From: Actinokineospora xionganensis
Lineage (GTDB): Bacteria; Actinomycetota; Actinomycetes; Mycobacteriales; Pseudonocardiaceae
Assembly: GCF_014323725.1 (NCBI RefSeq)
Contig: NZ_JABVED010000001.1
Span: 106,505 to 170,504 of the forward strand
Length of the DNA stretch: 64,000 nucleotides
Reading direction: 5' to 3'
Position numbers and translations under genes: made by a program. The notes below the pieces were generated by a model that worked only from the letters and a program-made list of their open reading frames with translations, made no database searches and was not told where the DNA came from. Positions 1 to 64,000 of the stretch are shown piece by piece (position 1 is the first letter of the stretch; the number at the start of each line of letters is the position of its first letter).

Positions 1-345
1 GGGCCGTCCGACGTGGACGTGATCGAGCTGCACGACTGCTTCTCCACCAACGAACTGCTCACCTACGAGGCGCTCGGCCTGTGCCCGGAGGGCGAGGGCG
101 GCAAGTTGGTCGACGCCGGTGAGACCACCTATGGCGGCCAGTGGGTGGTCAACCCGTCCGGCGGCCTGATCTCCAAGGGCCACCCGCTCGGCGCGACCGG
201 CCTGGCCCAGTGCTCCGAACTCACCTGGCAGCTGCGCGGCACCGCCGACAAGCGTCAGGTCGACGGCGCGAAGGTCGCCCTGCAGCACAACATCGGGCTC
301 GGCGGCGCGGTCGTCATCACCGCCTACCGGCCCGCCGAGCGCTGA
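1..345 (+). CDS. SCP-x-type thiolase / lipid-transfer protein, C-terminal part
   Basis: The reading frame is open from base 1, so the gene begins outside the window; 114 C-terminal residues are visible. The thiolase C-terminal domain shows GHPLGATG (the catalytic His loop) and the closing [10 protein letters not shown] segment, which resembles the thiolase half of sterol carrier protein X rather than FadA-type thiolases. Family members cleave 3-oxoacyl-CoA thioesters, often of branched or sterol side chains. The next genes (SRPBCC, MaoC, Hsd4A-like SDR, acyl-CoA dehydrogenase) supply the other steps of a beta-oxidation cycle, so it is the first visible gene of that operon. The nucleophilic Cys of the N-terminal half is not visible, so an aldolase-type Ltp2 activity cannot be excluded. 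Confidence 0.88.
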
Positions 346-377
346 CCAATCCCCTGAACAACCAAGGAGAGACCGAT

Positions 378-809
378 ATGACCACCGTGAACGTCGCCGT
401 CGACCTGCCCTGCACCCCGGAGAAGGCCTGGGCCACCGTGTCCGACCTGAGCCGCTTCGAGGAGTGGCTGACCATCCACCAGGGCTGGCGCGGCGACCTC
501 CCGGCCACGATCGGCGTCGGCTCCAAGATCACCGAGGTCGTCTCGGTCATGGGCATGGCGAACAAGATCGAGTGGACCGTCGAGGAGTACGAGGAGCCCC
601 GCTCGCTCAAGATCAGCGGCACCGGCATGGCCGGGGTCAAGGTCTCGTTCACCCTGTCCGTCGAGCCCAAGGGTGACGCGACCAGCGCGACCATCGACGC
701 CGAGTTCACCGGCCAGATGATCGTCGGCCCGATCGGCATGGCGGTGGGCAAGAGCACCCGCGGTGAGCTGGAGAAGTCGGTGGCCAAGCTCGCCGAGCTG
801 GTGGGCTGA
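378..809 (+). CDS. Rv0910-family SRPBCC protein
   Basis: A 143-residue single-domain START/polyketide-cyclase fold. The DLSRFEEWLTIHQGWR segment near residue 26 and the VGPIGMAVG segment near the C-terminus resemble Mycobacterium Rv0910, which is annotated as the toxin of a type II pair with Rv0909. The ATG at 378 is preceded by AAGGAG at 364-369. No small antitoxin gene lies beside it; it sits inside a beta-oxidation operon and its stop overlaps the start of the MaoC gene. From this context I infer a lipid or acyl-CoA binding role rather than a toxin role, without direct evidence for a ligand. Confidence 0.85.
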   Translation: MTTVNVAVDLPCTPEKAWATVSDLSRFEEWLTIHQGWRGDLPATIGVGSKITEVVSVMGMANKIEWTVEEYEEPRSLKISGTGMAGVKVSFTLSVEPKGDATSATIDAEFTGQMIVGPIGMAVGKSTRGELEKSVAKLAELVG

Positions 810-1648
810 TGCCCGAGTTCGACACGGCCGGACTCGGCCAGTGGACCGACCCGGATGTCTTCGAGGTCACCGCGGACCGGATCGGCCAGTACGCGGCGGC
901 CACCAACGACCCGATCCAGCGCCACCTCGACGGCGAGGTCGCGCCGCCGGTGTTCGGCATCGTCCCCGTGTTCAACTCGCTGGTGCCCGCCGCGCTGTCG
1001 GTGGCGCCGCCCGAGTTGCTCGCTCGGCTCGTGCACGGTGAGCAGGATTTCCGCTTCCACCGGCCGATCCGTCCGGGCGACCGGCTGACCTCCCGGGCCA
1101 AGCCGGTCGGCGTGCACGGCAAACCGAACGGCACGGCGGTCCTCGTCTACACCGAGACCGTCGACGCGGATGACGACTTGGTCAACGAGCAGTGGATGAC
1201 GGCGTTCTTCCGCAAGGTCGACGCGGGAGTCACCACCGGAGACCTGGCCCCCTCGCATGCTTTCGACGAGTCTCTGCGCGAGGTCGACCCGGCCGCGGAG
1301 GTCAAGGCGCACGTCGACGACGACCAGACGTTCCGCTACTCACCGGCGTCGGGAGACCCGATGCCGATTCACCTCGACGACGAGTTGGCGAAGATGGCGG
1401 GCTTGCCCGGCATCATCGCGCATGGCTTGTGCACCATGGCTTTCACGTCGTGGGCGGTGCTGACCGAGTTCGCCGACAGCCGCGTCGAGCGGCTGGGCAG
1501 GCTGGCGGTCCGCTTCGCCAAGCCGGTGCTGCCCGGTCAGGACCTCACCACCCGGATCTGGCCGGGCGCGCCGGGATCCTTCGCTTTCGAGACCACTGTG
1601 GACGGTGAAACCGTCATCAAGGATGGGCTTGCCGAACTGACTTCCTGA
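809..1648 (+). CDS. MaoC-family double-hotdog enoyl-CoA hydratase
   Basis: A 279-residue protein with an N-terminal MaoC-like hotdog and a C-terminal hydratase-2 hotdog. The hydratase-2 signature SGDPMPIHLD (about residues 183-192) keeps the catalytic Asp and His. The family hydrates trans-2-enoyl-CoA to (R)-3-hydroxyacyl-CoA; full-length members such as the ChsH3/Hsd4B type serve sterol side-chain oxidation in mycobacteria. The start overlaps the upstream stop (TGATG), implying translational coupling. Together with the SDR downstream it would provide hydration and hydroxyacyl oxidation, the jobs fused in peroxisomal multifunctional enzyme 2. The exact acyl substrate is unknown. Confidence 0.85.
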   Translation: MPEFDTAGLGQWTDPDVFEVTADRIGQYAAATNDPIQRHLDGEVAPPVFGIVPVFNSLVPAALSVAPPELLARLVHGEQDFRFHRPIRPGDRLTSRAKPVGVHGKPNGTAVLVYTETVDADDDLVNEQWMTAFFRKVDAGVTTGDLAPSHAFDESLREVDPAAEVKAHVDDDQTFRYSPASGDPMPIHLDDELAKMAGLPGIIAHGLCTMAFTSWAVLTEFADSRVERLGRLAVRFAKPVLPGQDLTTRIWPGAPGSFAFETTVDGETVIKDGLAELTS

Positions 1649-1662
1649 ACGGAGACCTGAAC

Positions 1663-2541
1663 GTGGGAGCACTGGACGGCCGGGTGGCTATCGTCACCGG
1701 AGCGGGCCGAGGAATCGGCCGCGAGCACGCGTTGTTGTTCGCCGCCGAGGGCGCCTCGGTCGTGGTCAACGACCTTGGCGGAGCCAACGACGGCAGCGGA
1801 TCGGACGCGGGTCCCGCGCAGCAGGTGGTCGACGAGATCACCGCGGCGGGCGGCAAAGCCGTCGCCAACACCGACAACGTCGCCGACTGGGCGGGCGCCA
1901 AGGCGCTCGTCGACCAGGCCGTCTCGGAGTTCGGCGGGCTTGACGTGCTGGTCAACAACGCGGGCATCCTGCGGGACGCCTTCATCGCGAACATGTCGGA
2001 GGCCGAGTGGGACGCGGTCATCGCGGTCCACCTCAAGGGCCACTTCGCCCCGCTGCGCCACGCGGCGGAGTATTGGAAGTCGCGGTCCAAGGCGGGGGAG
2101 CAGGTCGCCGCTTCCGTGATCAACACCGCTTCGGCGTCGGGCACCTTCATGCCCAACGCCGGTCAGGCGAACTACGGCGCGGCCAAGGCGGGCATCGCCG
2201 CCATGACGCTGGTCGCCGCCGAGGAGTTGGAGCGCTACGGGGTGCGGGTCAACGCGATCGCTCCCATCGCGCGGACCAGGCTGACACTGGCCACACCGGG
2301 CATGGGCGCGATCTTCGCCCAGGAGGTGCCGGAGGGCGAGTTCGACGCGTTCAGCCCGGCGAACATCGCGCCGCTCGTCGCCTACCTCGGGACCGAGAAG
2401 TGCCCGTTCAACGGCAAGGTCTTCGCCGTGCAGGGTGGCGCGATCTTCGAGCTCGACGGCTGGCGAGGCGGGCGCACGGTGGAGACCGACGGCCCGTGGA
2501 CCCTGGACAACCTCGACGACCACCTGGCCGACTGGGCCTGA
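1663..2541 (+). CDS. Hsd4A-like short-chain dehydrogenase (3-hydroxyacyl-CoA dehydrogenase type)
   Basis: A 292-residue SDR. The Rossmann motif TGAGRGIGRE lies near residue 12, NNAG near 93, and the active site has an upstream Ser with YGAAK. VVVNDLGG after beta-2 (an acidic residue, so NAD preference) and the long insert around HAAEYWKSRSKAGE are typical of the Hsd4A/17beta-HSD4 group, which oxidises (R)-3-hydroxyacyl-CoA of sterol side chains. The GTG start at 1663 follows GGAG at 1651-1654. It sits between the hydratase and acyl-CoA dehydrogenase genes in one operon. A generic 3-oxoacyl reductase is the alternative, but the neighbours favour beta-oxidation. Confidence 0.87.
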   Translation: MGALDGRVAIVTGAGRGIGREHALLFAAEGASVVVNDLGGANDGSGSDAGPAQQVVDEITAAGGKAVANTDNVADWAGAKALVDQAVSEFGGLDVLVNNAGILRDAFIANMSEAEWDAVIAVHLKGHFAPLRHAAEYWKSRSKAGEQVAASVINTASASGTFMPNAGQANYGAAKAGIAAMTLVAAEELERYGVRVNAIAPIARTRLTLATPGMGAIFAQEVPEGEFDAFSPANIAPLVAYLGTEKCPFNGKVFAVQGGAIFELDGWRGGRTVETDGPWTLDNLDDHLADWA

Positions 2542-2555
2542 GAAGGAGAACTGTC

Positions 2556-4766
2556 ATGGCCCCCACCGGCTACGACCTCGGCCTCGGCCTGTCCGAGGAA
2601 CACCTGGCGCTCGCCGATTCCGTGCGCGGATTCGCCGACCGCCACCTCAACGCCGACGTGCGGCGTGCCGCGGTGGACGCCAAAGCCGAGAGCCTCCCCC
2701 CGTTCTGGGGTGAGTTGGCCGGGCAGGGCCTGCTCGGGCTGCACGTTCCCGAGGAACACGGCGGCCAAGGCGCGAGCCTGCTCGAACTGGCCGTCGCCTT
2801 GGAGGTACTCGGCCGGGCCGCGCAGCCCGGGCCGCTGCTCCCGACAGTCCTCGCCTCGGCGCTGCTCGTCGCGGCCGACGCCAAGGCCGGAGCGGAGTTG
2901 CTCCCAGGGCTGGCGGACGGGTCGCGCACGGCCGGTGTCGGGCTGGCCGATCCGCTCGACGGTCGGGAGACCGGCTCGGAGGTCACCGTGTCCGGCTCGA
3001 CGGTCGGCGTGCTCGGTGGAGCGGTCGCCGATGTGCTCCTGCTGCCCGTGCGGCTCAGTTCGGGTGTGCGGTGGGTCGTGCTCGACAAGGCCGACCTCAA
3101 GGTCCGCGAGCAGGACAGCATGGACGTGATCCGCCGCTGCGCGCTCGTCGAGGCCGTCGATGTGGTGGTGCCCGCCGAGCGGGTGCTCGACCGTCTCCCC
3201 GCCGAGCGGGTCCGCTCGATCGCGGCGGTGATCTTCGGCGCCGAAGCGGTGGGTGTCGCCTCGTGGTGCGTATCGACAGCGGCGGAGTACGCCAAGGTGC
3301 GGGTCCAGTTCGGCAGGCCGATCGGCCAGTTCCAAGGCGTCAAGCACAAGTGCGCGGCTATGGGGATCGAGCTGGAGCGCGCGCGGGCCGTCGTCTGGGA
3401 CGCCGCCCGGGCGCTTGACTCGCGGGCCGAGCCCGCCGCCGCCGACTTCGCCGCCGCGGTGGCGGGCGTGGTCGCACCCGACGCGGCCGTGCGCTGCGGC
3501 GCCGACTGCATCCAGGTGCTCGGCGGCATCGGCTTCACCTGGGAGCACGACGCCCACCTGTACTACCGCCGCGCGTTGACCCTGCGCGGACTCCTTGGTC
3601 GCAGTTCAGAGTGGACCGACAGCGTGGCCAGGTACGCGTTGAGCGGAGTCACCCGGCCTGTCGCCATCGACCTGCCCGAGGGCAGCGAGGCGATCCGCGA
3701 GTCGGTGCGCGCCGAACTGGCCGAGATCGCCGAACTGGGTCCCGACGAGCAACTCGTCGCGCTGGGCGATGGCGGCTGGGTGCAGCCGCACCTGCCCCGC
3801 CCGTACGGTCGCGACGCAGGCCCGCTCGAACAGGTCGTCATCGGCGAGGAGACCAAGCGGGCGGGCATCCAGATGCCCGAACTGCTCATGGGCGGCTGGG
3901 CCGTCCCACCGATCGTCGCCTACGGCACGGAAGAGCAGAAGCAGCGCGTCGTCGTGCCCACCCTGCGCGGTGAGGTCGTGTGGTGCCAGCTGTTCTCCGA
4001 GCCGGGCGCGGGCTCCGACCTGGCCTCGCTGACGACGAAGGCCGAACGGGTCGACGGCGGCTGGAAGCTCAACGGCCAGAAGATCTGGACCACCGTGGCC
4101 CAGTTCTCCGACTGGGCGATGCTGATCGCCCGCACCGACCCGGCCGCGCCCAAGCACGAGGGCATCACGTACTTCATCCTCGACATGGCAACCCCGGGCG
4201 TCACGGTGCGCCCACTGCGCGAGGCCACCGGCTCCGCACTGTTCAACGAGGTCTTTCTCGATGACGTGTTCGTGCCGGACGACTGCGTGGTCGGCGAGAT
4301 CAACGACGGCTGGACGGTCGCCCGCGCCACCCTGTCCAGCGAGCGCGTCGCCCTCGGCCGAGGCAACGCCTCGTACCCGACCCTCGCCGATCTCTTGCGT
4401 TTCGCCGCCGGCAGGGACCTCGACGCGACCGCCATCCATCGGATCGGCGAGTTCGTCTGCGAGAACCAGGTCCTTGACCTGCTCGGGGCTCGGACGGTGT
4501 TGAAGCAGCTTTCCGGTGCTGACGTCAGCACGACGTCGAGTGTGGGGAAGTTCTTGAGCATGCGGTTCGGGCAGCAGATCGCTGAGTTCTGCCTTGCTGA
4601 GCTGGGGGTTGCCGGGGCGGTGGCGGTGAAGGGGCAGCCGAGCGACAAGTGGATGGATCAGGTGATCGCTTGTCGGGCTATGACGATTTATGGTGGGACC
4701 ACTGAGGTGCAGCTCAATGTGATCGGGGAGCGGATGTTGGGGTTGCCTCGGGACGCTGATCGCTGA
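2556..4766 (+). CDS. Fused two-domain acyl-CoA dehydrogenase (FadE34/FadE6 type)
   Basis: A 736-residue protein, about twice the length of a normal acyl-CoA dehydrogenase, made of two tandem domains (about 10-360 and 365-736). The second keeps the FAD loop FSEPGAGSD and the NGQKIWTT and IYGGTTEVQ segments; the first lacks the SEPGAGSD loop but has GGIGFTWEHDAHLYYRR. Mycobacterial FadE6, FadE22 and FadE34 share this layout, in which one FAD site serves the pseudo-dimer. It would make the 2-enoyl-CoA used by the MaoC enzyme. The ATG at 2556 follows AAGGAG. The last ~280 bases shift to G/T-ending codons. Substrate is inferred only from neighbours. Confidence 0.88.
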   Translation: MAPTGYDLGLGLSEEHLALADSVRGFADRHLNADVRRAAVDAKAESLPPFWGELAGQGLLGLHVPEEHGGQGASLLELAVALEVLGRAAQPGPLLPTVLASALLVAADAKAGAELLPGLADGSRTAGVGLADPLDGRETGSEVTVSGSTVGVLGGAVADVLLLPVRLSSGVRWVVLDKADLKVREQDSMDVIRRCALVEAVDVVVPAERVLDRLPAERVRSIAAVIFGAEAVGVASWCVSTAAEYAKVRVQFGRPIGQFQGVKHKCAAMGIELERARAVVWDAARALDSRAEPAAADFAAAVAGVVAPDAAVRCGADCIQVLGGIGFTWEHDAHLYYRRALTLRGLLGRSSEWTDSVARYALSGVTRPVAIDLPEGSEAIRESVRAELAEIAELGPDEQLVALGDGGWVQPHLPRPYGRDAGPLEQVVIGEETKRAGIQMPELLMGGWAVPPIVAYGTEEQKQRVVVPTLRGEVVWCQLFSEPGAGSDLASLTTKAERVDGGWKLNGQKIWTTVAQFSDWAMLIARTDPAAPKHEGITYFILDMATPGVTVRPLREATGSALFNEVFLDDVFVPDDCVVGEINDGWTVARATLSSERVALGRGNASYPTLADLLRFAAGRDLDATAIHRIGEFVCENQVLDLLGARTVLKQLSGADVSTTSSVGKFLSMRFGQQIAEFCLAELGVAGAVAVKGQPSDKWMDQVIACRAMTIYGGTTEVQLNVIGERMLGLPRDADR

Positions 4767-4857
4767 TCTTCGCTGTTTGCTGCTGCGGGGGCCTGCTGGG
4801 GCCGGCTGTGGGTGCCTGTTTGGTGGAGTGGTTTCTTTGGGCCCCTATGAAGAAAGA

Positions 4858-4985
4858 GGGACTGCCCCCGGTCTGGTTGACACTCGGGGTTGGTGGTTCT
4901 CAGGCCGCGTGAGCGGTCGTGTAGATGGTCTCAAACTCGATTGGGGTGAGTCGTCCGTGCGTGGTGGCAGCGGCATCGCGCCGGT
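4858..4985 (-). mobile_element. IS3-family transposase C-terminal remnant and element end
   Basis: On the minus strand a frame ending in TGA at 4902-4900 reads LTPIEFETIYTTAHAA, the typical end of an IS3-type OrfB integrase, preceded by RRDAATTHGR where the RRRHS-type segment usually lies. Past the stop comes an AACC/CCGGGGGCAGTCCC stretch like an IS3-group terminal repeat. No DDE catalytic segment remains; upstream the sequence decays into a GGC/GGT microsatellite. It is a dead fragment, evidence that an insertion once lay between the beta-oxidation and hydroxyproline loci. Confidence 0.6.
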
Positions 4986-5041
4986 ATCGGCAGCGGTGGA
5001 GCTGCGACGGCAGTGGTGACGGCGGCAGCGACGATGGCAGC

Positions 5042-5086
5042 GGCGGTGGCGGCGGTGGCGGCGGTGGCGGTGCTGGTGGCGGCGGG
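5042..5086. repeat. GGCGGTGGC microsatellite
   Basis: Three perfect copies of the 9-base unit GGCGGTGGC (5042-5068) are followed by degenerate copies to about 5086. The tract is flanked by similar low-complexity GGC/GGT sequence from 5021, inside the IS-remnant intergenic region. It is not in frame with any supported gene. Confidence 0.8.
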
Positions 5087-5345
5087 AGCCGCGTACTCGG
5101 CCTTGGTTGTGGGTGTTCGGTGTGGTGTCAGGCGGTATTGCGGGTCGCTCGGGGACGGCGGGCTGAGTTGACCAGGTACTCGTTGAGTTGTTCGAGCAAG
5201 GCGTTCCCCACCGCACAATGAACCATTCGGGCTAATGTGAATCGGGTTTAGGTATTGCCTCGATGGAGCGGCGTCGCGCCGGCATCCGGTTAATCTGACT
5301 GGGCGCGGGTGGACCTTTCCGCTCGCGGCAGACCAGGGAGGCGTT

Positions 5346-5960
5346 GTGGGTCGAGAGAGTGCCGGGGCGGTGCTCGGCGCGAACATCCGCGCGCTGCGGA
5401 CGGAGTTGGGCCTTTCGCTCTCGGAGCTGGCGCGGCGTTCGGAGATCGCGAAAGGCACGCTCTCACAGTTGGAGAACGGCGCGGGCAACCCGACCATCGA
5501 CACAGTGTTCAGTCTTTCGAACGCGCTTCGCGTCCCGGTCTCGTCCCTGCTGACCGAGCAGTCGAAGCCCGGGGTCGTGCTCGTCCGCTCGGCCGGGCTC
5601 GACGTGCTCAGCAGCAACGCGGTCGACCTGCGGCTGCTGCGCCGACTGGACCTGGTCGAGACGGTCATGGAGGTCTACGACCAGCGGGTGCGCCCCGGCG
5701 AGGTCCAGCAGTCCGCCGGACACCCGGGGTACGAACATGTCGTGGTCACGTCCGGCGTGCTCAGGGTCGGTCCGATCGCCGAGCCGTACGTGCTCGAACC
5801 TGGAGATTACGTGTGTTTCCCGGGTCATCTCCCGCACCTGTACGAGACGGTCGAGGGTCCGGTGACCTCCGTGCTGATGCTGCAGTACCCGGTGGACGCC
5901 GGGACCACCCCGATGGCCGGTTCCTGCGCGGTGTCGAGCGCGGCCCGACCCCAGGGTTGA
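5346..5960 (+). CDS. XRE-family regulator with C-terminal cupin domain
   Basis: A 204-residue regulator. The N-terminal helix-turn-helix (about residues 10-65) contains LSLSELARRSEIAKGTLSQLENG; the C-terminal cupin (about 110-180) contains the PG-x5-DY-x2-FPGHLPH core expected to bind a small ligand. The GTG start at 5346 follows GGGAGG at 5335-5340. It lies directly upstream of, and in the same direction as, the D-hydroxyproline dehydrogenase genes, separated by a hairpin and a 20-base palindrome that overlaps a -10-like element. I infer that it controls the hydroxyproline operon, with a pathway intermediate as likely ligand. Confidence 0.85.
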   Translation: MGRESAGAVLGANIRALRTELGLSLSELARRSEIAKGTLSQLENGAGNPTIDTVFSLSNALRVPVSSLLTEQSKPGVVLVRSAGLDVLSSNAVDLRLLRRLDLVETVMEVYDQRVRPGEVQQSAGHPGYEHVVVTSGVLRVGPIAEPYVLEPGDYVCFPGHLPHLYETVEGPVTSVLMLQYPVDAGTTPMAGSCAVSSAARPQG

Positions 5961-5984
5961 CGTTCAGGGCTTCGCCCTTTAACG
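5961..5984 (+). terminator. Hairpin after the XRE gene
   Basis: Immediately after the stop at 5960, CGTT-C-AGGGC-TTC-GCCCT-TT-AACG forms a compact stem-loop (AGGGC/GCCCT with outer CGTT/AACG). It could attenuate read-through from the regulator gene into the catabolic operon, or act as a second regulator-binding element. There is no long T tract. Confidence 0.45.
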
Positions 5985-5990
5985 TCGCCG

Positions 5991-6010
5991 GTGTTCACTT
6001 TAATGAACAC
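5991..6010. promoter_or_regulatory. Palindromic operator of the hydroxyproline operon
   Basis: GTGTTCACTTTAATGAACAC is a perfect palindrome outside its centre: arms GTGTTCA and TGAACAC, spacer CTTTAA. It contains a -10-like TTTAAT at 5999-6004 and ends just before the GGAGG ribosome site (6012-6016) of the first catabolic gene. Occupancy would block transcription initiation. The adjacent XRE-cupin regulator is the most likely binder. Confidence 0.6.
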
Positions 6011-6024
6011 TGGAGGCGACGCGC

Positions 6025-7194
6025 GTGCATTCGGACGTGGTGGTGGTGGGCGCCGGCGTCATCGGCGCCGCCTGCGCGCACGCGCTGAGCGTCGCGGGCG
6101 TCCGGGTGACGGTGCTCGACCGCGGCGCCCCCGCCTCGGCCACGACCGCGTCCGGTGAGGGCAACGTCCTGGTGTCGGACAAGGCGCCCGGGCCCGAACT
6201 GGACCTCGCCATGGCGTCCCGGCTGCGCTGGCCGTCGCTGATCGCGTCGCTGCGCGAAGACCTCGGCGCGGGGGCGGAGATCGAGTGGGAGGCCAAGGGC
6301 GGTCTCGTGGTCGCCACCACCGAGGCCGCCGCGCAGCCCCTGCTGGACTTCGCCGCCGCCCAGCGCGCCGTCGGCGTGGAGGCCTGTGCGGTGCCCGCCG
6401 AGCGGGCTCGCGACTTCGAGCCACATCTCACCCCCTCGGTCACAGCGGCCGTGCACTACCCGCAGGACGCGCAGCTGCAACCGGTCCTGGCCGCCTGCGC
6501 GCTGCTCGCGGCCGTCCGCAAGCGCGGCGGCACGGTGCGTTCCGGGGTTGCGGTGTCCGGAGTCGACACCGATGCCGCCGGCCGCGTCCGTGCGGTGCGC
6601 ACCTCCGACGGCGAGGTTGCGTGCGGTGCCGTGATCAACGCCTGCGGCCCGTGGTCCGGCGCCTTCTCCACCGCCGCGGGCGCGCCCATCGCCATCCTGC
6701 CCAGGCGGGGGATAGTCCTGGTCACCGCCGCGCTGCCTGCCACCATCCGGCACAAGGTGTACGACGCCGACTACGTCGGCGCGGTGGCCAGCGGCGACGC
6801 CGACCTGCAGACCTCCAGCGTGGTCGAGTCGACCCCGGCGGGGCCGGTCCTGATCGGCTCGAGCAGACAGCGGGTGGGCTTCACCGACCACCTCGAAGTC
6901 GCCGTCCTGCGAGAACTCGCCCGCAAGGCCGTAGCGCTCTTCCCGATCCTCGCCGAGGTCCCCGTGATGCGCGCCTACGGCGGCTTCCGCCCCTATGCGC
7001 CCGACCACCTGCCCGTCATCGGACCGGACCCGCGCGTCCCCGGCCTCTGGCACGCCACCGGCCACGAGGGCGCGGGCATCGGCCTGGCCGCCGCGACGGG
7101 CAGGCTGATGGCCGAACTGCTGACCGGCGCCCAGCCACACCTCGACCCGGCACCGTTCCGAGTGGACCGCCCGGCTCTCATGGAGGCGGCGTGA
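6025..7194 (+). CDS. D-hydroxyproline dehydrogenase, FAD subunit (DAO family)
   Basis: A 389-residue FAD-dependent oxidoreductase of the D-amino acid oxidase / HcnC group. GAGVIGAACA near residue 9 is the dinucleotide-binding motif and the C-terminal [17 protein letters not shown] is the typical closing helix. In multi-subunit D-hydroxyproline or proline dehydrogenases this chain holds the catalytic flavin and works with a small 2Fe-2S protein and a second flavoprotein, both encoded next. It would oxidise cis-4-hydroxy-D-proline to a pyrroline carboxylate. The GTG start at 6025 follows GGAGG. No twin-arginine signal is seen, so the complex is probably cytoplasmic or membrane-associated. Confidence 0.87.
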   Translation: MHSDVVVVGAGVIGAACAHALSVAGVRVTVLDRGAPASATTASGEGNVLVSDKAPGPELDLAMASRLRWPSLIASLREDLGAGAEIEWEAKGGLVVATTEAAAQPLLDFAAAQRAVGVEACAVPAERARDFEPHLTPSVTAAVHYPQDAQLQPVLAACALLAAVRKRGGTVRSGVAVSGVDTDAAGRVRAVRTSDGEVACGAVINACGPWSGAFSTAAGAPIAILPRRGIVLVTAALPATIRHKVYDADYVGAVASGDADLQTSSVVESTPAGPVLIGSSRQRVGFTDHLEVAVLRELARKAVALFPILAEVPVMRAYGGFRPYAPDHLPVIGPDPRVPGLWHATGHEGAGIGLAAATGRLMAELLTGAQPHLDPAPFRVDRPALMEAA

Positions 7195-7289
7195 ACGCCC
7201 AGTGGACGCACCCCGGCCGCCACACGTCACCGCCCGAGAACTCACCCGCGACCGTGGCGGGCCTGATCCTGGTGGAGGCGGCGTGAACG
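7181..7289 (+). repeat. 17-bp direct repeat spanning two gene junctions
   Basis: TGGAGGCGGCGTGAACG occurs at 7181-7197 and again at 7273-7289, 92 bases apart. The first copy carries the stop of the flavoprotein gene, the second the ribosome site and GTG start of the ferredoxin-like gene. Between them is a 31-codon open frame (GTG at 7191, stop at 7286) that ends in the same residues as the flavoprotein. It looks like a small duplication; the mini-ORF probably encodes nothing functional but may relay ribosomes. Confidence 0.7.
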
Positions 7290-7549
7290 TCACCGTCGAC
7301 GGTGAGCCCCAGCCCGCCCGCGCGGGCCAGACCGTGGCCGCGCTCCTCCTCGCCGCCGCCCGGGTGTCCTGGCGGGACACCCGGGCGGGCGGCAGGCCCC
7401 GGGGCCTGTTCTGCGGCATCGGCGTGTGCTTCGACTGCCTGGTCGTGGTCAACGGCATCCCCGATGTCCGCGCCTGTCAGCGTGTCGTCGCCGACGGTGA
7501 CGAGATCCGCACCCAGCACGGCGCCGAACTGCCGGAGGCACGGTCATGA
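7283..7549 (+). CDS. D-hydroxyproline dehydrogenase, 2Fe-2S subunit (HcnA-like)
   Basis: An 88-residue ferredoxin-like protein. The cluster motif CGIGVCFDC with a distal Cys in DVRACQR matches the small (2Fe-2S)-binding subunit of HcnABC-type dehydrogenases. I start it at GTG 7283, preceded by GGAGG (7274-7278); a frame-matched GTG at 7202 would add a proline-rich extension with no ribosome site. Its stop overlaps the next start (ATGA at 7546). Role: passing electrons between the two flavoprotein subunits. Confidence 0.85.
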   Translation: MNVTVDGEPQPARAGQTVAALLLAAARVSWRDTRAGGRPRGLFCGIGVCFDCLVVVNGIPDVRACQRVVADGDEIRTQHGAELPEARS

Positions 7550-8895
7550 CCAGACGTGTCGTGGTCGTGGGGGCCGGGCCCGCGGGCGTCAGCGCCGCCC
7601 TCGCGGCCGCCGACGCGGGCGCCCAGGTCACCCTGGTGGACTCCGCGCCCACCGTCGGCGGCCAGTTCCACCGGCAGCCCGCGGGGGCCGGGCCGGACAA
7701 GGTCCCCGGCGGCAGCAGGCTCGTCGAGCACCCAAGGGTCCGCCTGCTGACCGACACCGTCGTCTGGACGGTCGAGCCACTCCACAGCGGACACCTCGTC
7801 CACGTCCGCACCGGCCAAGCCGACGGACCGGGCCGCCATGGCGAGGCACTGACCGCCGACGCCCTCGTCCTCGCCACCGGCGCCTACGACCGTGCCCTGC
7901 CGTTCCCCGGCTGGGACCTTCCCGGCGTCGTCACCGCGGGCGCCGCCCAAGCCCTCGCGAAGGGTCAGGGGATCGCGATCGGCGACCGCGTGCTCGTCGC
8001 GGGGACCGGTCCCTTCCTGCTGCCGGTCGCGCAGTCCCTGGTCGGGGTCGGCGCCCAAGTCGTGGAAGTGCTGGAGGCCAATGGCGGCATCCGCGGCTGG
8101 ACACCGTCCGCGCTCGTCGCCGGCCGGGGCAAGCTCGCCGAACTCGCGGGCTACGCCCGGCTGCTCGCCACTCACCGCGTTCCCTACCGGACCAGGCGAA
8201 CCGTGATCGCGGCTCACGGCGAGGACCGGGTCACCTCGGTGACCACCGCCGCGCTCGACCGTGAATGGCGCGTCAAGCCGGGGACCGAGCGTCGCCTGCC
8301 GGTCGACGCGGTCTGCGTGGGATTCGGCTTCACCCCGCAACTCGAACTCGCCGTCTCCGCGCGCTGCGAGCTGGTCGACGGGTTCGTCGAGGTGACACCC
8401 ACTCAGGAGACCTCGGTGCCCGGCGTGTTCGCCGCGGGCGAGCTGACCGGTATCGGCGGCGCCGACCTCGCCGCGGCGGAGGGCACCATCGCGGGCGCGT
8501 GCGCCGCGGGCCAGGCGATTCCCGAGGCGGCACTACGCAAAGCGCGCCGAGGCCGGACCTTCGCCGCCGGGCTGGCCAACGCCTACCCGGTCCGCCCGGG
8601 CTGGCGGACCTGGCCCGCCGACGACACCTTGGTCTGCCGGTGCGAGGAAGTCACCCTCGGCGCCCTGCGCACGGCCGCACGCGAGCGCGACGCGCTCGGT
8701 GTGCGGTCGCTCAAGCTGACCAGCCGCGTGGGTCTTGGCCTGTGCCAGGGCCGTGTCTGCGGACGCAACGCGGCCGAGTTGGCCGCCGGGTACACCGGCG
8801 GCCACTACGACCCCAGCGACACGGCCAGACGGCCGATCGCGGCACCACTGCGCCTCGGCGAACTCGCCGAGGACCCCGAGAAGGAGAACACGTGA
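7546..8895 (+). CDS. D-hydroxyproline dehydrogenase, NAD(P)/FAD-binding subunit (HcnB-like)
   Basis: A 449-residue pyridine-nucleotide-disulfide oxidoreductase-type flavoprotein. GAGPAGVSAA is at residue 9, GTGPFLLPVA (second dinucleotide site) near 163, and a BFD-like 2Fe-2S module at the C-terminus has CRCEE and CQGRVC. This is the large electron-transfer subunit of D-hydroxyproline/proline dehydrogenases. It overlaps the ferredoxin-like gene by four bases and the deaminase gene by four bases, indicating one transcript. The electron acceptor (quinone or oxygen) cannot be told from sequence. Confidence 0.87.
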   Translation: MTRRVVVVGAGPAGVSAALAAADAGAQVTLVDSAPTVGGQFHRQPAGAGPDKVPGGSRLVEHPRVRLLTDTVVWTVEPLHSGHLVHVRTGQADGPGRHGEALTADALVLATGAYDRALPFPGWDLPGVVTAGAAQALAKGQGIAIGDRVLVAGTGPFLLPVAQSLVGVGAQVVEVLEANGGIRGWTPSALVAGRGKLAELAGYARLLATHRVPYRTRRTVIAAHGEDRVTSVTTAALDREWRVKPGTERRLPVDAVCVGFGFTPQLELAVSARCELVDGFVEVTPTQETSVPGVFAAGELTGIGGADLAAAEGTIAGACAAGQAIPEAALRKARRGRTFAAGLANAYPVRPGWRTWPADDTLVCRCEEVTLGALRTAARERDALGVRSLKLTSRVGLGLCQGRVCGRNAAELAAGYTGGHYDPSDTARRPIAAPLRLGELAEDPEKENT

Positions 8896-9812
8896 CCCAG
8901 GAACGGCTCGACGGCGTGATCGTCGCCACCGCGCTGCCCTATGCCGAAGACCCGAAGGCGCCCGCGGGCCTGCGCCCGGACCTCGACCGCTACGCCGAGC
9001 ACTGCCAGTGGCTGGTGGCCAACGGCTGCCGCGGTGTCGGGCCGAACGGCTCACTCGGCGAGTACTCCTCGCTGACCGACGACGAGCGCAGGCAGGTCGC
9101 CCGTACCGCCATCGAGTCGGTCAAGGGCGCGGGCATCGTCGTTGTCGGCGTGCACGGCGCGGGCGCCCACCAGGCGCGGCACTGGGCCGAACTGGCCGCC
9201 GAGGACGGCGCCGACGGCGTGCTCTGCCTCCCGCCCACCATGTACCGGGCCAACCACGGCGAGGTGATCCACCACTTCACGGAGGTGGCGAAGGCCGGGT
9301 TGCCGATCATGGTCTACAACAACCCGATCGACACCAAGGTCGACCTGACCCCCGAACTGGTCGCCGAGATCGCCCAGATCGACAACGTCGTGGCGGTCAA
9401 GGAGTTCTCCGGCGACGTGCGCCGGGTGCTGCAGATCCGCGAGGCCGCCGACATCGCGGTGATCGCCGGGGCCGACGACGTCGTCCTGGAGAGCCTGCTG
9501 ATGGGCGCGACCGGCTGGTTCGCCGGGTTCCCCAACGTCTTCCCCGCCGAGTCCGCCCGCCTCTACTCCCTTGCCATGGAAGGCAAACTCGCGGAGGCTC
9601 GGGCACTCTACGAGCCGCTCGTGGCCGCGTTCCGGTGGGACTCGCGCACCGAGTTCGTCCAGTCGATCAAGTTCGGCATGGACGTGGTCGGCCGGTTCGG
9701 CGGACCGTGCCGCCCACCGCGCGGCCCGCTGGCCGACGAGCAGCGCGCCCAGTTGGAGAATGACATGCGCAAGGCCGTCGACTACCTCCACGCGAACCCC
9801 GTGGCGGCGTGA
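8892..9812 (+). CDS. DHDPS-family pyrroline-4-hydroxy-2-carboxylate deaminase
   Basis: A 306-residue Schiff-base class I aldolase-fold protein. The catalytic Lys lies in VVAVKEFSGD, the Tyr in MVYNNP, and the pyruvate-binding loop appears as GPNGSLGEYSSL instead of the GTTGE of true dihydrodipicolinate synthases. In bacterial hydroxyproline pathways this family converts 1-pyrroline-4-hydroxy-2-carboxylate to alpha-ketoglutarate semialdehyde plus ammonia. The flanking epimerase, dehydrogenase and semialdehyde dehydrogenase genes make this assignment far likelier than lysine synthesis. The GTG start overlaps the upstream stop. Confidence 0.87.
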   Translation: MTQERLDGVIVATALPYAEDPKAPAGLRPDLDRYAEHCQWLVANGCRGVGPNGSLGEYSSLTDDERRQVARTAIESVKGAGIVVVGVHGAGAHQARHWAELAAEDGADGVLCLPPTMYRANHGEVIHHFTEVAKAGLPIMVYNNPIDTKVDLTPELVAEIAQIDNVVAVKEFSGDVRRVLQIREAADIAVIAGADDVVLESLLMGATGWFAGFPNVFPAESARLYSLAMEGKLAEARALYEPLVAAFRWDSRTEFVQSIKFGMDVVGRFGGPCRPPRGPLADEQRAQLENDMRKAVDYLHANPVAA

Positions 9813-9813
9813 C

Positions 9814-10815
9814 ATGAGATCCGCCCGGTACTTCAGCGCCGTCGACTCGCACACCGAGGGCATGCCGACCCGGGTGATCACCGGCGGTGTCGGCGTCATC
9901 CCCGGCGCCACCATGTCGGCCCGCCGCGAGCACTTCATGGCCAACCTGGACCACCTGCGCGAGCTGCTGATGAACGAGCCACGCGGGCACTCCGCCATGA
10001 GCGGCGCGATCCTGCAGCCACCGACCCGGCCGGACGCCGACTGGGGCGTGCTCTACATCGAGGTGTCCGGCTGCCTGCCGATGTGCGGGCACGGGACGAT
10101 CGGTGTGGCCACGGTCCTGGTGGAGACCGGCATGGTCGAGGTGACCGAGCCGGTGACCACGGTCCGGCTCGACACCCCCGCGGGCCTGGTCCTCGCGGAG
10201 GTCGCCGTGCGTGACGGCCGCGCGGAGCACGTGACCGTGCGCAATGTCCCCGCGTACGCCCACGAACTCGACGCCACCGTCGACGTCCCCGGCTACGGCG
10301 AGGTGCGCTACGACCTGGCCTACGGTGGGAACTTCTACGCGATCATCCCGCTGGAATCGCTGGGCCTGCCGTTCGACCGCGCCGCCAAGGACCCGATCCT
10401 CACCGCTGGACTGTCCATCATGGACGCCATCAACGTCCGGCGCAGGCCCGTGCACGTCGCCGACCCGAGCATCAGCGGGTGCAAGCACGTCCAGTTCACC
10501 GCGCCGGGCCACGAAGGCAGCCACTCGCGCAACGCGATGGCGATCCACCCCGGCTGGTTCGACCGTTCTCCCTGCGGCACCGGGACTTGCGCCCGGATGG
10601 CCCAGTTGCACGCCCGCGGTGAGCTGAAGCTGGGGGAGGACTTCGTCAACGAGTCCCTCATCGGCACCCGCTTCACCGGCAGGCTGCTCGAGGAGGTCCC
10701 GATCGGCGACCGCCTCGGTGTCCTGCCCACGGTGACCGGCCGCGCCTGGATCACCGGCATGGGCCAGTACCTGCTCGATCCCGAAGACCCGTTCCCCAGG
10801 GGGTTCCAGCTGTGA
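9814..10815 (+). CDS. 4-hydroxyproline 2-epimerase (proline racemase family)
   Basis: A 333-residue proline racemase-fold enzyme. Both catalytic cysteines are present, one in MCGHGTIG and one in SPCGTGTCA, which points to a two-base epimerase or racemase and against the dehydratase branch, where one Cys is Thr. In this operon it would convert trans-4-hydroxy-L-proline to cis-4-hydroxy-D-proline, the substrate of the three-subunit dehydrogenase upstream. The ATG starts one base after the previous stop, and its own stop overlaps the ALDH start. A plain proline racemase is the main alternative. Confidence 0.88.
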   Translation: MRSARYFSAVDSHTEGMPTRVITGGVGVIPGATMSARREHFMANLDHLRELLMNEPRGHSAMSGAILQPPTRPDADWGVLYIEVSGCLPMCGHGTIGVATVLVETGMVEVTEPVTTVRLDTPAGLVLAEVAVRDGRAEHVTVRNVPAYAHELDATVDVPGYGEVRYDLAYGGNFYAIIPLESLGLPFDRAAKDPILTAGLSIMDAINVRRRPVHVADPSISGCKHVQFTAPGHEGSHSRNAMAIHPGWFDRSPCGTGTCARMAQLHARGELKLGEDFVNESLIGTRFTGRLLEEVPIGDRLGVLPTVTGRAWITGMGQYLLDPEDPFPRGFQL

Positions 10816-12182
10816 CCCGAGTCGTGTCCACGTCGCCGCAGCGGCCGTCGGACGTGGTCGCCGACGTGTCGGTGACCGAGCCCGGCGCCGTTCTCGCCGC
10901 CGCGGCCCAAGCCCGTGCCGCGCAACGGGAGTGGTCTTCGGCCGCCCCCGGTGTCCGGGCGGCGGCGCTGTCGGCGGTCGCCCAGGCGGTCGCCGACAAC
11001 GCCGCCGAGTTGGCCGCGCTCGCCGTGCGCGAGGTCGGCAAACCCGCCGCGGAGGCGGCGGGCGAGGTCGCCAGGACCATCGCGCTGCTGCGGTACTACG
11101 CCCAACAGGCGTTCGACCCGATCGGCGAGACCTACCCGACCGGCGCCGGTCTCGGGTTCACCGCGCGCAGGCCGCGCGGGGTGGCCGGGCTGATCACTGC
11201 GTGGAACTTCCCGCTGGCGATCCCGGTGTGGAAGTCCGCCCCCGCCCTGGCCTTCGGGAACGCCGTGCTGATCAAGCCGTCGCCGGACGCCACCGCGTGC
11301 GCCCTGCGGCTGGGCGAGCTGTTCGCCGCCCACCTGCCCGCGGGCCTGTTCTCCGTGCTGCCGGGAGCGGCGGCGACCGGCGCGGCCCTGGTGTCCTGTG
11401 TGGACGCCGTGTCGTTCACCGGATCGGGCGCGGTCGGGCGTGGCATCGCGATCGACGCCGCGCGACAGGGTATCCCCGCCCAGTGCGAGATGGGTGGGCT
11501 CTCGGCGACGATCGTGCTGCCCGACGCCGACCTCGACCGCGCGGCGACCGACATCGCCTACGCGGCGATGGGTTTCGCCGGACAGAAGTGCACCGCGACG
11601 AAGCGCGTGATCGTCGTGGGGGACAGCGGACCGCTGGGTGAGGCGCTCGCGAGCAGGATCGGCGACCTCGGATTCGGCGACCCCGCCGACCCCAAGGTCG
11701 TGGTCGGACCGGTGATCAGCGAACAGGCCCGCGACCGGGTGGCGGACGCGGTGGCCCACGCCCGCGCCGACGGCGGCCAGGTGGTGGCCTGCGGCACGCG
11801 AGCGGGTGACGACGGCTGGTTCGTGGGCCCGACCGTGATCGCCGGGTTGGCGCCGGACGCCGTGCTGAACCACGAAGAGGTCTTCGGCCCGATCGCCACG
11901 CTCACCTCCGTCCTGGATCTCGATGCCGCGTTGGCCATGGCGAACGGCACCGACTACGGGCTGGTCACGGCCATCTACACCGCCGACCTGGACGTCGCCC
12001 TGGCCGCCGCGGACCGCTGCGAGTCGGGGATGGTGAAGGTGAACGCGCCGACCGCGGGCGTCGACTTCCACCTGCCCTTCGGCGGTGAGAAGGACTCCGG
12101 CTACGGCGGCCGCGAACAGGGCAAGGCCGCGGCCGCTTTCTACACCTCCTCCCGCACAGTGCAGATCGGAGCGAACCGGTGA
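10812..12182 (+). CDS. Aldehyde dehydrogenase, probable alpha-ketoglutarate semialdehyde dehydrogenase
   Basis: A 456-residue NAD(P)-dependent aldehyde dehydrogenase. The catalytic Cys lies in GQKCTA, the general base Glu in CEMGG, and the nucleotide loop is FTGSGAVGRGI. The C-terminal FGGEKDSGYGGREQG is typical of the alpha-ketoglutarate-semialdehyde branch. It would complete hydroxyproline breakdown by oxidising 2,5-dioxopentanoate to alpha-ketoglutarate for the TCA cycle. GTG at 10812 overlaps the epimerase stop, and the next gene overlaps its stop. Specificity is inferred from operon context. Confidence 0.87.
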   Translation: MTRVVSTSPQRPSDVVADVSVTEPGAVLAAAAQARAAQREWSSAAPGVRAAALSAVAQAVADNAAELAALAVREVGKPAAEAAGEVARTIALLRYYAQQAFDPIGETYPTGAGLGFTARRPRGVAGLITAWNFPLAIPVWKSAPALAFGNAVLIKPSPDATACALRLGELFAAHLPAGLFSVLPGAAATGAALVSCVDAVSFTGSGAVGRGIAIDAARQGIPAQCEMGGLSATIVLPDADLDRAATDIAYAAMGFAGQKCTATKRVIVVGDSGPLGEALASRIGDLGFGDPADPKVVVGPVISEQARDRVADAVAHARADGGQVVACGTRAGDDGWFVGPTVIAGLAPDAVLNHEEVFGPIATLTSVLDLDAALAMANGTDYGLVTAIYTADLDVALAAADRCESGMVKVNAPTAGVDFHLPFGGEKDSGYGGREQGKAAAAFYTSSRTVQIGANR

Positions 12183-13585
12183 CCCGCCCCGCGCGACGCG
12201 ACCCCAGCAGGCTCGTCGAGGCGACCGGCTTCCGCGACTTCGTCAGCTCGGGTTGGGGACCCGGCGACCGGGAGGTGCGCCTGCCCGGCGGCGCCGCCCA
12301 GGCCGCACGGGACCACCGGCAGCGGCTCACCGATGCCCTGCCGGGCAAGCGAATCGTGGTCGCGGCAGGCTGGGCGCCGGTACGGGCCAACGACACCGAC
12401 TACGGCTTCCGCCCGGACAGCGACTTCGCGTGGCTGACCGGCTGCAACGCCGAGGGCGCGGTGCTCGTGCTGCGGCCGGGGCACGACGCGGAACTGTTCC
12501 TGCGTGAGCCCGCGGGCCCGGACGAACCCGACTTCTTCGCGAACGCCCGCGACGGCGAACTCTGGATCGGCCCGTCACCTGGGCTCACCGAGTGGTCTGA
12601 GGCGCTCGGCCTGCGGTGCCGGTCGCTGGAGGAACTGCCGTCCGCGGTCCGGGGCAGGCTCCCGGAGATGCTCACGACCCCAGGTGTGGACCCGCTTCTG
12701 GACGCCTTGGTCCCCGGCGCGCCCTGCGGAGAGCTGCGCCGCACGCTCGCGGAGTTGCGGCGGATCAAGGACGACTGGGAGATCGGCCAGCTGCGCCACG
12801 CGGTCGACGCGACCATCCGTGGTTTCGAGGACGTGGCCGGGGAACTCCCCACCGCGGTCAAGGGCGGCGGTGAGCGGTGGTTGCAGGGCACTTTCGATCG
12901 CCGGGCCCGAACCGAGGGCAACGGCGTCGGCTACGCCTCGATCGTCGCGGCCGGTCCGCACGCGCCCGTGCTCCACTGGGTGCGCAACGATGGCGCGGTG
13001 CCGGAGGAGTCGCTGCTGCTGCTCGACGCGGGTGTCGAGGTCGACACCCTCTACACCGCCGACATCACCCGCACACTTCCCGTGTCGGGGGAGTACAGCC
13101 AGGTCCAGCGCCAGGTCTACGACCTTGTGCTGACGGCCCACCACGTCGCGCTGGCCGAAGTCCGCCCCGGCGCGGGCTACGGCGCGTTCCACACCGCCGC
13201 GATGCGGGTGCTGGCACAGGGCCTGCACGACTGGGGCTTGCTGCCCGTGTCGGTGGACGAGTCCCTGGAGATCGGCAACCAGCACCACCGCCGCTACATC
13301 GTATGCGGGGTCGGGCACTTCCTCGGTCTGGATGTGCACGACTGCGCCCATTCCTCGGCGGAGATGTACCACGACGGGGTGCTCGAGGAGGGCATGGCGC
13401 TGGCGGTGGAGCCAGGTCTTTACTTCCACCCCAACGATCTGACCGTCCCACCGGAGCTGCGTGGGATCGGTGTGCGGATCGAGGACAACGTCGTGGTGAC
13501 CGCTCAGGGCATCGAGGTGTTGTCCGCGGCATTGCCGACCACGCCCGACGAGTTGGAGGCGTGGGTTCGCGGCTGTCAGGGCTGA
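12179..13585 (+). CDS. M24 metallopeptidase, Xaa-Pro aminopeptidase type
   Basis: A 468-residue protein with an N-terminal AMP_N domain (about 40-180) and a C-terminal pita-bread peptidase. Metal ligands are visible as Asp in LLLDAGVE, Asp in YTADITRT, His in GVGHFLGLDVHD, Glu in AVEPGLY and Glu in RIEDN. The family removes residues next to proline, which fits the turnover of Gly-Pro-Hyp-rich collagen peptides. As last gene of the hydroxyproline operon (GTG overlaps the ALDH stop) it links peptide trimming to Hyp oxidation. Its 3' end overlaps the convergent LysR gene by 10 bases. Confidence 0.87.
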   Translation: MTRPARRDPSRLVEATGFRDFVSSGWGPGDREVRLPGGAAQAARDHRQRLTDALPGKRIVVAAGWAPVRANDTDYGFRPDSDFAWLTGCNAEGAVLVLRPGHDAELFLREPAGPDEPDFFANARDGELWIGPSPGLTEWSEALGLRCRSLEELPSAVRGRLPEMLTTPGVDPLLDALVPGAPCGELRRTLAELRRIKDDWEIGQLRHAVDATIRGFEDVAGELPTAVKGGGERWLQGTFDRRARTEGNGVGYASIVAAGPHAPVLHWVRNDGAVPEESLLLLDAGVEVDTLYTADITRTLPVSGEYSQVQRQVYDLVLTAHHVALAEVRPGAGYGAFHTAAMRVLAQGLHDWGLLPVSVDESLEIGNQHHRRYIVCGVGHFLGLDVHDCAHSSAEMYHDGVLEEGMALAVEPGLYFHPNDLTVPPELRGIGVRIEDNVVVTAQGIEVLSAALPTTPDELEAWVRGCQG

Positions 13586-14556
13586 GTGATGGGCTGCGGC
13601 TGGTTCAGCCTTGGGTGAACTTCCGGGTGCGCGAGCCACCACGGGCGGAACACCGGACTCTCCAGGGCGTGGTGGGTGTAGGCGGCGGCGGAGGCCTCGT
13701 GGATTCGGTCGACCTGGCTCTCCGTCAGCCTTTCCCGCCGCCAGGCCAGGACCAGGCGCATCCGCATCGGCTCGTCGGCGAGCGGGCGGACGACCAGGCC
13801 GGGGCAGCCGATCGACGTCGGCTCGACCAGTTGCACCGCCTGGCCTGACCGGATCAGCTGCCTGCCACCGCCGCTGGGCACCTCGAACCGGATCCGGGGC
13901 ACGAAACCCGCCTTGCGGCAGGCCGCGCGCAACGTGGCCAGCGATCCGTCGTCGGCGCCTGGCGGGCAGATCCAGGAGTCGTCGGCCAGATCCGCCAAGT
14001 GAATCTCCGGCAGACCCGCGGACGCGTGGGTCTGCGCGACCGCCACGAACACCGGGACACGCGGCACCAGGGTCCGGTACATCACCTGCGGGCCAAGCGG
14101 AACGTCCTTGTCGTCGGACATGCCGATGAGGGCCGCGTCGAGCCTGCCGTGGGTGAGCGAGTGGGCGAGCATCGTGCTCGACGGCTCCACCTGCAGCCTG
14201 ACCTCGGCTTCCGGCAGCACCGCGTCCAGCCGGGAGACCAGGGTGGCGACGCACTCCATGTGCGCCGAACCCAGGCGCAGCACGGATTGGGCGTTGGGGC
14301 GCACCAGGTCGGCGCTGAACGCGTCGAGCTCGACCAGCAGTACCCGGGCCCGGCCCAGGACGCGTTCGCCCAGGGCGGTGGGCTCGGTTCCGGTGCGGCT
14401 GCGGAGGAACAGCTGCCCGCCCACCGACCGCTCGACGCGCTGCAGCAGCAGGGTGAGCGACGGCTGGGACACTCCGAGGGCGGACGCGGCCTGGGAGAGG
14501 CTGCCGGTCTCCGCGATAGCGCAAATGGCCCTCAGGTGCCGGAACTCCAGGTCCAT
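13576..14556 (-). CDS. LysR-family transcriptional regulator
   Basis: A 326-residue LysR protein. The winged helix-turn-helix at the N-terminus reads AETGSLSQAASALGVSQPSL and is followed by an effector-binding domain. I start at ATG 14556 (MDLEFRHL); a TTG two codons earlier is possible. TATAGT on the minus strand at 14570-14565 lies only 8 bases from this ATG, so the mRNA may be leaderless. The gene is convergent with the hydroxyproline operon and divergent from the collagenase, so it is placed to control either; the collagenase promoter is the nearer target. Confidence 0.85.
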   Translation of the reverse strand: MDLEFRHLRAICAIAETGSLSQAASALGVSQPSLTLLLQRVERSVGGQLFLRSRTGTEPTALGERVLGRARVLLVELDAFSADLVRPNAQSVLRLGSAHMECVATLVSRLDAVLPEAEVRLQVEPSSTMLAHSLTHGRLDAALIGMSDDKDVPLGPQVMYRTLVPRVPVFVAVAQTHASAGLPEIHLADLADDSWICPPGADDGSLATLRAACRKAGFVPRIRFEVPSGGGRQLIRSGQAVQLVEPTSIGCPGLVVRPLADEPMRMRLVLAWRRERLTESQVDRIHEASAAAYTHHALESPVFRPWWLAHPEVHPRLNQPQPITQP

Positions 14557-14707
14557 AAGCAAAGACTATAGAGCCAAATCATTACCAGCGGATCCCTGTC
14601 GGTGTGACTCTCCCTCAATGCGCGATGACGTTGCCACCCAAGGAGGATCTCCGTTCGCGCGAGTCATCCACCCTGCACACCGAATCCCGCACCGGAGACA
14701 CAACGTG

Positions 14708-17155
14708 ATGAGTTCTCATCCGCGACGAGGGTTGATCCTGCTGACCCTGCTCGCCACTTTGAGCTTACCCGCCCCGACCGCCGCCGCCGCCGCACCTGAG
14801 CGCCTGCCCGCCCCCGCCGCGGCAACGCCCCCGCCGGTCGCCGAGTCCCACGGCACGGCCCGTGAGTCGAGGACACCGACCCCGCTCAAGGACCGCGGTC
14901 CCATCCCGGCCACCGCCACGTGCGACAGCGGTGTGCAGTCCGCCGCGGCCTGCGACCCGGCGGGGTTCGCCAGCCGGACGGGGGTCGCCCTGGTCCAGCA
15001 CATCCGCTCGTCGACCCTGGACTGCGTCAACTCGCTGTTCACCCTCACCGGAAGCACGGCCACCGGAGCCTTCCGTGAACCCCAGATGGTGAGCGTCGCG
15101 TACGGACTGCGGGACAACGCCACCGCCTACCCCGGCGACAACTCCACCGCGACCGGACAGCTCGTCCTCTACTTGCGCGCCGGATACTTCGTCCAGTGGT
15201 ACAACCCCGATGTGGTCGGGAACTACGGTCCGACCTTGCGCACCGCCATCCAGACGGCGCTGGACACCTTCTACGGCAACGCGCGTGCGTTCACCGTCAG
15301 CGAGGCCAACGGCGCCACGCTGTCCGAGGCGGTGACCCTGATTGACAGCGCGCGGGAGAACGCGCGCTACCTGTGGGTCGTGCGTCGCCTGCTTTCCAGC
15401 TACACCAGCGCTTATGACGCCTACCCGTCGATGGTGTCGGCGGTGAACGGTGTCTACACAGTACTCTTCCGCGGTCACTACCTGCCCGCGTTCGTCTCCG
15501 CGGTGCAGAGCGACCCGGCGGTCATCGACTCGCTCAACGCTTTCGCGTCGGCACACCTGAACCTGCTCGGCACCAACCGTGCGTACCTGACGACCAACGC
15601 GGGCCGGGAACTGAGTCGCTTCCTGCAGCACGACGCGCTGCGGGCCATGGTTCGACCGCTCGCCAAGGGCCTACTCGACCGCAGCTCGATCACCGGCCCG
15701 ACCGGCGGGCTGTGGATCGGTGTCGCGGAGATGGCGGACGCCTACGACAAGGCCAACTGCGCCTACTACGACGTGTGCGACCTGGCGGCCCGGCTCAACG
15801 CCGCGATCCTGCCGATCACCCACACCTGTTCGTCGGCGCTGCGGATCCGCGCGCAGGCCATGACCGCGGCGGAACTGTCGGCCTCCTGCACCAGCCTGGC
15901 CAACCAGGACGCGTTCTTCCACCGCGTGGTCAACGACCCAGGCCCGGTCGCGAACGACCGCAACACCACCCTGGAGGTGGTGGTCTACGACTCAAGCGCG
16001 GACTACAAGACCTACGCGGGCACGATGTTCGACATCGACACCAACAACGGCGGCATATACATCGAGGGCGATCCCGCCGCCGCCGGCAACGTCGCGCGCT
16101 TCATCGCCTACGAGGCGCAATGGCTGCGACCGACGTTCGAGGTGTGGAACCTCAACCACGAGTACACCCACTACCTCGACGGCCGCTACAACATGTTCGG
16201 CGACTTCCCGACCACCGTCAGCACCCCCACGGTGTGGTGGATCGAGGGCGTCGCGGAGTACGTCTCCTGGTCGTACCGCAACCTGACGAACACCGCGGCC
16301 ACCGCCGAGGCGGCCAAGAAGACCTACCCGCTGAGCACCCTGTTCGACACCACCTACGACCACGACTCGACCCGGGTGTACCGCTGGGGCTACCTTGCCG
16401 TCCGGTACATGATGCAGTCGCACCCGGCTGACATGACCACCGTCCTCGGCCACTACCGCGCGGGCAACTACACCGCGGCCCGCACGTACCTGAAGAACAC
16501 GATCGGCACCCGTTACGACGCCGACTGGAACACCTGGCTCACCGCCTGCGCGGCGGGCGACTGCGGCAGCGGCAACCGCCCGCCGACGGCCGACTTCACC
16601 CACACCGTGACCGGCCTGACCGCCGCGTTCACCGACCGCTCCACCGACCCGGACGGCACGGTCGCGACCCGCCGCTGGGATTTCGGTGACGGCGGCACCG
16701 CCACCGCCACCGCCCCGACCCGTACCTACACGGCGGCGGGCACCTACACCGTCCGCCTCACCGTCACCGACGACAAAGGCGCCTCCGCGACCACCACCCG
16801 CTCGGTCACCGTGACGGCGGCGCTTCCTGAATGCACCAATACCGACATACGCGCGCTGGGCAAGAACTGCCAGCGCGCCAACCGATCCGCGGCGAACTCC
16901 GGGTACGACTACATGTACTTGCTGGTTCCCGCGGGCACCACCCGACTACGAATCACGTCGACTGGCGGATCAGGCAACTGCGACCTGTACTACAGCCGGA
17001 CCGGCTGGGCCACCACGACCACGGCCACACAGAGCTCGGTCACCAGCACCAACAACGAGTCCGTCGTGGTGGCGAACCCACCCTCGGGCTATGTGTACAT
17101 CAGCTTGATGGGATCGACCGCCTGCTCGGGTGTCACCGTTGCCACGAGGTATTAG
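14708..17155 (+). CDS. Secreted M9-type microbial collagenase
   Basis: An 815-residue exported metalloprotease. It has an N-terminal signal peptide (hydrophobic stretch ending in APTAAAAA), an N-terminal M9 domain (about 70-380), then a gluzincin catalytic domain with HEYTH at about residue 484 and the third zinc ligand in IEGVAEY about 30 residues on. A PKD domain follows (NRPPTADF to TRSVTVTA, about 625-705), then a pre-peptidase C-terminal domain (about 710-815), both known collagen-binding modules. ATG 14708 follows GGAG at 14694-14697. It would supply Hyp-rich peptides to the catabolic operon beside it. Confidence 0.9.
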   Translation: MSSHPRRGLILLTLLATLSLPAPTAAAAAPERLPAPAAATPPPVAESHGTARESRTPTPLKDRGPIPATATCDSGVQSAAACDPAGFASRTGVALVQHIRSSTLDCVNSLFTLTGSTATGAFREPQMVSVAYGLRDNATAYPGDNSTATGQLVLYLRAGYFVQWYNPDVVGNYGPTLRTAIQTALDTFYGNARAFTVSEANGATLSEAVTLIDSARENARYLWVVRRLLSSYTSAYDAYPSMVSAVNGVYTVLFRGHYLPAFVSAVQSDPAVIDSLNAFASAHLNLLGTNRAYLTTNAGRELSRFLQHDALRAMVRPLAKGLLDRSSITGPTGGLWIGVAEMADAYDKANCAYYDVCDLAARLNAAILPITHTCSSALRIRAQAMTAAELSASCTSLANQDAFFHRVVNDPGPVANDRNTTLEVVVYDSSADYKTYAGTMFDIDTNNGGIYIEGDPAAAGNVARFIAYEAQWLRPTFEVWNLNHEYTHYLDGRYNMFGDFPTTVSTPTVWWIEGVAEYVSWSYRNLTNTAATAEAAKKTYPLSTLFDTTYDHDSTRVYRWGYLAVRYMMQSHPADMTTVLGHYRAGNYTAARTYLKNTIGTRYDADWNTWLTACAAGDCGSGNRPPTADFTHTVTGLTAAFTDRSTDPDGTVATRRWDFGDGGTATATAPTRTYTAAGTYTVRLTVTDDKGASATTTRSVTVTAALPECTNTDIRALGKNCQRANRSAANSGYDYMYLLVPAGTTRLRITSTGGSGNCDLYYSRTGWATTTTATQSSVTSTNNESVVVANPPSGYVYISLMGSTACSGVTVATRY

Positions 17156-17175
17156 CGAACGGATAGGGGATATGG

Positions 17176-17217
17176 CAGTGGGCCCGCCGGTGCGATCAGT
17201 CGCTGGCGGGCCCACTG
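17176..17217 (+). terminator. Terminator hairpin of the collagenase gene
   Basis: Perfect 13-base arms CAGTGGGCCCGCC (17176-17188) and GGCGGGCCCACTG (17205-17217) enclose a 16-base loop, 20 bases after the collagenase stop. No T run follows, common for high-GC actinobacterial terminators. Confidence 0.75.
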
Positions 17218-17511
17218 CGCTCCACGACATCAGTGAGGCGACCACCCAAACAGTCACCGACAGCGGCGTCGGGTGCGTGTTCGGGCCCGTCACCTTCGGA
17301 TCGCTTTGGGACTGTCGGGATCACGCTGCCTTTCAGGGGCCGGGGACCGCGGCTGTCGGCTCGCTGTCGCCAGGCCAGCTTCGCTCGGAACCGCAAGATG
17401 GGTCCGATGTTTCCGTTCCGCTGTCCGGTTGGTCTCAAGTCGGGCCGGGTCGCCGCTGCCCTGGTCAGGCCAGTGCATCCGATCTATCTGCCATCAATCC
17501 GGCGAGAACTC
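17218..17511. other. Gene-free spacer before the fucose operon
   Basis: About 290 bases between the collagenase terminator and the fucose-operon promoter. Open frames exist but have no ribosome site, no consistent codon bias and no recognisable protein. I see no repeat or RNA gene in it. Confidence 0.5.
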
Positions 17512-17541
17512 TTGCAACCTGGCTGACTCACCCGCTATACA
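17512..17541 (+). promoter_or_regulatory. Probable promoter of the L-fucose operon
   Basis: TTGCAA (17512-17517) and TATACA (17536-17541) are separated by 18 bases, a plausible sigma-70-type promoter. Transcription would start near 17548, directly before the ACATCAGATGT palindrome. Confidence 0.5.
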
Positions 17542-17551
17542 TCACGGCAAT

Positions 17552-17562
17552 ACATCAGATGT
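17552..17562. promoter_or_regulatory. Predicted GntR/FCD operator, copy 1
   Basis: ACATCAGATGT, a palindrome ACATC-N-GATGT followed by TTG, lies at the predicted transcription start of the fucose operon. The same motif with TTT downstream occurs at 27005-27015 between the gntR and lutA genes. FCD-type GntR proteins commonly bind short palindromes of this kind. Confidence 0.65.
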
Positions 17563-17580
17563 TTGCGGAGAGGGTGTCGC

Positions 17581-18432
17581 GTGAAGCTGCTTCGAGTGGG
17601 ACCGGCCGGGGAGGAACGGCCCGCTGTCCTGGATGAGTCGGGCGCATTGCTCGATCTGTCCGGGATCGTCTCCGACATCGACGGGGCGTTCCTTGCAGGC
17701 GGTGGCGTCGACCGGGTCCGTGCCGCCCTCGATGTCGGGGGGCTGCCAGTGCTGCCCGAGGGCCTGAGGATCGGCCCGCCGCTCGCGCGGCCCGGCAAGA
17801 TCGTGTGCGTCGGGCTGAACTACTCCGACCACGCCGAGGAGTCCGGCATGGCCAAGCCCGCCGAGCCGGTGCTGTTCATGAAGGCGCCCAATACGGTGGT
17901 CGGTCCTGACGACCAGGTCCTGATCCCGCGCGGCAGCCGCAAGACCGACTGGGAGGTCGAACTCGCGGTCGTCATCGGCGAGACCGCCCGCTATCTGACC
18001 GGCCACGCGGATGCCCTGGCCCGCGTGGCCGGTTATGCCATCTCCAACGACGTCTCCGAGCGGGAGTTCCAGCTCGAGCGCGGCGGGCAGTGGGACAAGG
18101 GGAAGTCCTGCGAGACGTTCAACCCGCTGGGCCCTTGGGTGGTCACCGCCGAGGAGGTGGCCGACCCGCAGTCGCTCGGGATGCGGCTGTGGGTCAACGG
18201 CACGCCGAGACAGGACGGCAACAGCAAGAACATGATCTTCGCCGTCGCCGAGATCGTCCGGTACATCTCCCAGTTCATGGTGCTCGAACCCGGCGACGTG
18301 ATCAACACGGGCACGCCCGCCGGGGTCGCGTTCGGTCTGCCCGACCCGAAGCCGTACCTGCGGGCGGGCGACGTGGTCGAGGTCGAGATCGACGGACTCG
18401 GGCGCCAGCGCCAGGAAGTGGGGCAGGCATGA
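17581..18432 (+). CDS. FAH-family 2,4-diketo-3-deoxy-L-fuconate hydrolase
   Basis: A 283-residue fumarylacetoacetate hydrolase-fold protein. Metal ligands appear in [10 protein letters not shown] and in ISNDVSERE, with KAPNTVVGP before them. In the non-phosphorylative L-fucose route, a member of this family hydrolyses 2,4-diketo-3-deoxy-L-fuconate to pyruvate and L-lactate. It is the first gene of an operon with L-fuconate dehydratase and an SDR, and the lactate genes lutABC lie downstream, so the product logic fits. GTG 17581 follows GGAGAGG (17567-17573). Ureidoglycolate lyase is a name often given to such proteins but does not fit here. Confidence 0.85.
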
Positions 18433-19781
18433 GCGAGCTTGCGAGCGAATCATCGGCACGGCCCGCGCTCATCGTCAGCCTGCGCACCCACGACATCCGG
18501 TTCCCGACGTCGCTGGAGCTCGACGGGTCGGACGCGATGAACCCCGACCCGGACTACTCCGCCGCCTACGTCGTCATCGGCACCGACGCGCCGGACGGAC
18601 TGGAGGGGCACGGGTTCGCGTTCACCATCGGCCGCGGCAACGACATCCAGAGCACCGCCATCCGCGCCCTGGAGTCCTATGTGGTCGGGCGGCGGCTCGA
18701 CGACACGCTCGACGACCTCGGTGGCATCTGGAAGGCCATGGTGCACGACTCGCAGCTGCGCTGGCTGGGCCCGGAGAAGGGCGTCATGCACATGGCGGTC
18801 TCCGCGGTGATCAACGCGCTGTGGGACCTCAAGGCCAAGCGGGCGGGCAAGCCGGTCTGGGAGGTGTTGGCCGACTCGACCCCCGAGCAGCTGGTCGACC
18901 TGGTCGACTTCCGCTACCTGACCGACGCCCTCACCCGCGACGAAGCGCTGGAGATCCTCCGCGCCGCCGAGCCCGGCCGAGCCGAGCGCAAGGCGGAGCT
19001 GCTGGCGCAGGGCTACCCGGCCTACACGACCTCGCCCGGCTGGCTCGGCTACGACGACGCCAAGCTGCGCAGGCTCTGCGCCGAGGCCGTCGCCGACGGG
19101 TTCACCCAGATCAAGCTGAAGGTCGGCGCAGACCTGGGCGACGACATCCGGCGCATGCGCATCGCCCGGGAGACCGTCGGCCCGGACATCCGCATCGCGA
19201 TCGACGCCAACCAGCGTTGGGACGTCGGCGCGGCGGTCACCTGGGTCCAGGCGCTCGCCGAGTTCGACCCGTGGTGGGTGGAGGAGCCGACCAGCCCCGA
19301 CGACGTGCTCGGCCACGCGACCATCGCCCGTGCCATCGCGCCGGTGAAGGTCGCCACCGGCGAGCACGTGCAGAACAGAGTGGTCTTCAAGCAGCTGCTG
19401 CAGTCCGGGGCGATCTCGTTCCTGCAGCTCGACGCCGCCCGGGTCGCCGGGGTGAACGAGAACGTCGGCATCCTGCTGCTCGCCGCCAAGTTCGGCGTCC
19501 CGGTCTGCCCGCACGCGGGTGGGGTCGGCCTGTGTGAGCTGGTCCAGCACCTGTCGATGTTCGACTTCGTCGCGGTGTCCGGCTCGCTCGACGACCGGGT
19601 GATCGAGTACGTCGACCACCTGCACGAGCACTTCGTCGACCCCGTGCGGATCGAGGACGGGCACTACGTCACCCCGACCGCGCCCGGATTCGGGGCGACC
19701 ATGCATCCCCGGACGCTGGTCCGGTTCGCCTACCCTGACGGTCCCGTATGGACAGACCAACTGCGGAGGAGCGCGTCATGA
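18429..19781 (+). CDS. L-fuconate dehydratase (enolase superfamily)
   Basis: A 450-residue mandelate-racemase-group enzyme. The base motif KLK is in QIKLKVGAD; metal ligands are Asp in IDANQRW, Glu in VEEPTSPDD and Glu in ATGEH; the catalytic His is in [11 protein letters not shown]. Length and these blocks match L-fuconate dehydratase and its human relative ENOSF1. It dehydrates L-fuconate to 2-keto-3-deoxy-L-fuconate. The ATG overlaps the hydrolase stop and its stop overlaps the SDR start, so expression is coupled to the following oxidation step. Confidence 0.9.
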
Positions 19782-20533
19782 GCCAGGAACTGGCGGGCCT
19801 GCGGGCCATCGTCACCGGCGGCGGCTCCGGCATCGGCCTGGCCGCGGCGACCCTGCTCGCCAAGCGCGGCGCCGAAGTCGCGTGCCTGGACCTCGACCCC
19901 GCAGGCGTCCCCGAGCCGCTGCTCGGCCTGCGGGCCGACGTCGCCGACTCGGAGTCGGTCGACGCCGCGGTCGCCGAGGCCGCGCGACAACTGGGCGGGA
20001 TCGACATCGTGGTCAACAACGCGGGCATCGGCGCGCAGGGCACCGTGGAGGCCAATGCCGACGACGAGTGGCGGCGGGTCTTCGAGGTCAACGTGCTCGG
20101 CATCGTCCGGGTCAGCCGGGCCGCTCTGCCGCAGCTGCGCAGGTCGACGCACGCGGCGATCGTCAACACCTGCTCCATCGCCGCGACCGCGGGCCTGCCC
20201 AACCGGGCGCTGTACAGCGCCAGCAAAGGCGCGGTCCAGTCGCTGACGCTCGCGATGGCGGCCGACCACGTCGCGGAGGGCGTGCGCGTCAACTGTGTCA
20301 ACCCCGGCACCGCGGACACCCCGTGGGTGCGCAGGCTGCTCGACGTCGCCGACGACCCGGACGGCGAACTTCGGGCACTCCAGGCCCGTCAACCGATGGG
20401 CAGGCTGGTCAGCGCCGACGAGGTCGCCGCGGCCATCGCCTATCTCGCCAGTCCCCTCGCCGCCTCGACCACGGGCACCGTGCTCGCCGTCGACGGTGGC
20501 ATGCACGGCTTGCGGCTCCGGCCGACGAACTAG
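19778..20533 (+). CDS. SDR, probable 2-keto-3-deoxy-L-fuconate dehydrogenase
   Basis: A 251-residue classical [13 protein letters not shown] is near residue 13, NNAGIG near 84, and the active site has Ser in NTCSIA with YSASK. The acidic residue in CLDLD after beta-2 favours NAD. Its position between the dehydratase and hydrolase steps of the same operon suggests oxidation of 2-keto-3-deoxy-L-fuconate at C4. An L-fucose dehydrogenase role is the alternative, but the aldo-keto reductase downstream better fills that step. ATG 19778 follows GGAGG and overlaps the previous stop. Confidence 0.83.
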
Positions 20534-20560
20534 TTCCCTGCCATCGAAACCGAGGAAACA

Positions 20561-21604
20561 ATGAAGATCACGTCAACCACGTTGAGCGCCGTAGCCGCGG
20601 CCACTCTCGTGCTCGGCCTGAGCGCGTGCAGCAAGGACTCCGCCGGCGCGCCGGGCCAGCAGGCCGCGGGCGGCGTCGGCGGGGTCGGCGTCGACCTGCC
20701 GCGCGCCGACTCCGACTTCTGGAACGCCTACAGCGGATACATCCCGACCAAGGCCAAGGACCTCGGGCTGACGCTGACCGCGACCACCAACTCGACCAAC
20801 GACGTCCAGAAGCTCATCGGCAACGTCGACAACCTGACCGCCCAGGGCGCCAAGGCCCTGGTCATCGCCCCGCAGGACACCGGCGCCATCGGCCCCAAGC
20901 TCGACGAGCTCGCGGGCAAGGGCATCCCGGTCATCAGCGTCGACACCCGGCCGGACGCGGGCAAGTTCTACATGGTCGTGCGCGCCGACAACCGCGCCTA
21001 CGGCACCAAGGCGTGCGAGTTCCTCGGCGAGAAGCTCGGCGGAAAGGGCAAGGTCATCGAGTTCCAGGGCGCGCTGTCCTCGATCAACGGCCGCGACCGG
21101 TCCGAGGCGTTCAAGGAGTGCATGACCAAGAAGTTCCCGGCCATCACGGTGTTCGAGGAGCCGACCGAGTGGGAGGGCACCAAGGCGCAGGCCGCCCTGG
21201 AGACCCGCCTGTCGACCGACCCGGACATCAAGGGTGTCTACATGCAGGCCGGTGGCGTCTTCCTCGACCCGACGCTGCAGGTGCTCAAGCAGCGCGGCCT
21301 GCTGGTCCCGCCGAGCGACCCCAAGCACATCTTCATCGTCTCCAACGACGGCATCGCCCAGGAGTTCGACGCGATCCGCAAGGGCGAGATCGACGCGACC
21401 GTGTCCCAGCCCGCCGACCTCTACGCGGAGTTCGGCCTCTACTGGGCCAAGCAGGCGATGAGCGGTGTCACGCCCAAGGTCGGTCCGACCGACCACGGCA
21501 GCACGGTCATCGAGGTTCCGGGTGGTTTCGAGGACCAGATCCCCGCGCCCCTGGTGACCAAGGACAACGTGGACGACCCTGCTCTCTGGGGCAACAAGAA
21601 GTAG
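20561..21604 (+). CDS. Sugar ABC transporter substrate-binding lipoprotein
   Basis: A 347-residue type 1 periplasmic binding protein of the ribose/rhamnose class. The N-terminus is a lipoprotein signal with lipobox LSAC at residues 20-23, so the mature protein is anchored outside the membrane. Segments such as AKALVIAPQDTGAI and IPVISVDTRPD match the sugar-binding cleft of this class. It is followed by ATPase and permease genes in the same operon, and L-fucose is the predicted ligand from the pathway around it. ATG 20561 follows GAGGA. Confidence 0.87.
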   Translation: MKITSTTLSAVAAATLVLGLSACSKDSAGAPGQQAAGGVGGVGVDLPRADSDFWNAYSGYIPTKAKDLGLTLTATTNSTNDVQKLIGNVDNLTAQGAKALVIAPQDTGAIGPKLDELAGKGIPVISVDTRPDAGKFYMVVRADNRAYGTKACEFLGEKLGGKGKVIEFQGALSSINGRDRSEAFKECMTKKFPAITVFEEPTEWEGTKAQAALETRLSTDPDIKGVYMQAGGVFLDPTLQVLKQRGLLVPPSDPKHIFIVSNDGIAQEFDAIRKGEIDATVSQPADLYAEFGLYWAKQAMSGVTPKVGPTDHGSTVIEVPGGFEDQIPAPLVTKDNVDDPALWGNKK

Positions 21605-21629
21605 CAGGCCAGGACAAGAGGAGTCCGTG

Positions 21630-23147
21630 ATGGACGGTGCGCAGGCACCACCGGTCGTCGAGGCGGTCGGGATCGCCAAGCGGTTCGGCCCGACGGTCGC
21701 GCTCGCCGACGGGAACCTGTCGGTGCGGGCGGGAGAGACGCACGCGCTGGTCGGACGCAATGGCGCGGGCAAGTCGACCCTGGTCGGCGTGCTCACCGGG
21801 CTGCACCGGGCGGACGCCGGGGAGGTCCGGTTCGCCGGGAAACCCGCGCCCGCCCCGGGCGACCGGGCCGCCTGGCGGGAGCGGGTGGCGTGCGTCTACC
21901 AGCGGCCTTCAGTGGTCAGGGAACTGACCGTCGCGGAGAACCTCTTCCTCGGCAGACAGCCACGCGGCCGGTTCGGCCTGCTCTCCCCGGGCAGGCTGCG
22001 CCGGGAGGCGGCCGAGCTGCTGGAGGCGTGGGCGGTCCCGGTCTCGCCGGACCTGGCCGCCCGCGACCTCACCGTCGAGCAGCGCCAGCTGGTCGAGATC
22101 GCCGGGGCGCTCTCGCTGGGCGCGCGGTTCGTCATCCTCGACGAGCCGACCGCCCAGCTGGAGGCCAAGGCGATCAACCGGCTCTTCGACCGGCTGCGTG
22201 ATCTTCAGCAGCAGGGCGTCACGTTCCTGTTCATCTCCCACCACCTGCCCGAGATCTACGAGATCTGCCAGCGGGTGACCGTCTTCCGCGACGCGCGGCA
22301 CATCGTCACCGCGCCGGTGGCCGAGCTCAGCCACGACAAGCTGGTCGAGGCGATGATCGGCGAGGCCCGCGGCCTGGTCCAGGTCGGGGCGGACCGGCCC
22401 TCGGTGTCCGCGGACGCGGAGAAGGTGCTGGAGCTGAGCGGGGTGGGTGTGCCGGGCTTCGTCGAGTCCGTCGACCTGTCGGTGCGCCGCGGCGAGATCG
22501 TGGGCGTCGCCGGGTCGGCGGCAAGCGGGAAGCGGCAACTGGCCGAGGCGATCGCGGGCCTGCGGGCCCGCAGCGGTGAGGTCCGGGTGACCGGGCGTGT
22601 GATCAAGGCCGGTCAGGTGCCCGCCGCACTGCGCGGCGGTGTCGGCTACCTGCCGGGCGACCGCAACGTCGACGGGTTCGTGCCGGGGCTGTCGGTCGCG
22701 GAGAACGCGACGATGACCATCGCGGGCAAGCTCGGACCCAGGGGGTTCGTGCTGCCAAAGGTCCGCGACGGCCGGGCGAACACGATGATCGCCGACCTCG
22801 ATGTGCACACCGCGGGCCCGCACCAGCCGGTCGGCGAGCTATCCGGCGGCAACGCGCAGAAGGTCGTCATGGCGCGCGCGTTGGCCTCCGACCCGGAGGT
22901 GCTGGTGCTCGTGCAGCCCACCGCCGGGGTCGACGTGCGATCGAAGGAATCGCTGCTGGGGGCGGTGGACGAGCAGACCCGGTCACGGCGCGGGGCGCTG
23001 CTGGTGTCAGACGAGCTCGACGACCTGCGGGTGTGCGACCGGGTCGTGGTCATGGTGGGTGGGCGCGTCGTGGGCGAGCACCCCAGGGGATGGAACGAGG
23101 CCGAACTGGTGGCCGAGATCGAGGGAATTGGTGAGTCCGGTGTCTGA
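21630..23147 (+). CDS. Sugar ABC transporter ATP-binding protein (two nucleotide domains)
   Basis: A 505-residue RbsA/XylG-type ATPase. Domain 1 has Walker A GRNGAGKST, Walker B FVILDEPTA and a weak signature TVEQRQLVEIAGAL. Domain 2 has a degenerate Walker A, GSAASGKRQ, but an intact signature LSGGNAQKVVMARAL, the asymmetry normal for this class. I prefer ATG 21630, 6-7 bases after GAGGAG, over GTG 21627. It energises import with the neighbouring permease, whose gene overlaps its 3' end by 17 bases. Confidence 0.88.
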   Translation: MDGAQAPPVVEAVGIAKRFGPTVALADGNLSVRAGETHALVGRNGAGKSTLVGVLTGLHRADAGEVRFAGKPAPAPGDRAAWRERVACVYQRPSVVRELTVAENLFLGRQPRGRFGLLSPGRLRREAAELLEAWAVPVSPDLAARDLTVEQRQLVEIAGALSLGARFVILDEPTAQLEAKAINRLFDRLRDLQQQGVTFLFISHHLPEIYEICQRVTVFRDARHIVTAPVAELSHDKLVEAMIGEARGLVQVGADRPSVSADAEKVLELSGVGVPGFVESVDLSVRRGEIVGVAGSAASGKRQLAEAIAGLRARSGEVRVTGRVIKAGQVPAALRGGVGYLPGDRNVDGFVPGLSVAENATMTIAGKLGPRGFVLPKVRDGRANTMIADLDVHTAGPHQPVGELSGGNAQKVVMARALASDPEVLVLVQPTAGVDVRSKESLLGAVDEQTRSRRGALLVSDELDDLRVCDRVVVMVGGRVVGEHPRGWNEAELVAEIEGIGESGV

Positions 23148-24204
23148 GTCGACCACTGTGTCCACGGAGGTGCCCACCGAGCCGGAGGCGCCCGCGCGGC
23201 CGACGCCGCTGACGGGCAGGCCCGCGAACCGGCTGCGGCTGGCGAAGCTGCGCGATCTCGCGCTGATCCCGCCGATCATCGCGCTGCTGGTCTACGGGTA
23301 CACGCTCAAGCCCGACATCTTCCTCACGCACTCGTACCTGGTCGACTCGGTGCTGAAGTACCAGGCCGTGCTGGCGATGGTGGTGCTGGCGGAGGCGCTG
23401 GTGCTCATCGTCGGCAAGTTCGACCTGTCGCTGGAATCCATCGTCGGGATCGCGCCCGCCGTGGCGATCTTCCTCGTCGTCGGCAACACTTCGGTGCTCG
23501 GCGCGCCATGGCCGACGTGGACCGTGCTGCCGGTCGCGCTGGTGTTCGGCGGGCTGATCGGGGTGTTCAACGGGCTGCTGATCGTGCGGTTCAAGCTGTC
23601 GGCGTTCATCGTGACGCTGGCGATGTTGATCTTCCTGCGCGGGCTGCAGCTGACCCTCGTCGGCGGCTCGACCATCTCGAACCTGGCCAAGCGGGTGCCG
23701 GTGATCGACTACCTCGGCAACGTCCGCATCCTGACGCTGCCGCTGTCCATCTGGATCGTGGTCGTGCTGTTCGCCGTGGGCATCGTCGTGCTCGGCTACA
23801 CCCGGGTCGGGCGCTCGCTCTACGCCGTCGGCGGCAACCCCGACGCGGCGCGGGCCGCGGGCATCCGGGTCGAGCGGGTCATCTGGATGACGCTGGTCGT
23901 CGCGGGCCTGCTCGCCGCGCTCGCCGGGCTGATGATGTCGGCGCAGCTGGCGTCGGTCGCGGCCAACCAGGGCGAAGGCATGATCTTCATGGTGTTCGCC
24001 GCCGCGGTCATCGGCGGGATCAGTCTCGACGGCGGGAAGGGCTCGCTGTTCGGCGCACTGTGCGGTGTGGTGCTGCTCGGGTTGATCCGCAGCGTGCTGA
24101 CCCTGGCCCAGGTGGCGCCCGACCAGATCGAGGCCGTCTACGGTCTGGTCATCCTGGTCGCGCTCGTCCTGGCGCGGCTGACCAGCGGAAAGGCACAGGA
24201 CTAA
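23131..24204 (+). CDS. Sugar ABC transporter permease (RbsC type)
   Basis: A 357-residue permease with about nine or ten hydrophobic helices after a ~45-residue hydrophilic, Pro-rich N-terminus. The BPD_transp_2 pattern is clear: GGLIGVFNGLLIVRFKLSAFI in the middle, AVGGNPDAARAAGI cytoplasmic loop, and AAAVIGGISLDGGKGS late. It would form the homodimeric channel of the predicted L-fucose importer; no second permease gene is present. GTG 23131 lies inside the end of the ATPase gene with GAGGG six bases upstream. Confidence 0.87.
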   Translation: MSPVSESTTVSTEVPTEPEAPARPTPLTGRPANRLRLAKLRDLALIPPIIALLVYGYTLKPDIFLTHSYLVDSVLKYQAVLAMVVLAEALVLIVGKFDLSLESIVGIAPAVAIFLVVGNTSVLGAPWPTWTVLPVALVFGGLIGVFNGLLIVRFKLSAFIVTLAMLIFLRGLQLTLVGGSTISNLAKRVPVIDYLGNVRILTLPLSIWIVVVLFAVGIVVLGYTRVGRSLYAVGGNPDAARAAGIRVERVIWMTLVVAGLLAALAGLMMSAQLASVAANQGEGMIFMVFAAAVIGGISLDGGKGSLFGALCGVVLLGLIRSVLTLAQVAPDQIEAVYGLVILVALVLARLTSGKAQD

Positions 24205-24206
24205 CG

Positions 24207-24518
24207 GTGGAGCGAATCGCCCTGCACACCCGGCTCAAGCCCGGCGCCGAAGCGGAGTACGAGCGGGTCCACGCGGTGATCCCGGCCGACCTGGACACCG
24301 CCCTGCGCGAGGCGGGCGTCCACACCTGGCGGATCTGGCGCGACGGACTCGACCTGTTCCACGTGGTCGAGGTCGAGGACTACCAGGCGATGCGGCGGGC
24401 GCTGGCCGACCACCCGGCGAACGTGCCGTGGCAGGCGCGGATGGCCGGGCTGCTCGACGTCGCGGACGACTACTCCGGCGACGACCGCGGTGTCTCGCTG
24501 GTGTGGGAGCTGCCGTGA
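24207..24518 (+). CDS. RhaM-like sugar mutarotase, predicted L-fucose mutarotase
   Basis: A 103-residue dimeric alpha-beta barrel of the L-rhamnose mutarotase family. It has the early LKPGAEAEYERVH, a central TWRIWRDGLDLFHVVE and the MAGLLD segment near the C-terminus. The family interconverts sugar anomers and serves several 6-deoxysugars. Here it lies between the importer and the sugar dehydrogenase, so it would supply the anomer used by the next enzyme. Its GTG start follows the permease stop by two bases and its stop overlaps the aldo-keto reductase start. Confidence 0.85.
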   Translation: MERIALHTRLKPGAEAEYERVHAVIPADLDTALREAGVHTWRIWRDGLDLFHVVEVEDYQAMRRALADHPANVPWQARMAGLLDVADDYSGDDRGVSLVWELP

Positions 24519-25450
24519 AGTCGGTGCGGCTGGGCGGTTCCAAGGTCGAGGTGACCGGTCTCGGGTTCGGCGGGGCGGGCATCGGCAACCTGTTCACCGC
24601 CGTGTCCGACGCTGACGCCCGGGGTGCGGTGGACGCGGCGTGGGCGGCGGGGGTGCGCTACTTCGACACGGCGCCGCACTATGGCCTCGGGTTGTCCGAG
24701 CGGCGGCTGGGGGCCGCTCTGGCCGACCGCCCGCGATCGGAGTACGTCGTCTCGACGAAGGTCGGCCGGATCCTGGAGCCCGCGGCGGGCGGCCGCGACG
24801 ACGAGGGCTTCGACGTCCCCGCCGACTTCCGCCGTCGCTGGGACTTCAGCGCCGACGGCGTGCGCAGGTCCATTGAGGACAGTCTGGAACGCCTTGGACT
24901 GGTCCGGATCGACCTCGTGCTGCTGCACGATCCGGACAACCACTGGGCGGAGGCGGTCGGGTCGGCGTACCCGGCGCTGCACGACTTGCGCTCGCAGGGG
25001 GTCGTGGGCGCGATCGGCGTGGGCATGAACCAGTGGGAGCTGCCCGCCCGGTTCGTCGCCGAGACGGACATCGACGTGGTGATGCTCGCAGGCCGGTACA
25101 CGCTGCTCGACCGGTCGGCGGCTCCGGAACTGCTGCCGCTGTGTCTTCGTCGGGGGGTCTCGGTGATCGCGGCGGGGGTGTTCAACAGCGGGGTGCTGGC
25201 CACCGACTCGCCGGGCTCGACCTACGACTACGCCCCGGTCCCTGAACCTGTGCGTGCCAGGGCGGCGCGGATGGCGGAGATCTGCCATGCGCATGGGGTG
25301 ACCTTGCCGCAGGCGGCGATCGCGTTCGCCGCCCGGCATCCGGCGGTGGCTTCGGTTCTCGTCGGCGCCCAGTCGGCGGATCAGTTCGCCCGCAACGCTT
25401 CCCTGTATGCCACCTCGGTGCCCGTCGAGCTGTGGGACGACCTGCCGTGA
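24515..25450 (+). CDS. Aldo-keto reductase, probable L-fucose 1-dehydrogenase
   Basis: A 311-residue AKR with the tetrad in FDTAPHYG (Asp, Tyr), STKVGR (Lys) and LLHDPD (His). It resembles D-threo-aldose 1-dehydrogenases, which oxidise L-fucose to L-fucono-1,5-lactone with NAD(P). It follows the mutarotase and overlaps the lactonase gene by four bases, exactly the order of chemistry in the pathway. A pyridoxal 4-dehydrogenase annotation is possible by homology but has no support in the neighbourhood. Confidence 0.84.
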   Translation: MKSVRLGGSKVEVTGLGFGGAGIGNLFTAVSDADARGAVDAAWAAGVRYFDTAPHYGLGLSERRLGAALADRPRSEYVVSTKVGRILEPAAGGRDDEGFDVPADFRRRWDFSADGVRRSIEDSLERLGLVRIDLVLLHDPDNHWAEAVGSAYPALHDLRSQGVVGAIGVGMNQWELPARFVAETDIDVVMLAGRYTLLDRSAAPELLPLCLRRGVSVIAAGVFNSGVLATDSPGSTYDYAPVPEPVRARAARMAEICHAHGVTLPQAAIAFAARHPAVASVLVGAQSADQFARNASLYATSVPVELWDDLP

Positions 25451-26247
25451 CCGTCGACGCTCACCACCATCTGTGGGATCCGGCAGGCCGGGACTACCCC
25501 TGGATGAGTTCGCCCGATTTGGATCCGATCCGGCGGGTGTACACAGTGGACGATTTGGCGAGAGTCGTCTCGGGGACGTCTGTGCTTGTGCAGACGGTGT
25601 CCTCGGTTGAGGAGACGGCGGAGTTCCTTGCCGTGGCTCGTGGTTCCGGTGGTCTGATCGCAGGTGTTGTCGGGTGGGTGGACCTGGAGGGCGACTTGGT
25701 CCTGCCTTCGGATGACCTGCTTGTCGGAGTTCGGCACCAGTTGGAGGACGAACCCGATCCGGCTTGGCTGCTGCGCCCGTCGGTGATGGCGTCCCTGCGT
25801 GCTTTGGGGCTTCCGTACGACTTGCTGGTGCGCGGGCCCCAGCGGGCGGCGGCGCTGGCAGGTGTCCGGGAGCTTGGCGAGGTGTCGTTTGTGCTCGACC
25901 ACGCTGGAAAGCCGGAGATCGCGGCGGGGGAGTGGGAGCCGTGGGCTTCGTGGATCAGCGCTATGGCCGCTTGTCCGAACGTGGTGTGCAAGCTGTCGGG
26001 GCTGACCACGCAGGCGTCATGGGATGGGTGGACGGTCGAGCAGGTGTTGCCTTATGCGGCCCATGTTCTCGCGGCGTTCGGGATGGATCGGGTGATGTTC
26101 GGCTCCGACTGGCCGGTGTGTGACCTCGCGGGCGGCTACAGCGGTGCGCTGTCGGTCGCCGAGGCGGCACTGGTCGGTTGTGGCGCCGATGAGCGCGCGG
26201 CCGTTCTCGGGGGGACCGCTCGGCGCGTGTATGGGTTGAGCGGTTGA
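25447..26247 (+). CDS. Amidohydrolase, probable L-fuconolactone hydrolase
   Basis: A 266-residue member of the amidohydrolase_2 / COG3618 group, known for L-fuconolactonases and L-rhamnonolactonases. DAHHHLWD opens the barrel, LDHAGKP and FGSDWPV carry later ligands, and the end VYGL is typical. It would open L-fuconolactone to L-fuconate for the dehydratase. As the last gene of the operon it differs from its neighbours in base use, with many G/T-ending codons such as TTG, GTT and CTT. GTG 25447 overlaps the AKR stop. Confidence 0.86.
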   Translation: MTVDAHHHLWDPAGRDYPWMSSPDLDPIRRVYTVDDLARVVSGTSVLVQTVSSVEETAEFLAVARGSGGLIAGVVGWVDLEGDLVLPSDDLLVGVRHQLEDEPDPAWLLRPSVMASLRALGLPYDLLVRGPQRAAALAGVRELGEVSFVLDHAGKPEIAAGEWEPWASWISAMAACPNVVCKLSGLTTQASWDGWTVEQVLPYAAHVLAAFGMDRVMFGSDWPVCDLAGGYSGALSVAEAALVGCGADERAAVLGGTARRVYGLSG

Positions 26248-26285
26248 CCGCGCTGGGTGGTTTCAGAGAGGCGGATCGGGTGGCG

Positions 26286-26987
26286 TCATTCCTGTTCGAG
26301 GGCGGATTCCGCGGACCCGAGCGTGTTGCGGAGCCACTGCTCCACGCCTGCCACGTGCACTGTCGCCCACGCCCGGGCGACCTCAGGCTGCCGCGACTCG
26401 ATGGCCTCACAGATGGCGTCATGCTGTTCGCGGGTGCGGCGGACCGCGCCCTCCTGCGTCAGGCCTCGCCAGATGCGGGCGCGGGCCGTGGGGCCGGACA
26501 GGCCGTCGATGAGAGAGCACAGAACCGTGTTGCCCGAGCCCGCGGCGATGCGGCTGTGGAACTTGAGGTCGTTGGCGACCAGGGCCTCCACGGTCGGGTC
26601 TTCGTCGAGTTCGTCGAGGATGGCGCGGAGTTCGGCGACGTCGGCGTCGGTCATGGTCTTGGCGGCCATGGCGGTGGCGGCGGGCTCGAGGATGCGGCGG
26701 ACTTCGAGGAACTGCAGGACGGTGTCATCCTGGTGGAAGTCGACCATGAAGCCCATGGCGTCGAGGAGCAGGTCCGGTTCGAGGCTGGTGACGTACGTGC
26801 CGTCGCCCTGGCGCACGTGCAGCACCCTGATCAGCGACAACGCCTTGACCGCCTCCCGCAGGGAGCTGCGCGACAGGCCAAGGCGCTCGGCGAGGTCGGC
26901 TTCCTTCGGCAGGCGCGAGCCGGGGCCGAGTTCGCCGTTGACGATCATCGCCTTGATCTTCTCGATGGCTTCGTCGGTGACTGGCAC
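26286..26987 (-). CDS. GntR-family (FCD) regulator of the fucose/lactate genes
   Basis: A 233-residue FadR-subfamily regulator. The winged helix-turn-helix has LPKEADLAERLGLSRSSLREA at about residues 25-45, followed by an all-helical FCD effector domain. I choose GTG 26987 because AGGAGG lies six bases upstream; an ATG at 27008 would place the start codon inside the operator at 27005-27015. It is convergent with the fucose operon and divergent from lutA. The shared ACATC-N-GATGT motif at both promoters makes it the likely repressor, with a pathway acid as inducer. Confidence 0.85.
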   Translation of the reverse strand: MPVTDEAIEKIKAMIVNGELGPGSRLPKEADLAERLGLSRSSLREAVKALSLIRVLHVRQGDGTYVTSLEPDLLLDAMGFMVDFHQDDTVLQFLEVRRILEPAATAMAAKTMTDADVAELRAILDELDEDPTVEALVANDLKFHSRIAAGSGNTVLCSLIDGLSGPTARARIWRGLTQEGAVRRTREQHDAICEAIESRQPEVARAWATVHVAGVEQWLRNTLGSAESALEQE

Positions 26988-27004
26988 GGCAACTCCTCCT
27001 GCGG

Positions 27005-27015
27005 ACATCCGATGT
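27005..27015. promoter_or_regulatory. Predicted GntR/FCD operator, copy 2
   Basis: ACATCCGATGT lies in the divergent gntR-lutA promoter region and matches ACATCAGATGT at 17552-17562 except at the central base. A TATCCT element on the minus strand (27026-27021) could be the gntR -10, placing the operator at the gntR transcription start and hinting at autoregulation. Confidence 0.65.
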
Positions 27016-27061
27016 TTCGTAGGATAGCCGGGCGTGGCCCGAAATGTGGAAAGGTTCGCCG

Positions 27062-27793
27062 ATGAGGGTCGCCCTCTTCATCACCTGCTTCAACGACACG
27101 CTGTTCCCAGCGACCGGCCAAGCCGTGGTGCGCGTGCTGGAGCGGCTTGGCCACGAGGTGGTCTTTCCGCCGGACCAGACGTGTTGCGGGCAGATGCATT
27201 TCAACACCGGCTACCAGCGTGAGTGCGTCCCGCTGGTCCGGTCCTTCGTCGACACCTTCGCCGACGCCGACGTCGTGGTGGCGCCGTCCGCGTCGTGTGT
27301 CGGGATGGTCCGGGACTTCCACGGCCGGGTCGCCGAGGTGTCGGGGGACCGGGGACTGGCCGCCGCGGTGGCCGAGACGGCGCCGCGCGTGCACGAGTTC
27401 ACCGAGTTCCTGGTCGACATCGCGGGGGTGACCGACGTCGGCGCGTACTTCCCGCACCGGGTCACCTACCACCCGACCTGCCACGGTCTGCGCCTGCTCA
27501 AGCTCGGCGACCGGCCCCAAGCGCTGCTGCGCGCGGTGGAGGGGATCGACCTGGTGGACCTGCCGGACGCGACCGAGTGCTGCGGGTTCGGTGGCACGTT
27601 CGCGGTGAAGAACTCCGACGTCTCGGTCGCCATGGGCACCGACAAGGTGGCACGAGTGCTGGCCACCGGCGCGGAGGTGCTGACCGCGGCCGACAACTCC
27701 TGCCTGATGCACGTCGGCGGGCTGCTGTCGCGGTCGAAGTCGAGCGTGCGGGTCATGCACCTCGCCGAGATCCTGGCCGGTGAGCGCGGATGA
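27062..27793 (+). CDS. lutA: L-lactate utilisation protein LutA
   Basis: A 243-residue CCG-domain protein of the LutA/YkgE family. Two cysteine-rich CCG blocks are visible: DQTCCGQMHF near residue 40 and ATECCGFGGTF near 175, typical Fe-S ligands. LutABC oxidises L-lactate to pyruvate in the cytoplasm. ATG 27062 is chosen over an upstream frame-matched GTG because GGAAAGG lies seven bases before it. It overlaps lutB by four bases. Placement beside the fucose operon makes sense, since one product of that pathway is L-lactate. Confidence 0.9.
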   Translation: MRVALFITCFNDTLFPATGQAVVRVLERLGHEVVFPPDQTCCGQMHFNTGYQRECVPLVRSFVDTFADADVVVAPSASCVGMVRDFHGRVAEVSGDRGLAAAVAETAPRVHEFTEFLVDIAGVTDVGAYFPHRVTYHPTCHGLRLLKLGDRPQALLRAVEGIDLVDLPDATECCGFGGTFAVKNSDVSVAMGTDKVARVLATGAEVLTAADNSCLMHVGGLLSRSKSSVRVMHLAEILAGERG

Positions 27794-29211
27794 CCGGCAC
27801 CTGGCTCGGGATGCCGCCCTTCCCCGAGGCGGCCCGCAAAGCGCTCGGCGACACGCAACTGCGCACCAACCTGCGCAAGGCGACCGGCACGATCCGAGGT
27901 AAGCGGGCGGCCGTGGTCGCCGAACGCGCGGACTGGGAGGCGTTGCGGGTCGCGGGCAAGGAGATCAAAGACCGCACCCTGCACAACCTCGACACCTACC
28001 TCGAACAGTTGGAGCGCAACGTCACCGCGGCGGGCGGTGTCGTCCACTGGGCGCGTGACGCGGCCGAGGCCAACCGGATCGTGATCGACCTTGTCCGGGC
28101 GGCCGACGCCGACGAGGTGGTCAAAGTGAAGTCCATGGCCACCCAGGAGATCGAACTCAATGAGGCGCTGGCCGAGGCGGGCATCGCCGCCTACGAGACC
28201 GACCTGGCCGAGCTGATCGTCCAACTGGGACACGACCGGCCGTCGCACATCCTGGTGCCCGCCATCCACCGCAACCGCGCGGAGATCAGGGACATCTTCC
28301 TGCGCGAGATGCCCGGGGTGACCGAAGCCCTCACCGACGACCCGGCCGAGCTGGCCGCCGCGGCCCGGGCGCACCTGCGGCGCAAGTTCCTCACCGCCAA
28401 GGTCGCCGTGTCCGGCGCGAACTTCGCCGTCGCCGACTCCGGCACGCTCGTCGTGGTGGAGTCCGAGGGCAACGGACGGATGTGCCTGACCCTGCCGGAG
28501 GTGCTGATCAGCGTGGTCGGCATCGAGAAGCTGGTCCCGACCTGGCAGGACCTCGAAGTCATGCTCCAGTTGCTGCCACGCTCGTCGACCGGCGAGCGGA
28601 TGAACCCGTACACCTCGACGTGGACCGGCGTGACCCCCGGCGACGGCCCGCGGGAGTTCCACCTGATCCTGCTCGACAACGGCCGCACCGACGCGCTCGC
28701 CGACGACATCGGACGCCAGGCGCTGCGGTGCATCCGCTGCTCGGCGTGCCTCAACGTCTGCCCGGTCTACGAGCGGACCGGCGGCCACGCCTACGGTTCG
28801 GTCTACCCCGGCCCCATCGGCGCGATCCTCACCCCGCAGCTGCGCGGCGTCACCGCGGACGAGGTCTCACCGACTCTCCCGTTCGCCTCGACCCTGTGCG
28901 GCGCCTGCTACGAGGTGTGCCCGGTGCTCATCGACATCCCGCAGGCCCTCGTCCACCTGCGCGCCAAAGCCGTCGACGCCAAGCGCGGCAAGCCTTCCGC
29001 CGAGCGCGCGGCCATGCGGGTGGCGCAGTGGTTCTTCGGCAGCTCCCGCAGGCTGCGCGTGGCGCAGCGCCTGGTCGCGACCGGCGGCCGGGTCTTGAGC
29101 CGCCGCGGCCGCATCGGCAGGTTGCCCGGCCCGCTCAAGGGCTGGAGCGGCGCCCGCGACACCGCGACCCCGCCCCGGCGGACGTTCCGAACCTGGTGGG
29201 AGTCCCGATGA
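27790..29211 (+). CDS. lutB: L-lactate utilisation iron-sulfur protein LutB
   Basis: A 473-residue LutB/YkgF protein. The N-terminal LUD domain (about 60-290) is followed by a ferredoxin-like region with two 4Fe-4S motifs, CIRCSACLNVCPVY near residue 315 and CGACYEVCPV near 373, and a basic C-terminal tail. It transfers electrons from lactate oxidation with LutA and LutC. Start and stop overlap the flanking lut genes by four bases each. Confidence 0.9.
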   Translation: MTGTWLGMPPFPEAARKALGDTQLRTNLRKATGTIRGKRAAVVAERADWEALRVAGKEIKDRTLHNLDTYLEQLERNVTAAGGVVHWARDAAEANRIVIDLVRAADADEVVKVKSMATQEIELNEALAEAGIAAYETDLAELIVQLGHDRPSHILVPAIHRNRAEIRDIFLREMPGVTEALTDDPAELAAAARAHLRRKFLTAKVAVSGANFAVADSGTLVVVESEGNGRMCLTLPEVLISVVGIEKLVPTWQDLEVMLQLLPRSSTGERMNPYTSTWTGVTPGDGPREFHLILLDNGRTDALADDIGRQALRCIRCSACLNVCPVYERTGGHAYGSVYPGPIGAILTPQLRGVTADEVSPTLPFASTLCGACYEVCPVLIDIPQALVHLRAKAVDAKRGKPSAERAAMRVAQWFFGSSRRLRVAQRLVATGGRVLSRRGRIGRLPGPLKGWSGARDTATPPRRTFRTWWESR

Positions 29212-29861
29212 CCGCGCGCGAAGAGATCCTCGGCCGAATCCGATCCGCCCTGTCCACAGTGGACAAGACGGAGACGGTCGTGTCCCGGGATTACGAGCAG
29301 ACCATCGAAGGCGACTTGGTCGAGCTGTTCGCCGAACGGGTCGCCGACTACCGAGCCACGGTCGTGCGCACGGCCGCCGACAGGCTGCCGGAAGCCATCG
29401 CCGAACAGTTGGCCCACTTCGGCATCAGCTCGGTCGTCACCCCCGCCGACCTACCCGCGCAATGGGTCCCGCACGCCGACACCGACGCCCCACCCCTGCG
29501 CGTCCCGGCCCTCGACGCCACCGACGGCGTCGTCACCGCCTGCGCCGTGGGCATCGCCGAGACCGGCACCATCGTGCTCGACGCGGGTGCGGGACAAGGC
29601 AGGCGCGCGCTCACCTTGGTCCCCGACTTCCATCTGTGCGTCGTAAGGGCCGACCAGATCGTCGGCACGGTCCCCGAGGCGATCGCCCGACTCGACGGCA
29701 CCCGCCCGCTCACCTGGATCAGCGGCCCGTCGGCCACCAGCGACATCGAACTCAACCGGGTCGAAGGCGTCCACGGCCCCCGCATCCTGGTCGTCGTCAT
29801 CGCGGGCGCGCCGGAAGAGGTGCCTCAGGCCACGAGGATGTCGTCGATCTCCACGCCGTAG
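29208..29861 (+). CDS. lutC: L-lactate utilisation protein LutC
   Basis: A 217-residue LUD-domain protein of the LutC/YkgG family, with IAETGTIVLDAG and the closing TSDIELNRVEGVHGPR, both diagnostic. The protein runs about 25 residues past the usual end and its 3' end overlaps the convergent small gene at 29825 by 37 bases, so the extension may be a recent stop loss. It completes a lutABC operon. Confidence 0.88.
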   Translation: MTAREEILGRIRSALSTVDKTETVVSRDYEQTIEGDLVELFAERVADYRATVVRTAADRLPEAIAEQLAHFGISSVVTPADLPAQWVPHADTDAPPLRVPALDATDGVVTACAVGIAETGTIVLDAGAGQGRRALTLVPDFHLCVVRADQIVGTVPEAIARLDGTRPLTWISGPSATSDIELNRVEGVHGPRILVVVIAGAPEEVPQATRMSSISTP

Positions 29862-30169
29862 ACCCCGGACATCACTTCGACCAGGGTCGCCCTCAGTTCG
29901 AGGTCGGACCGCCCTTCTTCGGCTGTCCACAGCGGAAAGTCGACCTTGTAGACCCGCTTGCCGTCGCGCGTCCCCTCGTAGGCGTCGAGGTCGGCGTAGG
30001 CCGCCGCGGGCGGGCGGACGAAGGTGCGGCCGTAGTCGCGGAGCGCGGTGGTCATCATCTCCGCGGTCAGCCGCTTGCCCTGGGTCATCCGCTCCAGGGT
30101 GTCGTGGCTCGGCTCGACGAGCAGCCCCACCGCGATCCGCAGTGCCTGCACGGCTTCAGCGGGAACCAC
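29825..30169 (-). CDS. Small conserved protein, DUF7668-like
   Basis: A 114-residue acidic protein. The C-terminal PLWTAEEGRSDLELRATLVE...GVEIDDI pattern resembles the DUF7668 family of uncharacterised actinobacterial proteins. No signal peptide, membrane segment or catalytic motif is visible. It is transcribed toward lutC, overlapping it, and lies just downstream of a TetR gene on the same strand with a 24-base gap, so the two may be cotranscribed. Function unknown. Confidence 0.65.
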   Translation of the reverse strand: MVPAEAVQALRIAVGLLVEPSHDTLERMTQGKRLTAEMMTTALRDYGRTFVRPPAAAYADLDAYEGTRDGKRVYKVDFPLWTAEEGRSDLELRATLVEVMSGVYGVEIDDILVA

Positions 30170-30193
30170 GCCATCACCTCCTGAGCTCCGGGG

Positions 30194-30829
30194 TCAGCCG
30201 GTGAGGAGCGTAGTGGCGAGCGCCACCAGGGCGACTTCGAGTTCGTCGGCCGACTTGCGCTGGTGCAGGGACCAGTCGTAGACCACTGAGTTCAGCGCGC
30301 CGATGAGGGCGAGGGCGGCGAACCGGAAGTCCCGGGGTGGGATCTCGCCGCGGGCGATCGCGGCTTCGCCTTCGTGGGTGACCGTGGCGATGATGGCTTC
30401 GCGGTACTCCAAGCGGGTCTGTTCCACCGCGGGGCTGGCGCCGACGACCTCCACGAAGCTGACCCGGACCCGACGGGGGTCGGAGATGATCGTGCGCAGA
30501 TACGCGGTCACGGCCGCGACCAGGCGCGCCTCGATCGGGGCCGCGGGCGCCTCGGCGAGCGCGGTAGCGGTCGCGGTGAGCGCGTCCTCGGTGATCTGCG
30601 AGTGCAGCGCGATCAGGACCGCTTCCTTGTTGGTGAACTCCTGGTAGAAGTGCCGCGTCGACACCTTCGCCGCCGAGCAGAGCCGGTCGATGGGCGTCAC
30701 CTGGTAGCCCTCGGTGCCGAACAGGTCGAGCGCGGCTTCCAGCAGGCGCTCCCGGCGGGCGGCGCTGCGTTCTCCCGCGTCGCGGCCCGAGTAGCGGCGG
30801 GTCGCCGGTGTGGTCACTGCCTCGGTCAT
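30194..30829 (-). CDS. TetR-family transcriptional regulator
   Basis: A 211-residue TetR protein. The DNA-binding domain (about residues 22-70) has LLEAALDLFGTEGYQVTPI and STRHFYQEFTNKEAV. I choose ATG 30829, which has GGAG about 12 bases upstream; an in-frame ATG at 30859 has no ribosome site. It is divergent from a secreted lipase gene, and a CGAAAA-N6-TTTTCG palindrome lies between them, the obvious operator. Ligand unknown; lipid-derived molecules would fit the neighbour. Confidence 0.83.
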   Translation of the reverse strand: MTEAVTTPATRRYSGRDAGERSAARRERLLEAALDLFGTEGYQVTPIDRLCSAAKVSTRHFYQEFTNKEAVLIALHSQITEDALTATATALAEAPAAPIEARLVAAVTAYLRTIISDPRRVRVSFVEVVGASPAVEQTRLEYREAIIATVTHEGEAAIARGEIPPRDFRFAALALIGALNSVVYDWSLHQRKSADELEVALVALATTLLTG

Positions 30830-30899
30830 CGGCTTGGTCAACTCTCCAGCTCTTGTCATCGGGGTCGCGTAGCGCCTACGGTAGCCGCCAGGTCCAAAG

Positions 30900-30917
30900 C
30901 GAAAAGATACATTTTCG
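30900..30917. promoter_or_regulatory. Candidate TetR operator
   Basis: CGAAAA (30900-30905) and TTTTCG (30912-30917) form a palindrome with spacer GATACA, in the 105-base divergent region between the TetR and lipase genes and just before the lipase ribosome site GGAGG (30923-30927). Confidence 0.5.
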
Positions 30918-30934
30918 ATTGTGGAGGTCGGTCC

Positions 30935-32104
30935 ATGAAACGCACGGCACTGTGGGCATTGCTGGTGGTCGCGGCGGGATCACTGGTTGGCGGCGTGGTC
31001 GTCCCGACCGCGGTCGCGGCGCCGGAGGCGATCGTGGAACCGGACCTCGACCCCTTCTACCGACCCGCGGCGGGCTTCGAGGCCGCGGCTCCGGGCACGG
31101 TGCTCAAGCAGCGGGACGTCACCGCCGCCGGGCTGCCCGCGCTGCAGCTGCAGGTGCGCAGCACCGACGCGAAGGACCGTCCGGTCACGGTGGTCTCGAC
31201 GCTGATCGTGCCGTCGACGCCCTATCCCGGCCGGCGGCCGCTGCTGTCCTACCAGCCCGCGACCGACAGCCTCGGCGACCAGTGCAACCCGTCCTACACG
31301 CTGCGGACCGGCACCGAGAAGGAGACCGCGCTGCTCGGGTTGGGGCTGGCCAAGGGGTGGGCGGTGGTGGTCACCGACTATCAGGGCCCGCGTGACGCCT
31401 ATGGCGCGGGACGGATGGAGGGGCACGCGGTGCTCGACGGCATCCGCGGCGCGACCTCGGTGCCAGAGGCTGGGCTGGTGAACGCGAAGATCGGTATGTG
31501 GGGCTACTCGGGCGGCGCGCTCGCCTCGGGCTGGGCGGCCGAGCTGCAGCCGACGTACGCCCCGAAACTGCGCATCGCGGGCGTCGCCGCGGGTGGCATC
31601 CCGGCCGACCTCACGCTGGCCGCGAAGACAATGGACGGCGGACCGTTCTCGGGGCTCGGCCTCGGCGCCGTCAACGGTCTCATGCGTGAGTACCCCGAAT
31701 TGGAGTCGCTGCTCAACGACGCGGGCCGCGCACTCCAGGCCGACATGGACGACATGTGCGTGGGGGAGCTGGCCACCGGATACCCGTTCCGCAAGCTGAC
31801 CGAGTTCACCACCTCGCCCGACCCGCTGAACGAGCCGGTCGGCCGCGAGGTGCTGGCGCTCAACCGAATGGGCGCGCAGGCGCCCGCCGCGCCGGTCTAC
31901 CTGTACCACTCGAAGTTCGACGAGCTGATCCCGTGGGCCGCCGGTGACGCGGTCCGCCGCGAGTGGTGCGCGAAGGGCACCAAGGTCACCTTCCACACCG
32001 ACTACCTCAGCGAGCACAACGTCCTGGCGGTCACCGGCGCCCCCGCCGCCGTCGCCTACCTCACCGCCCGCTTCTCCGCCCTCCCCCTAACCAACACCTG
32101 CTGA
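30935..32104 (+). CDS. Secreted lipase (LIP/CAL-A-like family)
   Basis: A 389-residue exported alpha/beta hydrolase. The signal peptide covers about 29 residues (hydrophobic core, AVAAPEA). The nucleophile elbow is GYSGG at about residue 190, the acid probably Asp in YHSKFDELIPW, and the His in LSEHNVLAV. The overall pattern is that of secretory lipases related to Candida lipase A. Cysteines in QCNPSY, DMCVGE and REWCAKG may form disulfides. It is divergent from the TetR gene, which probably controls it. Confidence 0.87.
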   Translation: MKRTALWALLVVAAGSLVGGVVVPTAVAAPEAIVEPDLDPFYRPAAGFEAAAPGTVLKQRDVTAAGLPALQLQVRSTDAKDRPVTVVSTLIVPSTPYPGRRPLLSYQPATDSLGDQCNPSYTLRTGTEKETALLGLGLAKGWAVVVTDYQGPRDAYGAGRMEGHAVLDGIRGATSVPEAGLVNAKIGMWGYSGGALASGWAAELQPTYAPKLRIAGVAAGGIPADLTLAAKTMDGGPFSGLGLGAVNGLMREYPELESLLNDAGRALQADMDDMCVGELATGYPFRKLTEFTTSPDPLNEPVGREVLALNRMGAQAPAAPVYLYHSKFDELIPWAAGDAVRREWCAKGTKVTFHTDYLSEHNVLAVTGAPAAVAYLTARFSALPLTNTC

Positions 32105-32191
32105 CCCCCGCGACTCGCTTGCCTGGAGGGGCGACTCGCGGGTGTTGGGCGATACGGTGGGGGGTGAGGTGGCCGACGGGCGGGAGTGGGG

Positions 32192-32989
32192 ATGCAGGTC
32201 GTCCTGTATGTCATGGTCACGCTGCTGGGTTTGGCAGTCGGGTCCTTCCTCAATGTGGTTATCCACCGGGTGCCGCGCGGCGAGTCGGTGGTGAGTCCGG
32301 CGTCGCGCTGCCCGAGCTGTGGGAAGCCGGTGCGGGCCCGACACAACCTCCCGGTGTTCGGCTGGCTTGTCCTCAGAGGACGGTGTGCGGACTGCGGCGC
32401 GCCGATCGGGGTCCGCTACCCGTTGGTGGAGCTGGGCACGGCGCTGGTCTTCCTCGTGGTGGCCGTGCGGATGTGGCAGCTGGGGCTGGTGTCCGCGCTG
32501 CCCGCGTACCTGTACTTCGCGGCGGCCGGGATCGCGCTCGCCCTGATCGACCTGGACGTGCGCAGGCTGCCGTCGGCGATCATCCTGCCGTCCTACCCGG
32601 TGCTCGCCGCGCTGTTGGCGGTGTCCTCGGCGGTGCGCGACGACTGGTGGTCGCTCGGCCGCGCCGGTATCGGCGCCGCCGCCCTGTTCGCGTTCTACTT
32701 CCTGCTGGCGCTGGTGTACCCAGCCGGGATGGGGTTCGGCGACGTGCGGCTCTCGGGCCTGCTGGGCGGCGTGCTCGCCTACCTGTCGTGGTCGACGCTG
32801 GTCGTCGGCGCGTTCGGCGGCTTCGTCCTGGGCGCGCTCGTGGGGGCGGTGGTCCTCGCGGCAGGACGCGGCGACCGCAAGACCGCGCTCCCGTTCGGGC
32901 CGTTCATGATCCTGGGCGCCCTGCTGGCCCTGTTCGTCGCCGAGCCCATCGCGGACTGGTACCTGGTCACCGTGGGTTGGACCAGCTGA
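32192..32989 (+). CDS. Prepilin peptidase / N-methyltransferase
   Basis: A 265-residue polytopic membrane protein of the PilD/GspO family. The N-terminal cytoplasmic loop carries two CxxC pairs (CPSC and CADC) and GSFLNVVIHRVP; the catalytic aspartates lie in LIDLDVRRLP and GFGDVRL (GxGD). It cleaves and N-methylates the pilin precursors encoded by the convergent pilus operon. I start at ATG 32192, with GTG 32186 as alternative. Its 3' end overlaps the last pilus gene by 23 bases. Confidence 0.9.
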   Translation: MQVVLYVMVTLLGLAVGSFLNVVIHRVPRGESVVSPASRCPSCGKPVRARHNLPVFGWLVLRGRCADCGAPIGVRYPLVELGTALVFLVVAVRMWQLGLVSALPAYLYFAAAGIALALIDLDVRRLPSAIILPSYPVLAALLAVSSAVRDDWWSLGRAGIGAAALFAFYFLLALVYPAGMGFGDVRLSGLLGGVLAYLSWSTLVVGAFGGFVLGALVGAVVLAAGRGDRKTALPFGPFMILGALLALFVAEPIADWYLVTVGWTS

Positions 32990-35018
32990 GCACGCTGACT
33001 TGTCGTCGCCCCGGCAGCGGGGTGACCGGGTCGGCGTCGACGAAGGCGACTTTCGCCCGGAGGCTGGGTGTCCCGCTGGTCGCGCACGGTCCCGGCGACG
33101 GGCAGAGATAGACGCTGAGGTACACGCTGAACACGAAGCCGGGCGAGTCGTCGGGAACCTCGATGACGGGACCGCTGTAGAAGAAGCTGCCGGTCAGCTT
33201 GACCCACAGGGAGCGGGAGACGACGCCGAAGCGAAAGACCTGCTCGGCGGCGTTGTTCAGGGTGATGTCGAGGGCGGCGTGCGGGGCGTAGGTGGTGCCC
33301 TGGACGTAGAACTGGTTGTTGGGGCTGCCATCGGAGGTCACCATCGCGCACCGGGAGGCGTTGCCGAGCCCGGTGTAGGGGGCCGCGGTGACGCAGCCGG
33401 CGCCCGCCCGGAAGGCCGGTGCCACATAGGTGAGGTCGAGCTGGATCGCGTCGATGTCGGCCACCGTCGGCCTGTCCACCGAGACCTTGAGATCGATCGT
33501 CGCGCCGGTGAAGGTTCCCTTGTGGATGGACTCCGCGAGAGCGCCGGTGCGTGCGGGGTCGATGGGGATCGTGGTGGTCTGGAAGAGGGGTGAGCCTGCC
33601 CGCCCGGCGGCCGAGGCGCTGATCGGCGTGCCGCCCTGCGGTGTCAGCGTCACCTGGAGGGCGTCGCTCCGGGAGTCGTCGGAGTGCCGGTGGGTGACCT
33701 TCACCGTCGCCGATTTGAGAATCGATCCGGCCGGGATCGGGGACGGCGGCGCGAATCCGGTCGCCTTGATAGTCGTGTCGTCCTTCTTCGTGGCTGTCCA
33801 GGAGGCGAAGTTGACCGCGTCCGCGTCGGCGAGCGCCGCGGGCGTCGCGGTCGGACCGAAGGCACCCTGGCCCGGGACGCCCGTGAGCTTGAGGTCGGTG
33901 AGCGCGGTGTCGGTCTCCGACCCGGACTTCAACCCGTAGACCGCGACCGGTGGTCTGGTGGCGCTGTAGGTGCCGCAGATCTCCGCCTGACCCGCCTTGA
34001 CCGCGAGCTGGCTGTCGCCGCCGAAGATGAACTGGACGCCGACCGCGTTGGCGTCCTTGATCGGGTTGTTGCAGGAGCCGGGGATCGTGGGGTTGAGCGG
34101 TGGCTGGGCGATCACCTGGCCCGCGGCGTTGACCGGGGTGCCCGCGACGAGTTTCCCGGTGTCGATCGTCCAGATGTTGCCCCCAGCCGAGGGCAGCCGT
34201 GGATTGGCGTTGGGGCCGGTGTTGTGAAAGTCGAAGTAGTACGCGCCGGGTTTGAACCACCAGACGCTGTTCTTGCAGGCACTGCCGTTGCCCATCATGG
34301 CGGTCAGGGCGTTCGCGTCGTCGTAGTAGCCCGGCTCGAAGGTGATCCGGCCCGTGCTCGTGCACGCGGGCAGGGTGCGGTGGGGCGGGGCCGCCGCCAC
34401 GGCGGGCAGGTAGTTCGGGTCTTCGCCGAGGGGGTTCGCAGGCGCGTAGGGGCATGACGGGGGCGACGGGTCGCTGATGATCGTGCCGGAGCAGCCGGTC
34501 CGCCCGTAGACGCGGGTGTTCGTCGCCAGCGTGCCGTTGACGACGTTGATGTTGGAGTTCGAGAACACCACGCCGCGCACACGGAACATCGAACCGGTGG
34601 GCTGCTGGATGTTGACGCCGTCCTCGCCCCCGTGCGTGCCGAGGGTGAGGACCGCGCTGCCCGGCCGGTTGCACATCGACAGCGACGGGCACTGGATGAG
34701 GACCTTGGACGGGTCGGCCCCGCACGCCACGGTCGCCGCGCCCGCCCCCGCGATCCCGTCGAGGGTCAGCGTGTCGGATCCGCCGAAGCAGTTCTGTCCG
34801 GGGGAGTTGTTGTAGGTGCTGTTGCGGATGGTGTTGATCGCCGCGGCCATCGCGCCGTCCGAGGTGGACGCGGTGGCGCCCTGGTCGCGCAGCGCGATGG
34901 TGGTGCGGATGCTCGTGCCGGAGAAGGTGAGCAGCGACAGCAGGCCCAGGCTGATCACCACGACCAGCACCAGCACCAGGATCAGCGCGGCGCCGCTGTC
35001 GTCGTCTCGGCGTCTCAT
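32967..35018 (-). CDS. Large PilX-like minor pilin or pilus-tip protein
   Basis: A 683-residue protein whose N-terminus (SGAALILVLVLVVVISLG) is a PilX/GspK-like hydrophobic helix after a short basic leader. The rest is a long extracellular region with at least ten cysteines, beta-rich segments and no recognised enzyme motif. It is last in the pilus operon, overlapping the preceding minor pilin by four bases. Length and composition suggest a tip adhesin or assembly-initiating component, but this is inference; the body did not match a family I can name. Confidence 0.75.
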   Translation of the reverse strand: MRRRDDDSGAALILVLVLVVVISLGLLSLLTFSGTSIRTTIALRDQGATASTSDGAMAAAINTIRNSTYNNSPGQNCFGGSDTLTLDGIAGAGAATVACGADPSKVLIQCPSLSMCNRPGSAVLTLGTHGGEDGVNIQQPTGSMFRVRGVVFSNSNINVVNGTLATNTRVYGRTGCSGTIISDPSPPSCPYAPANPLGEDPNYLPAVAAAPPHRTLPACTSTGRITFEPGYYDDANALTAMMGNGSACKNSVWWFKPGAYYFDFHNTGPNANPRLPSAGGNIWTIDTGKLVAGTPVNAAGQVIAQPPLNPTIPGSCNNPIKDANAVGVQFIFGGDSQLAVKAGQAEICGTYSATRPPVAVYGLKSGSETDTALTDLKLTGVPGQGAFGPTATPAALADADAVNFASWTATKKDDTTIKATGFAPPSPIPAGSILKSATVKVTHRHSDDSRSDALQVTLTPQGGTPISASAAGRAGSPLFQTTTIPIDPARTGALAESIHKGTFTGATIDLKVSVDRPTVADIDAIQLDLTYVAPAFRAGAGCVTAAPYTGLGNASRCAMVTSDGSPNNQFYVQGTTYAPHAALDITLNNAAEQVFRFGVVSRSLWVKLTGSFFYSGPVIEVPDDSPGFVFSVYLSVYLCPSPGPCATSGTPSLRAKVAFVDADPVTPLPGRRQVSVLSWSNPR

Positions 35019-35662
35019 GTCTGCCTCCGCTGCCCGTTCAGGCTGATCTCATAGGGGTCGGCGTTCGGCGTGGTGACGGTGAACGTCAGCGTCACCCGCT
35101 GTGGCACGGCCGCGGTGTCGCACGCGCCGCCGCAGTCCACGGTGAGCGTCGCCGGGTCGACGTAGTGGGCGACGACGATGTCGGCGACGGCGCCGCCCGC
35201 GCACTTGATCCGGTGCAGTTCGCTGACGGGTCCCATCGGCACCAGGTAGTAGGCGACGACGTCCACGCTCGACGCCGGGGCGGCGGCGGAGTTGTCCCAG
35301 CGCTCCGACAGGAGACGGATCTTGGCGGTGGGGGTCGCGACCGTGCCGCACACGTGCCCGCCCGCGTCGAACGCCGCGTCGAGTTGGATGGACGGCTTGA
35401 ACGCGACCCCGGTCAGGCCGTGCGCGGCGGCGTAGTCGCGGATGCCGACGGTGGCGACGTCCTGGCCGAAATAGGTGGCGCTGATCTGGGAGTCGTGCGA
35501 CAGCTGCAGCCGAGCCGACGCGCTCGCCGACTGGCGCAGTCCGGCGATGATGAGGTTCGCCAGCGGCGCGGTGATCACCCCTAGGATCACGATCGCCATC
35601 AGCAGTTCGACAAGGGTGAACCCGGCTTCATCGTCGCCGCCGCGGCGGGGAGTCAGCCGCAT
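35015..35662 (-). CDS. Minor prepilin (PilW/GspJ-like)
   Basis: A 215-residue prepilin. The leader MRLTPRRGGDDEAG is followed by FTLVELLMAIVILGV, a textbook type III prepilin cleavage site (G|F, Glu+5). Four cysteines occur in the C-terminal half (VCGTV, IKCAG, DCGGAC). ATG 35662 is used because the cleavage site must be near the N-terminus; upstream frame sequence is Arg-rich and unlike coding DNA. It overlaps the genes before and after it within the pilus operon. Confidence 0.85.
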   Translation of the reverse strand: MRLTPRRGGDDEAGFTLVELLMAIVILGVITAPLANLIIAGLRQSASASARLQLSHDSQISATYFGQDVATVGIRDYAAAHGLTGVAFKPSIQLDAAFDAGGHVCGTVATPTAKIRLLSERWDNSAAAPASSVDVVAYYLVPMGPVSELHRIKCAGGAVADIVVAHYVDPATLTVDCGGACDTAAVPQRVTLTFTVTTPNADPYEISLNGQRRQT

Positions 35663-36096
35663 ATCGGCTCCCCGAGGCCGCAGGGCTTGCGGATCACGAT
35701 GACGCTGCGCTCGGTGGCGCGGCCGTCGTCGCCCGCCACCTGCAACGTGAGCTGCTGCAGCCCGGTGTCGGTTCCGCAGGAGCCCTGCCAGGCGGTGCCG
35801 TTCCAGTACTTCGTCGCGGTGACCGCCGAGGTGTATCCGGCGGGGACGACGAATCCGGCGGGGGAGGCATAGGCGCCGGGCCCGGCGCACGCGACGTAGC
35901 CGCCGTTGGCGACGCTGGTGCGGATGGCCTCGCCGAAGTCGCGGACCATGGTGCCCGCGGTGGACTGCTTCCGGTGCACGTCGGAGGCGAGCACGCTGGT
36001 GGTCAGGCCCGCGCCGATCGCCACCGCGCCGATGCCGAGGATCACCACGGCGATCAGGAGTTCCAGGAGCGTCTCGCCCCGGTCGTCGGCGCGCAT
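35653..36096 (-). CDS. Minor prepilin (PilV-like)
   Basis: A 147-residue prepilin. MRADDRG precedes ETLLELLIAVVILGIG; the cleavage site lies after Gly7, with Glu in place of the usual aromatic +1 residue. Cysteines in VACAG, GSCGTD, KPCGLG and PICG could form disulfides. It lies between pilC and the next minor prepilin, with an overlap of 10 bases downstream. Confidence 0.82.
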   Translation of the reverse strand: MRADDRGETLLELLIAVVILGIGAVAIGAGLTTSVLASDVHRKQSTAGTMVRDFGEAIRTSVANGGYVACAGPGAYASPAGFVVPAGYTSAVTATKYWNGTAWQGSCGTDTGLQQLTLQVAGDDGRATERSVIVIRKPCGLGEPICG

Positions 36097-36097
36097 G

Positions 36098-37300
36098 TCA
36101 GGACACCTGGTTGAAGATGCCGTACATCGCCGAGACCAGCGCCACCGCGACGAACCCGACGACGAGGCCCATCACGACGATCACCGCGGGTTCGAACAGC
36201 GCGGTGAGCTTCTTGAGCTTGTAGTCCAACTCGCCCTCGTAGTACTGGGCGGTGACCTCGAGCTGGGTGTCCAGCGTGCCGGTCTCCTCGCCGACGCGGA
36301 TCATCTGGCCCGCGGTGGTGGGGAACAGGCCGGTCGCGGAGATGGGTTTAGCCAAGCCCTCGCCTTCGAGGACGGCTTCCCCTACGCGGGAGAGAGCGTG
36401 CACGAACACCAGGTTGCGCAGCGACTCGGTGGCCACCCGCAGCGCCTCGGGCAGTGAGACGCCCGCGCTGACCATGGAGGAGAGGATGCGGCTGAAGCGT
36501 TCGACCAGGGCGTACTGGATCGTGGAGCCGACGACGGGCAGCGCGAGGAAGAACTTGTCGCGGGCGTAGCGGCCCCTGGTCGTGCGCACCGCCGCGAAGA
36601 GGCTCACGGCCAGGAGGGCGGTCCCGAGGCCCAGGGCCCACCACCACTCGGTGAGGAAGTCCGTGACGGCCAGCAACATCCGGGTGGGCAGGGGAAGTTC
36701 GGCGTCGAGGCTGTCGAAGAACACCTTGAACCGGGGGAGCACGAAACTGGCGAGCACGATCACGGTGACCAGCGACATGCCCGCGATCATCGCCGGGTAG
36801 ATCAGCGCGGACTTGATCTTCCGCCGGGCTTCGAGGTCGCGTTCGAGGTACTTCGCCAGCCGGTCGAGGACGCTGTCGAGTTTGCCGCTGAGCTCCGCCG
36901 AGCGCAGGATGCCGCGGTAGAACTCGGGGAAGATCTTGGGGTGCCGGTCGAAGCAGTCGGAGAGCTTCTCGCCGCGGCGCAGCCCGTCCTCGACCTCGCC
37001 CATCATCCTGCGCACGGAGGAGTTGTCGGCTTCCTCGCCCAGGGTGTGCACCGCGTCGATCAGCGGCAGACCCGCCTTGATGAAGGCGCCGAGCTGCCGG
37101 GAAAGGTGCATCACCTCCTCGCGCTTGACGCGGGGGGCGGTCAGCTCCTTCTTGAGCGGGCTCGCCTTCTCGGTGACCTGGATGTCGCGCAATTGCTGCT
37201 CGTACAGCGCGAGTTCGGCGGCTTCGCGGGTGTCGGCCTTGTGCGTTCCGCTGATCGGGCTCCCGTCCGGACGCGTGGCGATGTAGGCGAACTTGGCCAT
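36098..37300 (-). CDS. pilC: Type IV pilus inner-membrane platform protein PilC
   Basis: A 400-residue T2SSF-domain protein with the usual duplicated cytoplasmic domains, FIKAGLPLIDAV near residue 75 and MVSAGVSLPEAL near 275, and three membrane helices (about 170, 220 and 375). It anchors the PilB and PilT motors to the growing pilus. It directly follows pilB with a one-base gap, in the order typical of minimal pilus loci. Confidence 0.9.
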   Translation of the reverse strand: MAKFAYIATRPDGSPISGTHKADTREAAELALYEQQLRDIQVTEKASPLKKELTAPRVKREEVMHLSRQLGAFIKAGLPLIDAVHTLGEEADNSSVRRMMGEVEDGLRRGEKLSDCFDRHPKIFPEFYRGILRSAELSGKLDSVLDRLAKYLERDLEARRKIKSALIYPAMIAGMSLVTVIVLASFVLPRFKVFFDSLDAELPLPTRMLLAVTDFLTEWWWALGLGTALLAVSLFAAVRTTRGRYARDKFFLALPVVGSTIQYALVERFSRILSSMVSAGVSLPEALRVATESLRNLVFVHALSRVGEAVLEGEGLAKPISATGLFPTTAGQMIRVGEETGTLDTQLEVTAQYYEGELDYKLKKLTALFEPAVIVVMGLVVGFVAVALVSAMYGIFNQVS

Positions 37301-37301
37301 C

Positions 37302-38924
37302 TCAGCTCCCGATCACGTAAACGGAACGCAGGACCTCGGCGAGGGTGGTCACGCCGGACTCGACGAGGTGCACCGCCGCCTCGGACAGGGTGCGCATGCC
37401 CTCGTACCGGGCCTGCTTGCGGAACTCCTCGTGCGAGGCGCGAGTGAGGATCAGGTCCCGGATGGGTTCGCTGATCGGCATCATCTCGTAGACGCCGATA
37501 CGTTCCAGGTACCCGGTGTTGGCGCAGAAGTTGCACCCGGCACCGCGGACGAACCCGCCCGCCGGAGGCGAGCCGCCGACCGCGTCGAGGAACGTGAGTT
37601 CCTCATTGGACGGTCGGTAGTACTCGGTGCAATACGTGCACACCCGGCGCACGAGGCGCTGGGAGAGCACGGCGGTGACCGAGGACGCGATGAGGAAGTT
37701 CTCGATCCCCATGTCCAACAGGCGGTGCAGCGCGGCGGCGGCGTCGGTGGCGTGCAGCGACGACAGTACGAAGTGGCCGGTGAGCGCTGACTGCACGGCG
37801 ATGCGCGCGGTCTCCACGTCACGCACCTCGCCGACGAGGATGATGTCCGGGTCCTGCCGCAGGATCGACTTGAGGCCGCCGGCGAAGGTGATGCCCGCCT
37901 GCTCGTTGATCTGGATCTGGTTGATCGACGGGAAGGTGTACTCGACCGGGTCCTCGATGGTCATGATGTTGCGGTCGGGGCTGTTGATCTCGCCCAGCGA
38001 CCCGTAGAGCGTGGTGGTCTTTCCGCTGCCGGTCGGGCCTGCGCAGATGACCATGCCGTAGGGGGAGCGCAACAGGGCGGCGTAGCGCTTGGCCATCTCG
38101 GCGGGCATGCCGAGCTGTTCGAGGCGGAAGAGCGGGCGGCTCTTGTCCAGCAGCCGCAGCACGACCTTCTCGCCGCCGACGACGGCGGTGGTGGACACGC
38201 GGATGTCGACGGCGCGGCCCTCGACGTCCATGCTGATCTGGCCGTCCTGCGGGCGGCGGCGCTCGACGATGTTCATCCCGCCGATGATCTTGATGCGGCT
38301 CACGATCGCCGGGCCCATCGACGCGGGGAGGTCGAGCACGTCGTGCAGCGCGCCGTCGATGCGGTAGCGGACCCTGATCCGGTCCGGCTGCGGCTCGATG
38401 TGCACGTCGGAGGCGCGGTCGCGCAGGGCCTGGGTGATGACCAGCTGCACGACCTGCACGACGGGGGCGTCGTCGTTGGCCGAGACCGCCGCGACGGTGC
38501 GGGCCGCGGTCTTGCGCAGCACGTCGCGTGCCTCGAAGTCCTTGACCCGCGAGTCGATCCCGGTCAGCGCCCGGTAGGTGGCGCCGATGACGCGCAGGAT
38601 GTCCGCGCGGTCGGCGATCCGCACGGTGAACGGCATCCCGGCCGCCTCGCGTAGTCCTTTGAGGACAGCGTCGGACGGGTCGGCGACCGCGAAGGCCACC
38701 CCGTTGCCGGTCTTGAGCTGCACCGCGACCAGCTCGCGCGCGGTGGCTTCCTTGATCAGGGCGGTCGCGGCGGGCTCGGGGGTGACCGATCGCAGGTCCA
38801 CCGCCTGCAGCGGGCGTGACTGCCGCGCGCGGGCGTTCTCGGCGGCGGCGTCGGCGAGGCTGCCCATGTTCGGCGGGTCTGCTGGTGTCTGCGGGGGGAT
38901 GTCGGTGCGCTTGCCGAGTCTCAT
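37302..38924 (-). CDS. pilB: Type IV pilus extension ATPase PilB
   Basis: A 540-residue GspE/PilB-type secretion ATPase. It has an N-terminal MshEN-like region (about 40-130), Walker A GPTGSGKTTT, the Asp box with EDPVEY, Walker B DPDIILVGEVRD and a zinc tetracysteine split as CTYC and CNFC. It powers pilus assembly. The start overlaps the pilT stop by four bases. Confidence 0.92.
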   Translation of the reverse strand: MRLGKRTDIPPQTPADPPNMGSLADAAAENARARQSRPLQAVDLRSVTPEPAATALIKEATARELVAVQLKTGNGVAFAVADPSDAVLKGLREAAGMPFTVRIADRADILRVIGATYRALTGIDSRVKDFEARDVLRKTAARTVAAVSANDDAPVVQVVQLVITQALRDRASDVHIEPQPDRIRVRYRIDGALHDVLDLPASMGPAIVSRIKIIGGMNIVERRRPQDGQISMDVEGRAVDIRVSTTAVVGGEKVVLRLLDKSRPLFRLEQLGMPAEMAKRYAALLRSPYGMVICAGPTGSGKTTTLYGSLGEINSPDRNIMTIEDPVEYTFPSINQIQINEQAGITFAGGLKSILRQDPDIILVGEVRDVETARIAVQSALTGHFVLSSLHATDAAAALHRLLDMGIENFLIASSVTAVLSQRLVRRVCTYCTEYYRPSNEELTFLDAVGGSPPAGGFVRGAGCNFCANTGYLERIGVYEMMPISEPIRDLILTRASHEEFRKQARYEGMRTLSEAAVHLVESGVTTLAEVLRSVYVIGS

Positions 38925-40015
38925 GACGCCACTCCAGCGCGGAATCGGGGACGGGCTTCGATGTCCTTGGGATAGAGGCTGCGTGCGGCGGCGTCCTCAA
39001 AGGTGATTCGGCCCGCCTGCACGAGGTCCGACAGCGACTGTTCGAAGGTGACCATGCCCTCGTTGCGGCCGGTGATCAGCGAGTTGCGGAGCTGGTTGGT
39101 CTTGCCCTCTTTGACCAGGTTGCGGATCGCGGAGTTCGCGACGAGCACCTCGAACGCGGCGACCATGCCGCCGGCGGTGGCCGGGATCAGCCGCTGGTAG
39201 ACGATCCCGGTGAGCGCGGCGGCGAGCTGCACCCGCACCTGCGACTGCTGCTCGGCGGGGAAGACGTCGATCATGCGGGCGAGGGACTGCGCGGTGTCGT
39301 TGGTGTGCAGCGTGGCGAAGACGAGGTGGCCGGTCTCGGCGATGGTCAGCGCGAACCGGATCGACTCCAGGTCGCGCATCTCGCCGACCAGCAGCACATC
39401 GGGGTCCTCGCGCAGTGCGCTGCGCAGGGCGTTGGAGAAGGACGCGGTGTCGCTGCCCACTTCGCGTTGGTTGACCGCGGAGCGCTTGTGCTGGTGGACG
39501 TACTCGATCGGGTCCTCGATGGTGATGATGTGGCAGGCCCGCTCGGTGTTGATCCGGTCGATCACCGAGGCGAGCGTGGTCGACTTGCCGGAACCGGTGG
39601 GACCGGTGATCAGGACGAGCCCCTGGTGCTGGCGGGCGAAGTGGCCGAGCACCGGGGGAAGGCCGAGTTGGTCCATGGAGGGGATGACGCGGGGGATCAT
39701 GCGCAGCGCCACGGCGGTGTCGCCGCGCTGGGTGAACGCGTTGCCGCGGACCCGGGCGTCGTCGCGCCAGGAGAAGGAGAAATCGTATTCGTGGTTCTTG
39801 GCCCAGTGCGCGATCTGTTCAGGGGTGAGCAGTTCGGCGAGGAGGGCGTCCGTGTCGGTGGCGGTGAGCACCGGCTCGTCTGGCAGCGCGTGCAGCGCCC
39901 CCCGGATGCGCAGTTGGGGTGCCATGCCTGCGGTGAGCAGGAGGTCGGTCGCGCCCGCCTGCCACACGGCGTCGAGCAGCGCGTCGACATAGCTGCCGAG
40001 AGCGGGACCGTGCAT
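38921..40015 (-). CDS. pilT: Type IV pilus retraction ATPase PilT
   Basis: A 364-residue PilT. Walker A GPTGSGKSTT, Walker B DPDVLLVGEMRDLE and the C-terminal AIRNLVKEGKTNQL (the AIRNLIRE-type motif specific to retraction motors) are all present. ATG 40015 follows CGGAGG. It is first in the pilT-pilB-pilC-minor pilin transcript, downstream of a terminator that closes the pilin gene. Its presence implies retractile pili, hence surface motility or DNA uptake. Confidence 0.92.
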   Translation of the reverse strand: MHGPALGSYVDALLDAVWQAGATDLLLTAGMAPQLRIRGALHALPDEPVLTATDTDALLAELLTPEQIAHWAKNHEYDFSFSWRDDARVRGNAFTQRGDTAVALRMIPRVIPSMDQLGLPPVLGHFARQHQGLVLITGPTGSGKSTTLASVIDRINTERACHIITIEDPIEYVHQHKRSAVNQREVGSDTASFSNALRSALREDPDVLLVGEMRDLESIRFALTIAETGHLVFATLHTNDTAQSLARMIDVFPAEQQSQVRVQLAAALTGIVYQRLIPATAGGMVAAFEVLVANSAIRNLVKEGKTNQLRNSLITGRNEGMVTFEQSLSDLVQAGRITFEDAAARSLYPKDIEARPRFRAGVAS

Positions 40016-40053
40016 GGCGAACCTCCGGATTCCGTGCCTGGGTGGGAAAGAAA

Positions 40054-40088
40054 GGGAAGGACCGCCGCCCTGCACGGCGGCCCTTCCC
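40054..40088 (-). terminator. Intrinsic terminator of the major pilin gene
   Basis: On the minus strand GGGAAGG-G-CCGCCG-TGCAGGG-CGGCGG-T-CCTTCCC folds into a 13-bp stem and is followed by TTTCTTTCCC, a T-rich tract. It lies 13 bases past the pilin stop, separating high-level pilin expression from the motor genes. Confidence 0.8.
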
Positions 40089-40101
40089 CGGCTGGTGTGA
40101 G

Positions 40102-40449
40102 CTAGCAGCCCGGGACCGTGCCGGTGACCGTGAAGTTGGTGCCTACGGCCGCGTAGTTGACGGTCGCCGGCCAGCTGTGGAGGAACTCCGGGACCACGGC
40201 GGCCTCTGCGGCGGCTTCATCCGCGGGGTAGCTGCCGGTCTGCGCGTAGTTGGCTTCGATCGCGACCTCAACGCTCTTCACGTCGGCCTTGCAGGCGGAT
40301 TCCTCGCCTCTATCGTTGATGCCGTTGACGGCGAAGACGACGATTCCCGCGAGGACGCCGAGGATCACGATGACCATCAGCAGTTCGATGAGGGTGAATC
40401 CCTTGTCGTTCTTGCGGGCCTGGTGGACTCTGTCGAGCAACGTGTTCAT
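40102..40449 (-). CDS. Major type IV prepilin
   Basis: A 115-residue prepilin: leader MNTLLDRVHQARKNDKG, cleavage before FTLIELLMVIVILGVLAGI, then a short globular domain with a Cys pair (ESACKAD and C-terminal VPGC) that could form the usual D-loop disulfide. GSYPADEAAAE resembles the region of GspG-like and Gram-positive pilins. ATG 40449 follows AGGGAG. Its own terminator suggests it is expressed apart from the motor genes. Confidence 0.9.
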   Translation of the reverse strand: MNTLLDRVHQARKNDKGFTLIELLMVIVILGVLAGIVVFAVNGINDRGEESACKADVKSVEVAIEANYAQTGSYPADEAAAEAAVVPEFLHSWPATVNYAAVGTNFTVTGTVPGC

Positions 40450-40487
40450 GGTTTCTCCCTGAGGTGTGTGTTTCTGGCTATGTCCTG

Positions 40488-41222
40488 CTAGGAAACGTTT
40501 TCGGACACCTCCTCGCCGCGAATCCGCGTGTCGGCGAACCGGCGGACCGCGGTGCTGAAGGGGTGCTGGGGTGCGGACTCGGTGAGCGGCACACCGCTGT
40601 TGATCGAGGCGGCGAGCTCCCAAGTGGACGGAAGGTAGGCGGCGATCGGATTGCGCAGGATCGCGTCGATGTCCGCCGCCGTCAGACCGGTCTCGGCGTC
40701 GGCGCGGTTCACCACGATCGCCCGGCTGTGCTGGCGGATCGAGAGGAGATCGAGCATGTCCAGGGTGACCCGCAGGTGCGTGAGCGCGGGCCGCTCCGGT
40801 GTGGTCAGCAGGATCCGGTGGGTGGAGAGGTCGAGCGCGGTCAGCACGTGCGCCGAGAGCCGGGCGGGGGTGTCGACGACGACGTAGTCGTAGCGGGTCG
40901 ACAGCAGGATCAGCAGGTCGCGCACCACCGTGGCGGGCATCCGCTCGGCGTCACCGGGCCGGGCGGGCGCGGGGACGCAGTCCAGTCCGGGCCGGTAGGC
41001 GGCCAGGGGCATGGTCACCCAGGCCGTGTCGCCGACCGAAAGCGTGCCGCGGGGGCGCAGCGTGAGCGTGGTGGCGATGTCGCCGTAGGCGAGGTCGAGG
41101 TCGACGAGGCAGACCCGGCGGGCCGCGCCGTGCAGCGCGACGGCCAGGTTGGTGGCGAACGTCGTCTTGCCGCAGCCGCCCTTCGGGGCGAACACCGTGA
41201 TGACTTGGCCCTGTCCCGTCAT
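40488..41222 (-). CDS. CpaE/TadZ-like MinD-family ATPase
   Basis: A 244-residue P-loop ATPase. The deviant Walker A APKGGCGKTTFA is near residue 12, DLDLAYGD near 42, and DYVVVDTPA near 110. This is the MinD-type ATPase part of CpaE/TadZ, proteins that place pilus machines at specific cell sites; no receiver domain is present. It is 38 bases upstream of the pilin gene on the same strand, so it probably leads that transcript. ATG follows GAGGAGGTGA. Confidence 0.85.
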   Translation of the reverse strand: MTGQGQVITVFAPKGGCGKTTFATNLAVALHGAARRVCLVDLDLAYGDIATTLTLRPRGTLSVGDTAWVTMPLAAYRPGLDCVPAPARPGDAERMPATVVRDLLILLSTRYDYVVVDTPARLSAHVLTALDLSTHRILLTTPERPALTHLRVTLDMLDLLSIRQHSRAIVVNRADAETGLTAADIDAILRNPIAAYLPSTWELAASINSGVPLTESAPQHPFSTAVRRFADTRIRGEEVSENVS

Positions 41223-41513
41223 GTCGATTCACCTCCTCGCCGAATGACGAGAAGCGTGGGCCGGACGGGGGTGTCGGCGGTATCGGGTGATCGGCCGGAT
41301 GGCGGGTGTCCGATGGGCCGACGGTGACGGTCCGCCGGGCGACACCTGTCGGGCGATCGACCGACAACGGGACCGCTCGATCACCTTCAGTAAGGGACTT
41401 TGGTCCCGGATACGGCTGGATGTGTAACTTCCGGCGCCGTCGCGCCGAAGGGTAGTTGAATTCTTAAACAAGCCTGTTCGGGTACGGGGCGGACTGGCAG
41501 ACCGGGAGGAACG
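41223..41513. promoter_or_regulatory. Divergent promoter region between cpaE-like and response regulator genes
   Basis: 291 bases with a local AT-rich stretch (TTGAATTCTTAAAC around 41456-41469) about 50 bases before the regulator start. No confident -35/-10 pair was found, but the region must drive both the pilus locus and the regulator, making the regulator a candidate controller of the pilus genes. Confidence 0.4.
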
Positions 41514-42161
41514 ATGTCGATCCGCCTCGCAGTCGTGGACGGACACCCCCTCACCCGCTATGGGCTGGCGGGACTGGTCGCCGAGCACGATGACATCGAG
41601 ATCGTCGCCGAGTGGGGTTCCGTGGCCGCCGCCCGCGCGATCGTCGACGTCCGGCCCACTGTGGTGACGATCGATGTGGACCTGCCCGACGGCGACGGAC
41701 TGCGGTTGGCGCGCGAGTGTCGCGACCGCGACCCCGACCTCGGGATCGTGGTGCTCACGTCCAGCGCCCGCGACGACATCCTGTTCCGCGCGCTTGACTC
41801 CGGGGTGTCGGCCTTCGTTGAGAAGACGGCACCGATGGCGGAGGTGCTGGGCGCCATCCGCCACGCCTCGGTCGCGGCGACGTCGTTCACCGCCACCGGC
41901 CTGCTCCACGCCCTGACCCGCAAGCGCGACGCGGAGACCCGGTTCGCCCTGAGCCCCCGCGAACACGAGGTCCTCCTGCTACTGCGCGACGGCCTGTCGG
42001 TGCCCGCGATCGCACGGTCCACCTACGTGAGCCCCTCGACGGCGAAGACGTACGTCGCCCGCCTCTACGAGAAGCTGGGCGCCAACAACCGCGCCCAAGC
42101 CCTCATGACCGCCCTACGTCACGGCCTGATCCGCCACGACGAGCTGCCCGCGGTCATCTGA
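41514..42161 (+). CDS. NarL/LuxR-type response regulator
   Basis: A 215-residue response regulator. The receiver domain has the acidic residues near DGHP, the phospho-acceptor Asp in VTIDVDLPDGDG, Thr/Ser in VLTSSA and Lys in VEKTAP; the LuxR helix-turn-helix (about 145-205) has LSPREHEVLLLLRDGLSVPAIA. No histidine kinase gene is adjacent. It is divergent from the pilus genes. GGGAGGA precedes ATG 41514. Confidence 0.87.
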   Translation: MSIRLAVVDGHPLTRYGLAGLVAEHDDIEIVAEWGSVAAARAIVDVRPTVVTIDVDLPDGDGLRLARECRDRDPDLGIVVLTSSARDDILFRALDSGVSAFVEKTAPMAEVLGAIRHASVAATSFTATGLLHALTRKRDAETRFALSPREHEVLLLLRDGLSVPAIARSTYVSPSTAKTYVARLYEKLGANNRAQALMTALRHGLIRHDELPAVI

Positions 42162-42185
42162 CCGGGTCCGATCGGAACAAGAAAG

Positions 42186-42214
42186 CGGGGCAGGCCTCGT
42201 CGGTGCTAGCCCCG
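42186..42214 (+). terminator. Possible terminator after the response regulator
   Basis: CGGGGC (42186-42191) and GCCCCG (42209-42214) can pair around a 17-base loop, 24 bases after the stop codon. Short stem, no T run. Confidence 0.35.
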
Positions 42215-42233
42215 TCTCGTCGTGTGATGGCTC

Positions 42234-42269
42234 GGCAGTCCCAGGCAGTCCCAGGCAGTCCCAGGCGGT
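42234..42269. repeat. 10-bp tandem repeat
   Basis: GGCAGTCCCA is repeated three times head to tail (42234-42263), followed by a diverged partial copy GGCGGTCC. It lies in a 410-base gene-free region (42162-42571) in which I see nothing else apart from the weak hairpin; the lengths vary too little and the unit is too short for a CRISPR array. Confidence 0.75.
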
Positions 42270-42571
42270 CCGCGCGGCGCGGGTCGTGGTCGCCAGGTCC
42301 AGCCCGACCCAGGCGCGGGTGCAGCCGCCGGTGGTGGCGACCGGGACGGAGACCAAGCTCCTTGGTGGGCCGGGCGGCGGAGCTGGGGCCGAGGGCCGAC
42401 GTGCCGGAGTTCGCGGGTTCGTCACCAACCCGTCATGGCCGGAGCGCGACGGGCTGGTCGATGAGCGCCCGAGGCTCGGAACGCCGGCTCGGCCATAGTT
42501 CCGCCCGCCGCTCTTCCATTGGGCCATTTGGGTGGAGCGTCCAGGCAAACGGGGGACGATGATCGTTTCCG

Positions 42572-44551
42572 ATGTTCGGGGCTGCGCCCGCTGGTAGCTT
42601 CCCGGCCAAGACCGCTCACCGGGCGGGTGATCATCAGGAGTTGACTTGCCAGGCGAGCGGCGGCACCGCGGTGGATCCGGCTGAACCGGCCAGGCACTGG
42701 GCGGGGGCGCTGAGCCAGGCCCTGGCCACTGGGGACGGCGTCGGGCGGGAGTTGACCGGACCGATAGACCGGCTGATCCACGCGCTGCGCGCCGACCCGT
42801 TCGACTCGGACGCCGTCGCCGAGGTCGGCGTCCGACTGGTCGAGACGGTCGCCGCGGCACTCGCCGCCGGAGGTCGGTTGGCCGCTGTCGAGCGCACCCT
42901 GGCCGCCGGCGAGGCACGCTCCGGCGTCCTGTTCCGCTCCGCCGCGGTCGGCCTGCTGGTCAGTGCCCACGAAGGCGTCGTGACCGAGGTGAACCCCGCC
43001 GCCCAGCGCATCCTCGGGCGTAGCGAGGACGAACTCGTCGGCATCCCGCTCGCGGACCTGCTGCATCCCCGGGAACGCGACGCGGTCTTGGCCTGCTACG
43101 CGGAACTGCTCGACAGCGCCGAGGAATCCGGGCGGCTGCGGGAACGCACCCGGCTCGTCCGCGCCGACGGCGACCCGGTCTGGGTGCACCTGGCGGTCTC
43201 GGTCCTGCGCGACAGCGCCGGGCGGCCGGAGTCCCTGGTGACCCTCGTGCAGGACGTCTCCCATGTGCACCTGCTTGAGCAGCGGCTGAGCTACCAGGGC
43301 ACGCACGACCCGCTCACCGGGCTGGCCAACCGGCACGCGTTCATCGGCAAGCTGGAGGAGTCCCTCGGCGGCACGGCACCCGCGTCGGTGCTGCACCTCA
43401 ACCTGGACGCCTTCTCGGTGATCAACCACGGCCTCGGCTGGAAGGTCGGCGACGAGCTGCTGCGCGCGGTGGCGGGCAAACTGACCGAGGTCCTGGGCGA
43501 CGAACCCGCGTGCGTGGCGAGGTTCGGCGCCGACGAGTTCGCGGTGCTGCTGCGCGACGGCCCGAACATCGCCGGGCTGGCCCAGCGGATCAACGCCGCC
43601 CTGGCCGAACCCACCTATGTGGACGGCCACGGCGTCGCGGCGTCGGCCACCATCGCCGTGGCCCCCGACATCGCGCCCGGCACCGACCCGACGGAACTGT
43701 TGTGTGGCACCGCGATCGTGCTGCGCACCCTGAAGTCGGGCGGGCGCGGACAATGGGGGCTGGTGGACCCGGTGGTCGACCAGGCCCGCCGCGCCCAACT
43801 CCGGCTCGCCGCATCCGTGCCCGGCGCCTGGGACAGCGGCCAGATCCAGGTGTGCCACCGCCCGATCGTCGCGCTCGCCGACCGCCGGGTCGCCTCGGTG
43901 CAGGCGTCGCTGCGGTGGCTGCACCCGGAACTGGGCCCGCTCGACCACCGCGCGTGCCTGCGGGCGATCGCCGAAACCGGCTTCGGCCTGCGCATCGGCC
44001 GCTGGCTGCTCGGGGAGGCGGCCCGGCAGGTGGCCGAGGCCGGACCGCACGCGCCCCGGCTGTACCTGGAACTGACTAAAGAGGAAGCGGTCGACCCCGA
44101 CCTGATCGCGTGGGTGCGCGCCGCCCTCGCCGAGGCCTGCCTGGCGCCGGCCCGGGTCGACCTGGGCTTCCCGGTCGTGGCTCTGCACGCGCCGGACAAG
44201 CCGGCCGAGGACAACCTGGAAGTGTTGGCGGAACTGGGGATCGGCATCGTCCTGTACGGCTACGGCGCGGCCAGCCGCGACCTGACCTATTTGGACTCGC
44301 TGCCGCTGCGCGCTGTGCGGCTGGTCAGCTCGGTGGCTTCGTGGGTGTCGGCGAACGCGGACTCGGGGCTGCCTGCTGTGTTGGCTGCCCGGGGGTTGGT
44401 GCCGTTGGTTCGGGCTTCGGGGTTGTCGATGATTGTGGGGAGTTTGCGGACGGCTCGGGAGGCTGCCTGGTGGGCTGAGGTGGGGGTGGATTTGGGCGAG
44501 GGGGCGGTGTTCGGTGAGCCTGGGTCGTTGAGTGAGGTGACTCGGCTCTGA
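42572..44551 (+). CDS. PAS-GGDEF-EAL protein with degenerate catalytic motifs
   Basis: A 659-residue cytoplasmic protein: helical N-terminus, PAS domain (about 120-240), GGDEF domain (about 245-405), EAL domain (about 410-655). The diguanylate cyclase signature is FGADEF rather than GGDEF, and the phosphodiesterase signature is QASLRW rather than EALxR, with other metal ligands hard to find. I infer a c-di-GMP sensor or scaffold with at most weak cyclase activity. The start is uncertain: ATG 42572 or GTG 42671. The last ~220 bases use G/T-ending codons. Its place near the pilus locus suggests pilus control. Confidence 0.83.
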   Translation: MFGAAPAGSFPAKTAHRAGDHQELTCQASGGTAVDPAEPARHWAGALSQALATGDGVGRELTGPIDRLIHALRADPFDSDAVAEVGVRLVETVAAALAAGGRLAAVERTLAAGEARSGVLFRSAAVGLLVSAHEGVVTEVNPAAQRILGRSEDELVGIPLADLLHPRERDAVLACYAELLDSAEESGRLRERTRLVRADGDPVWVHLAVSVLRDSAGRPESLVTLVQDVSHVHLLEQRLSYQGTHDPLTGLANRHAFIGKLEESLGGTAPASVLHLNLDAFSVINHGLGWKVGDELLRAVAGKLTEVLGDEPACVARFGADEFAVLLRDGPNIAGLAQRINAALAEPTYVDGHGVAASATIAVAPDIAPGTDPTELLCGTAIVLRTLKSGGRGQWGLVDPVVDQARRAQLRLAASVPGAWDSGQIQVCHRPIVALADRRVASVQASLRWLHPELGPLDHRACLRAIAETGFGLRIGRWLLGEAARQVAEAGPHAPRLYLELTKEEAVDPDLIAWVRAALAEACLAPARVDLGFPVVALHAPDKPAEDNLEVLAELGIGIVLYGYGAASRDLTYLDSLPLRAVRLVSSVASWVSANADSGLPAVLAARGLVPLVRASGLSMIVGSLRTAREAAWWAEVGVDLGEGAVFGEPGSLSEVTRL

Positions 44552-44649
44552 CCTTCGACCCGGTTCATCCGCCGGCGAGCAGGTCAGCGAGGGTGTTCGC
44601 GACTCGCGGAGCTGAAGTGGAACCGATCGGCGGCGGGCGGTGTAGACCT

Positions 44650-45216
44650 ATGACAGGAACGCACCGACCGGGAGCAGCGATCAGCGACGCGGAGGCCGTG
44701 GCCAGGGTGCGCGCCGGGGATTCCGGCGCGTACGGCGAGCTTGTGCGCGCTCATGCCGGTGTCGCCCTTCGGGTCGCGGTGTTCCTCGGCGCGGGGGCGG
44801 ACGCGGAGGATGTCGTGCAGGAGTCGCTGGTCAAGGCGTATCGGGGGCTCGGCGACTTCCGCGAGGACGCGCCGTTTCGGCCTTGGCTGCTGCGGATCGT
44901 CGCGAACGAGACCCGCAACGTGCAGCGGTCCGCGAGACGGCGTGGTGCCACCGAAGCCGCCGCGGTGCTGCCGGAGCCGGTGGCCGACCCTGAGTTGTCG
45001 GCGGAGGCCCGGGCCCGGCGCGCCGAGCTTCTTGCCGCTCTGGAAGTCCTGCCCGAGCCGTACCGGCAGGTGGTGACCTGTCGATACCTGCTCGACCTCG
45101 ACGAGCGGGAGACCGCGACCGTGCTGGGTTGGCCGCGCGGCACGGTGAAGTCCCGGCTGTCTCGGGCGCTGCGCAAGCTGCGCAAGTCGCTGGAAACGGA
45201 CCTCGCCCATGACTGA
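44650..45216 (+). CDS. ECF sigma factor
   Basis: A 188-residue ECF sigma-70 factor. Region 2 (about 20-85) has DAEDVVQESLVKAYRGLGDF and PFRPWLLRIVANETRN; region 4 (about 125-180) has LPEPYRQVVTCRYLLDLDERETA and GTVKSRLSRALRKLR. The start overlaps no ribosome site of note; ATG 44650 is the best fit to the family N-terminus. It overlaps the next gene, a membrane anti-sigma candidate, by eight bases. Confidence 0.88.
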   Translation: MTGTHRPGAAISDAEAVARVRAGDSGAYGELVRAHAGVALRVAVFLGAGADAEDVVQESLVKAYRGLGDFREDAPFRPWLLRIVANETRNVQRSARRRGATEAAAVLPEPVADPELSAEARARRAELLAALEVLPEPYRQVVTCRYLLDLDERETATVLGWPRGTVKSRLSRALRKLRKSLETDLAHD

Positions 45217-45937
45217 CCCGCTGATCCGCGAACTCCGCGCCCTCGGGGACGACCTCCCGTCGCCCGCGCCCACCGACGCGCTCACCGCCGCCGTCCTGTC
45301 CCGGGTGGCGAACGAGCCCGTCCCCGCGCGGGCCGCCCTGCCGCGCCGGGTCGCCTGGTGGCTGCGGGCCCGCTGGCGGGCGCTGGTGTCCCTGCTGACC
45401 GGGCTGGTCCTCGTCGCCGCGCTCACCCCGCCGGTGCGCGCCGCGGTGGCGCAGTGGCTCGGAATCGGCGCGGTCGAGGTCCGCACGTCGAACGGTGCGG
45501 CACCGACGACGGCACCGCCGCCGCCGACCGCTGCACAGGGGATCACCGTCGAGCAGGCGCGCGACCTGGTGGCGTTCGACCTCGCCGTGCCCGCGGACCT
45601 GGGGACGCCGTCCGGGGTCGAGGTGTCCGCCGACCGGGCCGTGGTGTCGATGAGCTGGCCGGGTGTCCGGCTCGACCAGATCGGCGCCCGGCTGGCGCCC
45701 TACTTCGTCAAGACCGTCTACGACGAGGTCGTGTTCACCACCGTTCGCGGGTACGAAGCGCTCTGGCTGCCAAGCCCACACGAGGTGGTCGTGCAGTCCG
45801 CCGACGGCTCCCAGCGCCGCGAACCGGCCCGCCTCGCCGGTCGCACCCTGCTGTGGCAGTCCGGTGGCGTCACGCTGCGGCTCGAAGGCGACCTCGACCG
45901 GGAACGCGCCGTCGCGATCGCCGAATCGGCGCGCTGA
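45209..45937 (+). CDS. Membrane-anchored anti-sigma factor candidate
   Basis: A 242-residue protein with a short cytoplasmic N-terminus (about 50 residues), one membrane helix (VSLLTGLVLVAALTPPV, about 62-78), a Pro/Thr-rich linker and an extracellular C-terminal domain of about 130 residues. No zinc-binding HxxxCxxC motif is present. The overlap with the ECF sigma gene and the topology support a role as its anti-sigma partner; the outer domain would be the sensor. Confidence 0.75.
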   Translation: MTDPLIRELRALGDDLPSPAPTDALTAAVLSRVANEPVPARAALPRRVAWWLRARWRALVSLLTGLVLVAALTPPVRAAVAQWLGIGAVEVRTSNGAAPTTAPPPPTAAQGITVEQARDLVAFDLAVPADLGTPSGVEVSADRAVVSMSWPGVRLDQIGARLAPYFVKTVYDEVVFTTVRGYEALWLPSPHEVVVQSADGSQRREPARLAGRTLLWQSGGVTLRLEGDLDRERAVAIAESAR

Positions 45938-46000
45938 ACCGGGAACCGCGCGGCAATGGGCGGTGTATCCACACCAGCCACAGCCGAGGAGGCACCCACC

Positions 46001-46633
46001 ATGCGCGCCACAGTTCTGACTCTGCTCACCGTGATCGGCTTGCTGACCCTCAGCGCCGGGCCAGCGGCCGCGGGCGGCCCGACGAGCGTGTTGCTGACCA
46101 TGCCCGAGAACCAGCGGGCCGCGGCGCTCCACCACGCCGACTCCGCCTACATCCGACTCGACAGCGCGCTCAGCGGCGGGTCCGCCGCGGCCCCCTATGA
46201 GTCCAATTCGTACTTCACCGCCACCTGGCTGCTCCATGACGTGGACGTGTGGCGGACCGACCGGATCTACCTGACCCCCGCCGGCCCGGTGATCGAGACC
46301 AGGACCGTGCACGGGCACGACCAGGGGATCTGGGACGCGCCGGCGTCCTGGCACACCAGTTCCTCGCCCAAGGAGCTCATCGCCCTGCTCGATTCCCTGG
46401 GCCTCACCGCGGGGCCCGCGTCCGCACGGATCGCGGAGGCGGCGAAGGCGGAGGCGGCGAAGGCGGAGCCCGCACCCGCGACTGTCGAACCGGTCGCGGA
46501 CGTCAGGTGGGAGTGGGGGATCGGCGGGCTCATCGCGGGCGCGCTGATCACCGTCGGGGCCGTGCTTGTGCGTCCCCGCCTGCGGAGACTGCCCGCGTTC
46601 AGCCGGCCGCGGACCGCTCCGCCGCTCCCGTGA
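46001..46633 (+). CDS. Exported membrane-anchored protein, unknown function
   Basis: A 210-residue protein with an N-terminal signal peptide (TVLTLLTVIGLLTLSAGPAAAGG), an extracellular region of about 110 residues, an Ala/Glu/Lys-rich repeat (AEAAKAEAAKAEPA) and a C-terminal membrane helix with basic tail. GAGGAGG precedes ATG 46001. It is third in the sigma/anti-sigma operon, 63 bases after it, so it may be a sigma-regulon envelope protein. I do not recognise the domain. The 3' end overlaps a convergent gene by 35 bases. Confidence 0.7.
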   Translation: MRATVLTLLTVIGLLTLSAGPAAAGGPTSVLLTMPENQRAAALHHADSAYIRLDSALSGGSAAAPYESNSYFTATWLLHDVDVWRTDRIYLTPAGPVIETRTVHGHDQGIWDAPASWHTSSSPKELIALLDSLGLTAGPASARIAEAAKAEAAKAEPAPATVEPVADVRWEWGIGGLIAGALITVGAVLVRPRLRRLPAFSRPRTAPPLP

Positions 46634-48062
46634 TGTTGCGGGCCATCCCGCCGAAGACCACGCCGTGGAAGGGCGCGATTGCCTTCCAGTAGGCCTGCCC
46701 CGCCAAGCCGTGCGGCTCGAACACCGCGCGCTGCCGGTAAAGGGCGCCACCGTCCGCCGTGGGCTCGACGCACAGTTCGAGCCACGCGCGGCCGGGCACC
46801 TTCATCTCCGCGCGCAGGCGCAGCATCCGCGGCCGCTCCAGGCGTTCCACCCGCCACCAGTCGAGCGCCTCGCCGACGTGCAGCCGCCGTGGGTCGCGCC
46901 TGCCGCGGCGCAGCCCGACACCGCCGGTGAGGCGGTCGATCAGGCCGCGGACCGACCAGGCCAGCGGGAACGAGTACCAGCCCCGCTCCCCGCCGATCGA
47001 CTCGATGACGTCCCACAGCGCCTGCGGGCTCGCCGACGTCGGGTGCTCGCGGATGTCCTCGTACACCGACCCGCCGGACCAGTCCGGGTCCGAGGGCAGC
47101 GGGTCCGACGGCGCCGCCGGCCACGCCGCGTCCGACCAGCGGGTGGGCACGTCGGCGTTGCGGATGCGGGCCAGGGCGAGCTCGACGGCCTGCTCGTAGT
47201 GGAGCAGACCGGGTTCCGGGTCCGGGATGTACTTCTCGATGTCGTGGTCGCGGCATACGACCTCGTGCACCACCGACTCGATCAGCGGGACCGCGATGCT
47301 GCGCGGCACCGGCGTGACCAGGTTGACCCACTGCGCCGACAGCCACGGTGTGAGCACCGGGACGGGCAGCACGACCCGGCGCACCAGCCCGGCGACGACC
47401 GCGTAGCGACGCATCATCTGCAGGTAGGTCAGCACGTCCGGCCCGCCGATGTCGAACGCCCGCGACACGCTCTCGGGCAGACCTGCGGCGGCGACCAGGT
47501 AGTGCAGCACGTCCCGCACGGCGATCGGCTGGATCCGGTTGTGCACCCAGCGCGGCGTGATCATCGCGGGCAGCCGCTCGGTCAGGTAGCGCAGCATCTC
47601 GAAACTCGCCGACCCGGACCCGATGATCACCGCGGCCTGCAGCACCGCGGTCGGCACCCCGCTCGCCAGCAGGATGTCGCCCACCTCCGCGCGCGAGCCC
47701 AGGTGGTCGGACAGCTTGCCGGACTCCGGCAGGATCCCGCCGAGATAGACGATCCGCGCCACCCCCGCCTCGGCGGCGCACGCGGCGACCACCTCCGCCG
47801 CTCGCCGGTCGATCTCGACGAAGTCCGCCCGATTGAGTGAGTGGACCAAGTAGTAGAGGACCTCTTGGCCCGCCACCGCGGCGCGCACGTGCTCCCGGTT
47901 GGTGACGTCCCCGGGAACGACCTCGATGGCGTCACGCCAGGGCACGTCCGCCAGCTTCTCCGGCGTCCTGGCCACCGCGCGGACCTCGTGGCCCGCCTCC
48001 AGCAACTCGGGCAGCAGCCGCCCGCCGATGTACCCGGTCGCCCCGAACACCACACAGCGCAT
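46599..48062 (-). CDS. NAD(P)-binding protein with DUF2867 domain
   Basis: A 487-residue two-part protein. The N-terminal extended-SDR domain has GATGYIGGRLLPEL at residue 7 and covers about 300 residues; the C-terminal DUF2867 domain (about 330-480) has WDVIESIGGERGWYSFPLAW and LDWWRVE. This arrangement is common in actinobacteria, where the substrate is unknown. ATG 48062 is chosen as the start of the Rossmann fold. It is divergent from the MSMEG_6728-like gene. Confidence 0.83.
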   Translation of the reverse strand: MRCVVFGATGYIGGRLLPELLEAGHEVRAVARTPEKLADVPWRDAIEVVPGDVTNREHVRAAVAGQEVLYYLVHSLNRADFVEIDRRAAEVVAACAAEAGVARIVYLGGILPESGKLSDHLGSRAEVGDILLASGVPTAVLQAAVIIGSGSASFEMLRYLTERLPAMITPRWVHNRIQPIAVRDVLHYLVAAAGLPESVSRAFDIGGPDVLTYLQMMRRYAVVAGLVRRVVLPVPVLTPWLSAQWVNLVTPVPRSIAVPLIESVVHEVVCRDHDIEKYIPDPEPGLLHYEQAVELALARIRNADVPTRWSDAAWPAAPSDPLPSDPDWSGGSVYEDIREHPTSASPQALWDVIESIGGERGWYSFPLAWSVRGLIDRLTGGVGLRRGRRDPRRLHVGEALDWWRVERLERPRMLRLRAEMKVPGRAWLELCVEPTADGGALYRQRAVFEPHGLAGQAYWKAIAPFHGVVFGGMARNITGAAERSAAG

Positions 48063-48150
48063 CAACCGATGATGCGTGCCGCGCGGCGGCCCCGCACAGT
48101 GAACGTCCGCGCCCCGGTGTATCCGGGGCCGCCCTGGGTATCCCGCCACG

Positions 48151-48633
48151 GTGCAGACGTTCTTGCCCTACCCCGACTTCGCGGCCACCGCGCGGGTCCT
48201 CGACGCGCGCCGACTGGGCAAGCAGCGAGTCGAGACGATCCAGGTGCTCCGGGCTCTCACCGTCGAGGGCTACGGCTGGCGCCACCACCCGGCCGCGGCC
48301 ATGTGGGCGGGCTACGAGGAGGCCCTGACCCGCTATGGCCTCGACGTCTGCGAAGCCTGGTGCGCGGCGGGTCGGGCGGACACCTGCGGGGGCACCCTGC
48401 GGGCGGACCTGCTTCGTGGCGCGGGCCTGGGGACCGTCCGCTCCCAGAACGAACTCGCCGAGGCGGGGGAGCTGCCGCCCTGGCTCGGCGACGCGGCGCT
48501 GCACCGCAGCCACCAGTCCGCCCTGGTCCGCAAGGATCCTGACCACTACCGCCCGCACTTCCCGGACGTGCCTGCGGACCTGCCGTACGTGTGGCCGGAC
48601 TCGGACCGGCCCAGGAGACGCCCTAGCGGCTGA
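48151..48633 (+). CDS. MSMEG_6728-family protein (pyrimidine-dimer glycosylase-like)
   Basis: A 160-residue protein. MQTFLPYPDFAATARVLDARRLGKQRVE followed by GYGWRHHPAAAMWAGYEEAL is the conserved core of the MSMEG_6728 family, related to the T4 endonuclease V / Pyr_excise domain that cuts pyrimidine dimers. Basic residues of that core are conserved, but whether it repairs UV damage is untested for most members. GTG 48151 is the only sensible start. It overlaps the next, convergent gene by 11 bases. Confidence 0.78.
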   Translation: MQTFLPYPDFAATARVLDARRLGKQRVETIQVLRALTVEGYGWRHHPAAAMWAGYEEALTRYGLDVCEAWCAAGRADTCGGTLRADLLRGAGLGTVRSQNELAEAGELPPWLGDAALHRSHQSALVRKDPDHYRPHFPDVPADLPYVWPDSDRPRRRPSG

Positions 48634-49078
48634 CCCGATCGGAGCGTGGTGGGATCGCGGGCTCGTCCGGTGTCGGCTCGTGCCCGGGTTCACCCGGCGT
48701 GCGGCGTGCGCGTTTGAGCCCGGCCTCGTAGCGGTGCCGCTGCCCGCCGGTCAGCTCGCGGGTCTCGCGTTCGAGGTCGCGGAACGGTTGGTAGTACGCG
48801 TCGTCGTACTCCTCGACGACCTGGAACGTCCACCGGCCGGGCAGCACGTTGCGCCCGAGGAGTTCCCGTTCCAGTCGCGCGGCGAGGTCCTGGTGACCGG
48901 CGCGGGCAAGCAGTTCGATGGCCTCCTCCACCTTGAAGTCGGCCGACCCGGTCAGCTGGTGGAACGCGTAGAGATGGCCACGCGCGATCTCGGTCGTCTC
49001 CAAGGCCTCGGTCAGTTTCCCGACCGCCTCCACCGTGGCCCGGTCGGCCGCTGGTTCTTGATCGCCTGTGTCCGCCAT
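48623..49078 (-). CDS. Conserved actinobacterial protein of unknown function
   Basis: A 151-residue cytoplasmic protein. The first two thirds are helical with TEIARGHLYAFHQLTG and ELLGRNVLPGRWTFQVVEEYDD; the last third is charged and Pro-rich. I recognise no enzyme motif, signal or membrane segment. It is transcribed toward the MSMEG_6728-like gene with an 11-base overlap and away from the esterase gene. Confidence 0.7.
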   Translation of the reverse strand: MADTGDQEPAADRATVEAVGKLTEALETTEIARGHLYAFHQLTGSADFKVEEAIELLARAGHQDLAARLERELLGRNVLPGRWTFQVVEEYDDAYYQPFRDLERETRELTGGQRHRYEAGLKRARRTPGEPGHEPTPDEPAIPPRSDRVSR

Positions 49079-49225
49079 GTCGTGGGGTTACCCCGAAACC
49101 GGCGAACCCGCACATCCGCGGCCGATGACACACCTCCGCCGCGGTTTTGCCCGATACGGACAACATTCGCCGGGTGCGACACGTGACCGTTGCTCCCCGT
49201 GTCCGGCCGGTGCGAAAGTCGACCG

Positions 49226-50215
49226 GTGAACAGTCGTACTCCCAGTTCCGGCGAGACCCAGACCGCATACGAGTACCGGGAGGGCGGCCGCAGTGCGCGG
49301 GCGGCCGTGATCCGGTGGCTGTGCCGGATCTTCGTGCGCCCGACCCTCGCCTGCTGGCCGTTGCGGGGGCCGCTCTCGAAGATGATGCCGCTGGTCAACC
49401 TCGCCCTGCGGGTCGTTCCGCGGTTGCGGGAGACAGAATGCGAGCACGTCGACGGCGGCACCTGGCGGGCCGAGTTCGTCCGCCCGCGCGGCGCGGGCGA
49501 CTCGGTCGCCGCGATTCTCTACCTGCACGGGGGAGCGTTCCTGTTCTGCGGCCTGGCGACCCACCGGCGGATCGTGGAGCGGCTTGCGCTGCGCACCGGG
49601 CTGCCGGTGTTGTCCGTGGCCTACCGGCACCTGCCGAAGGGGCGCCTCGACGAGTCGCTCGCCGACGCCGCCGAAGCCGTGCGCTGGCTGGAGACCCGCG
49701 GCATCGCGGCGGCCAAGGTGGTCTGCGTCGGTGACTCCGCGGGCGGCCACCTGGCGTTCGCGCTCGCGCTCAACGCCCCGGCCGCGGGCCTGCCCCGGCC
49801 CGCGGGCGTCGTCGGCCTCTCCCCGTGGCTGGACTTCGACAGCGTCACCAAGCTCGGACACCGCAACGCGCGCACCGACGTCTTCATCCCGGCCCGGCGG
49901 CTGTCGCGGGTCGGCCTGCTGTGCGCGGGGAACGGAACGGAGATCGACCCGCTCCGCTCGCCCGTGAACGGCGACCTGTCCTGCCTTCCGCCCGTCCTGA
50001 TCCAGTGCGCGGAGGACGAAGTCCTGCGCTGCGACGCGGAACTCATGGCCGAGCGTCTCACCGCGGCCGGGGTGCGGCACCGGCTGCAGATCTGGCAGGG
50101 GCAGGTGCACGCTTTCCCAGTGCTGGGCCAGGTCCTGCCCGAGAGCAGCGCCGCGCTCGACGAGATCGCGACCTTCACCACGGTCGTCCTGGCGGGCTCG
50201 GCGAACGCCGCCTGA
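49226..50215 (+). CDS. HSL-family alpha/beta hydrolase
   Basis: A 329-residue esterase of the hormone-sensitive-lipase group: oxyanion motif YLHGGAF near residue 98, nucleophile elbow GDSAGGHLAF near 172, acid in QCAEDEVL and His in GQVHAFPVL. No signal peptide is visible, so it probably acts inside the cell on short-chain or bulky esters. GTG 49226 gives a sensible N-terminus. It is convergent with the LuxR gene, with two bases between stops. Confidence 0.84.
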   Translation: MNSRTPSSGETQTAYEYREGGRSARAAVIRWLCRIFVRPTLACWPLRGPLSKMMPLVNLALRVVPRLRETECEHVDGGTWRAEFVRPRGAGDSVAAILYLHGGAFLFCGLATHRRIVERLALRTGLPVLSVAYRHLPKGRLDESLADAAEAVRWLETRGIAAAKVVCVGDSAGGHLAFALALNAPAAGLPRPAGVVGLSPWLDFDSVTKLGHRNARTDVFIPARRLSRVGLLCAGNGTEIDPLRSPVNGDLSCLPPVLIQCAEDEVLRCDAELMAERLTAAGVRHRLQIWQGQVHAFPVLGQVLPESSAALDEIATFTTVVLAGSANAA

Positions 50216-50217
50216 GG

Positions 50218-51819
50218 TCACTCCTCGGGCTGTCCCGCGGCGAACACGGCCGCCTCGGCCCGGTTGCGCAAGCCCAGTTTGGTGAGCACGCTGCTGACGT
50301 GGTGCGCCGCCGTCTTGCGGCTGATGAACAGGCGAGCGGCGATCTCCGGGTTCGACAGGCCGAGCCCGAGCAGCCGCAGCACCTCACGCTCCCGTTTGGA
50401 CAGTGCGCCGACATCCTTGGGCCCGGTCCGGCCGCGCACACCCAGCGACCGCAGCAGCGCGGCCGCCGCGTCGGCGTCCGGGCCCGCGCCCAGGCGGTCG
50501 AACACCGACAGCGCGGCCCGCGCCTCCGCCTCGGCCACCGCCGGGCCGGCGGGCGCGAGGACCCGCGCCAGTTCCATGCGGGTACGCGCCTCCTCGAAGG
50601 GAAGGCCCGCGGTGCCGAACGACGCCAGGGCGGTCTCGAAGTGGGTGACTACCTCCGGTATGCCGACGAGCCCGGCGGTGAACTCGGCGATCGCGCGCAG
50701 CGGTGTGGACTGGGCGATGGCGGTGAGCCGCGCCGAGAGTTCCCGCGCCTGGTCGAACCGCCCCGCCGCCACCTCCACCTCGGCCAGCAGCGCGAGGACC
50801 GGAAACTGTGGCAGCCCGTCGCCGTGCTGGTCGCGGTGGCGGCGGAGCAGGGTCGCGGCGAGGTCGAGTTCACCGCGCGCCAGGTGCGCCCGTGCCAGCG
50901 GCCGCACCGCGTAGGAATCGTGCTCGTGGCCGACGAGGAGCTGCTCGGCCTCCTCCAGCCGTCCCTGCCGGACCCGCAGCTCGGCCAGCCGCACCACCGC
51001 GCCCGAACACAGCGCCCGGTAGCAGCCGCGGTACACCCGGACTGACGTGCTCAGCTCGTCCTCGGCCCGCGCCCACCGGCCCGCGGCGACGAGGATCGCG
51101 CCGTAGTGCATCCGGCAGATCGCCGACGCCCACGTGAGATCGGAGCGCCTGCCCAGGTGGTCGGCCACGCTCGTCCACTGCTCCGCGCGCCGGACGTCGA
51201 GGACGAGCTCGCAGGCCAGCAGCATCTTGCAGAGGATCTCCCCGGCCACGGTGAAGCTCTGCACCTCCCCGCCCCTGGCCGCGGCGGCGGCCTCGTCGAG
51301 CAGGCGCATGCCCTCGTCGATCCGGCCGCGCTCCACCAGGCACACCCCGGTGTAGGCCATCGCGTCGAACTCGAGGTCGGCGTCGCCGAAGCGCACGGCG
51401 ATGTCCATGGCGGCGGCCAGATGCCGCTCCCGCTCGTCGAGGTCCTCCGTGGCGAGGACGCACGCGAGTTCGACCCAGCCGCGTTCCGGGCAGTCGCCGG
51501 ACACGGCCGCGAGGCGCTTGCCCCGTTCCAGCCAGCCGCCCGCGGTCGCCAGGTTGCCGTGCACGGCGGCGTAGTCGAACGCCAGGTGATAGGCCGCCAG
51601 CACCGCCGGGTACCGGGTCTCGCCGCGCGCGCGGAACCCGGCGTAGGCCCGCTCACGCAGTTCGATCGCCCGGTCGTAGTCGCCTTGCCGGTAGCTGACC
51701 TCGGCGAGCCCGTCGAACGCCTCCGGCCGGTCGCCCGCGGCCTCGAAGGCGGCCCGGGCGTCGTCCCACCGGCCCTCGGTGAGGGCGGTGCGGCCGACCG
51801 TGACGCCGTCGACGTCCAT
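50218..51819 (-). CDS. TPR-containing LuxR-type regulator
   Basis: A 533-residue regulator. About 450 residues of helical TPR-like repeats precede a C-terminal LuxR helix-turn-helix (LSKREREVLRLLGLGLSNPEIAARLF). No P-loop is present, unlike full LAL/MalT regulators; the start at ATG 51819 (MDVDGVTVGR) leaves no room for one. It is divergent from a methyltransferase gene, 101 bases away, its most likely target. Confidence 0.84.
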   Translation of the reverse strand: MDVDGVTVGRTALTEGRWDDARAAFEAAGDRPEAFDGLAEVSYRQGDYDRAIELRERAYAGFRARGETRYPAVLAAYHLAFDYAAVHGNLATAGGWLERGKRLAAVSGDCPERGWVELACVLATEDLDERERHLAAAMDIAVRFGDADLEFDAMAYTGVCLVERGRIDEGMRLLDEAAAAARGGEVQSFTVAGEILCKMLLACELVLDVRRAEQWTSVADHLGRRSDLTWASAICRMHYGAILVAAGRWARAEDELSTSVRVYRGCYRALCSGAVVRLAELRVRQGRLEEAEQLLVGHEHDSYAVRPLARAHLARGELDLAATLLRRHRDQHGDGLPQFPVLALLAEVEVAAGRFDQARELSARLTAIAQSTPLRAIAEFTAGLVGIPEVVTHFETALASFGTAGLPFEEARTRMELARVLAPAGPAVAEAEARAALSVFDRLGAGPDADAAAALLRSLGVRGRTGPKDVGALSKREREVLRLLGLGLSNPEIAARLFISRKTAAHHVSSVLTKLGLRNRAEAAVFAAGQPEE

Positions 51820-51920
51820 GCCTGGATTATCGCGGCAACGGGCAGGCAAATGGGACATCTGCCCGATCCTTCGGCTCCACGCCCGGCGCACGCTCTGGGA
51901 GAACCACAGGGAGGCACGCC

Positions 51921-52730
51921 ATGAGCAGTTCCACCGAGGCATTCCAGATCTCCGCCGAGCAGGCGGCGCTCTACGAGGCGAAGTTCGTCCCCGCGCTGTT
52001 CGCGGACTGGGCGCCGCCGTTCGCCGACGCGGCGGGCCTCGAACCAGGCCAGGCGGTGCTCGACGTCGCCTGCGGCACCGGAATCCTGGCCCGCACCGCC
52101 GCCGACCGGGTCGGCCCCACCGGCAAGGTCGTGGGGCTCGACCTCAACGAGGGCATGCTCACCGTGGCCCGCGGCCTGCGCTCCGACATCGAGTGGCGCC
52201 AAGGCAACGCGGCCGACCTGCCGTTCCCGGACGGCTCGTTCGACGCGGTGCTCTGCCAGTCGGCCCTGATGTTCTTCCCCGACGCCACCCAGGCCCTCCG
52301 TGAGATGGGCCGGGTGTGCGCGCCCGACGGCACCGTCGGCGTGCAGGTCTACGCCGGCCTCGACGACCAGCCCGCCTATCGGCCCTGGGTCGAGCTGGTG
52401 GCCCGGCACGCGGGTCCCGAGGCGTTCAGCCTGCTCGGCGCCTACTGGGTGCACGGCGACCTCGACATCCTGCGCGCCCGCTTCCACGCGGCGGGCCTCG
52501 ACGTCGCCGAGATCCGCACCCGGACCGGCACCGCCCGGTGGGACTCCGTCGACGAGATGGTGCGCGTCGAAGTCGAGAGCACCCCGCTGATCGACCGGCT
52601 CACCGACGCGGTCTACCAGCGCGTTCTTGAGGAGTCCCGGGAAGTCCTCGGCCAGTACCGAACCCCGGCGGGCGCCGAGATCCCGATCAAGGGCCACCTT
52701 GTCACCGCGCGCGGGCGGTCGCGCGATTGA
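51921..52730 (+). CDS. Class I SAM-dependent methyltransferase
   Basis: A 269-residue methyltransferase. SAM motif I is VLDVACGTGILA near residue 46, followed by VGLDLNEGML and LPFPDGSFDAVLCQ, the Methyltransf_11 pattern. The substrate is unknown; the C-terminal ~100 residues would define it. GGGAGG precedes ATG 51921. Divergent from the TPR-LuxR gene. Confidence 0.83.
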   Translation: MSSSTEAFQISAEQAALYEAKFVPALFADWAPPFADAAGLEPGQAVLDVACGTGILARTAADRVGPTGKVVGLDLNEGMLTVARGLRSDIEWRQGNAADLPFPDGSFDAVLCQSALMFFPDATQALREMGRVCAPDGTVGVQVYAGLDDQPAYRPWVELVARHAGPEAFSLLGAYWVHGDLDILRARFHAAGLDVAEIRTRTGTARWDSVDEMVRVEVESTPLIDRLTDAVYQRVLEESREVLGQYRTPAGAEIPIKGHLVTARGRSRD

Positions 52731-52779
52731 ATGTGCCAACCACGCTCCCGCCCGAGGGAGACCCGACATCGGAGGCCAC

Positions 52780-53037
52780 GTGTCCGACGCGACCCGAGAC
52801 ATCGAACGCATCTACTCCACCCCCGAGGTCGTCGCGAAGCTTCGCCGCCTCGCCGACGCCCTGGAATCCGAGACGTCTTTCCGCATCCAGATCGCGGGCG
52901 AGCGCATCCGCGTCCCCGCGCGCGCCCAGTTCTCCATCGAGCACGAGCGCGGCGACGGGGAAGAGGAGATCGAGTTCCAGCTCAAGTGGACACACGAAGA
53001 GGCCGACGACACCGACGACGACGAGTCCGTGGTCTAG
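52780..53037 (+). CDS. amphi-Trp domain protein
   Basis: An 85-residue acidic protein with ALADALE near residue 25, a beta-rich middle and the IEFQLKW motif near the end, matching the small amphi-Trp domain family of unknown function. GTG 52780 follows GGAGG at 52771-52775. It stands alone between the methyltransferase gene and a strong promoter. Confidence 0.75.
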   Translation: MSDATRDIERIYSTPEVVAKLRRLADALESETSFRIQIAGERIRVPARAQFSIEHERGDGEEEIEFQLKWTHEEADDTDDDESVV

Positions 53038-53074
53038 TCGGCTCCAGCCAGACCGCAGTATCTGCATCTGTGGG

Positions 53075-53103
53075 TTGACACAACCTCTAGTCAGAGCTAT
53101 AAG
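53075..53103 (+). promoter_or_regulatory. Consensus sigma-70-type promoter
   Basis: TTGACA (53075-53080) and TATAAG (53098-53103) are spaced by exactly 17 bases, an almost ideal housekeeping promoter and the best in the window. Transcription would begin near 53110, just before the inverted repeat at 53117-53140. Confidence 0.75.
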
Positions 53104-53116
53104 AATAGGGAGAGCT

Positions 53117-53140
53117 TCTCGTGACCTGGCGGTCACGAGA
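53117..53140. promoter_or_regulatory. Perfect inverted repeat in the leader
   Basis: TCTCGTGACC and GGTCACGAGA are perfect 10-base arms around TGGC. Placed within about 30 bases of the predicted transcription start, it could be an operator (DNA) or a stable leader hairpin (RNA). Confidence 0.7.
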
Positions 53141-53163
53141 GGGAACAGCCGGGAGTGTTTTCG

Positions 53164-53670
53164 ATGGCTGAGCAAAGGGAACGACCCGATCACGTGGACG
53201 AGGCCTTCGCCGAGTTGGTGCTCGCCGACCGGACACTCCTGCGGGCCGAGTTCGACGCCATCGTGGCCGCCAACTTCGACCCGACCGCCTTCTTCGGCCC
53301 GGCCAAGCCGAGCGTTCCCGCTCCACGGCCCCCGCACGCGAACCCACGCCGTCTCACCCCTGTTCGCAAGGTCGCCGGGACCGCCGTCGAGCGTGCCGCT
53401 CGGTGGGTGCGTCAGCGCTCACCTCCGGTCGGGTGCGCGAGACCGTCGACCCCGGCTGCCACGTCACAGCGGCCGGGGTCGACGGCGCTCAGCCGCGCCA
53501 GTCCCGTCCGTGACGTCCGGAGGTCATCATGGTCCGCACCCGGCAGGCCAGTGCCGCCCTGGCGGCCGCCGCCGACGGCATCGCCGCGGCCGTGCGCGCG
53601 CACCGCGCGGCCGACCACGACGAACTGCGCGAGAGCGGCTGGCAGCTCACCCGACTCACCGGCGGCCTGA
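53164..53670 (+). CDS. Unknown protein at the head of a small operon; 3' end uncertain
   Basis: The open frame is 168 codons from ATG 53164. The first ~85 residues look real: an acidic helical start (DHVDEAFAELVLADRTLLRAEFDAIVAANF) and a Pro/Arg-rich basic stretch. After about 53440 the codon pattern worsens, a 14-bp inverted repeat interrupts the frame, and the last 142 bases overlap the well-supported gene at 53529. Either the gene has lost its native stop by a frameshift or the tail is translated without much constraint. I do not recognise the family. Confidence 0.55.
   Translation: MAEQRERPDHVDEAFAELVLADRTLLRAEFDAIVAANFDPTAFFGPAKPSVPAPRPPHANPRRLTPVRKVAGTAVERAARWVRQRSPPVGCARPSTPAATSQRPGSTALSRASPVRDVRRSSWSAPGRPVPPWRPPPTASPRPCARTARPTTTNCARAAGSSPDSPAA
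53443..53485 (+). repeat. 14-bp perfect inverted repeat inside the first operon gene
   Basis: CCGTCGACCCCGGC (53443-53456) and GCCGGGGTCGACGG (53472-53485) are exact complements around a 15-base loop, 44 bases before the next start codon. It looks like a terminator or attenuator but is located inside an open frame. Confidence 0.7.
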
Positions 53671-53891
53671 CCGACATCGCCGCTCTCCTCGCCACGGAAC
53701 TGGCCCACCACGACCGCCACCGACTGCTGCGCGGACACGATGGCGCCGATCCGGGGCCCGCGCTGGCGACCGCTTCCCGTGAGCTGACCGAACTGCGCCA
53801 GGCGCTCGCCGCGGCCGAGCGGGCCGCCCGCGGGTACTACACCGCACTGAGCGGGCTCACCGTCGACGTGGACCTCTCGGTCACCGGGTGA
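53529..53891 (+). CDS. Small helical protein of unknown function
   Basis: A 120-residue Ala-rich, probably all-helical protein (ASAALAAAADGIAAAVRAHRA; ELRQALAAAERAARGYY). GGAGG at 53519-53523 precedes the ATG and codon use is strongly coding. It is four bases upstream of a J-domain gene. No family recognised. Confidence 0.72.
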   Translation: MVRTRQASAALAAAADGIAAAVRAHRAADHDELRESGWQLTRLTGGLTDIAALLATELAHHDRHRLLRGHDGADPGPALATASRELTELRQALAAAERAARGYYTALSGLTVDVDLSVTG

Positions 53892-53894
53892 GCC

Positions 53895-54191
53895 ATGGCC
53901 CGCCGCGACCACGACCCCTACGCCGTGCTCGGCGTCGACCGCGACACCGGGCACGCCGAGGTCGCCGCCGCCTACCGGGCGCTTGTGCGGGAACTGCACC
54001 CCGACAATCAGCACCCCAGCGACCCGGAGCGGCTTGAGGAAGTCGTCGCCGCCTACCGAACCCTGCGGGCCCGCGGACGAGCCGACGACACCCCGGGCAC
54101 CCGCGTGCGGGTCCACGTCCGCCGCGGGGCGCCGAGCCCGGAGCCCGCACTGCGGGCCGGGCCCGTGCGGCGCCACGGTCGACCGGGGTGA
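53895..54191 (+). CDS. Small J-domain protein
   Basis: A 98-residue protein whose first ~65 residues form a DnaJ J-domain: DPYAVLGVDR, the helix II/III loop LHPDNQHP (with the HPD motif) and AYRTLRARG. The rest is a short basic tail; there is no Gly/Phe or zinc region. It would stimulate an Hsp70 for a specialised client, possibly one of the two unknown proteins encoded just upstream in the same operon. Confidence 0.82.
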   Translation: MARRDHDPYAVLGVDRDTGHAEVAAAYRALVRELHPDNQHPSDPERLEEVVAAYRTLRARGRADDTPGTRVRVHVRRGAPSPEPALRAGPVRRHGRPG

Positions 54192-54195
54192 CGGG

Positions 54196-54420
54196 TCAGC
54201 GCAGGCCCTCAGCCTGATCGCCGTCGTCGAGCGGGACGACGCGGTGCTGGTCGGCGACGTCGGCCGGGTCCGCCTCCTGCCAGATCTCGCCTACCGGCTC
54301 GAGGTCGTTCTCCTCGTCCGGGTCGACCGGTGTCTTCTGGGCGACCACGTCGCCCTCCGGCACCTCCGTCGTCCCGCGCGGGGCCGGTCGAGGGTCGTTC
54401 TCCTCCGACGGCAGCCTCAT
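54196..54420 (-). CDS. Small acidic conserved protein
   Basis: A 74-residue, highly acidic, probably disordered protein ending in DPADVADQHRVVPLDDGD, a pattern shared by short uncharacterised actinobacterial proteins. GGAGGGAG precedes ATG 54420 on the minus strand. It is convergent with the J-domain gene, four bases apart. Function unknown. Confidence 0.7.
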   Translation of the reverse strand: MRLPSEENDPRPAPRGTTEVPEGDVVAQKTPVDPDEENDLEPVGEIWQEADPADVADQHRVVPLDDGDQAEGLR

Positions 54421-54644
54421 GGGTGGACACTCCCTCCATCTCGGGGTCGTCGGGCCCCAGTCTTCCCCGGCATCGGCGGGTCGGCACGACCGGCGAGTCG
54501 GTTGCCCGGCCGCGGCACCGTCGAATAGCCTGGCGGCACGGTTGAACCCAAGCCGCCCAGAATCATCACGCCCTCGTTCGCCCCGGTGGGACGAGCAGGC
54601 CCGGTGGCTGTGTGTGGTTCCCGTCGGGCCGGTCTGGAGACTCC

Positions 54645-55091
54645 ATGGTTGACATCGTCGACCCTCGCGGTGCCGCGCGCCCGAACACCGAGGGAACAAG
54701 ACCGCTGACCGTCTCGGTCACGCTGCGCCGCGGCGACCTGGTCGTGCTGACCGCTCGCGGCGAGATCGATCTCTACACCGCGCCGATCCTGCGCCAGGCG
54801 ATGGCGCAGGCGGAGGAGGCCCGGATGGTGCTGGACCTGGCCGCGATCGAGTTCTGCGGGGTGGCGGGCGCCCGCGTGCTGCAAGAGGGCGCGGACCGGG
54901 CGCGGGCCCAGGGCGGGCGGCTGAGCCTGGTCGCGGCAGGCGTCGCGGTGCGCAGGCTGCTCCGGCTCACAGGGCTTGACCGGCGCATCCCCACATATCC
55001 GGACCTGACGACGGCGCTGTTCGTCGAACGTCCGGGACTGGCACCGACCGGCCCCGAAGAGGATGCTGGAGAGTCCCGAGTCCCGTCCTGA
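54645..55091 (+). CDS. STAS-domain protein lacking the phospho-acceptor Ser
   Basis: A 148-residue anti-sigma-factor-antagonist-type protein with a STAS core (about 20-120: LTARGEIDLYTAP, MVLDLAAIEFCGVAGARVL). In classical antagonists the loop reads DSSG with a phosphorylated Ser; here it is FCGVAG with no Ser or Thr, so partner switching by phosphorylation at that site is not possible. It lies just upstream of a GAF-ANTAR gene. Confidence 0.82.
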   Translation: MVDIVDPRGAARPNTEGTRPLTVSVTLRRGDLVVLTARGEIDLYTAPILRQAMAQAEEARMVLDLAAIEFCGVAGARVLQEGADRARAQGGRLSLVAAGVAVRRLLRLTGLDRRIPTYPDLTTALFVERPGLAPTGPEEDAGESRVPS

Positions 55092-55170
55092 CCCTGCGCG
55101 CTCCGTACCCGATCCGGCACCAATCCATGCTCTGAATCCGGCGCTGGAGTGGCGAAACCCAAGGTGACAA

Positions 55171-56025
55171 GTGACCATCCAGCAGCCCTACGAGCTCGAC
55201 GACGACAGCGACCCCTCGGACGAGGGGATCTGGGCCGAGGACAAGGCGCAGTTCGTCTCGTTGGCGGACAAGCCCGCCGACGCCGTCCTCGACGCGGAAC
55301 TGGGCCCGCTCTCGCGGGAGTTCGCCCGCCTGGCGAATACGCTGCTCTCCGCGCCCACCGTCGCCGAGGTGCTCGAACAGGTGGTGTGGGCGGCGCGGCG
55401 GGTGATTCCCGGCGCCGACCTCGTGTCGGTCACGCTGCGGGGGCCCGACGGGTCGTTCCACACCCCGGTCGAGACGGACCCGGTCGCGGCCAAGCTCGAC
55501 CAGCTGCAGTACGACACCGGTGAGGGGCCATGTGTGACGGCCGCGAGCGCGTCGGCCCCCGGCTACGTGCGCAGCGACGACCTCGCGCGCGAGCCGCAGT
55601 GGCCGACGTTCGGCCCGGCCGCCGCCGCGTGCGGGTACAGCGCCATGCTCGCCGGCGCCCTGGTGCCCGATTGCCTGCCGCCGCGGCTTTCCGGCGCTCT
55701 CAACATCTACGCCCGCGAACCGGGCACGCTCGACGCCCAGGCGCAAGAGACCGCGCTCCTGCTGGCCATCCACGCGTCCCTGGCGCTCGCGACCACGAAG
55801 GCCGTCACCCAGGCGGAGCTGCGTGAGGCGCACCTGCGGCGGGCGATCGAGAGCCGCGACGTGATCGGACAGGCGAAGGGCATCCTCATGCACCGCAGGG
55901 GAATCCGCGCCGACGAGGCCTTCGACCTGCTGCGCCGCACGTCCCAGGAGCTCAACATCAAACTCGCCGACCTCGCCAGGACACTGGCGGACAGGCACGG
56001 GGAACTGGACGAGTCCGCGGGCTGA
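55171..56025 (+). CDS. GAF and ANTAR domain protein
   Basis: A 284-residue regulator with a GAF domain (about 55-195) and a C-terminal ANTAR domain (about 225-280: RDVIGQAKGILMHRRGIRADEAFDLLR). ANTAR domains bind paired hexanucleotide loops in nascent RNA to prevent termination. No paired-loop leader is evident right beside it. GTG 55171 follows AAGG. The signal sensed is unknown. Confidence 0.87.
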   Translation: MTIQQPYELDDDSDPSDEGIWAEDKAQFVSLADKPADAVLDAELGPLSREFARLANTLLSAPTVAEVLEQVVWAARRVIPGADLVSVTLRGPDGSFHTPVETDPVAAKLDQLQYDTGEGPCVTAASASAPGYVRSDDLAREPQWPTFGPAAAACGYSAMLAGALVPDCLPPRLSGALNIYAREPGTLDAQAQETALLLAIHASLALATTKAVTQAELREAHLRRAIESRDVIGQAKGILMHRRGIRADEAFDLLRRTSQELNIKLADLARTLADRHGELDESAG

Positions 56026-56031
56026 CAGAGC

Positions 56032-56523
56032 TCAGGTCACCTCGATGAGGCGGGCCTCGACCAGCGTCCCGTCCTCGATGAGCAGCGTTCCCATCGTCGC
56101 GTGCGGCTGCCGCCTGCGGTCGGTCGGCGAACCCGGGTTGAAGATCCGCAGGCCCGCGCCCACCACGTCCATCGGGATGTGCGAATGGCCGAAGACGACC
56201 AGGTCGGCGTCCGGGAAGCGGCGGCGCAGCCGGGCGGGGCGGCCGTCGGCCTTGCCGCTGTCGTGGATCATCGCCACCCGCAGGCCGGCCAGGTCGAGCT
56301 CGACGGTCTCCGGGGCGCCCCACGCGGCGACGTCGGGGCCGTCGTTGTTGCCCAGCACGACGTGGACCGGGGCGAACGCGGAAAGCTCATCGAGCACCGC
56401 CGCGGTGCACACGTCGCCCGCGTGCAGGATCAGGTCGGCGCCACGCAGGTGCTTGGCGACCTCGGCGGGGCACCCTTTCCAGTGACGGGGTGCGTGGGTG
56501 TCGGACAGAACGGCGACGAGCAC
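56032..56523 (-). CDS. YfcE-type metallophosphoesterase
   Basis: A 163-residue calcineurin-like phosphoesterase: SDTHAPRHW, HAGDV, LGNNDG, MIHDSG and FGHSHIP supply the two-metal site in order. Small members of this class hydrolyse phosphodiesters; physiological substrates are mostly unknown. It ends six bases after the convergent ANTAR gene and is followed upstream by a DUF6292-like gene on the same strand. Confidence 0.85.
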   Translation of the reverse strand: MLVAVLSDTHAPRHWKGCPAEVAKHLRGADLILHAGDVCTAAVLDELSAFAPVHVVLGNNDGPDVAAWGAPETVELDLAGLRVAMIHDSGKADGRPARLRRRFPDADLVVFGHSHIPMDVVGAGLRIFNPGSPTDRRRQPHATMGTLLIEDGTLVEARLIEVT

Positions 56524-56548
56524 GCTCTCATCCTGCCCAGGTGGCGGG

Positions 56549-56986
56549 TCAGGCGCTGCGCGTGGTCGACGTGAGGCCTGTTCGGCCGAACGCGATCAGC
56601 TGTCCCGCCAAGTCGTCGTCGGCGTCGGCACTGCGCAGCCGGACCGGGCGGATCGAGCCCACGGAGATCCCCTGGAACAGGCGGGCCACCCAGCCGGCCA
56701 CGAGGGCGGGCGGCGGCAGCACGTGGTGCCCCAGATAGGCGACCACGATCAGGTCTGCCCCACTGTGCGTCTCCACGGCCGCCGCCCAGCCGCGCTCCTC
56801 GTCCCACAGCAACGCCACGTCACGGTCCGGAAACCGGGTCAGTCGGCCGTCGAGGGCCAGATACAGGCTCGCGGGGTGCTCCGACTGCAGGTAGGAGGAG
56901 TTGCCGCTGAGCCCCAGTGCTTCGGTCACCCGTCGCGCGTACTCGCGCAAACCACGTGCCAACGCATCATCGAGGTCCGCTTCCAT
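56549..56986 (-). CDS. DUF6292-like protein
   Basis: A 145-residue protein of an actinobacterial family without known role, recognisable by DDALARGLREYARRVTEALG at the start and DVALLWDEERGWAAAVETHSG in the middle. No signal peptide or membrane helix. ATG 56986 is chosen; an ATG three codons earlier is equally possible. It lies 25 bases upstream of the phosphoesterase gene on the same strand. Confidence 0.68.
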   Translation of the reverse strand: MEADLDDALARGLREYARRVTEALGLSGNSSYLQSEHPASLYLALDGRLTRFPDRDVALLWDEERGWAAAVETHSGADLIVVAYLGHHVLPPPALVAGWVARLFQGISVGSIRPVRLRSADADDDLAGQLIAFGRTGLTSTTRSA

Positions 56987-57212
56987 CGTCACCATCCGCG
57001 TCCGTCGGGTCTGTCGCCGCCGGCTGTTCGACGTACCCGGGGAATACCCCGGACGGGTGCCCGCAAACCATTCGGGTGGTGTGGCGGTCACCGCGAGGTG
57101 TCGCTCACCGACATCCAGCCGACAGGGAAAGTGGTGTGCCGGACCAGAGCCGGCTGGGTGGCCGCGTTCCTAGCATCGAGGCAAAGATCGCCCTCAGCGT
57201 GGAGGTCGCCCC

Positions 57213-58409
57213 ATGACCACAAGCCGATCCGTCTGCCCGCCCGCCGCGATGCTCGCCGCGGCGTTGGCCGTCCTGATCGTCGCCGCCCTGTCCCTGGTGG
57301 CCCGCCCGAAACCAGCCGAGGCCGCGACCCTGCAGGAAGTGACCGGCTTCGGCACCAACCCGGGCAACCTGCGGATGTTCCGCCACGTGCCCACGGACCT
57401 ACCCGCCGGGCGTCCACTCGTCGTCGCCCTCCACGGCTGCACCCAGAACGCGGCGGGCTACGGCCCTGGTTCGGGCTGGATCCAGCTCGCCGACCAGTGG
57501 AAGTTCTCCGTGCTGATCCCCGAGCAGAAGCAGGCGAACAACGCCAACTCGTGCTTCAACTGGTTCGAACCCGGCGACACCCGTCGAGACTCCGGCGAAG
57601 CGCTCTCCCTCAAACAGATGGTCGACCGGATGCGGCAGGACCTCGGTTCGACGTCGGCGCACGTGAGCGGGCTGTCCGCGGGCGGGGCGATGGCGGCCGT
57701 CATGCTCGCGACCTACCCGGAGGTGTTCGCCGGTGGGGGAGTGGTCGCGGGGCTGCCCTTCGGTTGCGCCACAACGGTCGCGTCGGCCTACAACTGCATG
57801 AATCCGGGGGTGAATCTCACTCCCGCGCAGTGGGGTGACAAGGTTCGGGCCGCGACGGCCTATTCGAGTGAGCGAGCGAAAGTGTCCATCTGGCACGGTA
57901 GTGCGGATGGGACGGTGCGGCCGATGAACGGGGTGGAGCTGGTTGAGCAGTGGACGAATGTTGTTGGCACTGACCAGGTTCCTGAGGTTCGCGACATGGT
58001 TGCGGGGTATCCGCATCGGGTCTATGGCGGGATGGTGGAGATTTACGACGTGACGGGGATGGGCCACGGTCACCCCGTGGACCCCGGGTCCGGCGACACG
58101 CACTGCGGAACCGCTGGGTCCTACATGCTTGACGTGAACATCTGCGCGTCCTACCACATGGCGCGCTTCTGGGGTCTGGTATCGAATTCTCCGACTCCGA
58201 CATCCACTCCGACTCCTGCTCCGACTTCGACATCCACTCCTCCCTACGCTGAGGTGGTCAATGGCACGGCCACTGACCACTATGTCGCGGGGCGGGTGAA
58301 TGTCAGCGAGTACAACGTGCTTGGTGCTCGGTATGGGTACAACACGGTGTTCGCGCTTTATCGGTGTGGGTCGGGGTGGACTGACAAGTCGGACTGTTCG
58401 CCGATCTGA
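57213..58409 (+). CDS. Secreted PHB-esterase-family hydrolase with C-terminal binding domain
   Basis: A 398-residue exported esterase. The signal peptide ends near residue 39 (PKPAEAATLQ); the catalytic domain (about 45-325) has the oxyanion motif LHGCTQN, nucleophile GLSAGG and His in GMGHGHPVDPG, typical of PHB depolymerases and feruloyl/acetylxylan esterases. A linker PTPTSTPTPAPTSTSTPP leads to a ~55-residue C-terminal domain with ATDHYVAGRVN, like the polyester-binding domain of extracellular depolymerases. The 3' third uses unusually many G/T-ending codons. Substrate could be polyester or plant cell-wall ester. Confidence 0.86.
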   Translation: MTTSRSVCPPAAMLAAALAVLIVAALSLVARPKPAEAATLQEVTGFGTNPGNLRMFRHVPTDLPAGRPLVVALHGCTQNAAGYGPGSGWIQLADQWKFSVLIPEQKQANNANSCFNWFEPGDTRRDSGEALSLKQMVDRMRQDLGSTSAHVSGLSAGGAMAAVMLATYPEVFAGGGVVAGLPFGCATTVASAYNCMNPGVNLTPAQWGDKVRAATAYSSERAKVSIWHGSADGTVRPMNGVELVEQWTNVVGTDQVPEVRDMVAGYPHRVYGGMVEIYDVTGMGHGHPVDPGSGDTHCGTAGSYMLDVNICASYHMARFWGLVSNSPTPTSTPTPAPTSTSTPPYAEVVNGTATDHYVAGRVNVSEYNVLGARYGYNTVFALYRCGSGWTDKSDCSPI

Positions 58410-58533
58410 GCCGGCTGCTTGGCCACCTCGGGCCGTGGGCGTCTGTTTGGGTGATTCGCCTTGCGTACGGCGCTCATCCGGTCTCTTGGTCGCCCGTCGC
58501 CCGCCTTGCGGTCTTAAGTGGATGGTTGGCGGG

Positions 58534-59565
58534 TCAGGAGATGCGTTCGGTCAGCCAGGCCAGGGCCAGGGGGTAGCGGTATTCGATCGCGCCGTGTTTG
58601 CCTGGGAACAGTTCCAGCCGCACCACGTCGTCGGCGACGCCTGCTGCCGCAAGGGCCCGGCGGAAGGCCACCGCGCCGAAGTCCAGGTAGTACTCGTCCT
58701 GCTCGCCCGCGTCGATCCAGATCGCTTTGAGCGAGCGCAGTGCGTCGGCGAACTCCGGACGGGCGGCCATGCGGACCGGGTCCCGGCGCAGCCAGCGTTC
58801 CCACACCTCGGGGACGGTCACACCGAGGTCGTCGAACGGGAGTCGCACGGTTCCGTCCTCGTCGGCGGAGTAGCAGGCGGCGTAGCCGTACACCTCGATG
58901 AGCCCGAAGTCGGTGTCCTTCGTGCCCACGACCCGCCCGCTGCGGAAGTCGGCCAGGAAGTTGTCGTAGGAGCCGTCGTAGTTGTCGCGGAGCAGGCGGG
59001 CGACCTTCGGGAAATCGGTTTGGTAGGCGGCTTCGAACAGCGCGTCGCCCGCGTGGGTGGCGAGTGCGCCGAAGACGTCGGGGCGGAGCATCGGGGTGAT
59101 CATGGCGCCGTAGCCGCCGCTGGACTTGCCGGTGATCGCCCGGTGGGCCGCGCCCGGCATGGTCCGGTAGTGCTCGTCGACCCACGGCACGACCTCGTCG
59201 CACAGGTACGAGTGGTATTTGCCGGTGCCGGGGGAGTCGAGGAACTGGCTGCCGCCGACCGACGTCCACGCGTCGACGTAGACCACGATCGCAGGCGGCG
59301 CCTCACCCCGGGCGAAGACGCCGTCGGCCAACTCGACGAACGGCTGGCGCCAAGGGGTGCGGTTGCGCCACATCGCGAGGTGTCCGGTGAATCCCTGGAT
59401 CACGTAGACCGTGGGGTAGCGCCGCTGATCGTCGTCGTAGCCGGGTGGCACGTACACCCATAGCGGCCGCTCGTGCGGGTCGCCGAGCGGGTTGCCGCGC
59501 AGCAGGTCGCTGGCGAACACGTGCTCGTCGATCCGTCCGGCGAACTCGGCCGTCCACGGCAGCAT
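58534..59565 (-). CDS. Esterase-D-like alpha/beta hydrolase
   Basis: A 343-residue hydrolase of the putative-esterase family. WVYVPPGYDD, the nucleophile in GKSSGGYGAM, and the late FPGKHGAIEYRYP (catalytic His) define the fold. No signal peptide, so the enzyme is probably intracellular. ATG 59565 follows AAAGGAGAT. The function cannot be narrowed; enterochelin-esterase-like enzymes share the fold. Confidence 0.82.
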   Translation of the reverse strand: MLPWTAEFAGRIDEHVFASDLLRGNPLGDPHERPLWVYVPPGYDDDQRRYPTVYVIQGFTGHLAMWRNRTPWRQPFVELADGVFARGEAPPAIVVYVDAWTSVGGSQFLDSPGTGKYHSYLCDEVVPWVDEHYRTMPGAAHRAITGKSSGGYGAMITPMLRPDVFGALATHAGDALFEAAYQTDFPKVARLLRDNYDGSYDNFLADFRSGRVVGTKDTDFGLIEVYGYAACYSADEDGTVRLPFDDLGVTVPEVWERWLRRDPVRMAARPEFADALRSLKAIWIDAGEQDEYYLDFGAVAFRRALAAAGVADDVVRLELFPGKHGAIEYRYPLALAWLTERIS

Positions 59566-59631
59566 GCGGGATCTCCTTTGATCAGGGTGTTCCATCGAAT
59601 TCTTCCTTGCGGCGCAAGCGGATTGCCCGGG

Positions 59632-60312
59632 TCACCGCGGAGAGGGCTCACCCGGCACGACCACACCCCGGTCGAAGGCGTAGACGATCGCGGCGGCCCG
59701 GTCGCGCAGGCCGAGCTTGCCGAAGATGTGCCCGATGTGGCTCTTCACCGTGACCTCGGAGATGCCGAGCCGCTGCGCGATCTCCGTGTTCGACCAGCCC
59801 CGGCCCAGTTGGCTCAGGACGTCGAACTCGCGCGCCGTCAGCCGATCGCGGACGGCCGAGCCGTCGGCCGGGCCGGGCGGGACGCCACGGTACGCGGTCA
59901 GGACACGGCCGGTCACCGCCGGGTCGAGGCACGCCCCGCCCGCGGCGACCGCCCGCACGGCGTTGATCAGTTCCTCGGCGGGGGAGTCCTTCAAGATGAA
60001 CCCCGCCGCACCCGCCCGCAGCGCGCCGGAGAGCAGTTCGTCGTCGTCGAAGGTGGTCAGCACCAGCACCGGTGGGGCCTGCTCGCGCTGACGCAACCGC
60101 CGCGTTGCCTCGATGCCGTCCACGCGCTTCATCCGCAGGTCCATGACCACGACATCAGGGGTGGTCGCGGCCAGCGCGGCGGGCACCTGGTCCCCGTCGG
60201 AGCACTCGCCCGCGATCACGAAGCCGTCCTTGCGCCGCAGGATCCGGCGCAGACCGGAGCGCACCAGTTCCTGGTCGTCGACCAGCAGCACGCGGACCTC
60301 GTCGACGGTCAC
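59632..60312 (-). CDS. NarL/LuxR-type response regulator
   Basis: A 226-residue response regulator: receiver domain with VDDQELV, phospho-acceptor Asp in VVMDLRM, Thr in VLTTFD and Lys in ILKDSP; LuxR domain (about 160-215) LTAREFDVLSQLGRGWSNTEIA. GTG 60312 follows AGGAGG. It overlaps the histidine kinase stop by four bases, forming a two-component pair. Confidence 0.88.
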   Translation of the reverse strand: MTVDEVRVLLVDDQELVRSGLRRILRRKDGFVIAGECSDGDQVPAALAATTPDVVVMDLRMKRVDGIEATRRLRQREQAPPVLVLTTFDDDELLSGALRAGAAGFILKDSPAEELINAVRAVAAGGACLDPAVTGRVLTAYRGVPPGPADGSAVRDRLTAREFDVLSQLGRGWSNTEIAQRLGISEVTVKSHIGHIFGKLGLRDRAAAIVYAFDRGVVVPGEPSPR

Positions 60313-61505
60313 GGCGCCTCCTGGATGCGGCGGCGCAGCCCGCACGACCATCCCGGACTTTCGGTGTCCAGCGGGACCTCCGCGTGGACCAGCCATCCCC
60401 GCGGCCCCGGACCCGCGCGCAGGCTCCCGCCGAGCAGGTCGGCCCGCCTGCGCATGCCCTCCACCCCCGAACCCGGCTCGGTCGAGGCCGGAGGCCCGAC
60501 GGGCGTGTCGTTGAGCACCGACAGCGTGACCCGGTCCGCGCCGATGTCGAGATCGACCTCGGCGGTCGCGTCCGGAGTGTGCTTGGCGACGTTGGCCAGG
60601 GACTCCTGGGTGATCCGGTACAGGCCGAGTCCCACCGACGGCGGCACATCCGCCCCCTGCCCGCGCACCCGGTAGTCGACCAGCAGTCCCGCGCGCCGGA
60701 AGTCGTCGACGAGGTCGCCGAGATCGTCGACGCCCGGTTCGGGCCGGGTGCCCGCAGGCCCAGCCGCGAGCAGGCCGACGGTGCGCCGGATGTCAGCCAT
60801 GGCCTGGCGGCCCTGGCGTTCGGCGTCGGTCAGCGCGGCCACCGCCTCGTCGAGGTCCTCGTCCTGCTGCAGCGCGCGCCGCGCGGCGGTCAGGTGCAGC
60901 AGAGTCACGCTCAACGAGTGCGCGATGACGTCGTGGACCTCCCGGGCGATCCGCTGCCGCTCACCGGTCGCGGCCTGCTCGGCCCGGGTCGCCTGGGCGG
61001 CGCGCTCCTGTTGCAGCAGCCGCAACTGGGTGAGGACCACGAACCCGACCGTCCAGCCGATCACGATGGCGGTGGCGTACAGCGGCGCACCCACCAATCG
61101 CCCGGCGGCCGCGGGCACGACGAGCGCGCCCAGCATGCACACCGCGGCGGCCAGGCTGACCGGCAGCGTCGCGGTCGCCGCGACCTCCGCGGCCAGGATG
61201 ACCAGGATGAACGGCGCGAAGTCCGACTCGACCGGCTCGACGAGCAGCAGCGACGCGCCCGCGATGGCGAGCAGCGCCATCAGCGGCCGCGGCATCTTGC
61301 CGCCGGTCACCAGGTCGAAGAGCACCGGGGAGACCGCGATCAGCGCCCACACCAGCGCCCACCGCGGCGGGACGACGGCGTCGCGCTGCACGACCGCCGC
61401 GGCGGCGGCGGCCAGCGCGCCCACGGACACGGTCAGCGCCATCCAGAGCGGGTAGCCGAACCCGCTCCTGGCCACCCGTGCCCGCATCCGGTCGACAAGC
61501 GTCAC
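60309..61505 (-). CDS. Sensor histidine kinase (HisKA_3 type)
   Basis: A 398-residue kinase with several N-terminal membrane helices (about 20-165), a dimerisation/phospho-acceptor helix with RQRIAREVHDVIAHSLSV (His near 196) and a C-terminal ATPase domain. The N box ESLANVAKH is clear; the glycine-rich G box is reduced to GSGVEGMRRRA. It should phosphorylate the response regulator encoded next. Related systems sense envelope stress, but no target transporter is adjacent here. Confidence 0.87.
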   Translation of the reverse strand: MTLVDRMRARVARSGFGYPLWMALTVSVGALAAAAAAVVQRDAVVPPRWALVWALIAVSPVLFDLVTGGKMPRPLMALLAIAGASLLLVEPVESDFAPFILVILAAEVAATATLPVSLAAAVCMLGALVVPAAAGRLVGAPLYATAIVIGWTVGFVVLTQLRLLQQERAAQATRAEQAATGERQRIAREVHDVIAHSLSVTLLHLTAARRALQQDEDLDEAVAALTDAERQGRQAMADIRRTVGLLAAGPAGTRPEPGVDDLGDLVDDFRRAGLLVDYRVRGQGADVPPSVGLGLYRITQESLANVAKHTPDATAEVDLDIGADRVTLSVLNDTPVGPPASTEPGSGVEGMRRRADLLGGSLRAGPGPRGWLVHAEVPLDTESPGWSCGLRRRIQEAP

Positions 61506-61663
61506 GGCCCCAGATTACGGCGGAGACCGGCCCGCCACATCGTTCCCGGGACGGGGACGATCTCCGCCCACGGGTGGAGACGAAGTCCCGTCCCCGGCAT
61601 GGCGACGGCGGGCTGTTCCGGCTCCTAGTGTCGAGCTGTCAGCCGGATCCCTGGAGGTGGACG

Positions 61664-62047
61664 ATGTCGTGGGCGGAGACGCACGCACGCAAGGCCGTTC
61701 TCGACGCCGTGCTCCGGCGGGCCCGGCGCGATCCGACCGCTCCGCTGGTGTTCGACGACATCCCCGACGCCCGGCGGCTCTTCGGCACCGCCGACGGGGT
61801 CCTGCTGGCTTTGCAGCAACGCTGGACCACCACGCTGGCGGCCAGGCTCGACCAGGCGATCGAGACCGACAGCGACCCACACGAGGCCCGAGCCCGGCTC
61901 GCCGCCGAACAGCCCACGCTGAGAGCAGTCCTCGACGCGGGCGCGACACGATCGTCGGCGCTGCGCGACACCCAGCGCGGGGAACGGCGAATGGTCGTCT
62001 CCAGCACGAACTCCGCGGCGAACCGGCCGACCGCGGGTCGTTGCTGA
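61664..62047 (+). CDS. Hypothetical protein
   Basis: A 127-residue soluble, Ala/Arg-rich protein with helical start ETHARKAVLDAVLRRA and central LVFDDIPDARRLFG. GGAGG lies six bases before ATG 61664 and codon bias is convincing. It resembles small actinobacterial proteins of unknown role. The C-terminal ~25 residues are low-complexity. Confidence 0.65.
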   Translation: MSWAETHARKAVLDAVLRRARRDPTAPLVFDDIPDARRLFGTADGVLLALQQRWTTTLAARLDQAIETDSDPHEARARLAAEQPTLRAVLDAGATRSSALRDTQRGERRMVVSSTNSAANRPTAGRC

Positions 62048-62050
62048 CCG

Positions 62051-62914
62051 CTAGCGCCGCGCGGGCCGCTGTCGGACGAGCCACTCCCGCACGGTCGCCG
62101 CCGACGGCAGGATCTCCAGCGTGGACGCCGTTTCCAGGGCGATGTCCGCGGTGCGCAGCCACCGCCACATGCGGGTCAGGTCCGGGCCGACGAAGCGTTC
62201 GAAGAGCCACACCGGCATTGGGAACCACTTCGGCGGCTTGCCCATCACCTCGCGCCAGATCTCGCGGCATTCCGTCATCGACCGGACGTCGGCGGCCAGG
62301 GGGATGTCGGCGCCGAGGAACCGGTCCGGGTCGGCGAAGACCCGGGCGGCGATGGCGCCGAGGTCGTCGACGCTGATCCACACCACCGGCCGGTCGGCGC
62401 CCATCAGCTTCGGCATGAGGTGCCACGCCGAAACCGGCGGGAAGTACCCCTTGTCGGTCATCAGCTCCATGAACGCCATCGGCCGCAACTCGGTGACGGG
62501 AAGACCGAGTTCCCGCATATACGCGCGCACGGCGAGCTTCGAGTCCCACGAGCCGACACCGGTCTCGTATCCGGTCCCGGCCGAGCCGTGCACCAGGTGC
62601 CCGACACCTGCCGCCTTGGCCGCGTCCGCGACGTTCTTTCCCTGCCGCACCTCGGCTTCGAGCCCGCTGATCATGAAGTTCTGCACGCTGTACACCCCGT
62701 AGGCGCCTTCGATGGCGGGGGAGAGGGTGTCGGGGTCGTCCATGTCGGCTTTGACCACATCGGCGCCCGCCTCGACGAGCGCGCGGGCCTTGGCGCTGTT
62801 CGGGTCGCGGGTGAGCGCCCGGACCCTCCAGCCGTCAGCCAGGAGGTGTCGCGCGACCGCGCCGCCCTGGCGGCCGGTCGCTCCAGTCACGGCGATGACA
62901 CGGTCCGTAGCCAT
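62051..62914 (-). CDS. NmrA-like NAD(P)-binding protein
   Basis: A 287-residue atypical SDR. VTGATGRQGGAVARHLL at residue 9 is the NmrA/HSCARG type of dinucleotide motif; the catalytic Tyr-x3-Lys of classical SDRs is not kept. Such proteins sense NADPH or reduce quinone-like compounds. ATG 62914 follows GGGGA. Ends four bases from the convergent hypothetical gene. Confidence 0.83.
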   Translation of the reverse strand: MATDRVIAVTGATGRQGGAVARHLLADGWRVRALTRDPNSAKARALVEAGADVVKADMDDPDTLSPAIEGAYGVYSVQNFMISGLEAEVRQGKNVADAAKAAGVGHLVHGSAGTGYETGVGSWDSKLAVRAYMRELGLPVTELRPMAFMELMTDKGYFPPVSAWHLMPKLMGADRPVVWISVDDLGAIAARVFADPDRFLGADIPLAADVRSMTECREIWREVMGKPPKWFPMPVWLFERFVGPDLTRMWRWLRTADIALETASTLEILPSAATVREWLVRQRPARR

Positions 62915-63061
62915 CAGCGTCCCCTGATCCGGTGAGCGTCCGTCCAATGTAGCCACAAGAGGGTGAGGAGAACAGGTGCCTGCCCCCGAACGGATCTTGC
63001 GCCGACCTCCCGGGATCGCCAGGGTGGGAAGAACTTTCCGGTCCGACGAGGAGGTCGGTAG

Positions 63062-64000
63062 ATGTCGACGCAACTGCCCCGCCGCACAGTGATCACCGCG
63101 GCGGCGCTGAGCCCCGCGCTCGCGGTCGGCGTGCCCGCCGCCGCACAGGCCGCGCCGGGTGGCTCGGTGATCCGTGACGTCGTGCTGGCCGTACACGGCG
63201 GGGCGGGCTCGCTGCCGCGGGGCGCCCTCACGCCGGTCCAGGAGAAGGCCTACCGCGACGCCATCGAGAAGGCGCTGCGGACCGGGGCGGGGCTGCTCGC
63301 CGCGGGCGCCCCCGCGCTCGACGCGGTGGAGGCGGCCGTGCGGGTGCTCGAAGACGACCCGAACTTCAACGCGGGCAAGGGAGCGGTGTTCAACACCGAC
63401 GCCGAACACGAACTCGACGCCTCGATCATGAACGGCAAGGACCTGCGGTCCGGGGCGGTCGCCGGCGTGCACAACACGCGCAACCCGATCTCGCTGGCGC
63501 GCATGGTGATGGAGCGTTCCCGACACGTGCTCATGGCGGGCAAGGGCGCCGACGTCTTCGCCTTACAGAACGGTCTCGCGTACACCACCCAGGACTACTT
63601 CTTCACCCAGCGGCGGTGGGACGCACTGCTCACCGCGAAGAACCCGCCATCCGTGCCGCCGAGTGTCACCGAGGGGCAGACCGTGGGCGCGGTCGCCGTC
63701 GACAAACAGAACGACGTCGCCGCCGCCACCTCGACCGGCGGCCTGACCAACAAGCTGGTTGGGCGCGTCGGCGACTCACCGGTCATCGGCGCGGGGACCT
63801 ACGCCAACAGCCGCACGGTCGCGGTGTCGTGCACCGGCACGGGTGAGGTGTTCATCCGCGGCGTCGCCGCCTACGACATCTCGGCGCTGATGGAGTACAC
63901 CGGGGCCGCCGTGCAGGACGCCGCAGCGAAGGTCATCACCCAGAAGATCCCCGCGCTCGGCGCGACCGGCGGGGCCATCGCCCTCGACCCCCGGGGGCGT
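63062..64000 (+). CDS. Exported isoaspartyl peptidase / L-asparaginase, 3' end outside window
   Basis: 313 residues are visible before the window ends. An N-terminal signal with paired arginines (LPRRTVITAAALS, ending near AAQAAPGG) is followed by an Ntn-hydrolase of the plant-type asparaginase family: LAVHGGAG near residue 43, NAGKGAVFN near 104, and the autocleavage site TEGQTVGAVAVD, in which Thr becomes the new N-terminus. It removes isoaspartyl residues or hydrolyses asparagine, here probably outside the cell, fitting the other secreted protein-degrading functions of the window. The stop codon is not visible. Confidence 0.87.
   Translation, partial: MSTQLPRRTVITAAALSPALAVGVPAAAQAAPGGSVIRDVVLAVHGGAGSLPRGALTPVQEKAYRDAIEKALRTGAGLLAAGAPALDAVEAAVRVLEDDPNFNAGKGAVFNTDAEHELDASIMNGKDLRSGAVAGVHNTRNPISLARMVMERSRHVLMAGKGADVFALQNGLAYTTQDYFFTQRRWDALLTAKNPPSVPPSVTEGQTVGAVAVDKQNDVAAATSTGGLTNKLVGRVGDSPVIGAGTYANSRTVAVSCTGTGEVFIRGVAAYDISALMEYTGAAVQDAAAKVITQKIPALGATGGAIALDPRGR

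Follow-up and report, generated by a model that had tools for sequence, protein, structure and literature searches.

A collagen utilization locus in Actinokineospora that may comprise two separately regulated modules

Introduction

Hydroxyproline is a hallmark of collagen. In Actinokineospora, which we take to be a soil actinobacterium, a collagenase gene was found next to genes for hydroxyproline use, raising the question of whether one switch governs both or whether two regulatory systems lie side by side. The DNA examined was a 64-kb window of an Actinokineospora genome (the whole stretch analyzed), in which the block under study spans positions 5346 to 17155. An earlier note had read this block as a single "collagen-to-TCA" regulon whose collagenase and hydroxyproline pathway are physically joined and co-inherited.

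Results

Gene content of the block

From open reading frames and Pfam matches above the cut-off, ten genes were identified: one for an XRE-cupin regulator, a seven-gene hydroxyproline (Hyp) operon, lysR, and an M9 collagenase gene, all on the forward strand except lysR. Gene starts were refined for all ten, the positions standing as previously given, and the content described in the earlier note (a collagenase with PKD and PPC domains, an Xaa-Pro peptidase, Hyp enzymes, and two regulators) was borne out by the positions and the Pfam domains. None of the ten proteins reached an NCBIfam cut-off; thus, reaction names were assigned from family, gene order, and the precedent of Streptomyces coelicolor.

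The first three operon genes would encode a D-hydroxyproline dehydrogenase: a DAO-type FAD subunit (6025 to 7194; PF01266, 219 bits), a 2Fe-2S subunit (7283 to 7549, in a frame open from 7202; Fer2_4, 82 bits), and a subunit with Pyr_redox_2 and BFD 2Fe-2S domains (7546 to 8895), which is soxA-like below the NCBIfam cut-off. The solved chains nearest to the DAO subunit are glycine oxidases, and the 2Fe-2S gene adjoins the DAO gene in 52 of 53 loci; the exception is a 3-kb fragment from the genome to which the window belongs. Genes follow for a predicted DapA-type deaminase (8892 to 9812; PF00701, DHDPS, 167 bits), a predicted 4-hydroxyproline 2-epimerase of the proline racemase family with the Cys/Cys motifs MCGHG and SPCGTG (9814 to 10815; Pro_racemase, 430 bits), and an aldehyde dehydrogenase, probably a 2-oxoglutarate semialdehyde dehydrogenase (10812 to 12182; Aldedh, 421 bits). 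The epimerase came closest of the ten proteins to an NCBIfam cut-off (NF010578, 4-hydroxyproline epimerase; 362.4 bits against 376) and is 69 to 73% identical to epimerases in the Streptomyces-like operons L043 to L058, while the top NCBIfam match of the aldehyde dehydrogenase was to alpha-KGSA dehydrogenase (362.8 bits, below the cut-off of 770). The last operon gene encodes an Xaa-Pro aminopeptidase P with AMP_N and M24 domains (12179 to 13585; M24, 150 bits), in which no signal peptide was seen by eye.

Junctions along the operon overlap or are tight (7546/7549, 8892/8895, 9812/9814, 10812/10815, and 12179/12182). The gene order from DAO to the epimerase gene matches that of SCO6289 to SCO6293 as described for S. 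coelicolor, the deaminase gene taking the place of SCO6292 (PMC6608401). By Pfam family and order, genes for the epimerase, D-Hyp dehydrogenase, Pyr4H2C deaminase, and KGSA dehydrogenase of an L-hydroxyproline pathway lie together, and the DAO-2Fe-2S-Pyr_redox-DapA-epimerase order was found again in many genomes. Several clusters carry a second racemase family gene beside an OCD-like gene, which might mark a trans-3-hydroxyproline branch, but the second racemase family gene has Cys/Cys motifs, as the epimerase does.

The collagenase gene (14708 to 17155) encodes M9_N (220 bits), Peptidase_M9 (412 bits, with HEYTH), PKD_4 (67.6 bits), and PPC (32.9 bits) domains behind a signal peptide seen by eye. 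Residues H484, E485, H488, E513, and E517 are invariant in 12 aligned sequences, giving the HExxH and downstream Glu of M9, and the nearest solved chain is 7wss (E value, 1.2e-108).

As the earlier note had observed, no transporter is encoded among the ten genes (Pfam). The nearest following ABC genes start at 20561, after an FAH/enolase-type/SDR set. In relatives, the collagenase gene frequently has a Dpp-type peptide ABC transporter as its neighbor. When the Dpp-type binding protein from a Streptomyces-like cluster was compared with this genome, the top relative, encoded on contig C23, reached only 38%, and no uptake system could therefore be assigned.

The XRE-cupin regulator and its predicted operators

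The XRE-cupin protein (5346 to 5960; HTH_3 and Cupin_2) is predicted to be a local repressor of the Hyp operon, as it lies beside its presumed target and a palindrome is present at the promoter. No GntR gene, and hence no GntR/FCD-type HypR, occurs among the ten block genes by Pfam; the XRE-cupin gene takes that position. Besides the window, 26 fetched loci have the XRE-cupin gene next to the Hyp operon. Among 51 Hyp loci, a count to which the window does not belong, 26 have the XRE-cupin gene, 22 have a GntR gene, and none has both; the three with neither (L053, L069, and L081) are probably cut or out of range.

A promoter, TTGACG-17-TAACGT, was predicted for the Hyp operon by reading the sequence (5957 to 5985, forward strand), and TTGAC was seen by eye at the corresponding place in 21 of 27 operons. 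Five bases past the -10 box lies the predicted operator O1 (5991 to 6010, forward strand), a perfect 7-bp inverted repeat with a 6-bp spacer, and GTTCR-N6-YGAAC is present upstream of DAO in all 27 XRE-cupin operons. The motif GTTCA-N6-TGAAC occurs at 14 places in the genome, versus 1 for a backward control; the O1 core is the most AT rich, and the other places nearly all overlap long open frames. A looser pattern gave 12 distinct places: O1 and O2 (see below), two on C69, one on C70, and seven that were viewed. Most of these seven overlap open frames, the one on C12 belongs to a longer hairpin, and that on C17 is at a contig end. No transporter or further XRE-cupin target was identified among the operator-like places viewed.

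A second, putative operator, O2, lies inside the regulator gene (5507 to 5522, forward strand; GTTCAGTCTTTCGAAC), and such an inner site is found in 24 of the 27 homologous operons. All 24 genes with O2 encode Ser56 as AGT, compared with 9 of 366 other Ser codons in the same genes; the genes that have lost the site (L036, L070, and L076) were left out of this count because they are distant. L036, from the same family, keeps AGT and has lost the palindrome. DNA looping between O1 and O2 was considered and is not claimed, since the spacing, 395 to 1592 bp, has no clear phase (Rayleigh P values of 0.08 to 0.42 for five periods).

The LysR regulator and its box

The lysR gene (13576 to 14562, reverse strand; Pfam) is divergent from the collagenase gene, and LysR adjoins M9 in other genera too. 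A LysR-type box, ATA-N9-TAT (14555 to 14569, assigned to neither strand), overlaps the lysR start codon, between lysR and the collagenase gene, and is the sole match in the 64-kb window. In other loci, the box was found in 37 of 45 upstream regions of M9 or aminopeptidase P genes where LysR is present versus 4 of 120 where it is not, many of the counted boxes being common to a divergent lysR; these counts exclude the window, L001, L006, L083, L096, and the duplicates L114, L116, L119, and L145. It was found in none of 83 DAO/XRE upstream regions and in one of nine transporter gene upstream regions of LysR loci. In G592, G595, and G596, lysR and M9 are not divergent, and the box stands before M9 itself and is missing at lysR. 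In relatives, the box also precedes aminopeptidase P. Despite LysR, the box is missing at M9 in L005 (a second M9 copy), L066, L126, L147, L151, and L176 and at aminopeptidase P in L002 and L128. Boxes without LysR above the count threshold precede M9 in L117, L121, L129, and L158, although LysR matches are nevertheless listed for the last three.

Co-occurrence and linkage across genomes

The genes of the block make up a set leading from collagen to 2-oxoglutarate, and its collagenase and Hyp halves occur together across genomes: PF05544, the racemase/epimerase family, was present in 22 of 22 M9 genomes versus 65 of 178 M9-less genomes in the family sample (Fisher test, 2e-9) and in 28 of 28 versus 80 of 366 in the class sample (1e-17). 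Both tests ignore relatedness, which inflates all counts; class genomes G302 and G555, with M9 matches below the cut-off, were counted as M9-less, and G110, counted as PF05544 positive, matches through a 104-amino-acid remnant.

Linkage is less regular. Comparison of gene order in related genomes, which the earlier note had proposed as a check, showed M9 to be close to the racemase gene in 17 of the other 27 M9 genomes in the class, the majority of them Streptomyces-like; 16 are linked within about 16 kb by coordinates, and G530 was counted as linked across a contig edge. Only 2 of 22 M9 genomes in the family sample and 10 of 79 in the named set are linked. Within Actinokineospora, 3 of 8 M9-bearing genomes are linked, and these three form one clade; in the family sample, the remaining 18 M9 genomes all lack the linkage. 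G114 was not scored as linked: its M9 gene is about 19 kb from a 37% racemase relative, with no Hyp operon. In a phylogeny of 48 M9 proteins, each fetched from a different locus (G350, G499, G515, G170, and G182 not included), the linked state changes seven times, and at least three changes (gains or losses) are forced by well-supported branches. Co-occurrence of the two halves was upheld, while their joined order is not the rule in this lineage; the halves appear to be joined in only one branch of Actinokineospora.

In a tree of aminopeptidases P, the in-operon protein of the window and those encoded within the operons of other Actinokineospora fell into separate clades, best read as two recruitments.

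Discussion

The reading that we favor, with a probability of roughly 0.78, is that this collagen utilization locus consists of two separately regulated modules, the Hyp operon (module A) and LysR with the collagenase (module B). The secreted collagenase of module B would cut collagen or gelatin outside the cell under the control of LysR, which in relatives would also control aminopeptidase P. Peptides would enter via a transporter encoded elsewhere, and in module A, aminopeptidase P would trim Xaa-Pro peptides inside the cell, after which the epimerase, the three-subunit D-hydroxyproline dehydrogenase, the DapA-type deaminase, and the semialdehyde dehydrogenase would convert L-hydroxyproline to 2-oxoglutarate. 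The XRE-cupin protein would sit at O1, just past the -10 box, and repress module A, and it probably curbs its own transcription via O2; repression of module A would be lifted when the cupin senses a pathway metabolite. Aminopeptidase P would thereby link collagenolysis outside the cell with hydroxyproline use inside, and the two-module model includes its handover, in the window, to the Hyp operon from the LysR control predicted in relatives.

A single regulon, in which one shared signal and regulator (XRE-cupin, or LysR on both halves) would switch collagenase and Hyp genes as HypR does, has precedents: HypR of S. coelicolor represses the Hyp operon together with an M9 collagenase (PMC6608401), and Alteromonadales HypR regulons include collagenases and proline peptidases (PMC5343134). 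Searches of the window with the two patterns, however, gave no operator common to the collagenase and the Hyp operon: O1 has no counterpart at the collagenase, and the Hyp operon has no LysR box, as the 83 DAO/XRE upstream regions elsewhere do not. A close HypR was not found in the genome either, the top GntR having 27% identity to the query, which was a GntR from a Streptomyces-like cluster other than the one adjoining the Hyp operon of its locus. The single regulon of the earlier note is, on this evidence, unlikely.

It is quite unlikely, too, that the operon serves plant cell wall hydroxyproline or D-proline and the collagenase other proteins. The PF05544 family is used without M9, since many M9-less genomes carry it, and the epimerase scores slightly under its NCBIfam cut-off; yet every sampled M9 genome has PF05544, and the operon's deaminase and aldehyde dehydrogenase suit the 4-hydroxyproline route. 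That the collagenase and the Hyp operon are chance neighbors in this clade, their adjacency having no functional meaning, would fit the scarcity of linkage in the genus and family but is very unlikely, as the two gene sets co-occur, the operon order recurs widely, and the 17 linked genomes among 27 in the class compare with well under one expected (a rough estimate, at approximately 33 kb in 8 Mb per gene pair).

The two-module reading leads to a broader proposal, toward which we lean. XRE-cupin proteins may form a new class of hydroxyproline regulator that replaces GntR/HypR in Pseudonocardiaceae and some Streptomyces-like genomes. Such a regulator would act via an operator at the promoter and, in most Pseudonocardiaceae, also via one within its own coding sequence. 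In addition, a collagen-dedicated LysR may control M9 and aminopeptidase P in several actinobacterial families, the peptidase having switched repeatedly between the two control systems. The distribution indicates that collagen breakdown and hydroxyproline use have been kept together by selection across Actinomycetes while order and regulators were rewired, and the analysis provides two concrete predicted DNA sites with likely regulators.

Collagen utilization clusters, and HypR regulons that include collagenases, have been described before (PMC6608401, PMC5343134, PMC7883544). As described for S. coelicolor, where deletion of the epimerase gene SCO6293 abolishes growth on L-Hyp, the HypR regulon (SCO6289 to SCO6293 and SCO5912) has the same dehydrogenase-deaminase-epimerase order and an M9-PKD-PPC collagenase in the same physiological set, and it is induced by L-Hyp, as predicted for the Hyp operon here (PMC6608401). 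That account, in the parts that concern this regulon, has GntR/HypR, an unlinked collagenase, and no KGSA dehydrogenase gene nearby, whereas Actinokineospora has XRE-cupin and LysR, with the collagenase, aldehyde dehydrogenase, and aminopeptidase P genes adjoining. The Colwellia BB5 cluster likewise combines an M9 collagenase, D-Hyp dehydrogenase, epimerase, deaminase, a ketoglutarate-forming dehydrogenase, and proline peptidases in one locus, but its described TonB and MFS transport, cyclophilin, and PutR are lacking in the Actinokineospora locus, which has other regulators (PMC7883544). In Alteromonadales, secreted collagenases and proline peptidases are reported under a hydroxyproline regulator, one GntR over all, in contrast to two regulators of other families here (PMC5343134). 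Local XRE-cupin repressors of Pseudomonas share the XRE HTH and cupin, proximity to the target, and palindromes in target promoters; the word hydroxyproline is absent from the main text of that paper, and, unlike the repressors described there, the Actinokineospora regulator has a conserved site inside its own gene (PMC7901475). Set beside these systems, the two halves in Actinokineospora are apparently under two different switches and, within the genus, joined only in one branch.

Gene content of the block

All ten genes that the earlier note had read between 5346 and 17155 were recovered by Pfam family assignment and refined open reading frames (ORFs). The first gene encodes an XRE-cupin regulator and is followed by a compact, tightly packed 4-hydroxyproline (Hyp) operon (6025 to 13585), encoding, in order, DAO, a 2Fe-2S protein, a Pyr_redox_2/BFD protein, DHDPS, a protein of the proline racemase/epimerase family (PF05544), an aldehyde dehydrogenase, and aminopeptidase P (APP). 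The lysR gene, on the minus strand, shares 10 bp with the end of the APP gene and is transcribed divergently from the gene for a secreted collagenase of M9-PKD-PPC architecture. Alignment of the M9 protein identified the HEYTH motif and the conserved downstream Glu residues; its closest matches among solved structures are collagenase chains. As none of the 10 proteins reached an NCBIfam cutoff in profile searches, the reactions are named from family membership, gene order, and precedent.

The genome (6.8 Mb, 70 contigs) carries a single M9 gene. Directly past the collagenase gene, at 17563 to 23147, lies a separate set of FAA hydrolase, enolase-superfamily, SDR, and sugar-type ABC genes, which we presume may serve a sugar acid, e.g., from L-fucose. 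A single 740-amino-acid ORF at 2544 to 4766 contains a tandem pair of acyl-CoA dehydrogenase units, which we take to be FadE34-like.

Predicted control by XRE-cupin and LysR regulators

A promoter predicted from the sequence (TTGACG-17-TAACGT) lies upstream of the Hyp operon and is followed, five bases past it, by a perfect inverted repeat, GTGTTCA-CTTTAA-TGAACAC (O1; 5991 to 6010). The motif GTTCR-N6-YGAAC was found between the regulator and DAO genes in all 27 XRE-cupin operons. A similar putative operator, O2, is located within the regulator gene itself (5507 to 5522). In the 24 regulator genes keeping this site, all of the family code (the 25th family gene, L036, has lost it), AGT always encodes the O2 Ser, compared with 9 of 366 Ser codons elsewhere in these genes; TTG encodes the following Leu in 17 of 24, compared with 48 of 543. 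This codon bias suggests that selection acts on the DNA and not on the protein. The three distant XRE-cupin operons (L036, L070, and L076) lack the inner palindrome. Across 51 fetched Hyp loci, the regulator was XRE-cupin at 26, GntR at 22, and neither at 3; the two never occurred together and are mutually exclusive at these loci. Control is mixed in genomes G568 (L070/L071) and G288 (L076/L077), which have XRE-cupin at the Hyp operon and GntR beside a separate M9 gene. In the Hyp operon of G010 (L016, 7977 to 11841), only a 58-amino-acid DAO match and no Pyr_redox match precede DapA-epimerase-ALDH, with the operator palindrome retained.

The 64-kb window has a single LysR-type box, ATA-N9-TAT, which lies over the lysR start (14555 to 14569). 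At loci with this LysR, 28 of 34 M9 genes and 9 of 11 APP genes had the box in the 450 bp upstream; at loci without a counted LysR, the numbers were 4 of 70 and 0 of 50. It preceded none of 83 DAO and XRE genes and 1 of 31 transporter binding-protein genes. A divergent lysR gene has one box in common with its M9 or APP neighbor, so the most informative loci are those with another arrangement of lysR and M9. In G592, G595, and G596, where the two genes are not divergent, lysR lacks the box, which instead lies 134 to 150 bp before M9 (starts inferred by alignment); in G100 and G110, M9 and APP each have a separate box. The box positions, including those in these genomes, make it most likely that LysR controls both the collagenase and APP; some LysR/M9 loci deviate from the box rule. 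The APP gene of the window has no separate LysR box and has most likely passed to the XRE-cupin operon. A second APP gene in this genome (L104, G000:C23:149810-151207), 75% identical to the cluster copy, has no LysR box within 450 bp upstream.

Probable recruitment of aminopeptidase P

Among 16 genomes of Actinokineospora, the window's genus within the Pseudonocardiaceae, M9 was found in 8 and the epimerase family in 10, with both in all 8 M9 genomes. The M9 gene is linked to (lies near) the Hyp operon or racemase gene in three of these eight, the window's genome, G591, and G190, which form one clade. The G591 cluster proteins are 90 to 98% identical to those of the window, and no APP gene lies between its aldehyde dehydrogenase and lysR genes. 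In the APP tree, the copies from the window and G190 fall in one clade with an unlinked copy from G008; the copies that six other Actinokineospora genomes have within the operon form a separate clade, grouping with unlinked copies. This division into two clades indicates that APP probably joined the Hyp operon twice; its replacement, or its movement out of the operon, is a possible alternative.

In other genomes of the family, APP sits beside LysR and M9. In G100 (L005/L006), which also has LysR and APP, a pair of M9 genes is separated by about 14 kb, and between them lies a Dpp-type binding protein 50% identical to one from a Streptomyces-like cluster; together they form a larger collagen island. 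G110 (L020) has LysR, M9, and APP, with a 104-amino-acid sole racemase-family match, and apparently carries a collagenase module without the hydroxyproline pathway.

Co-occurrence and linkage of collagenase and Hyp genes

In a family sample of 200 genomes, PF05544 was matched in all 22 genomes with M9 versus 65 of the 178 without (relatedness ignored; the G110 remnant counted as positive). In a class sample of 394 genomes, the PF05544 cutoff was passed by all 28 genomes above the M9 cutoff versus 80 of the 366 others, again ignoring relatedness. The co-inheritance proposed in the earlier note was supported as co-occurrence. Adjacency was not the rule in the family, where only 2 of the 22 M9 genomes were linked (the window's and G190) and none of 18 outside the genus. 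In the class sample, leaving the window's genome aside, 16 of the 27 M9 genomes had M9 and the racemase gene no more than about 16 kb apart, or 17 including G530 via a contig edge. By group code, linkage was found in 16 of 23 Streptomyces-like genomes (f21 g71, a label inferred from gene order in named Streptomyces), 1 of 1 in f42, and 0 of 3 in f19; these counts ignore relatedness, and most of the genomes (23/27) are Streptomyces-like.

A named set of M9 loci consisted of the 79 best matches to a profile built on 12 sequences of the window's M9 type; at least four came from genomes already in other samples, and some were ended by contig edges. At least two Hyp core genes lay within 10 kb of M9 at 10 of these loci (Streptomyces, 9/32; Micromonospora, 1/4), and neighbors within this distance included APP (n = 25), GntR (n = 23), LysR (n = 20), and a Dpp-type binding protein (n = 17). 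In a phylogeny of 48 M9 proteins, linkage changed seven times, and well-supported branches require at least three such gains or losses. Two highly dissimilar M9 lineages, sharing about 60% and 25% identity with the window's M9, both adjoin Hyp operons, suggesting that collagenase and Hyp operon were joined at least twice.

Several collagen or Hyp clusters of other actinobacteria (L047, L054, L056, L069, L080, and, from the named set, L133, L149, and L153) contain a second racemase-family gene (32 to 37% identity) beside a gene resembling ornithine cyclodeaminase; the pair possibly represents a 3-hydroxyproline or proline branch.

Proposed pathway and comparison with known systems

The collagenase would act outside the cell, with uptake through an importer encoded elsewhere and intracellular cleavage by APP and other peptidases. 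L-Hyp would then be converted via D-Hyp, Pyr4H2C, and 2-oxoglutarate semialdehyde to 2-oxoglutarate. The XRE-cupin protein is predicted to act as a repressor, judging from the site position and by analogy with Pseudomonas XRE-cupin proteins, described as inhibitors in PMC7901475.

Among the titles and abstract openings listed from one open-licence library (for hydroxyproline and cupins, 10 of 16 papers), neither a linked actinobacterial collagenase-Hyp cluster nor an XRE-cupin hydroxyproline regulator was found; the accessible part of PMC3643900, a study of Neanderthal bone and the collagenases in its Streptomyces-like reads, yielded no such cluster. The collagen-to-TCA idea of the earlier note is itself already known, given precedents in Alteromonadales, Colwellia, and Streptomyces coelicolor. 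Alteromonadales HypR regulons contain proline peptidases and secreted collagenases (PMC5343134), and Colwellia has a 21-kb collagen utilization gene cluster (PMC7883544). In S. coelicolor, according to PMC6608401, growth on L-Hyp needs genes in the same dehydrogenase-deaminase-epimerase order as in the window's operon, and the GntR regulator HypR represses the Hyp operon plus an M9 collagenase gene that, unlike that of the window, is unlinked.
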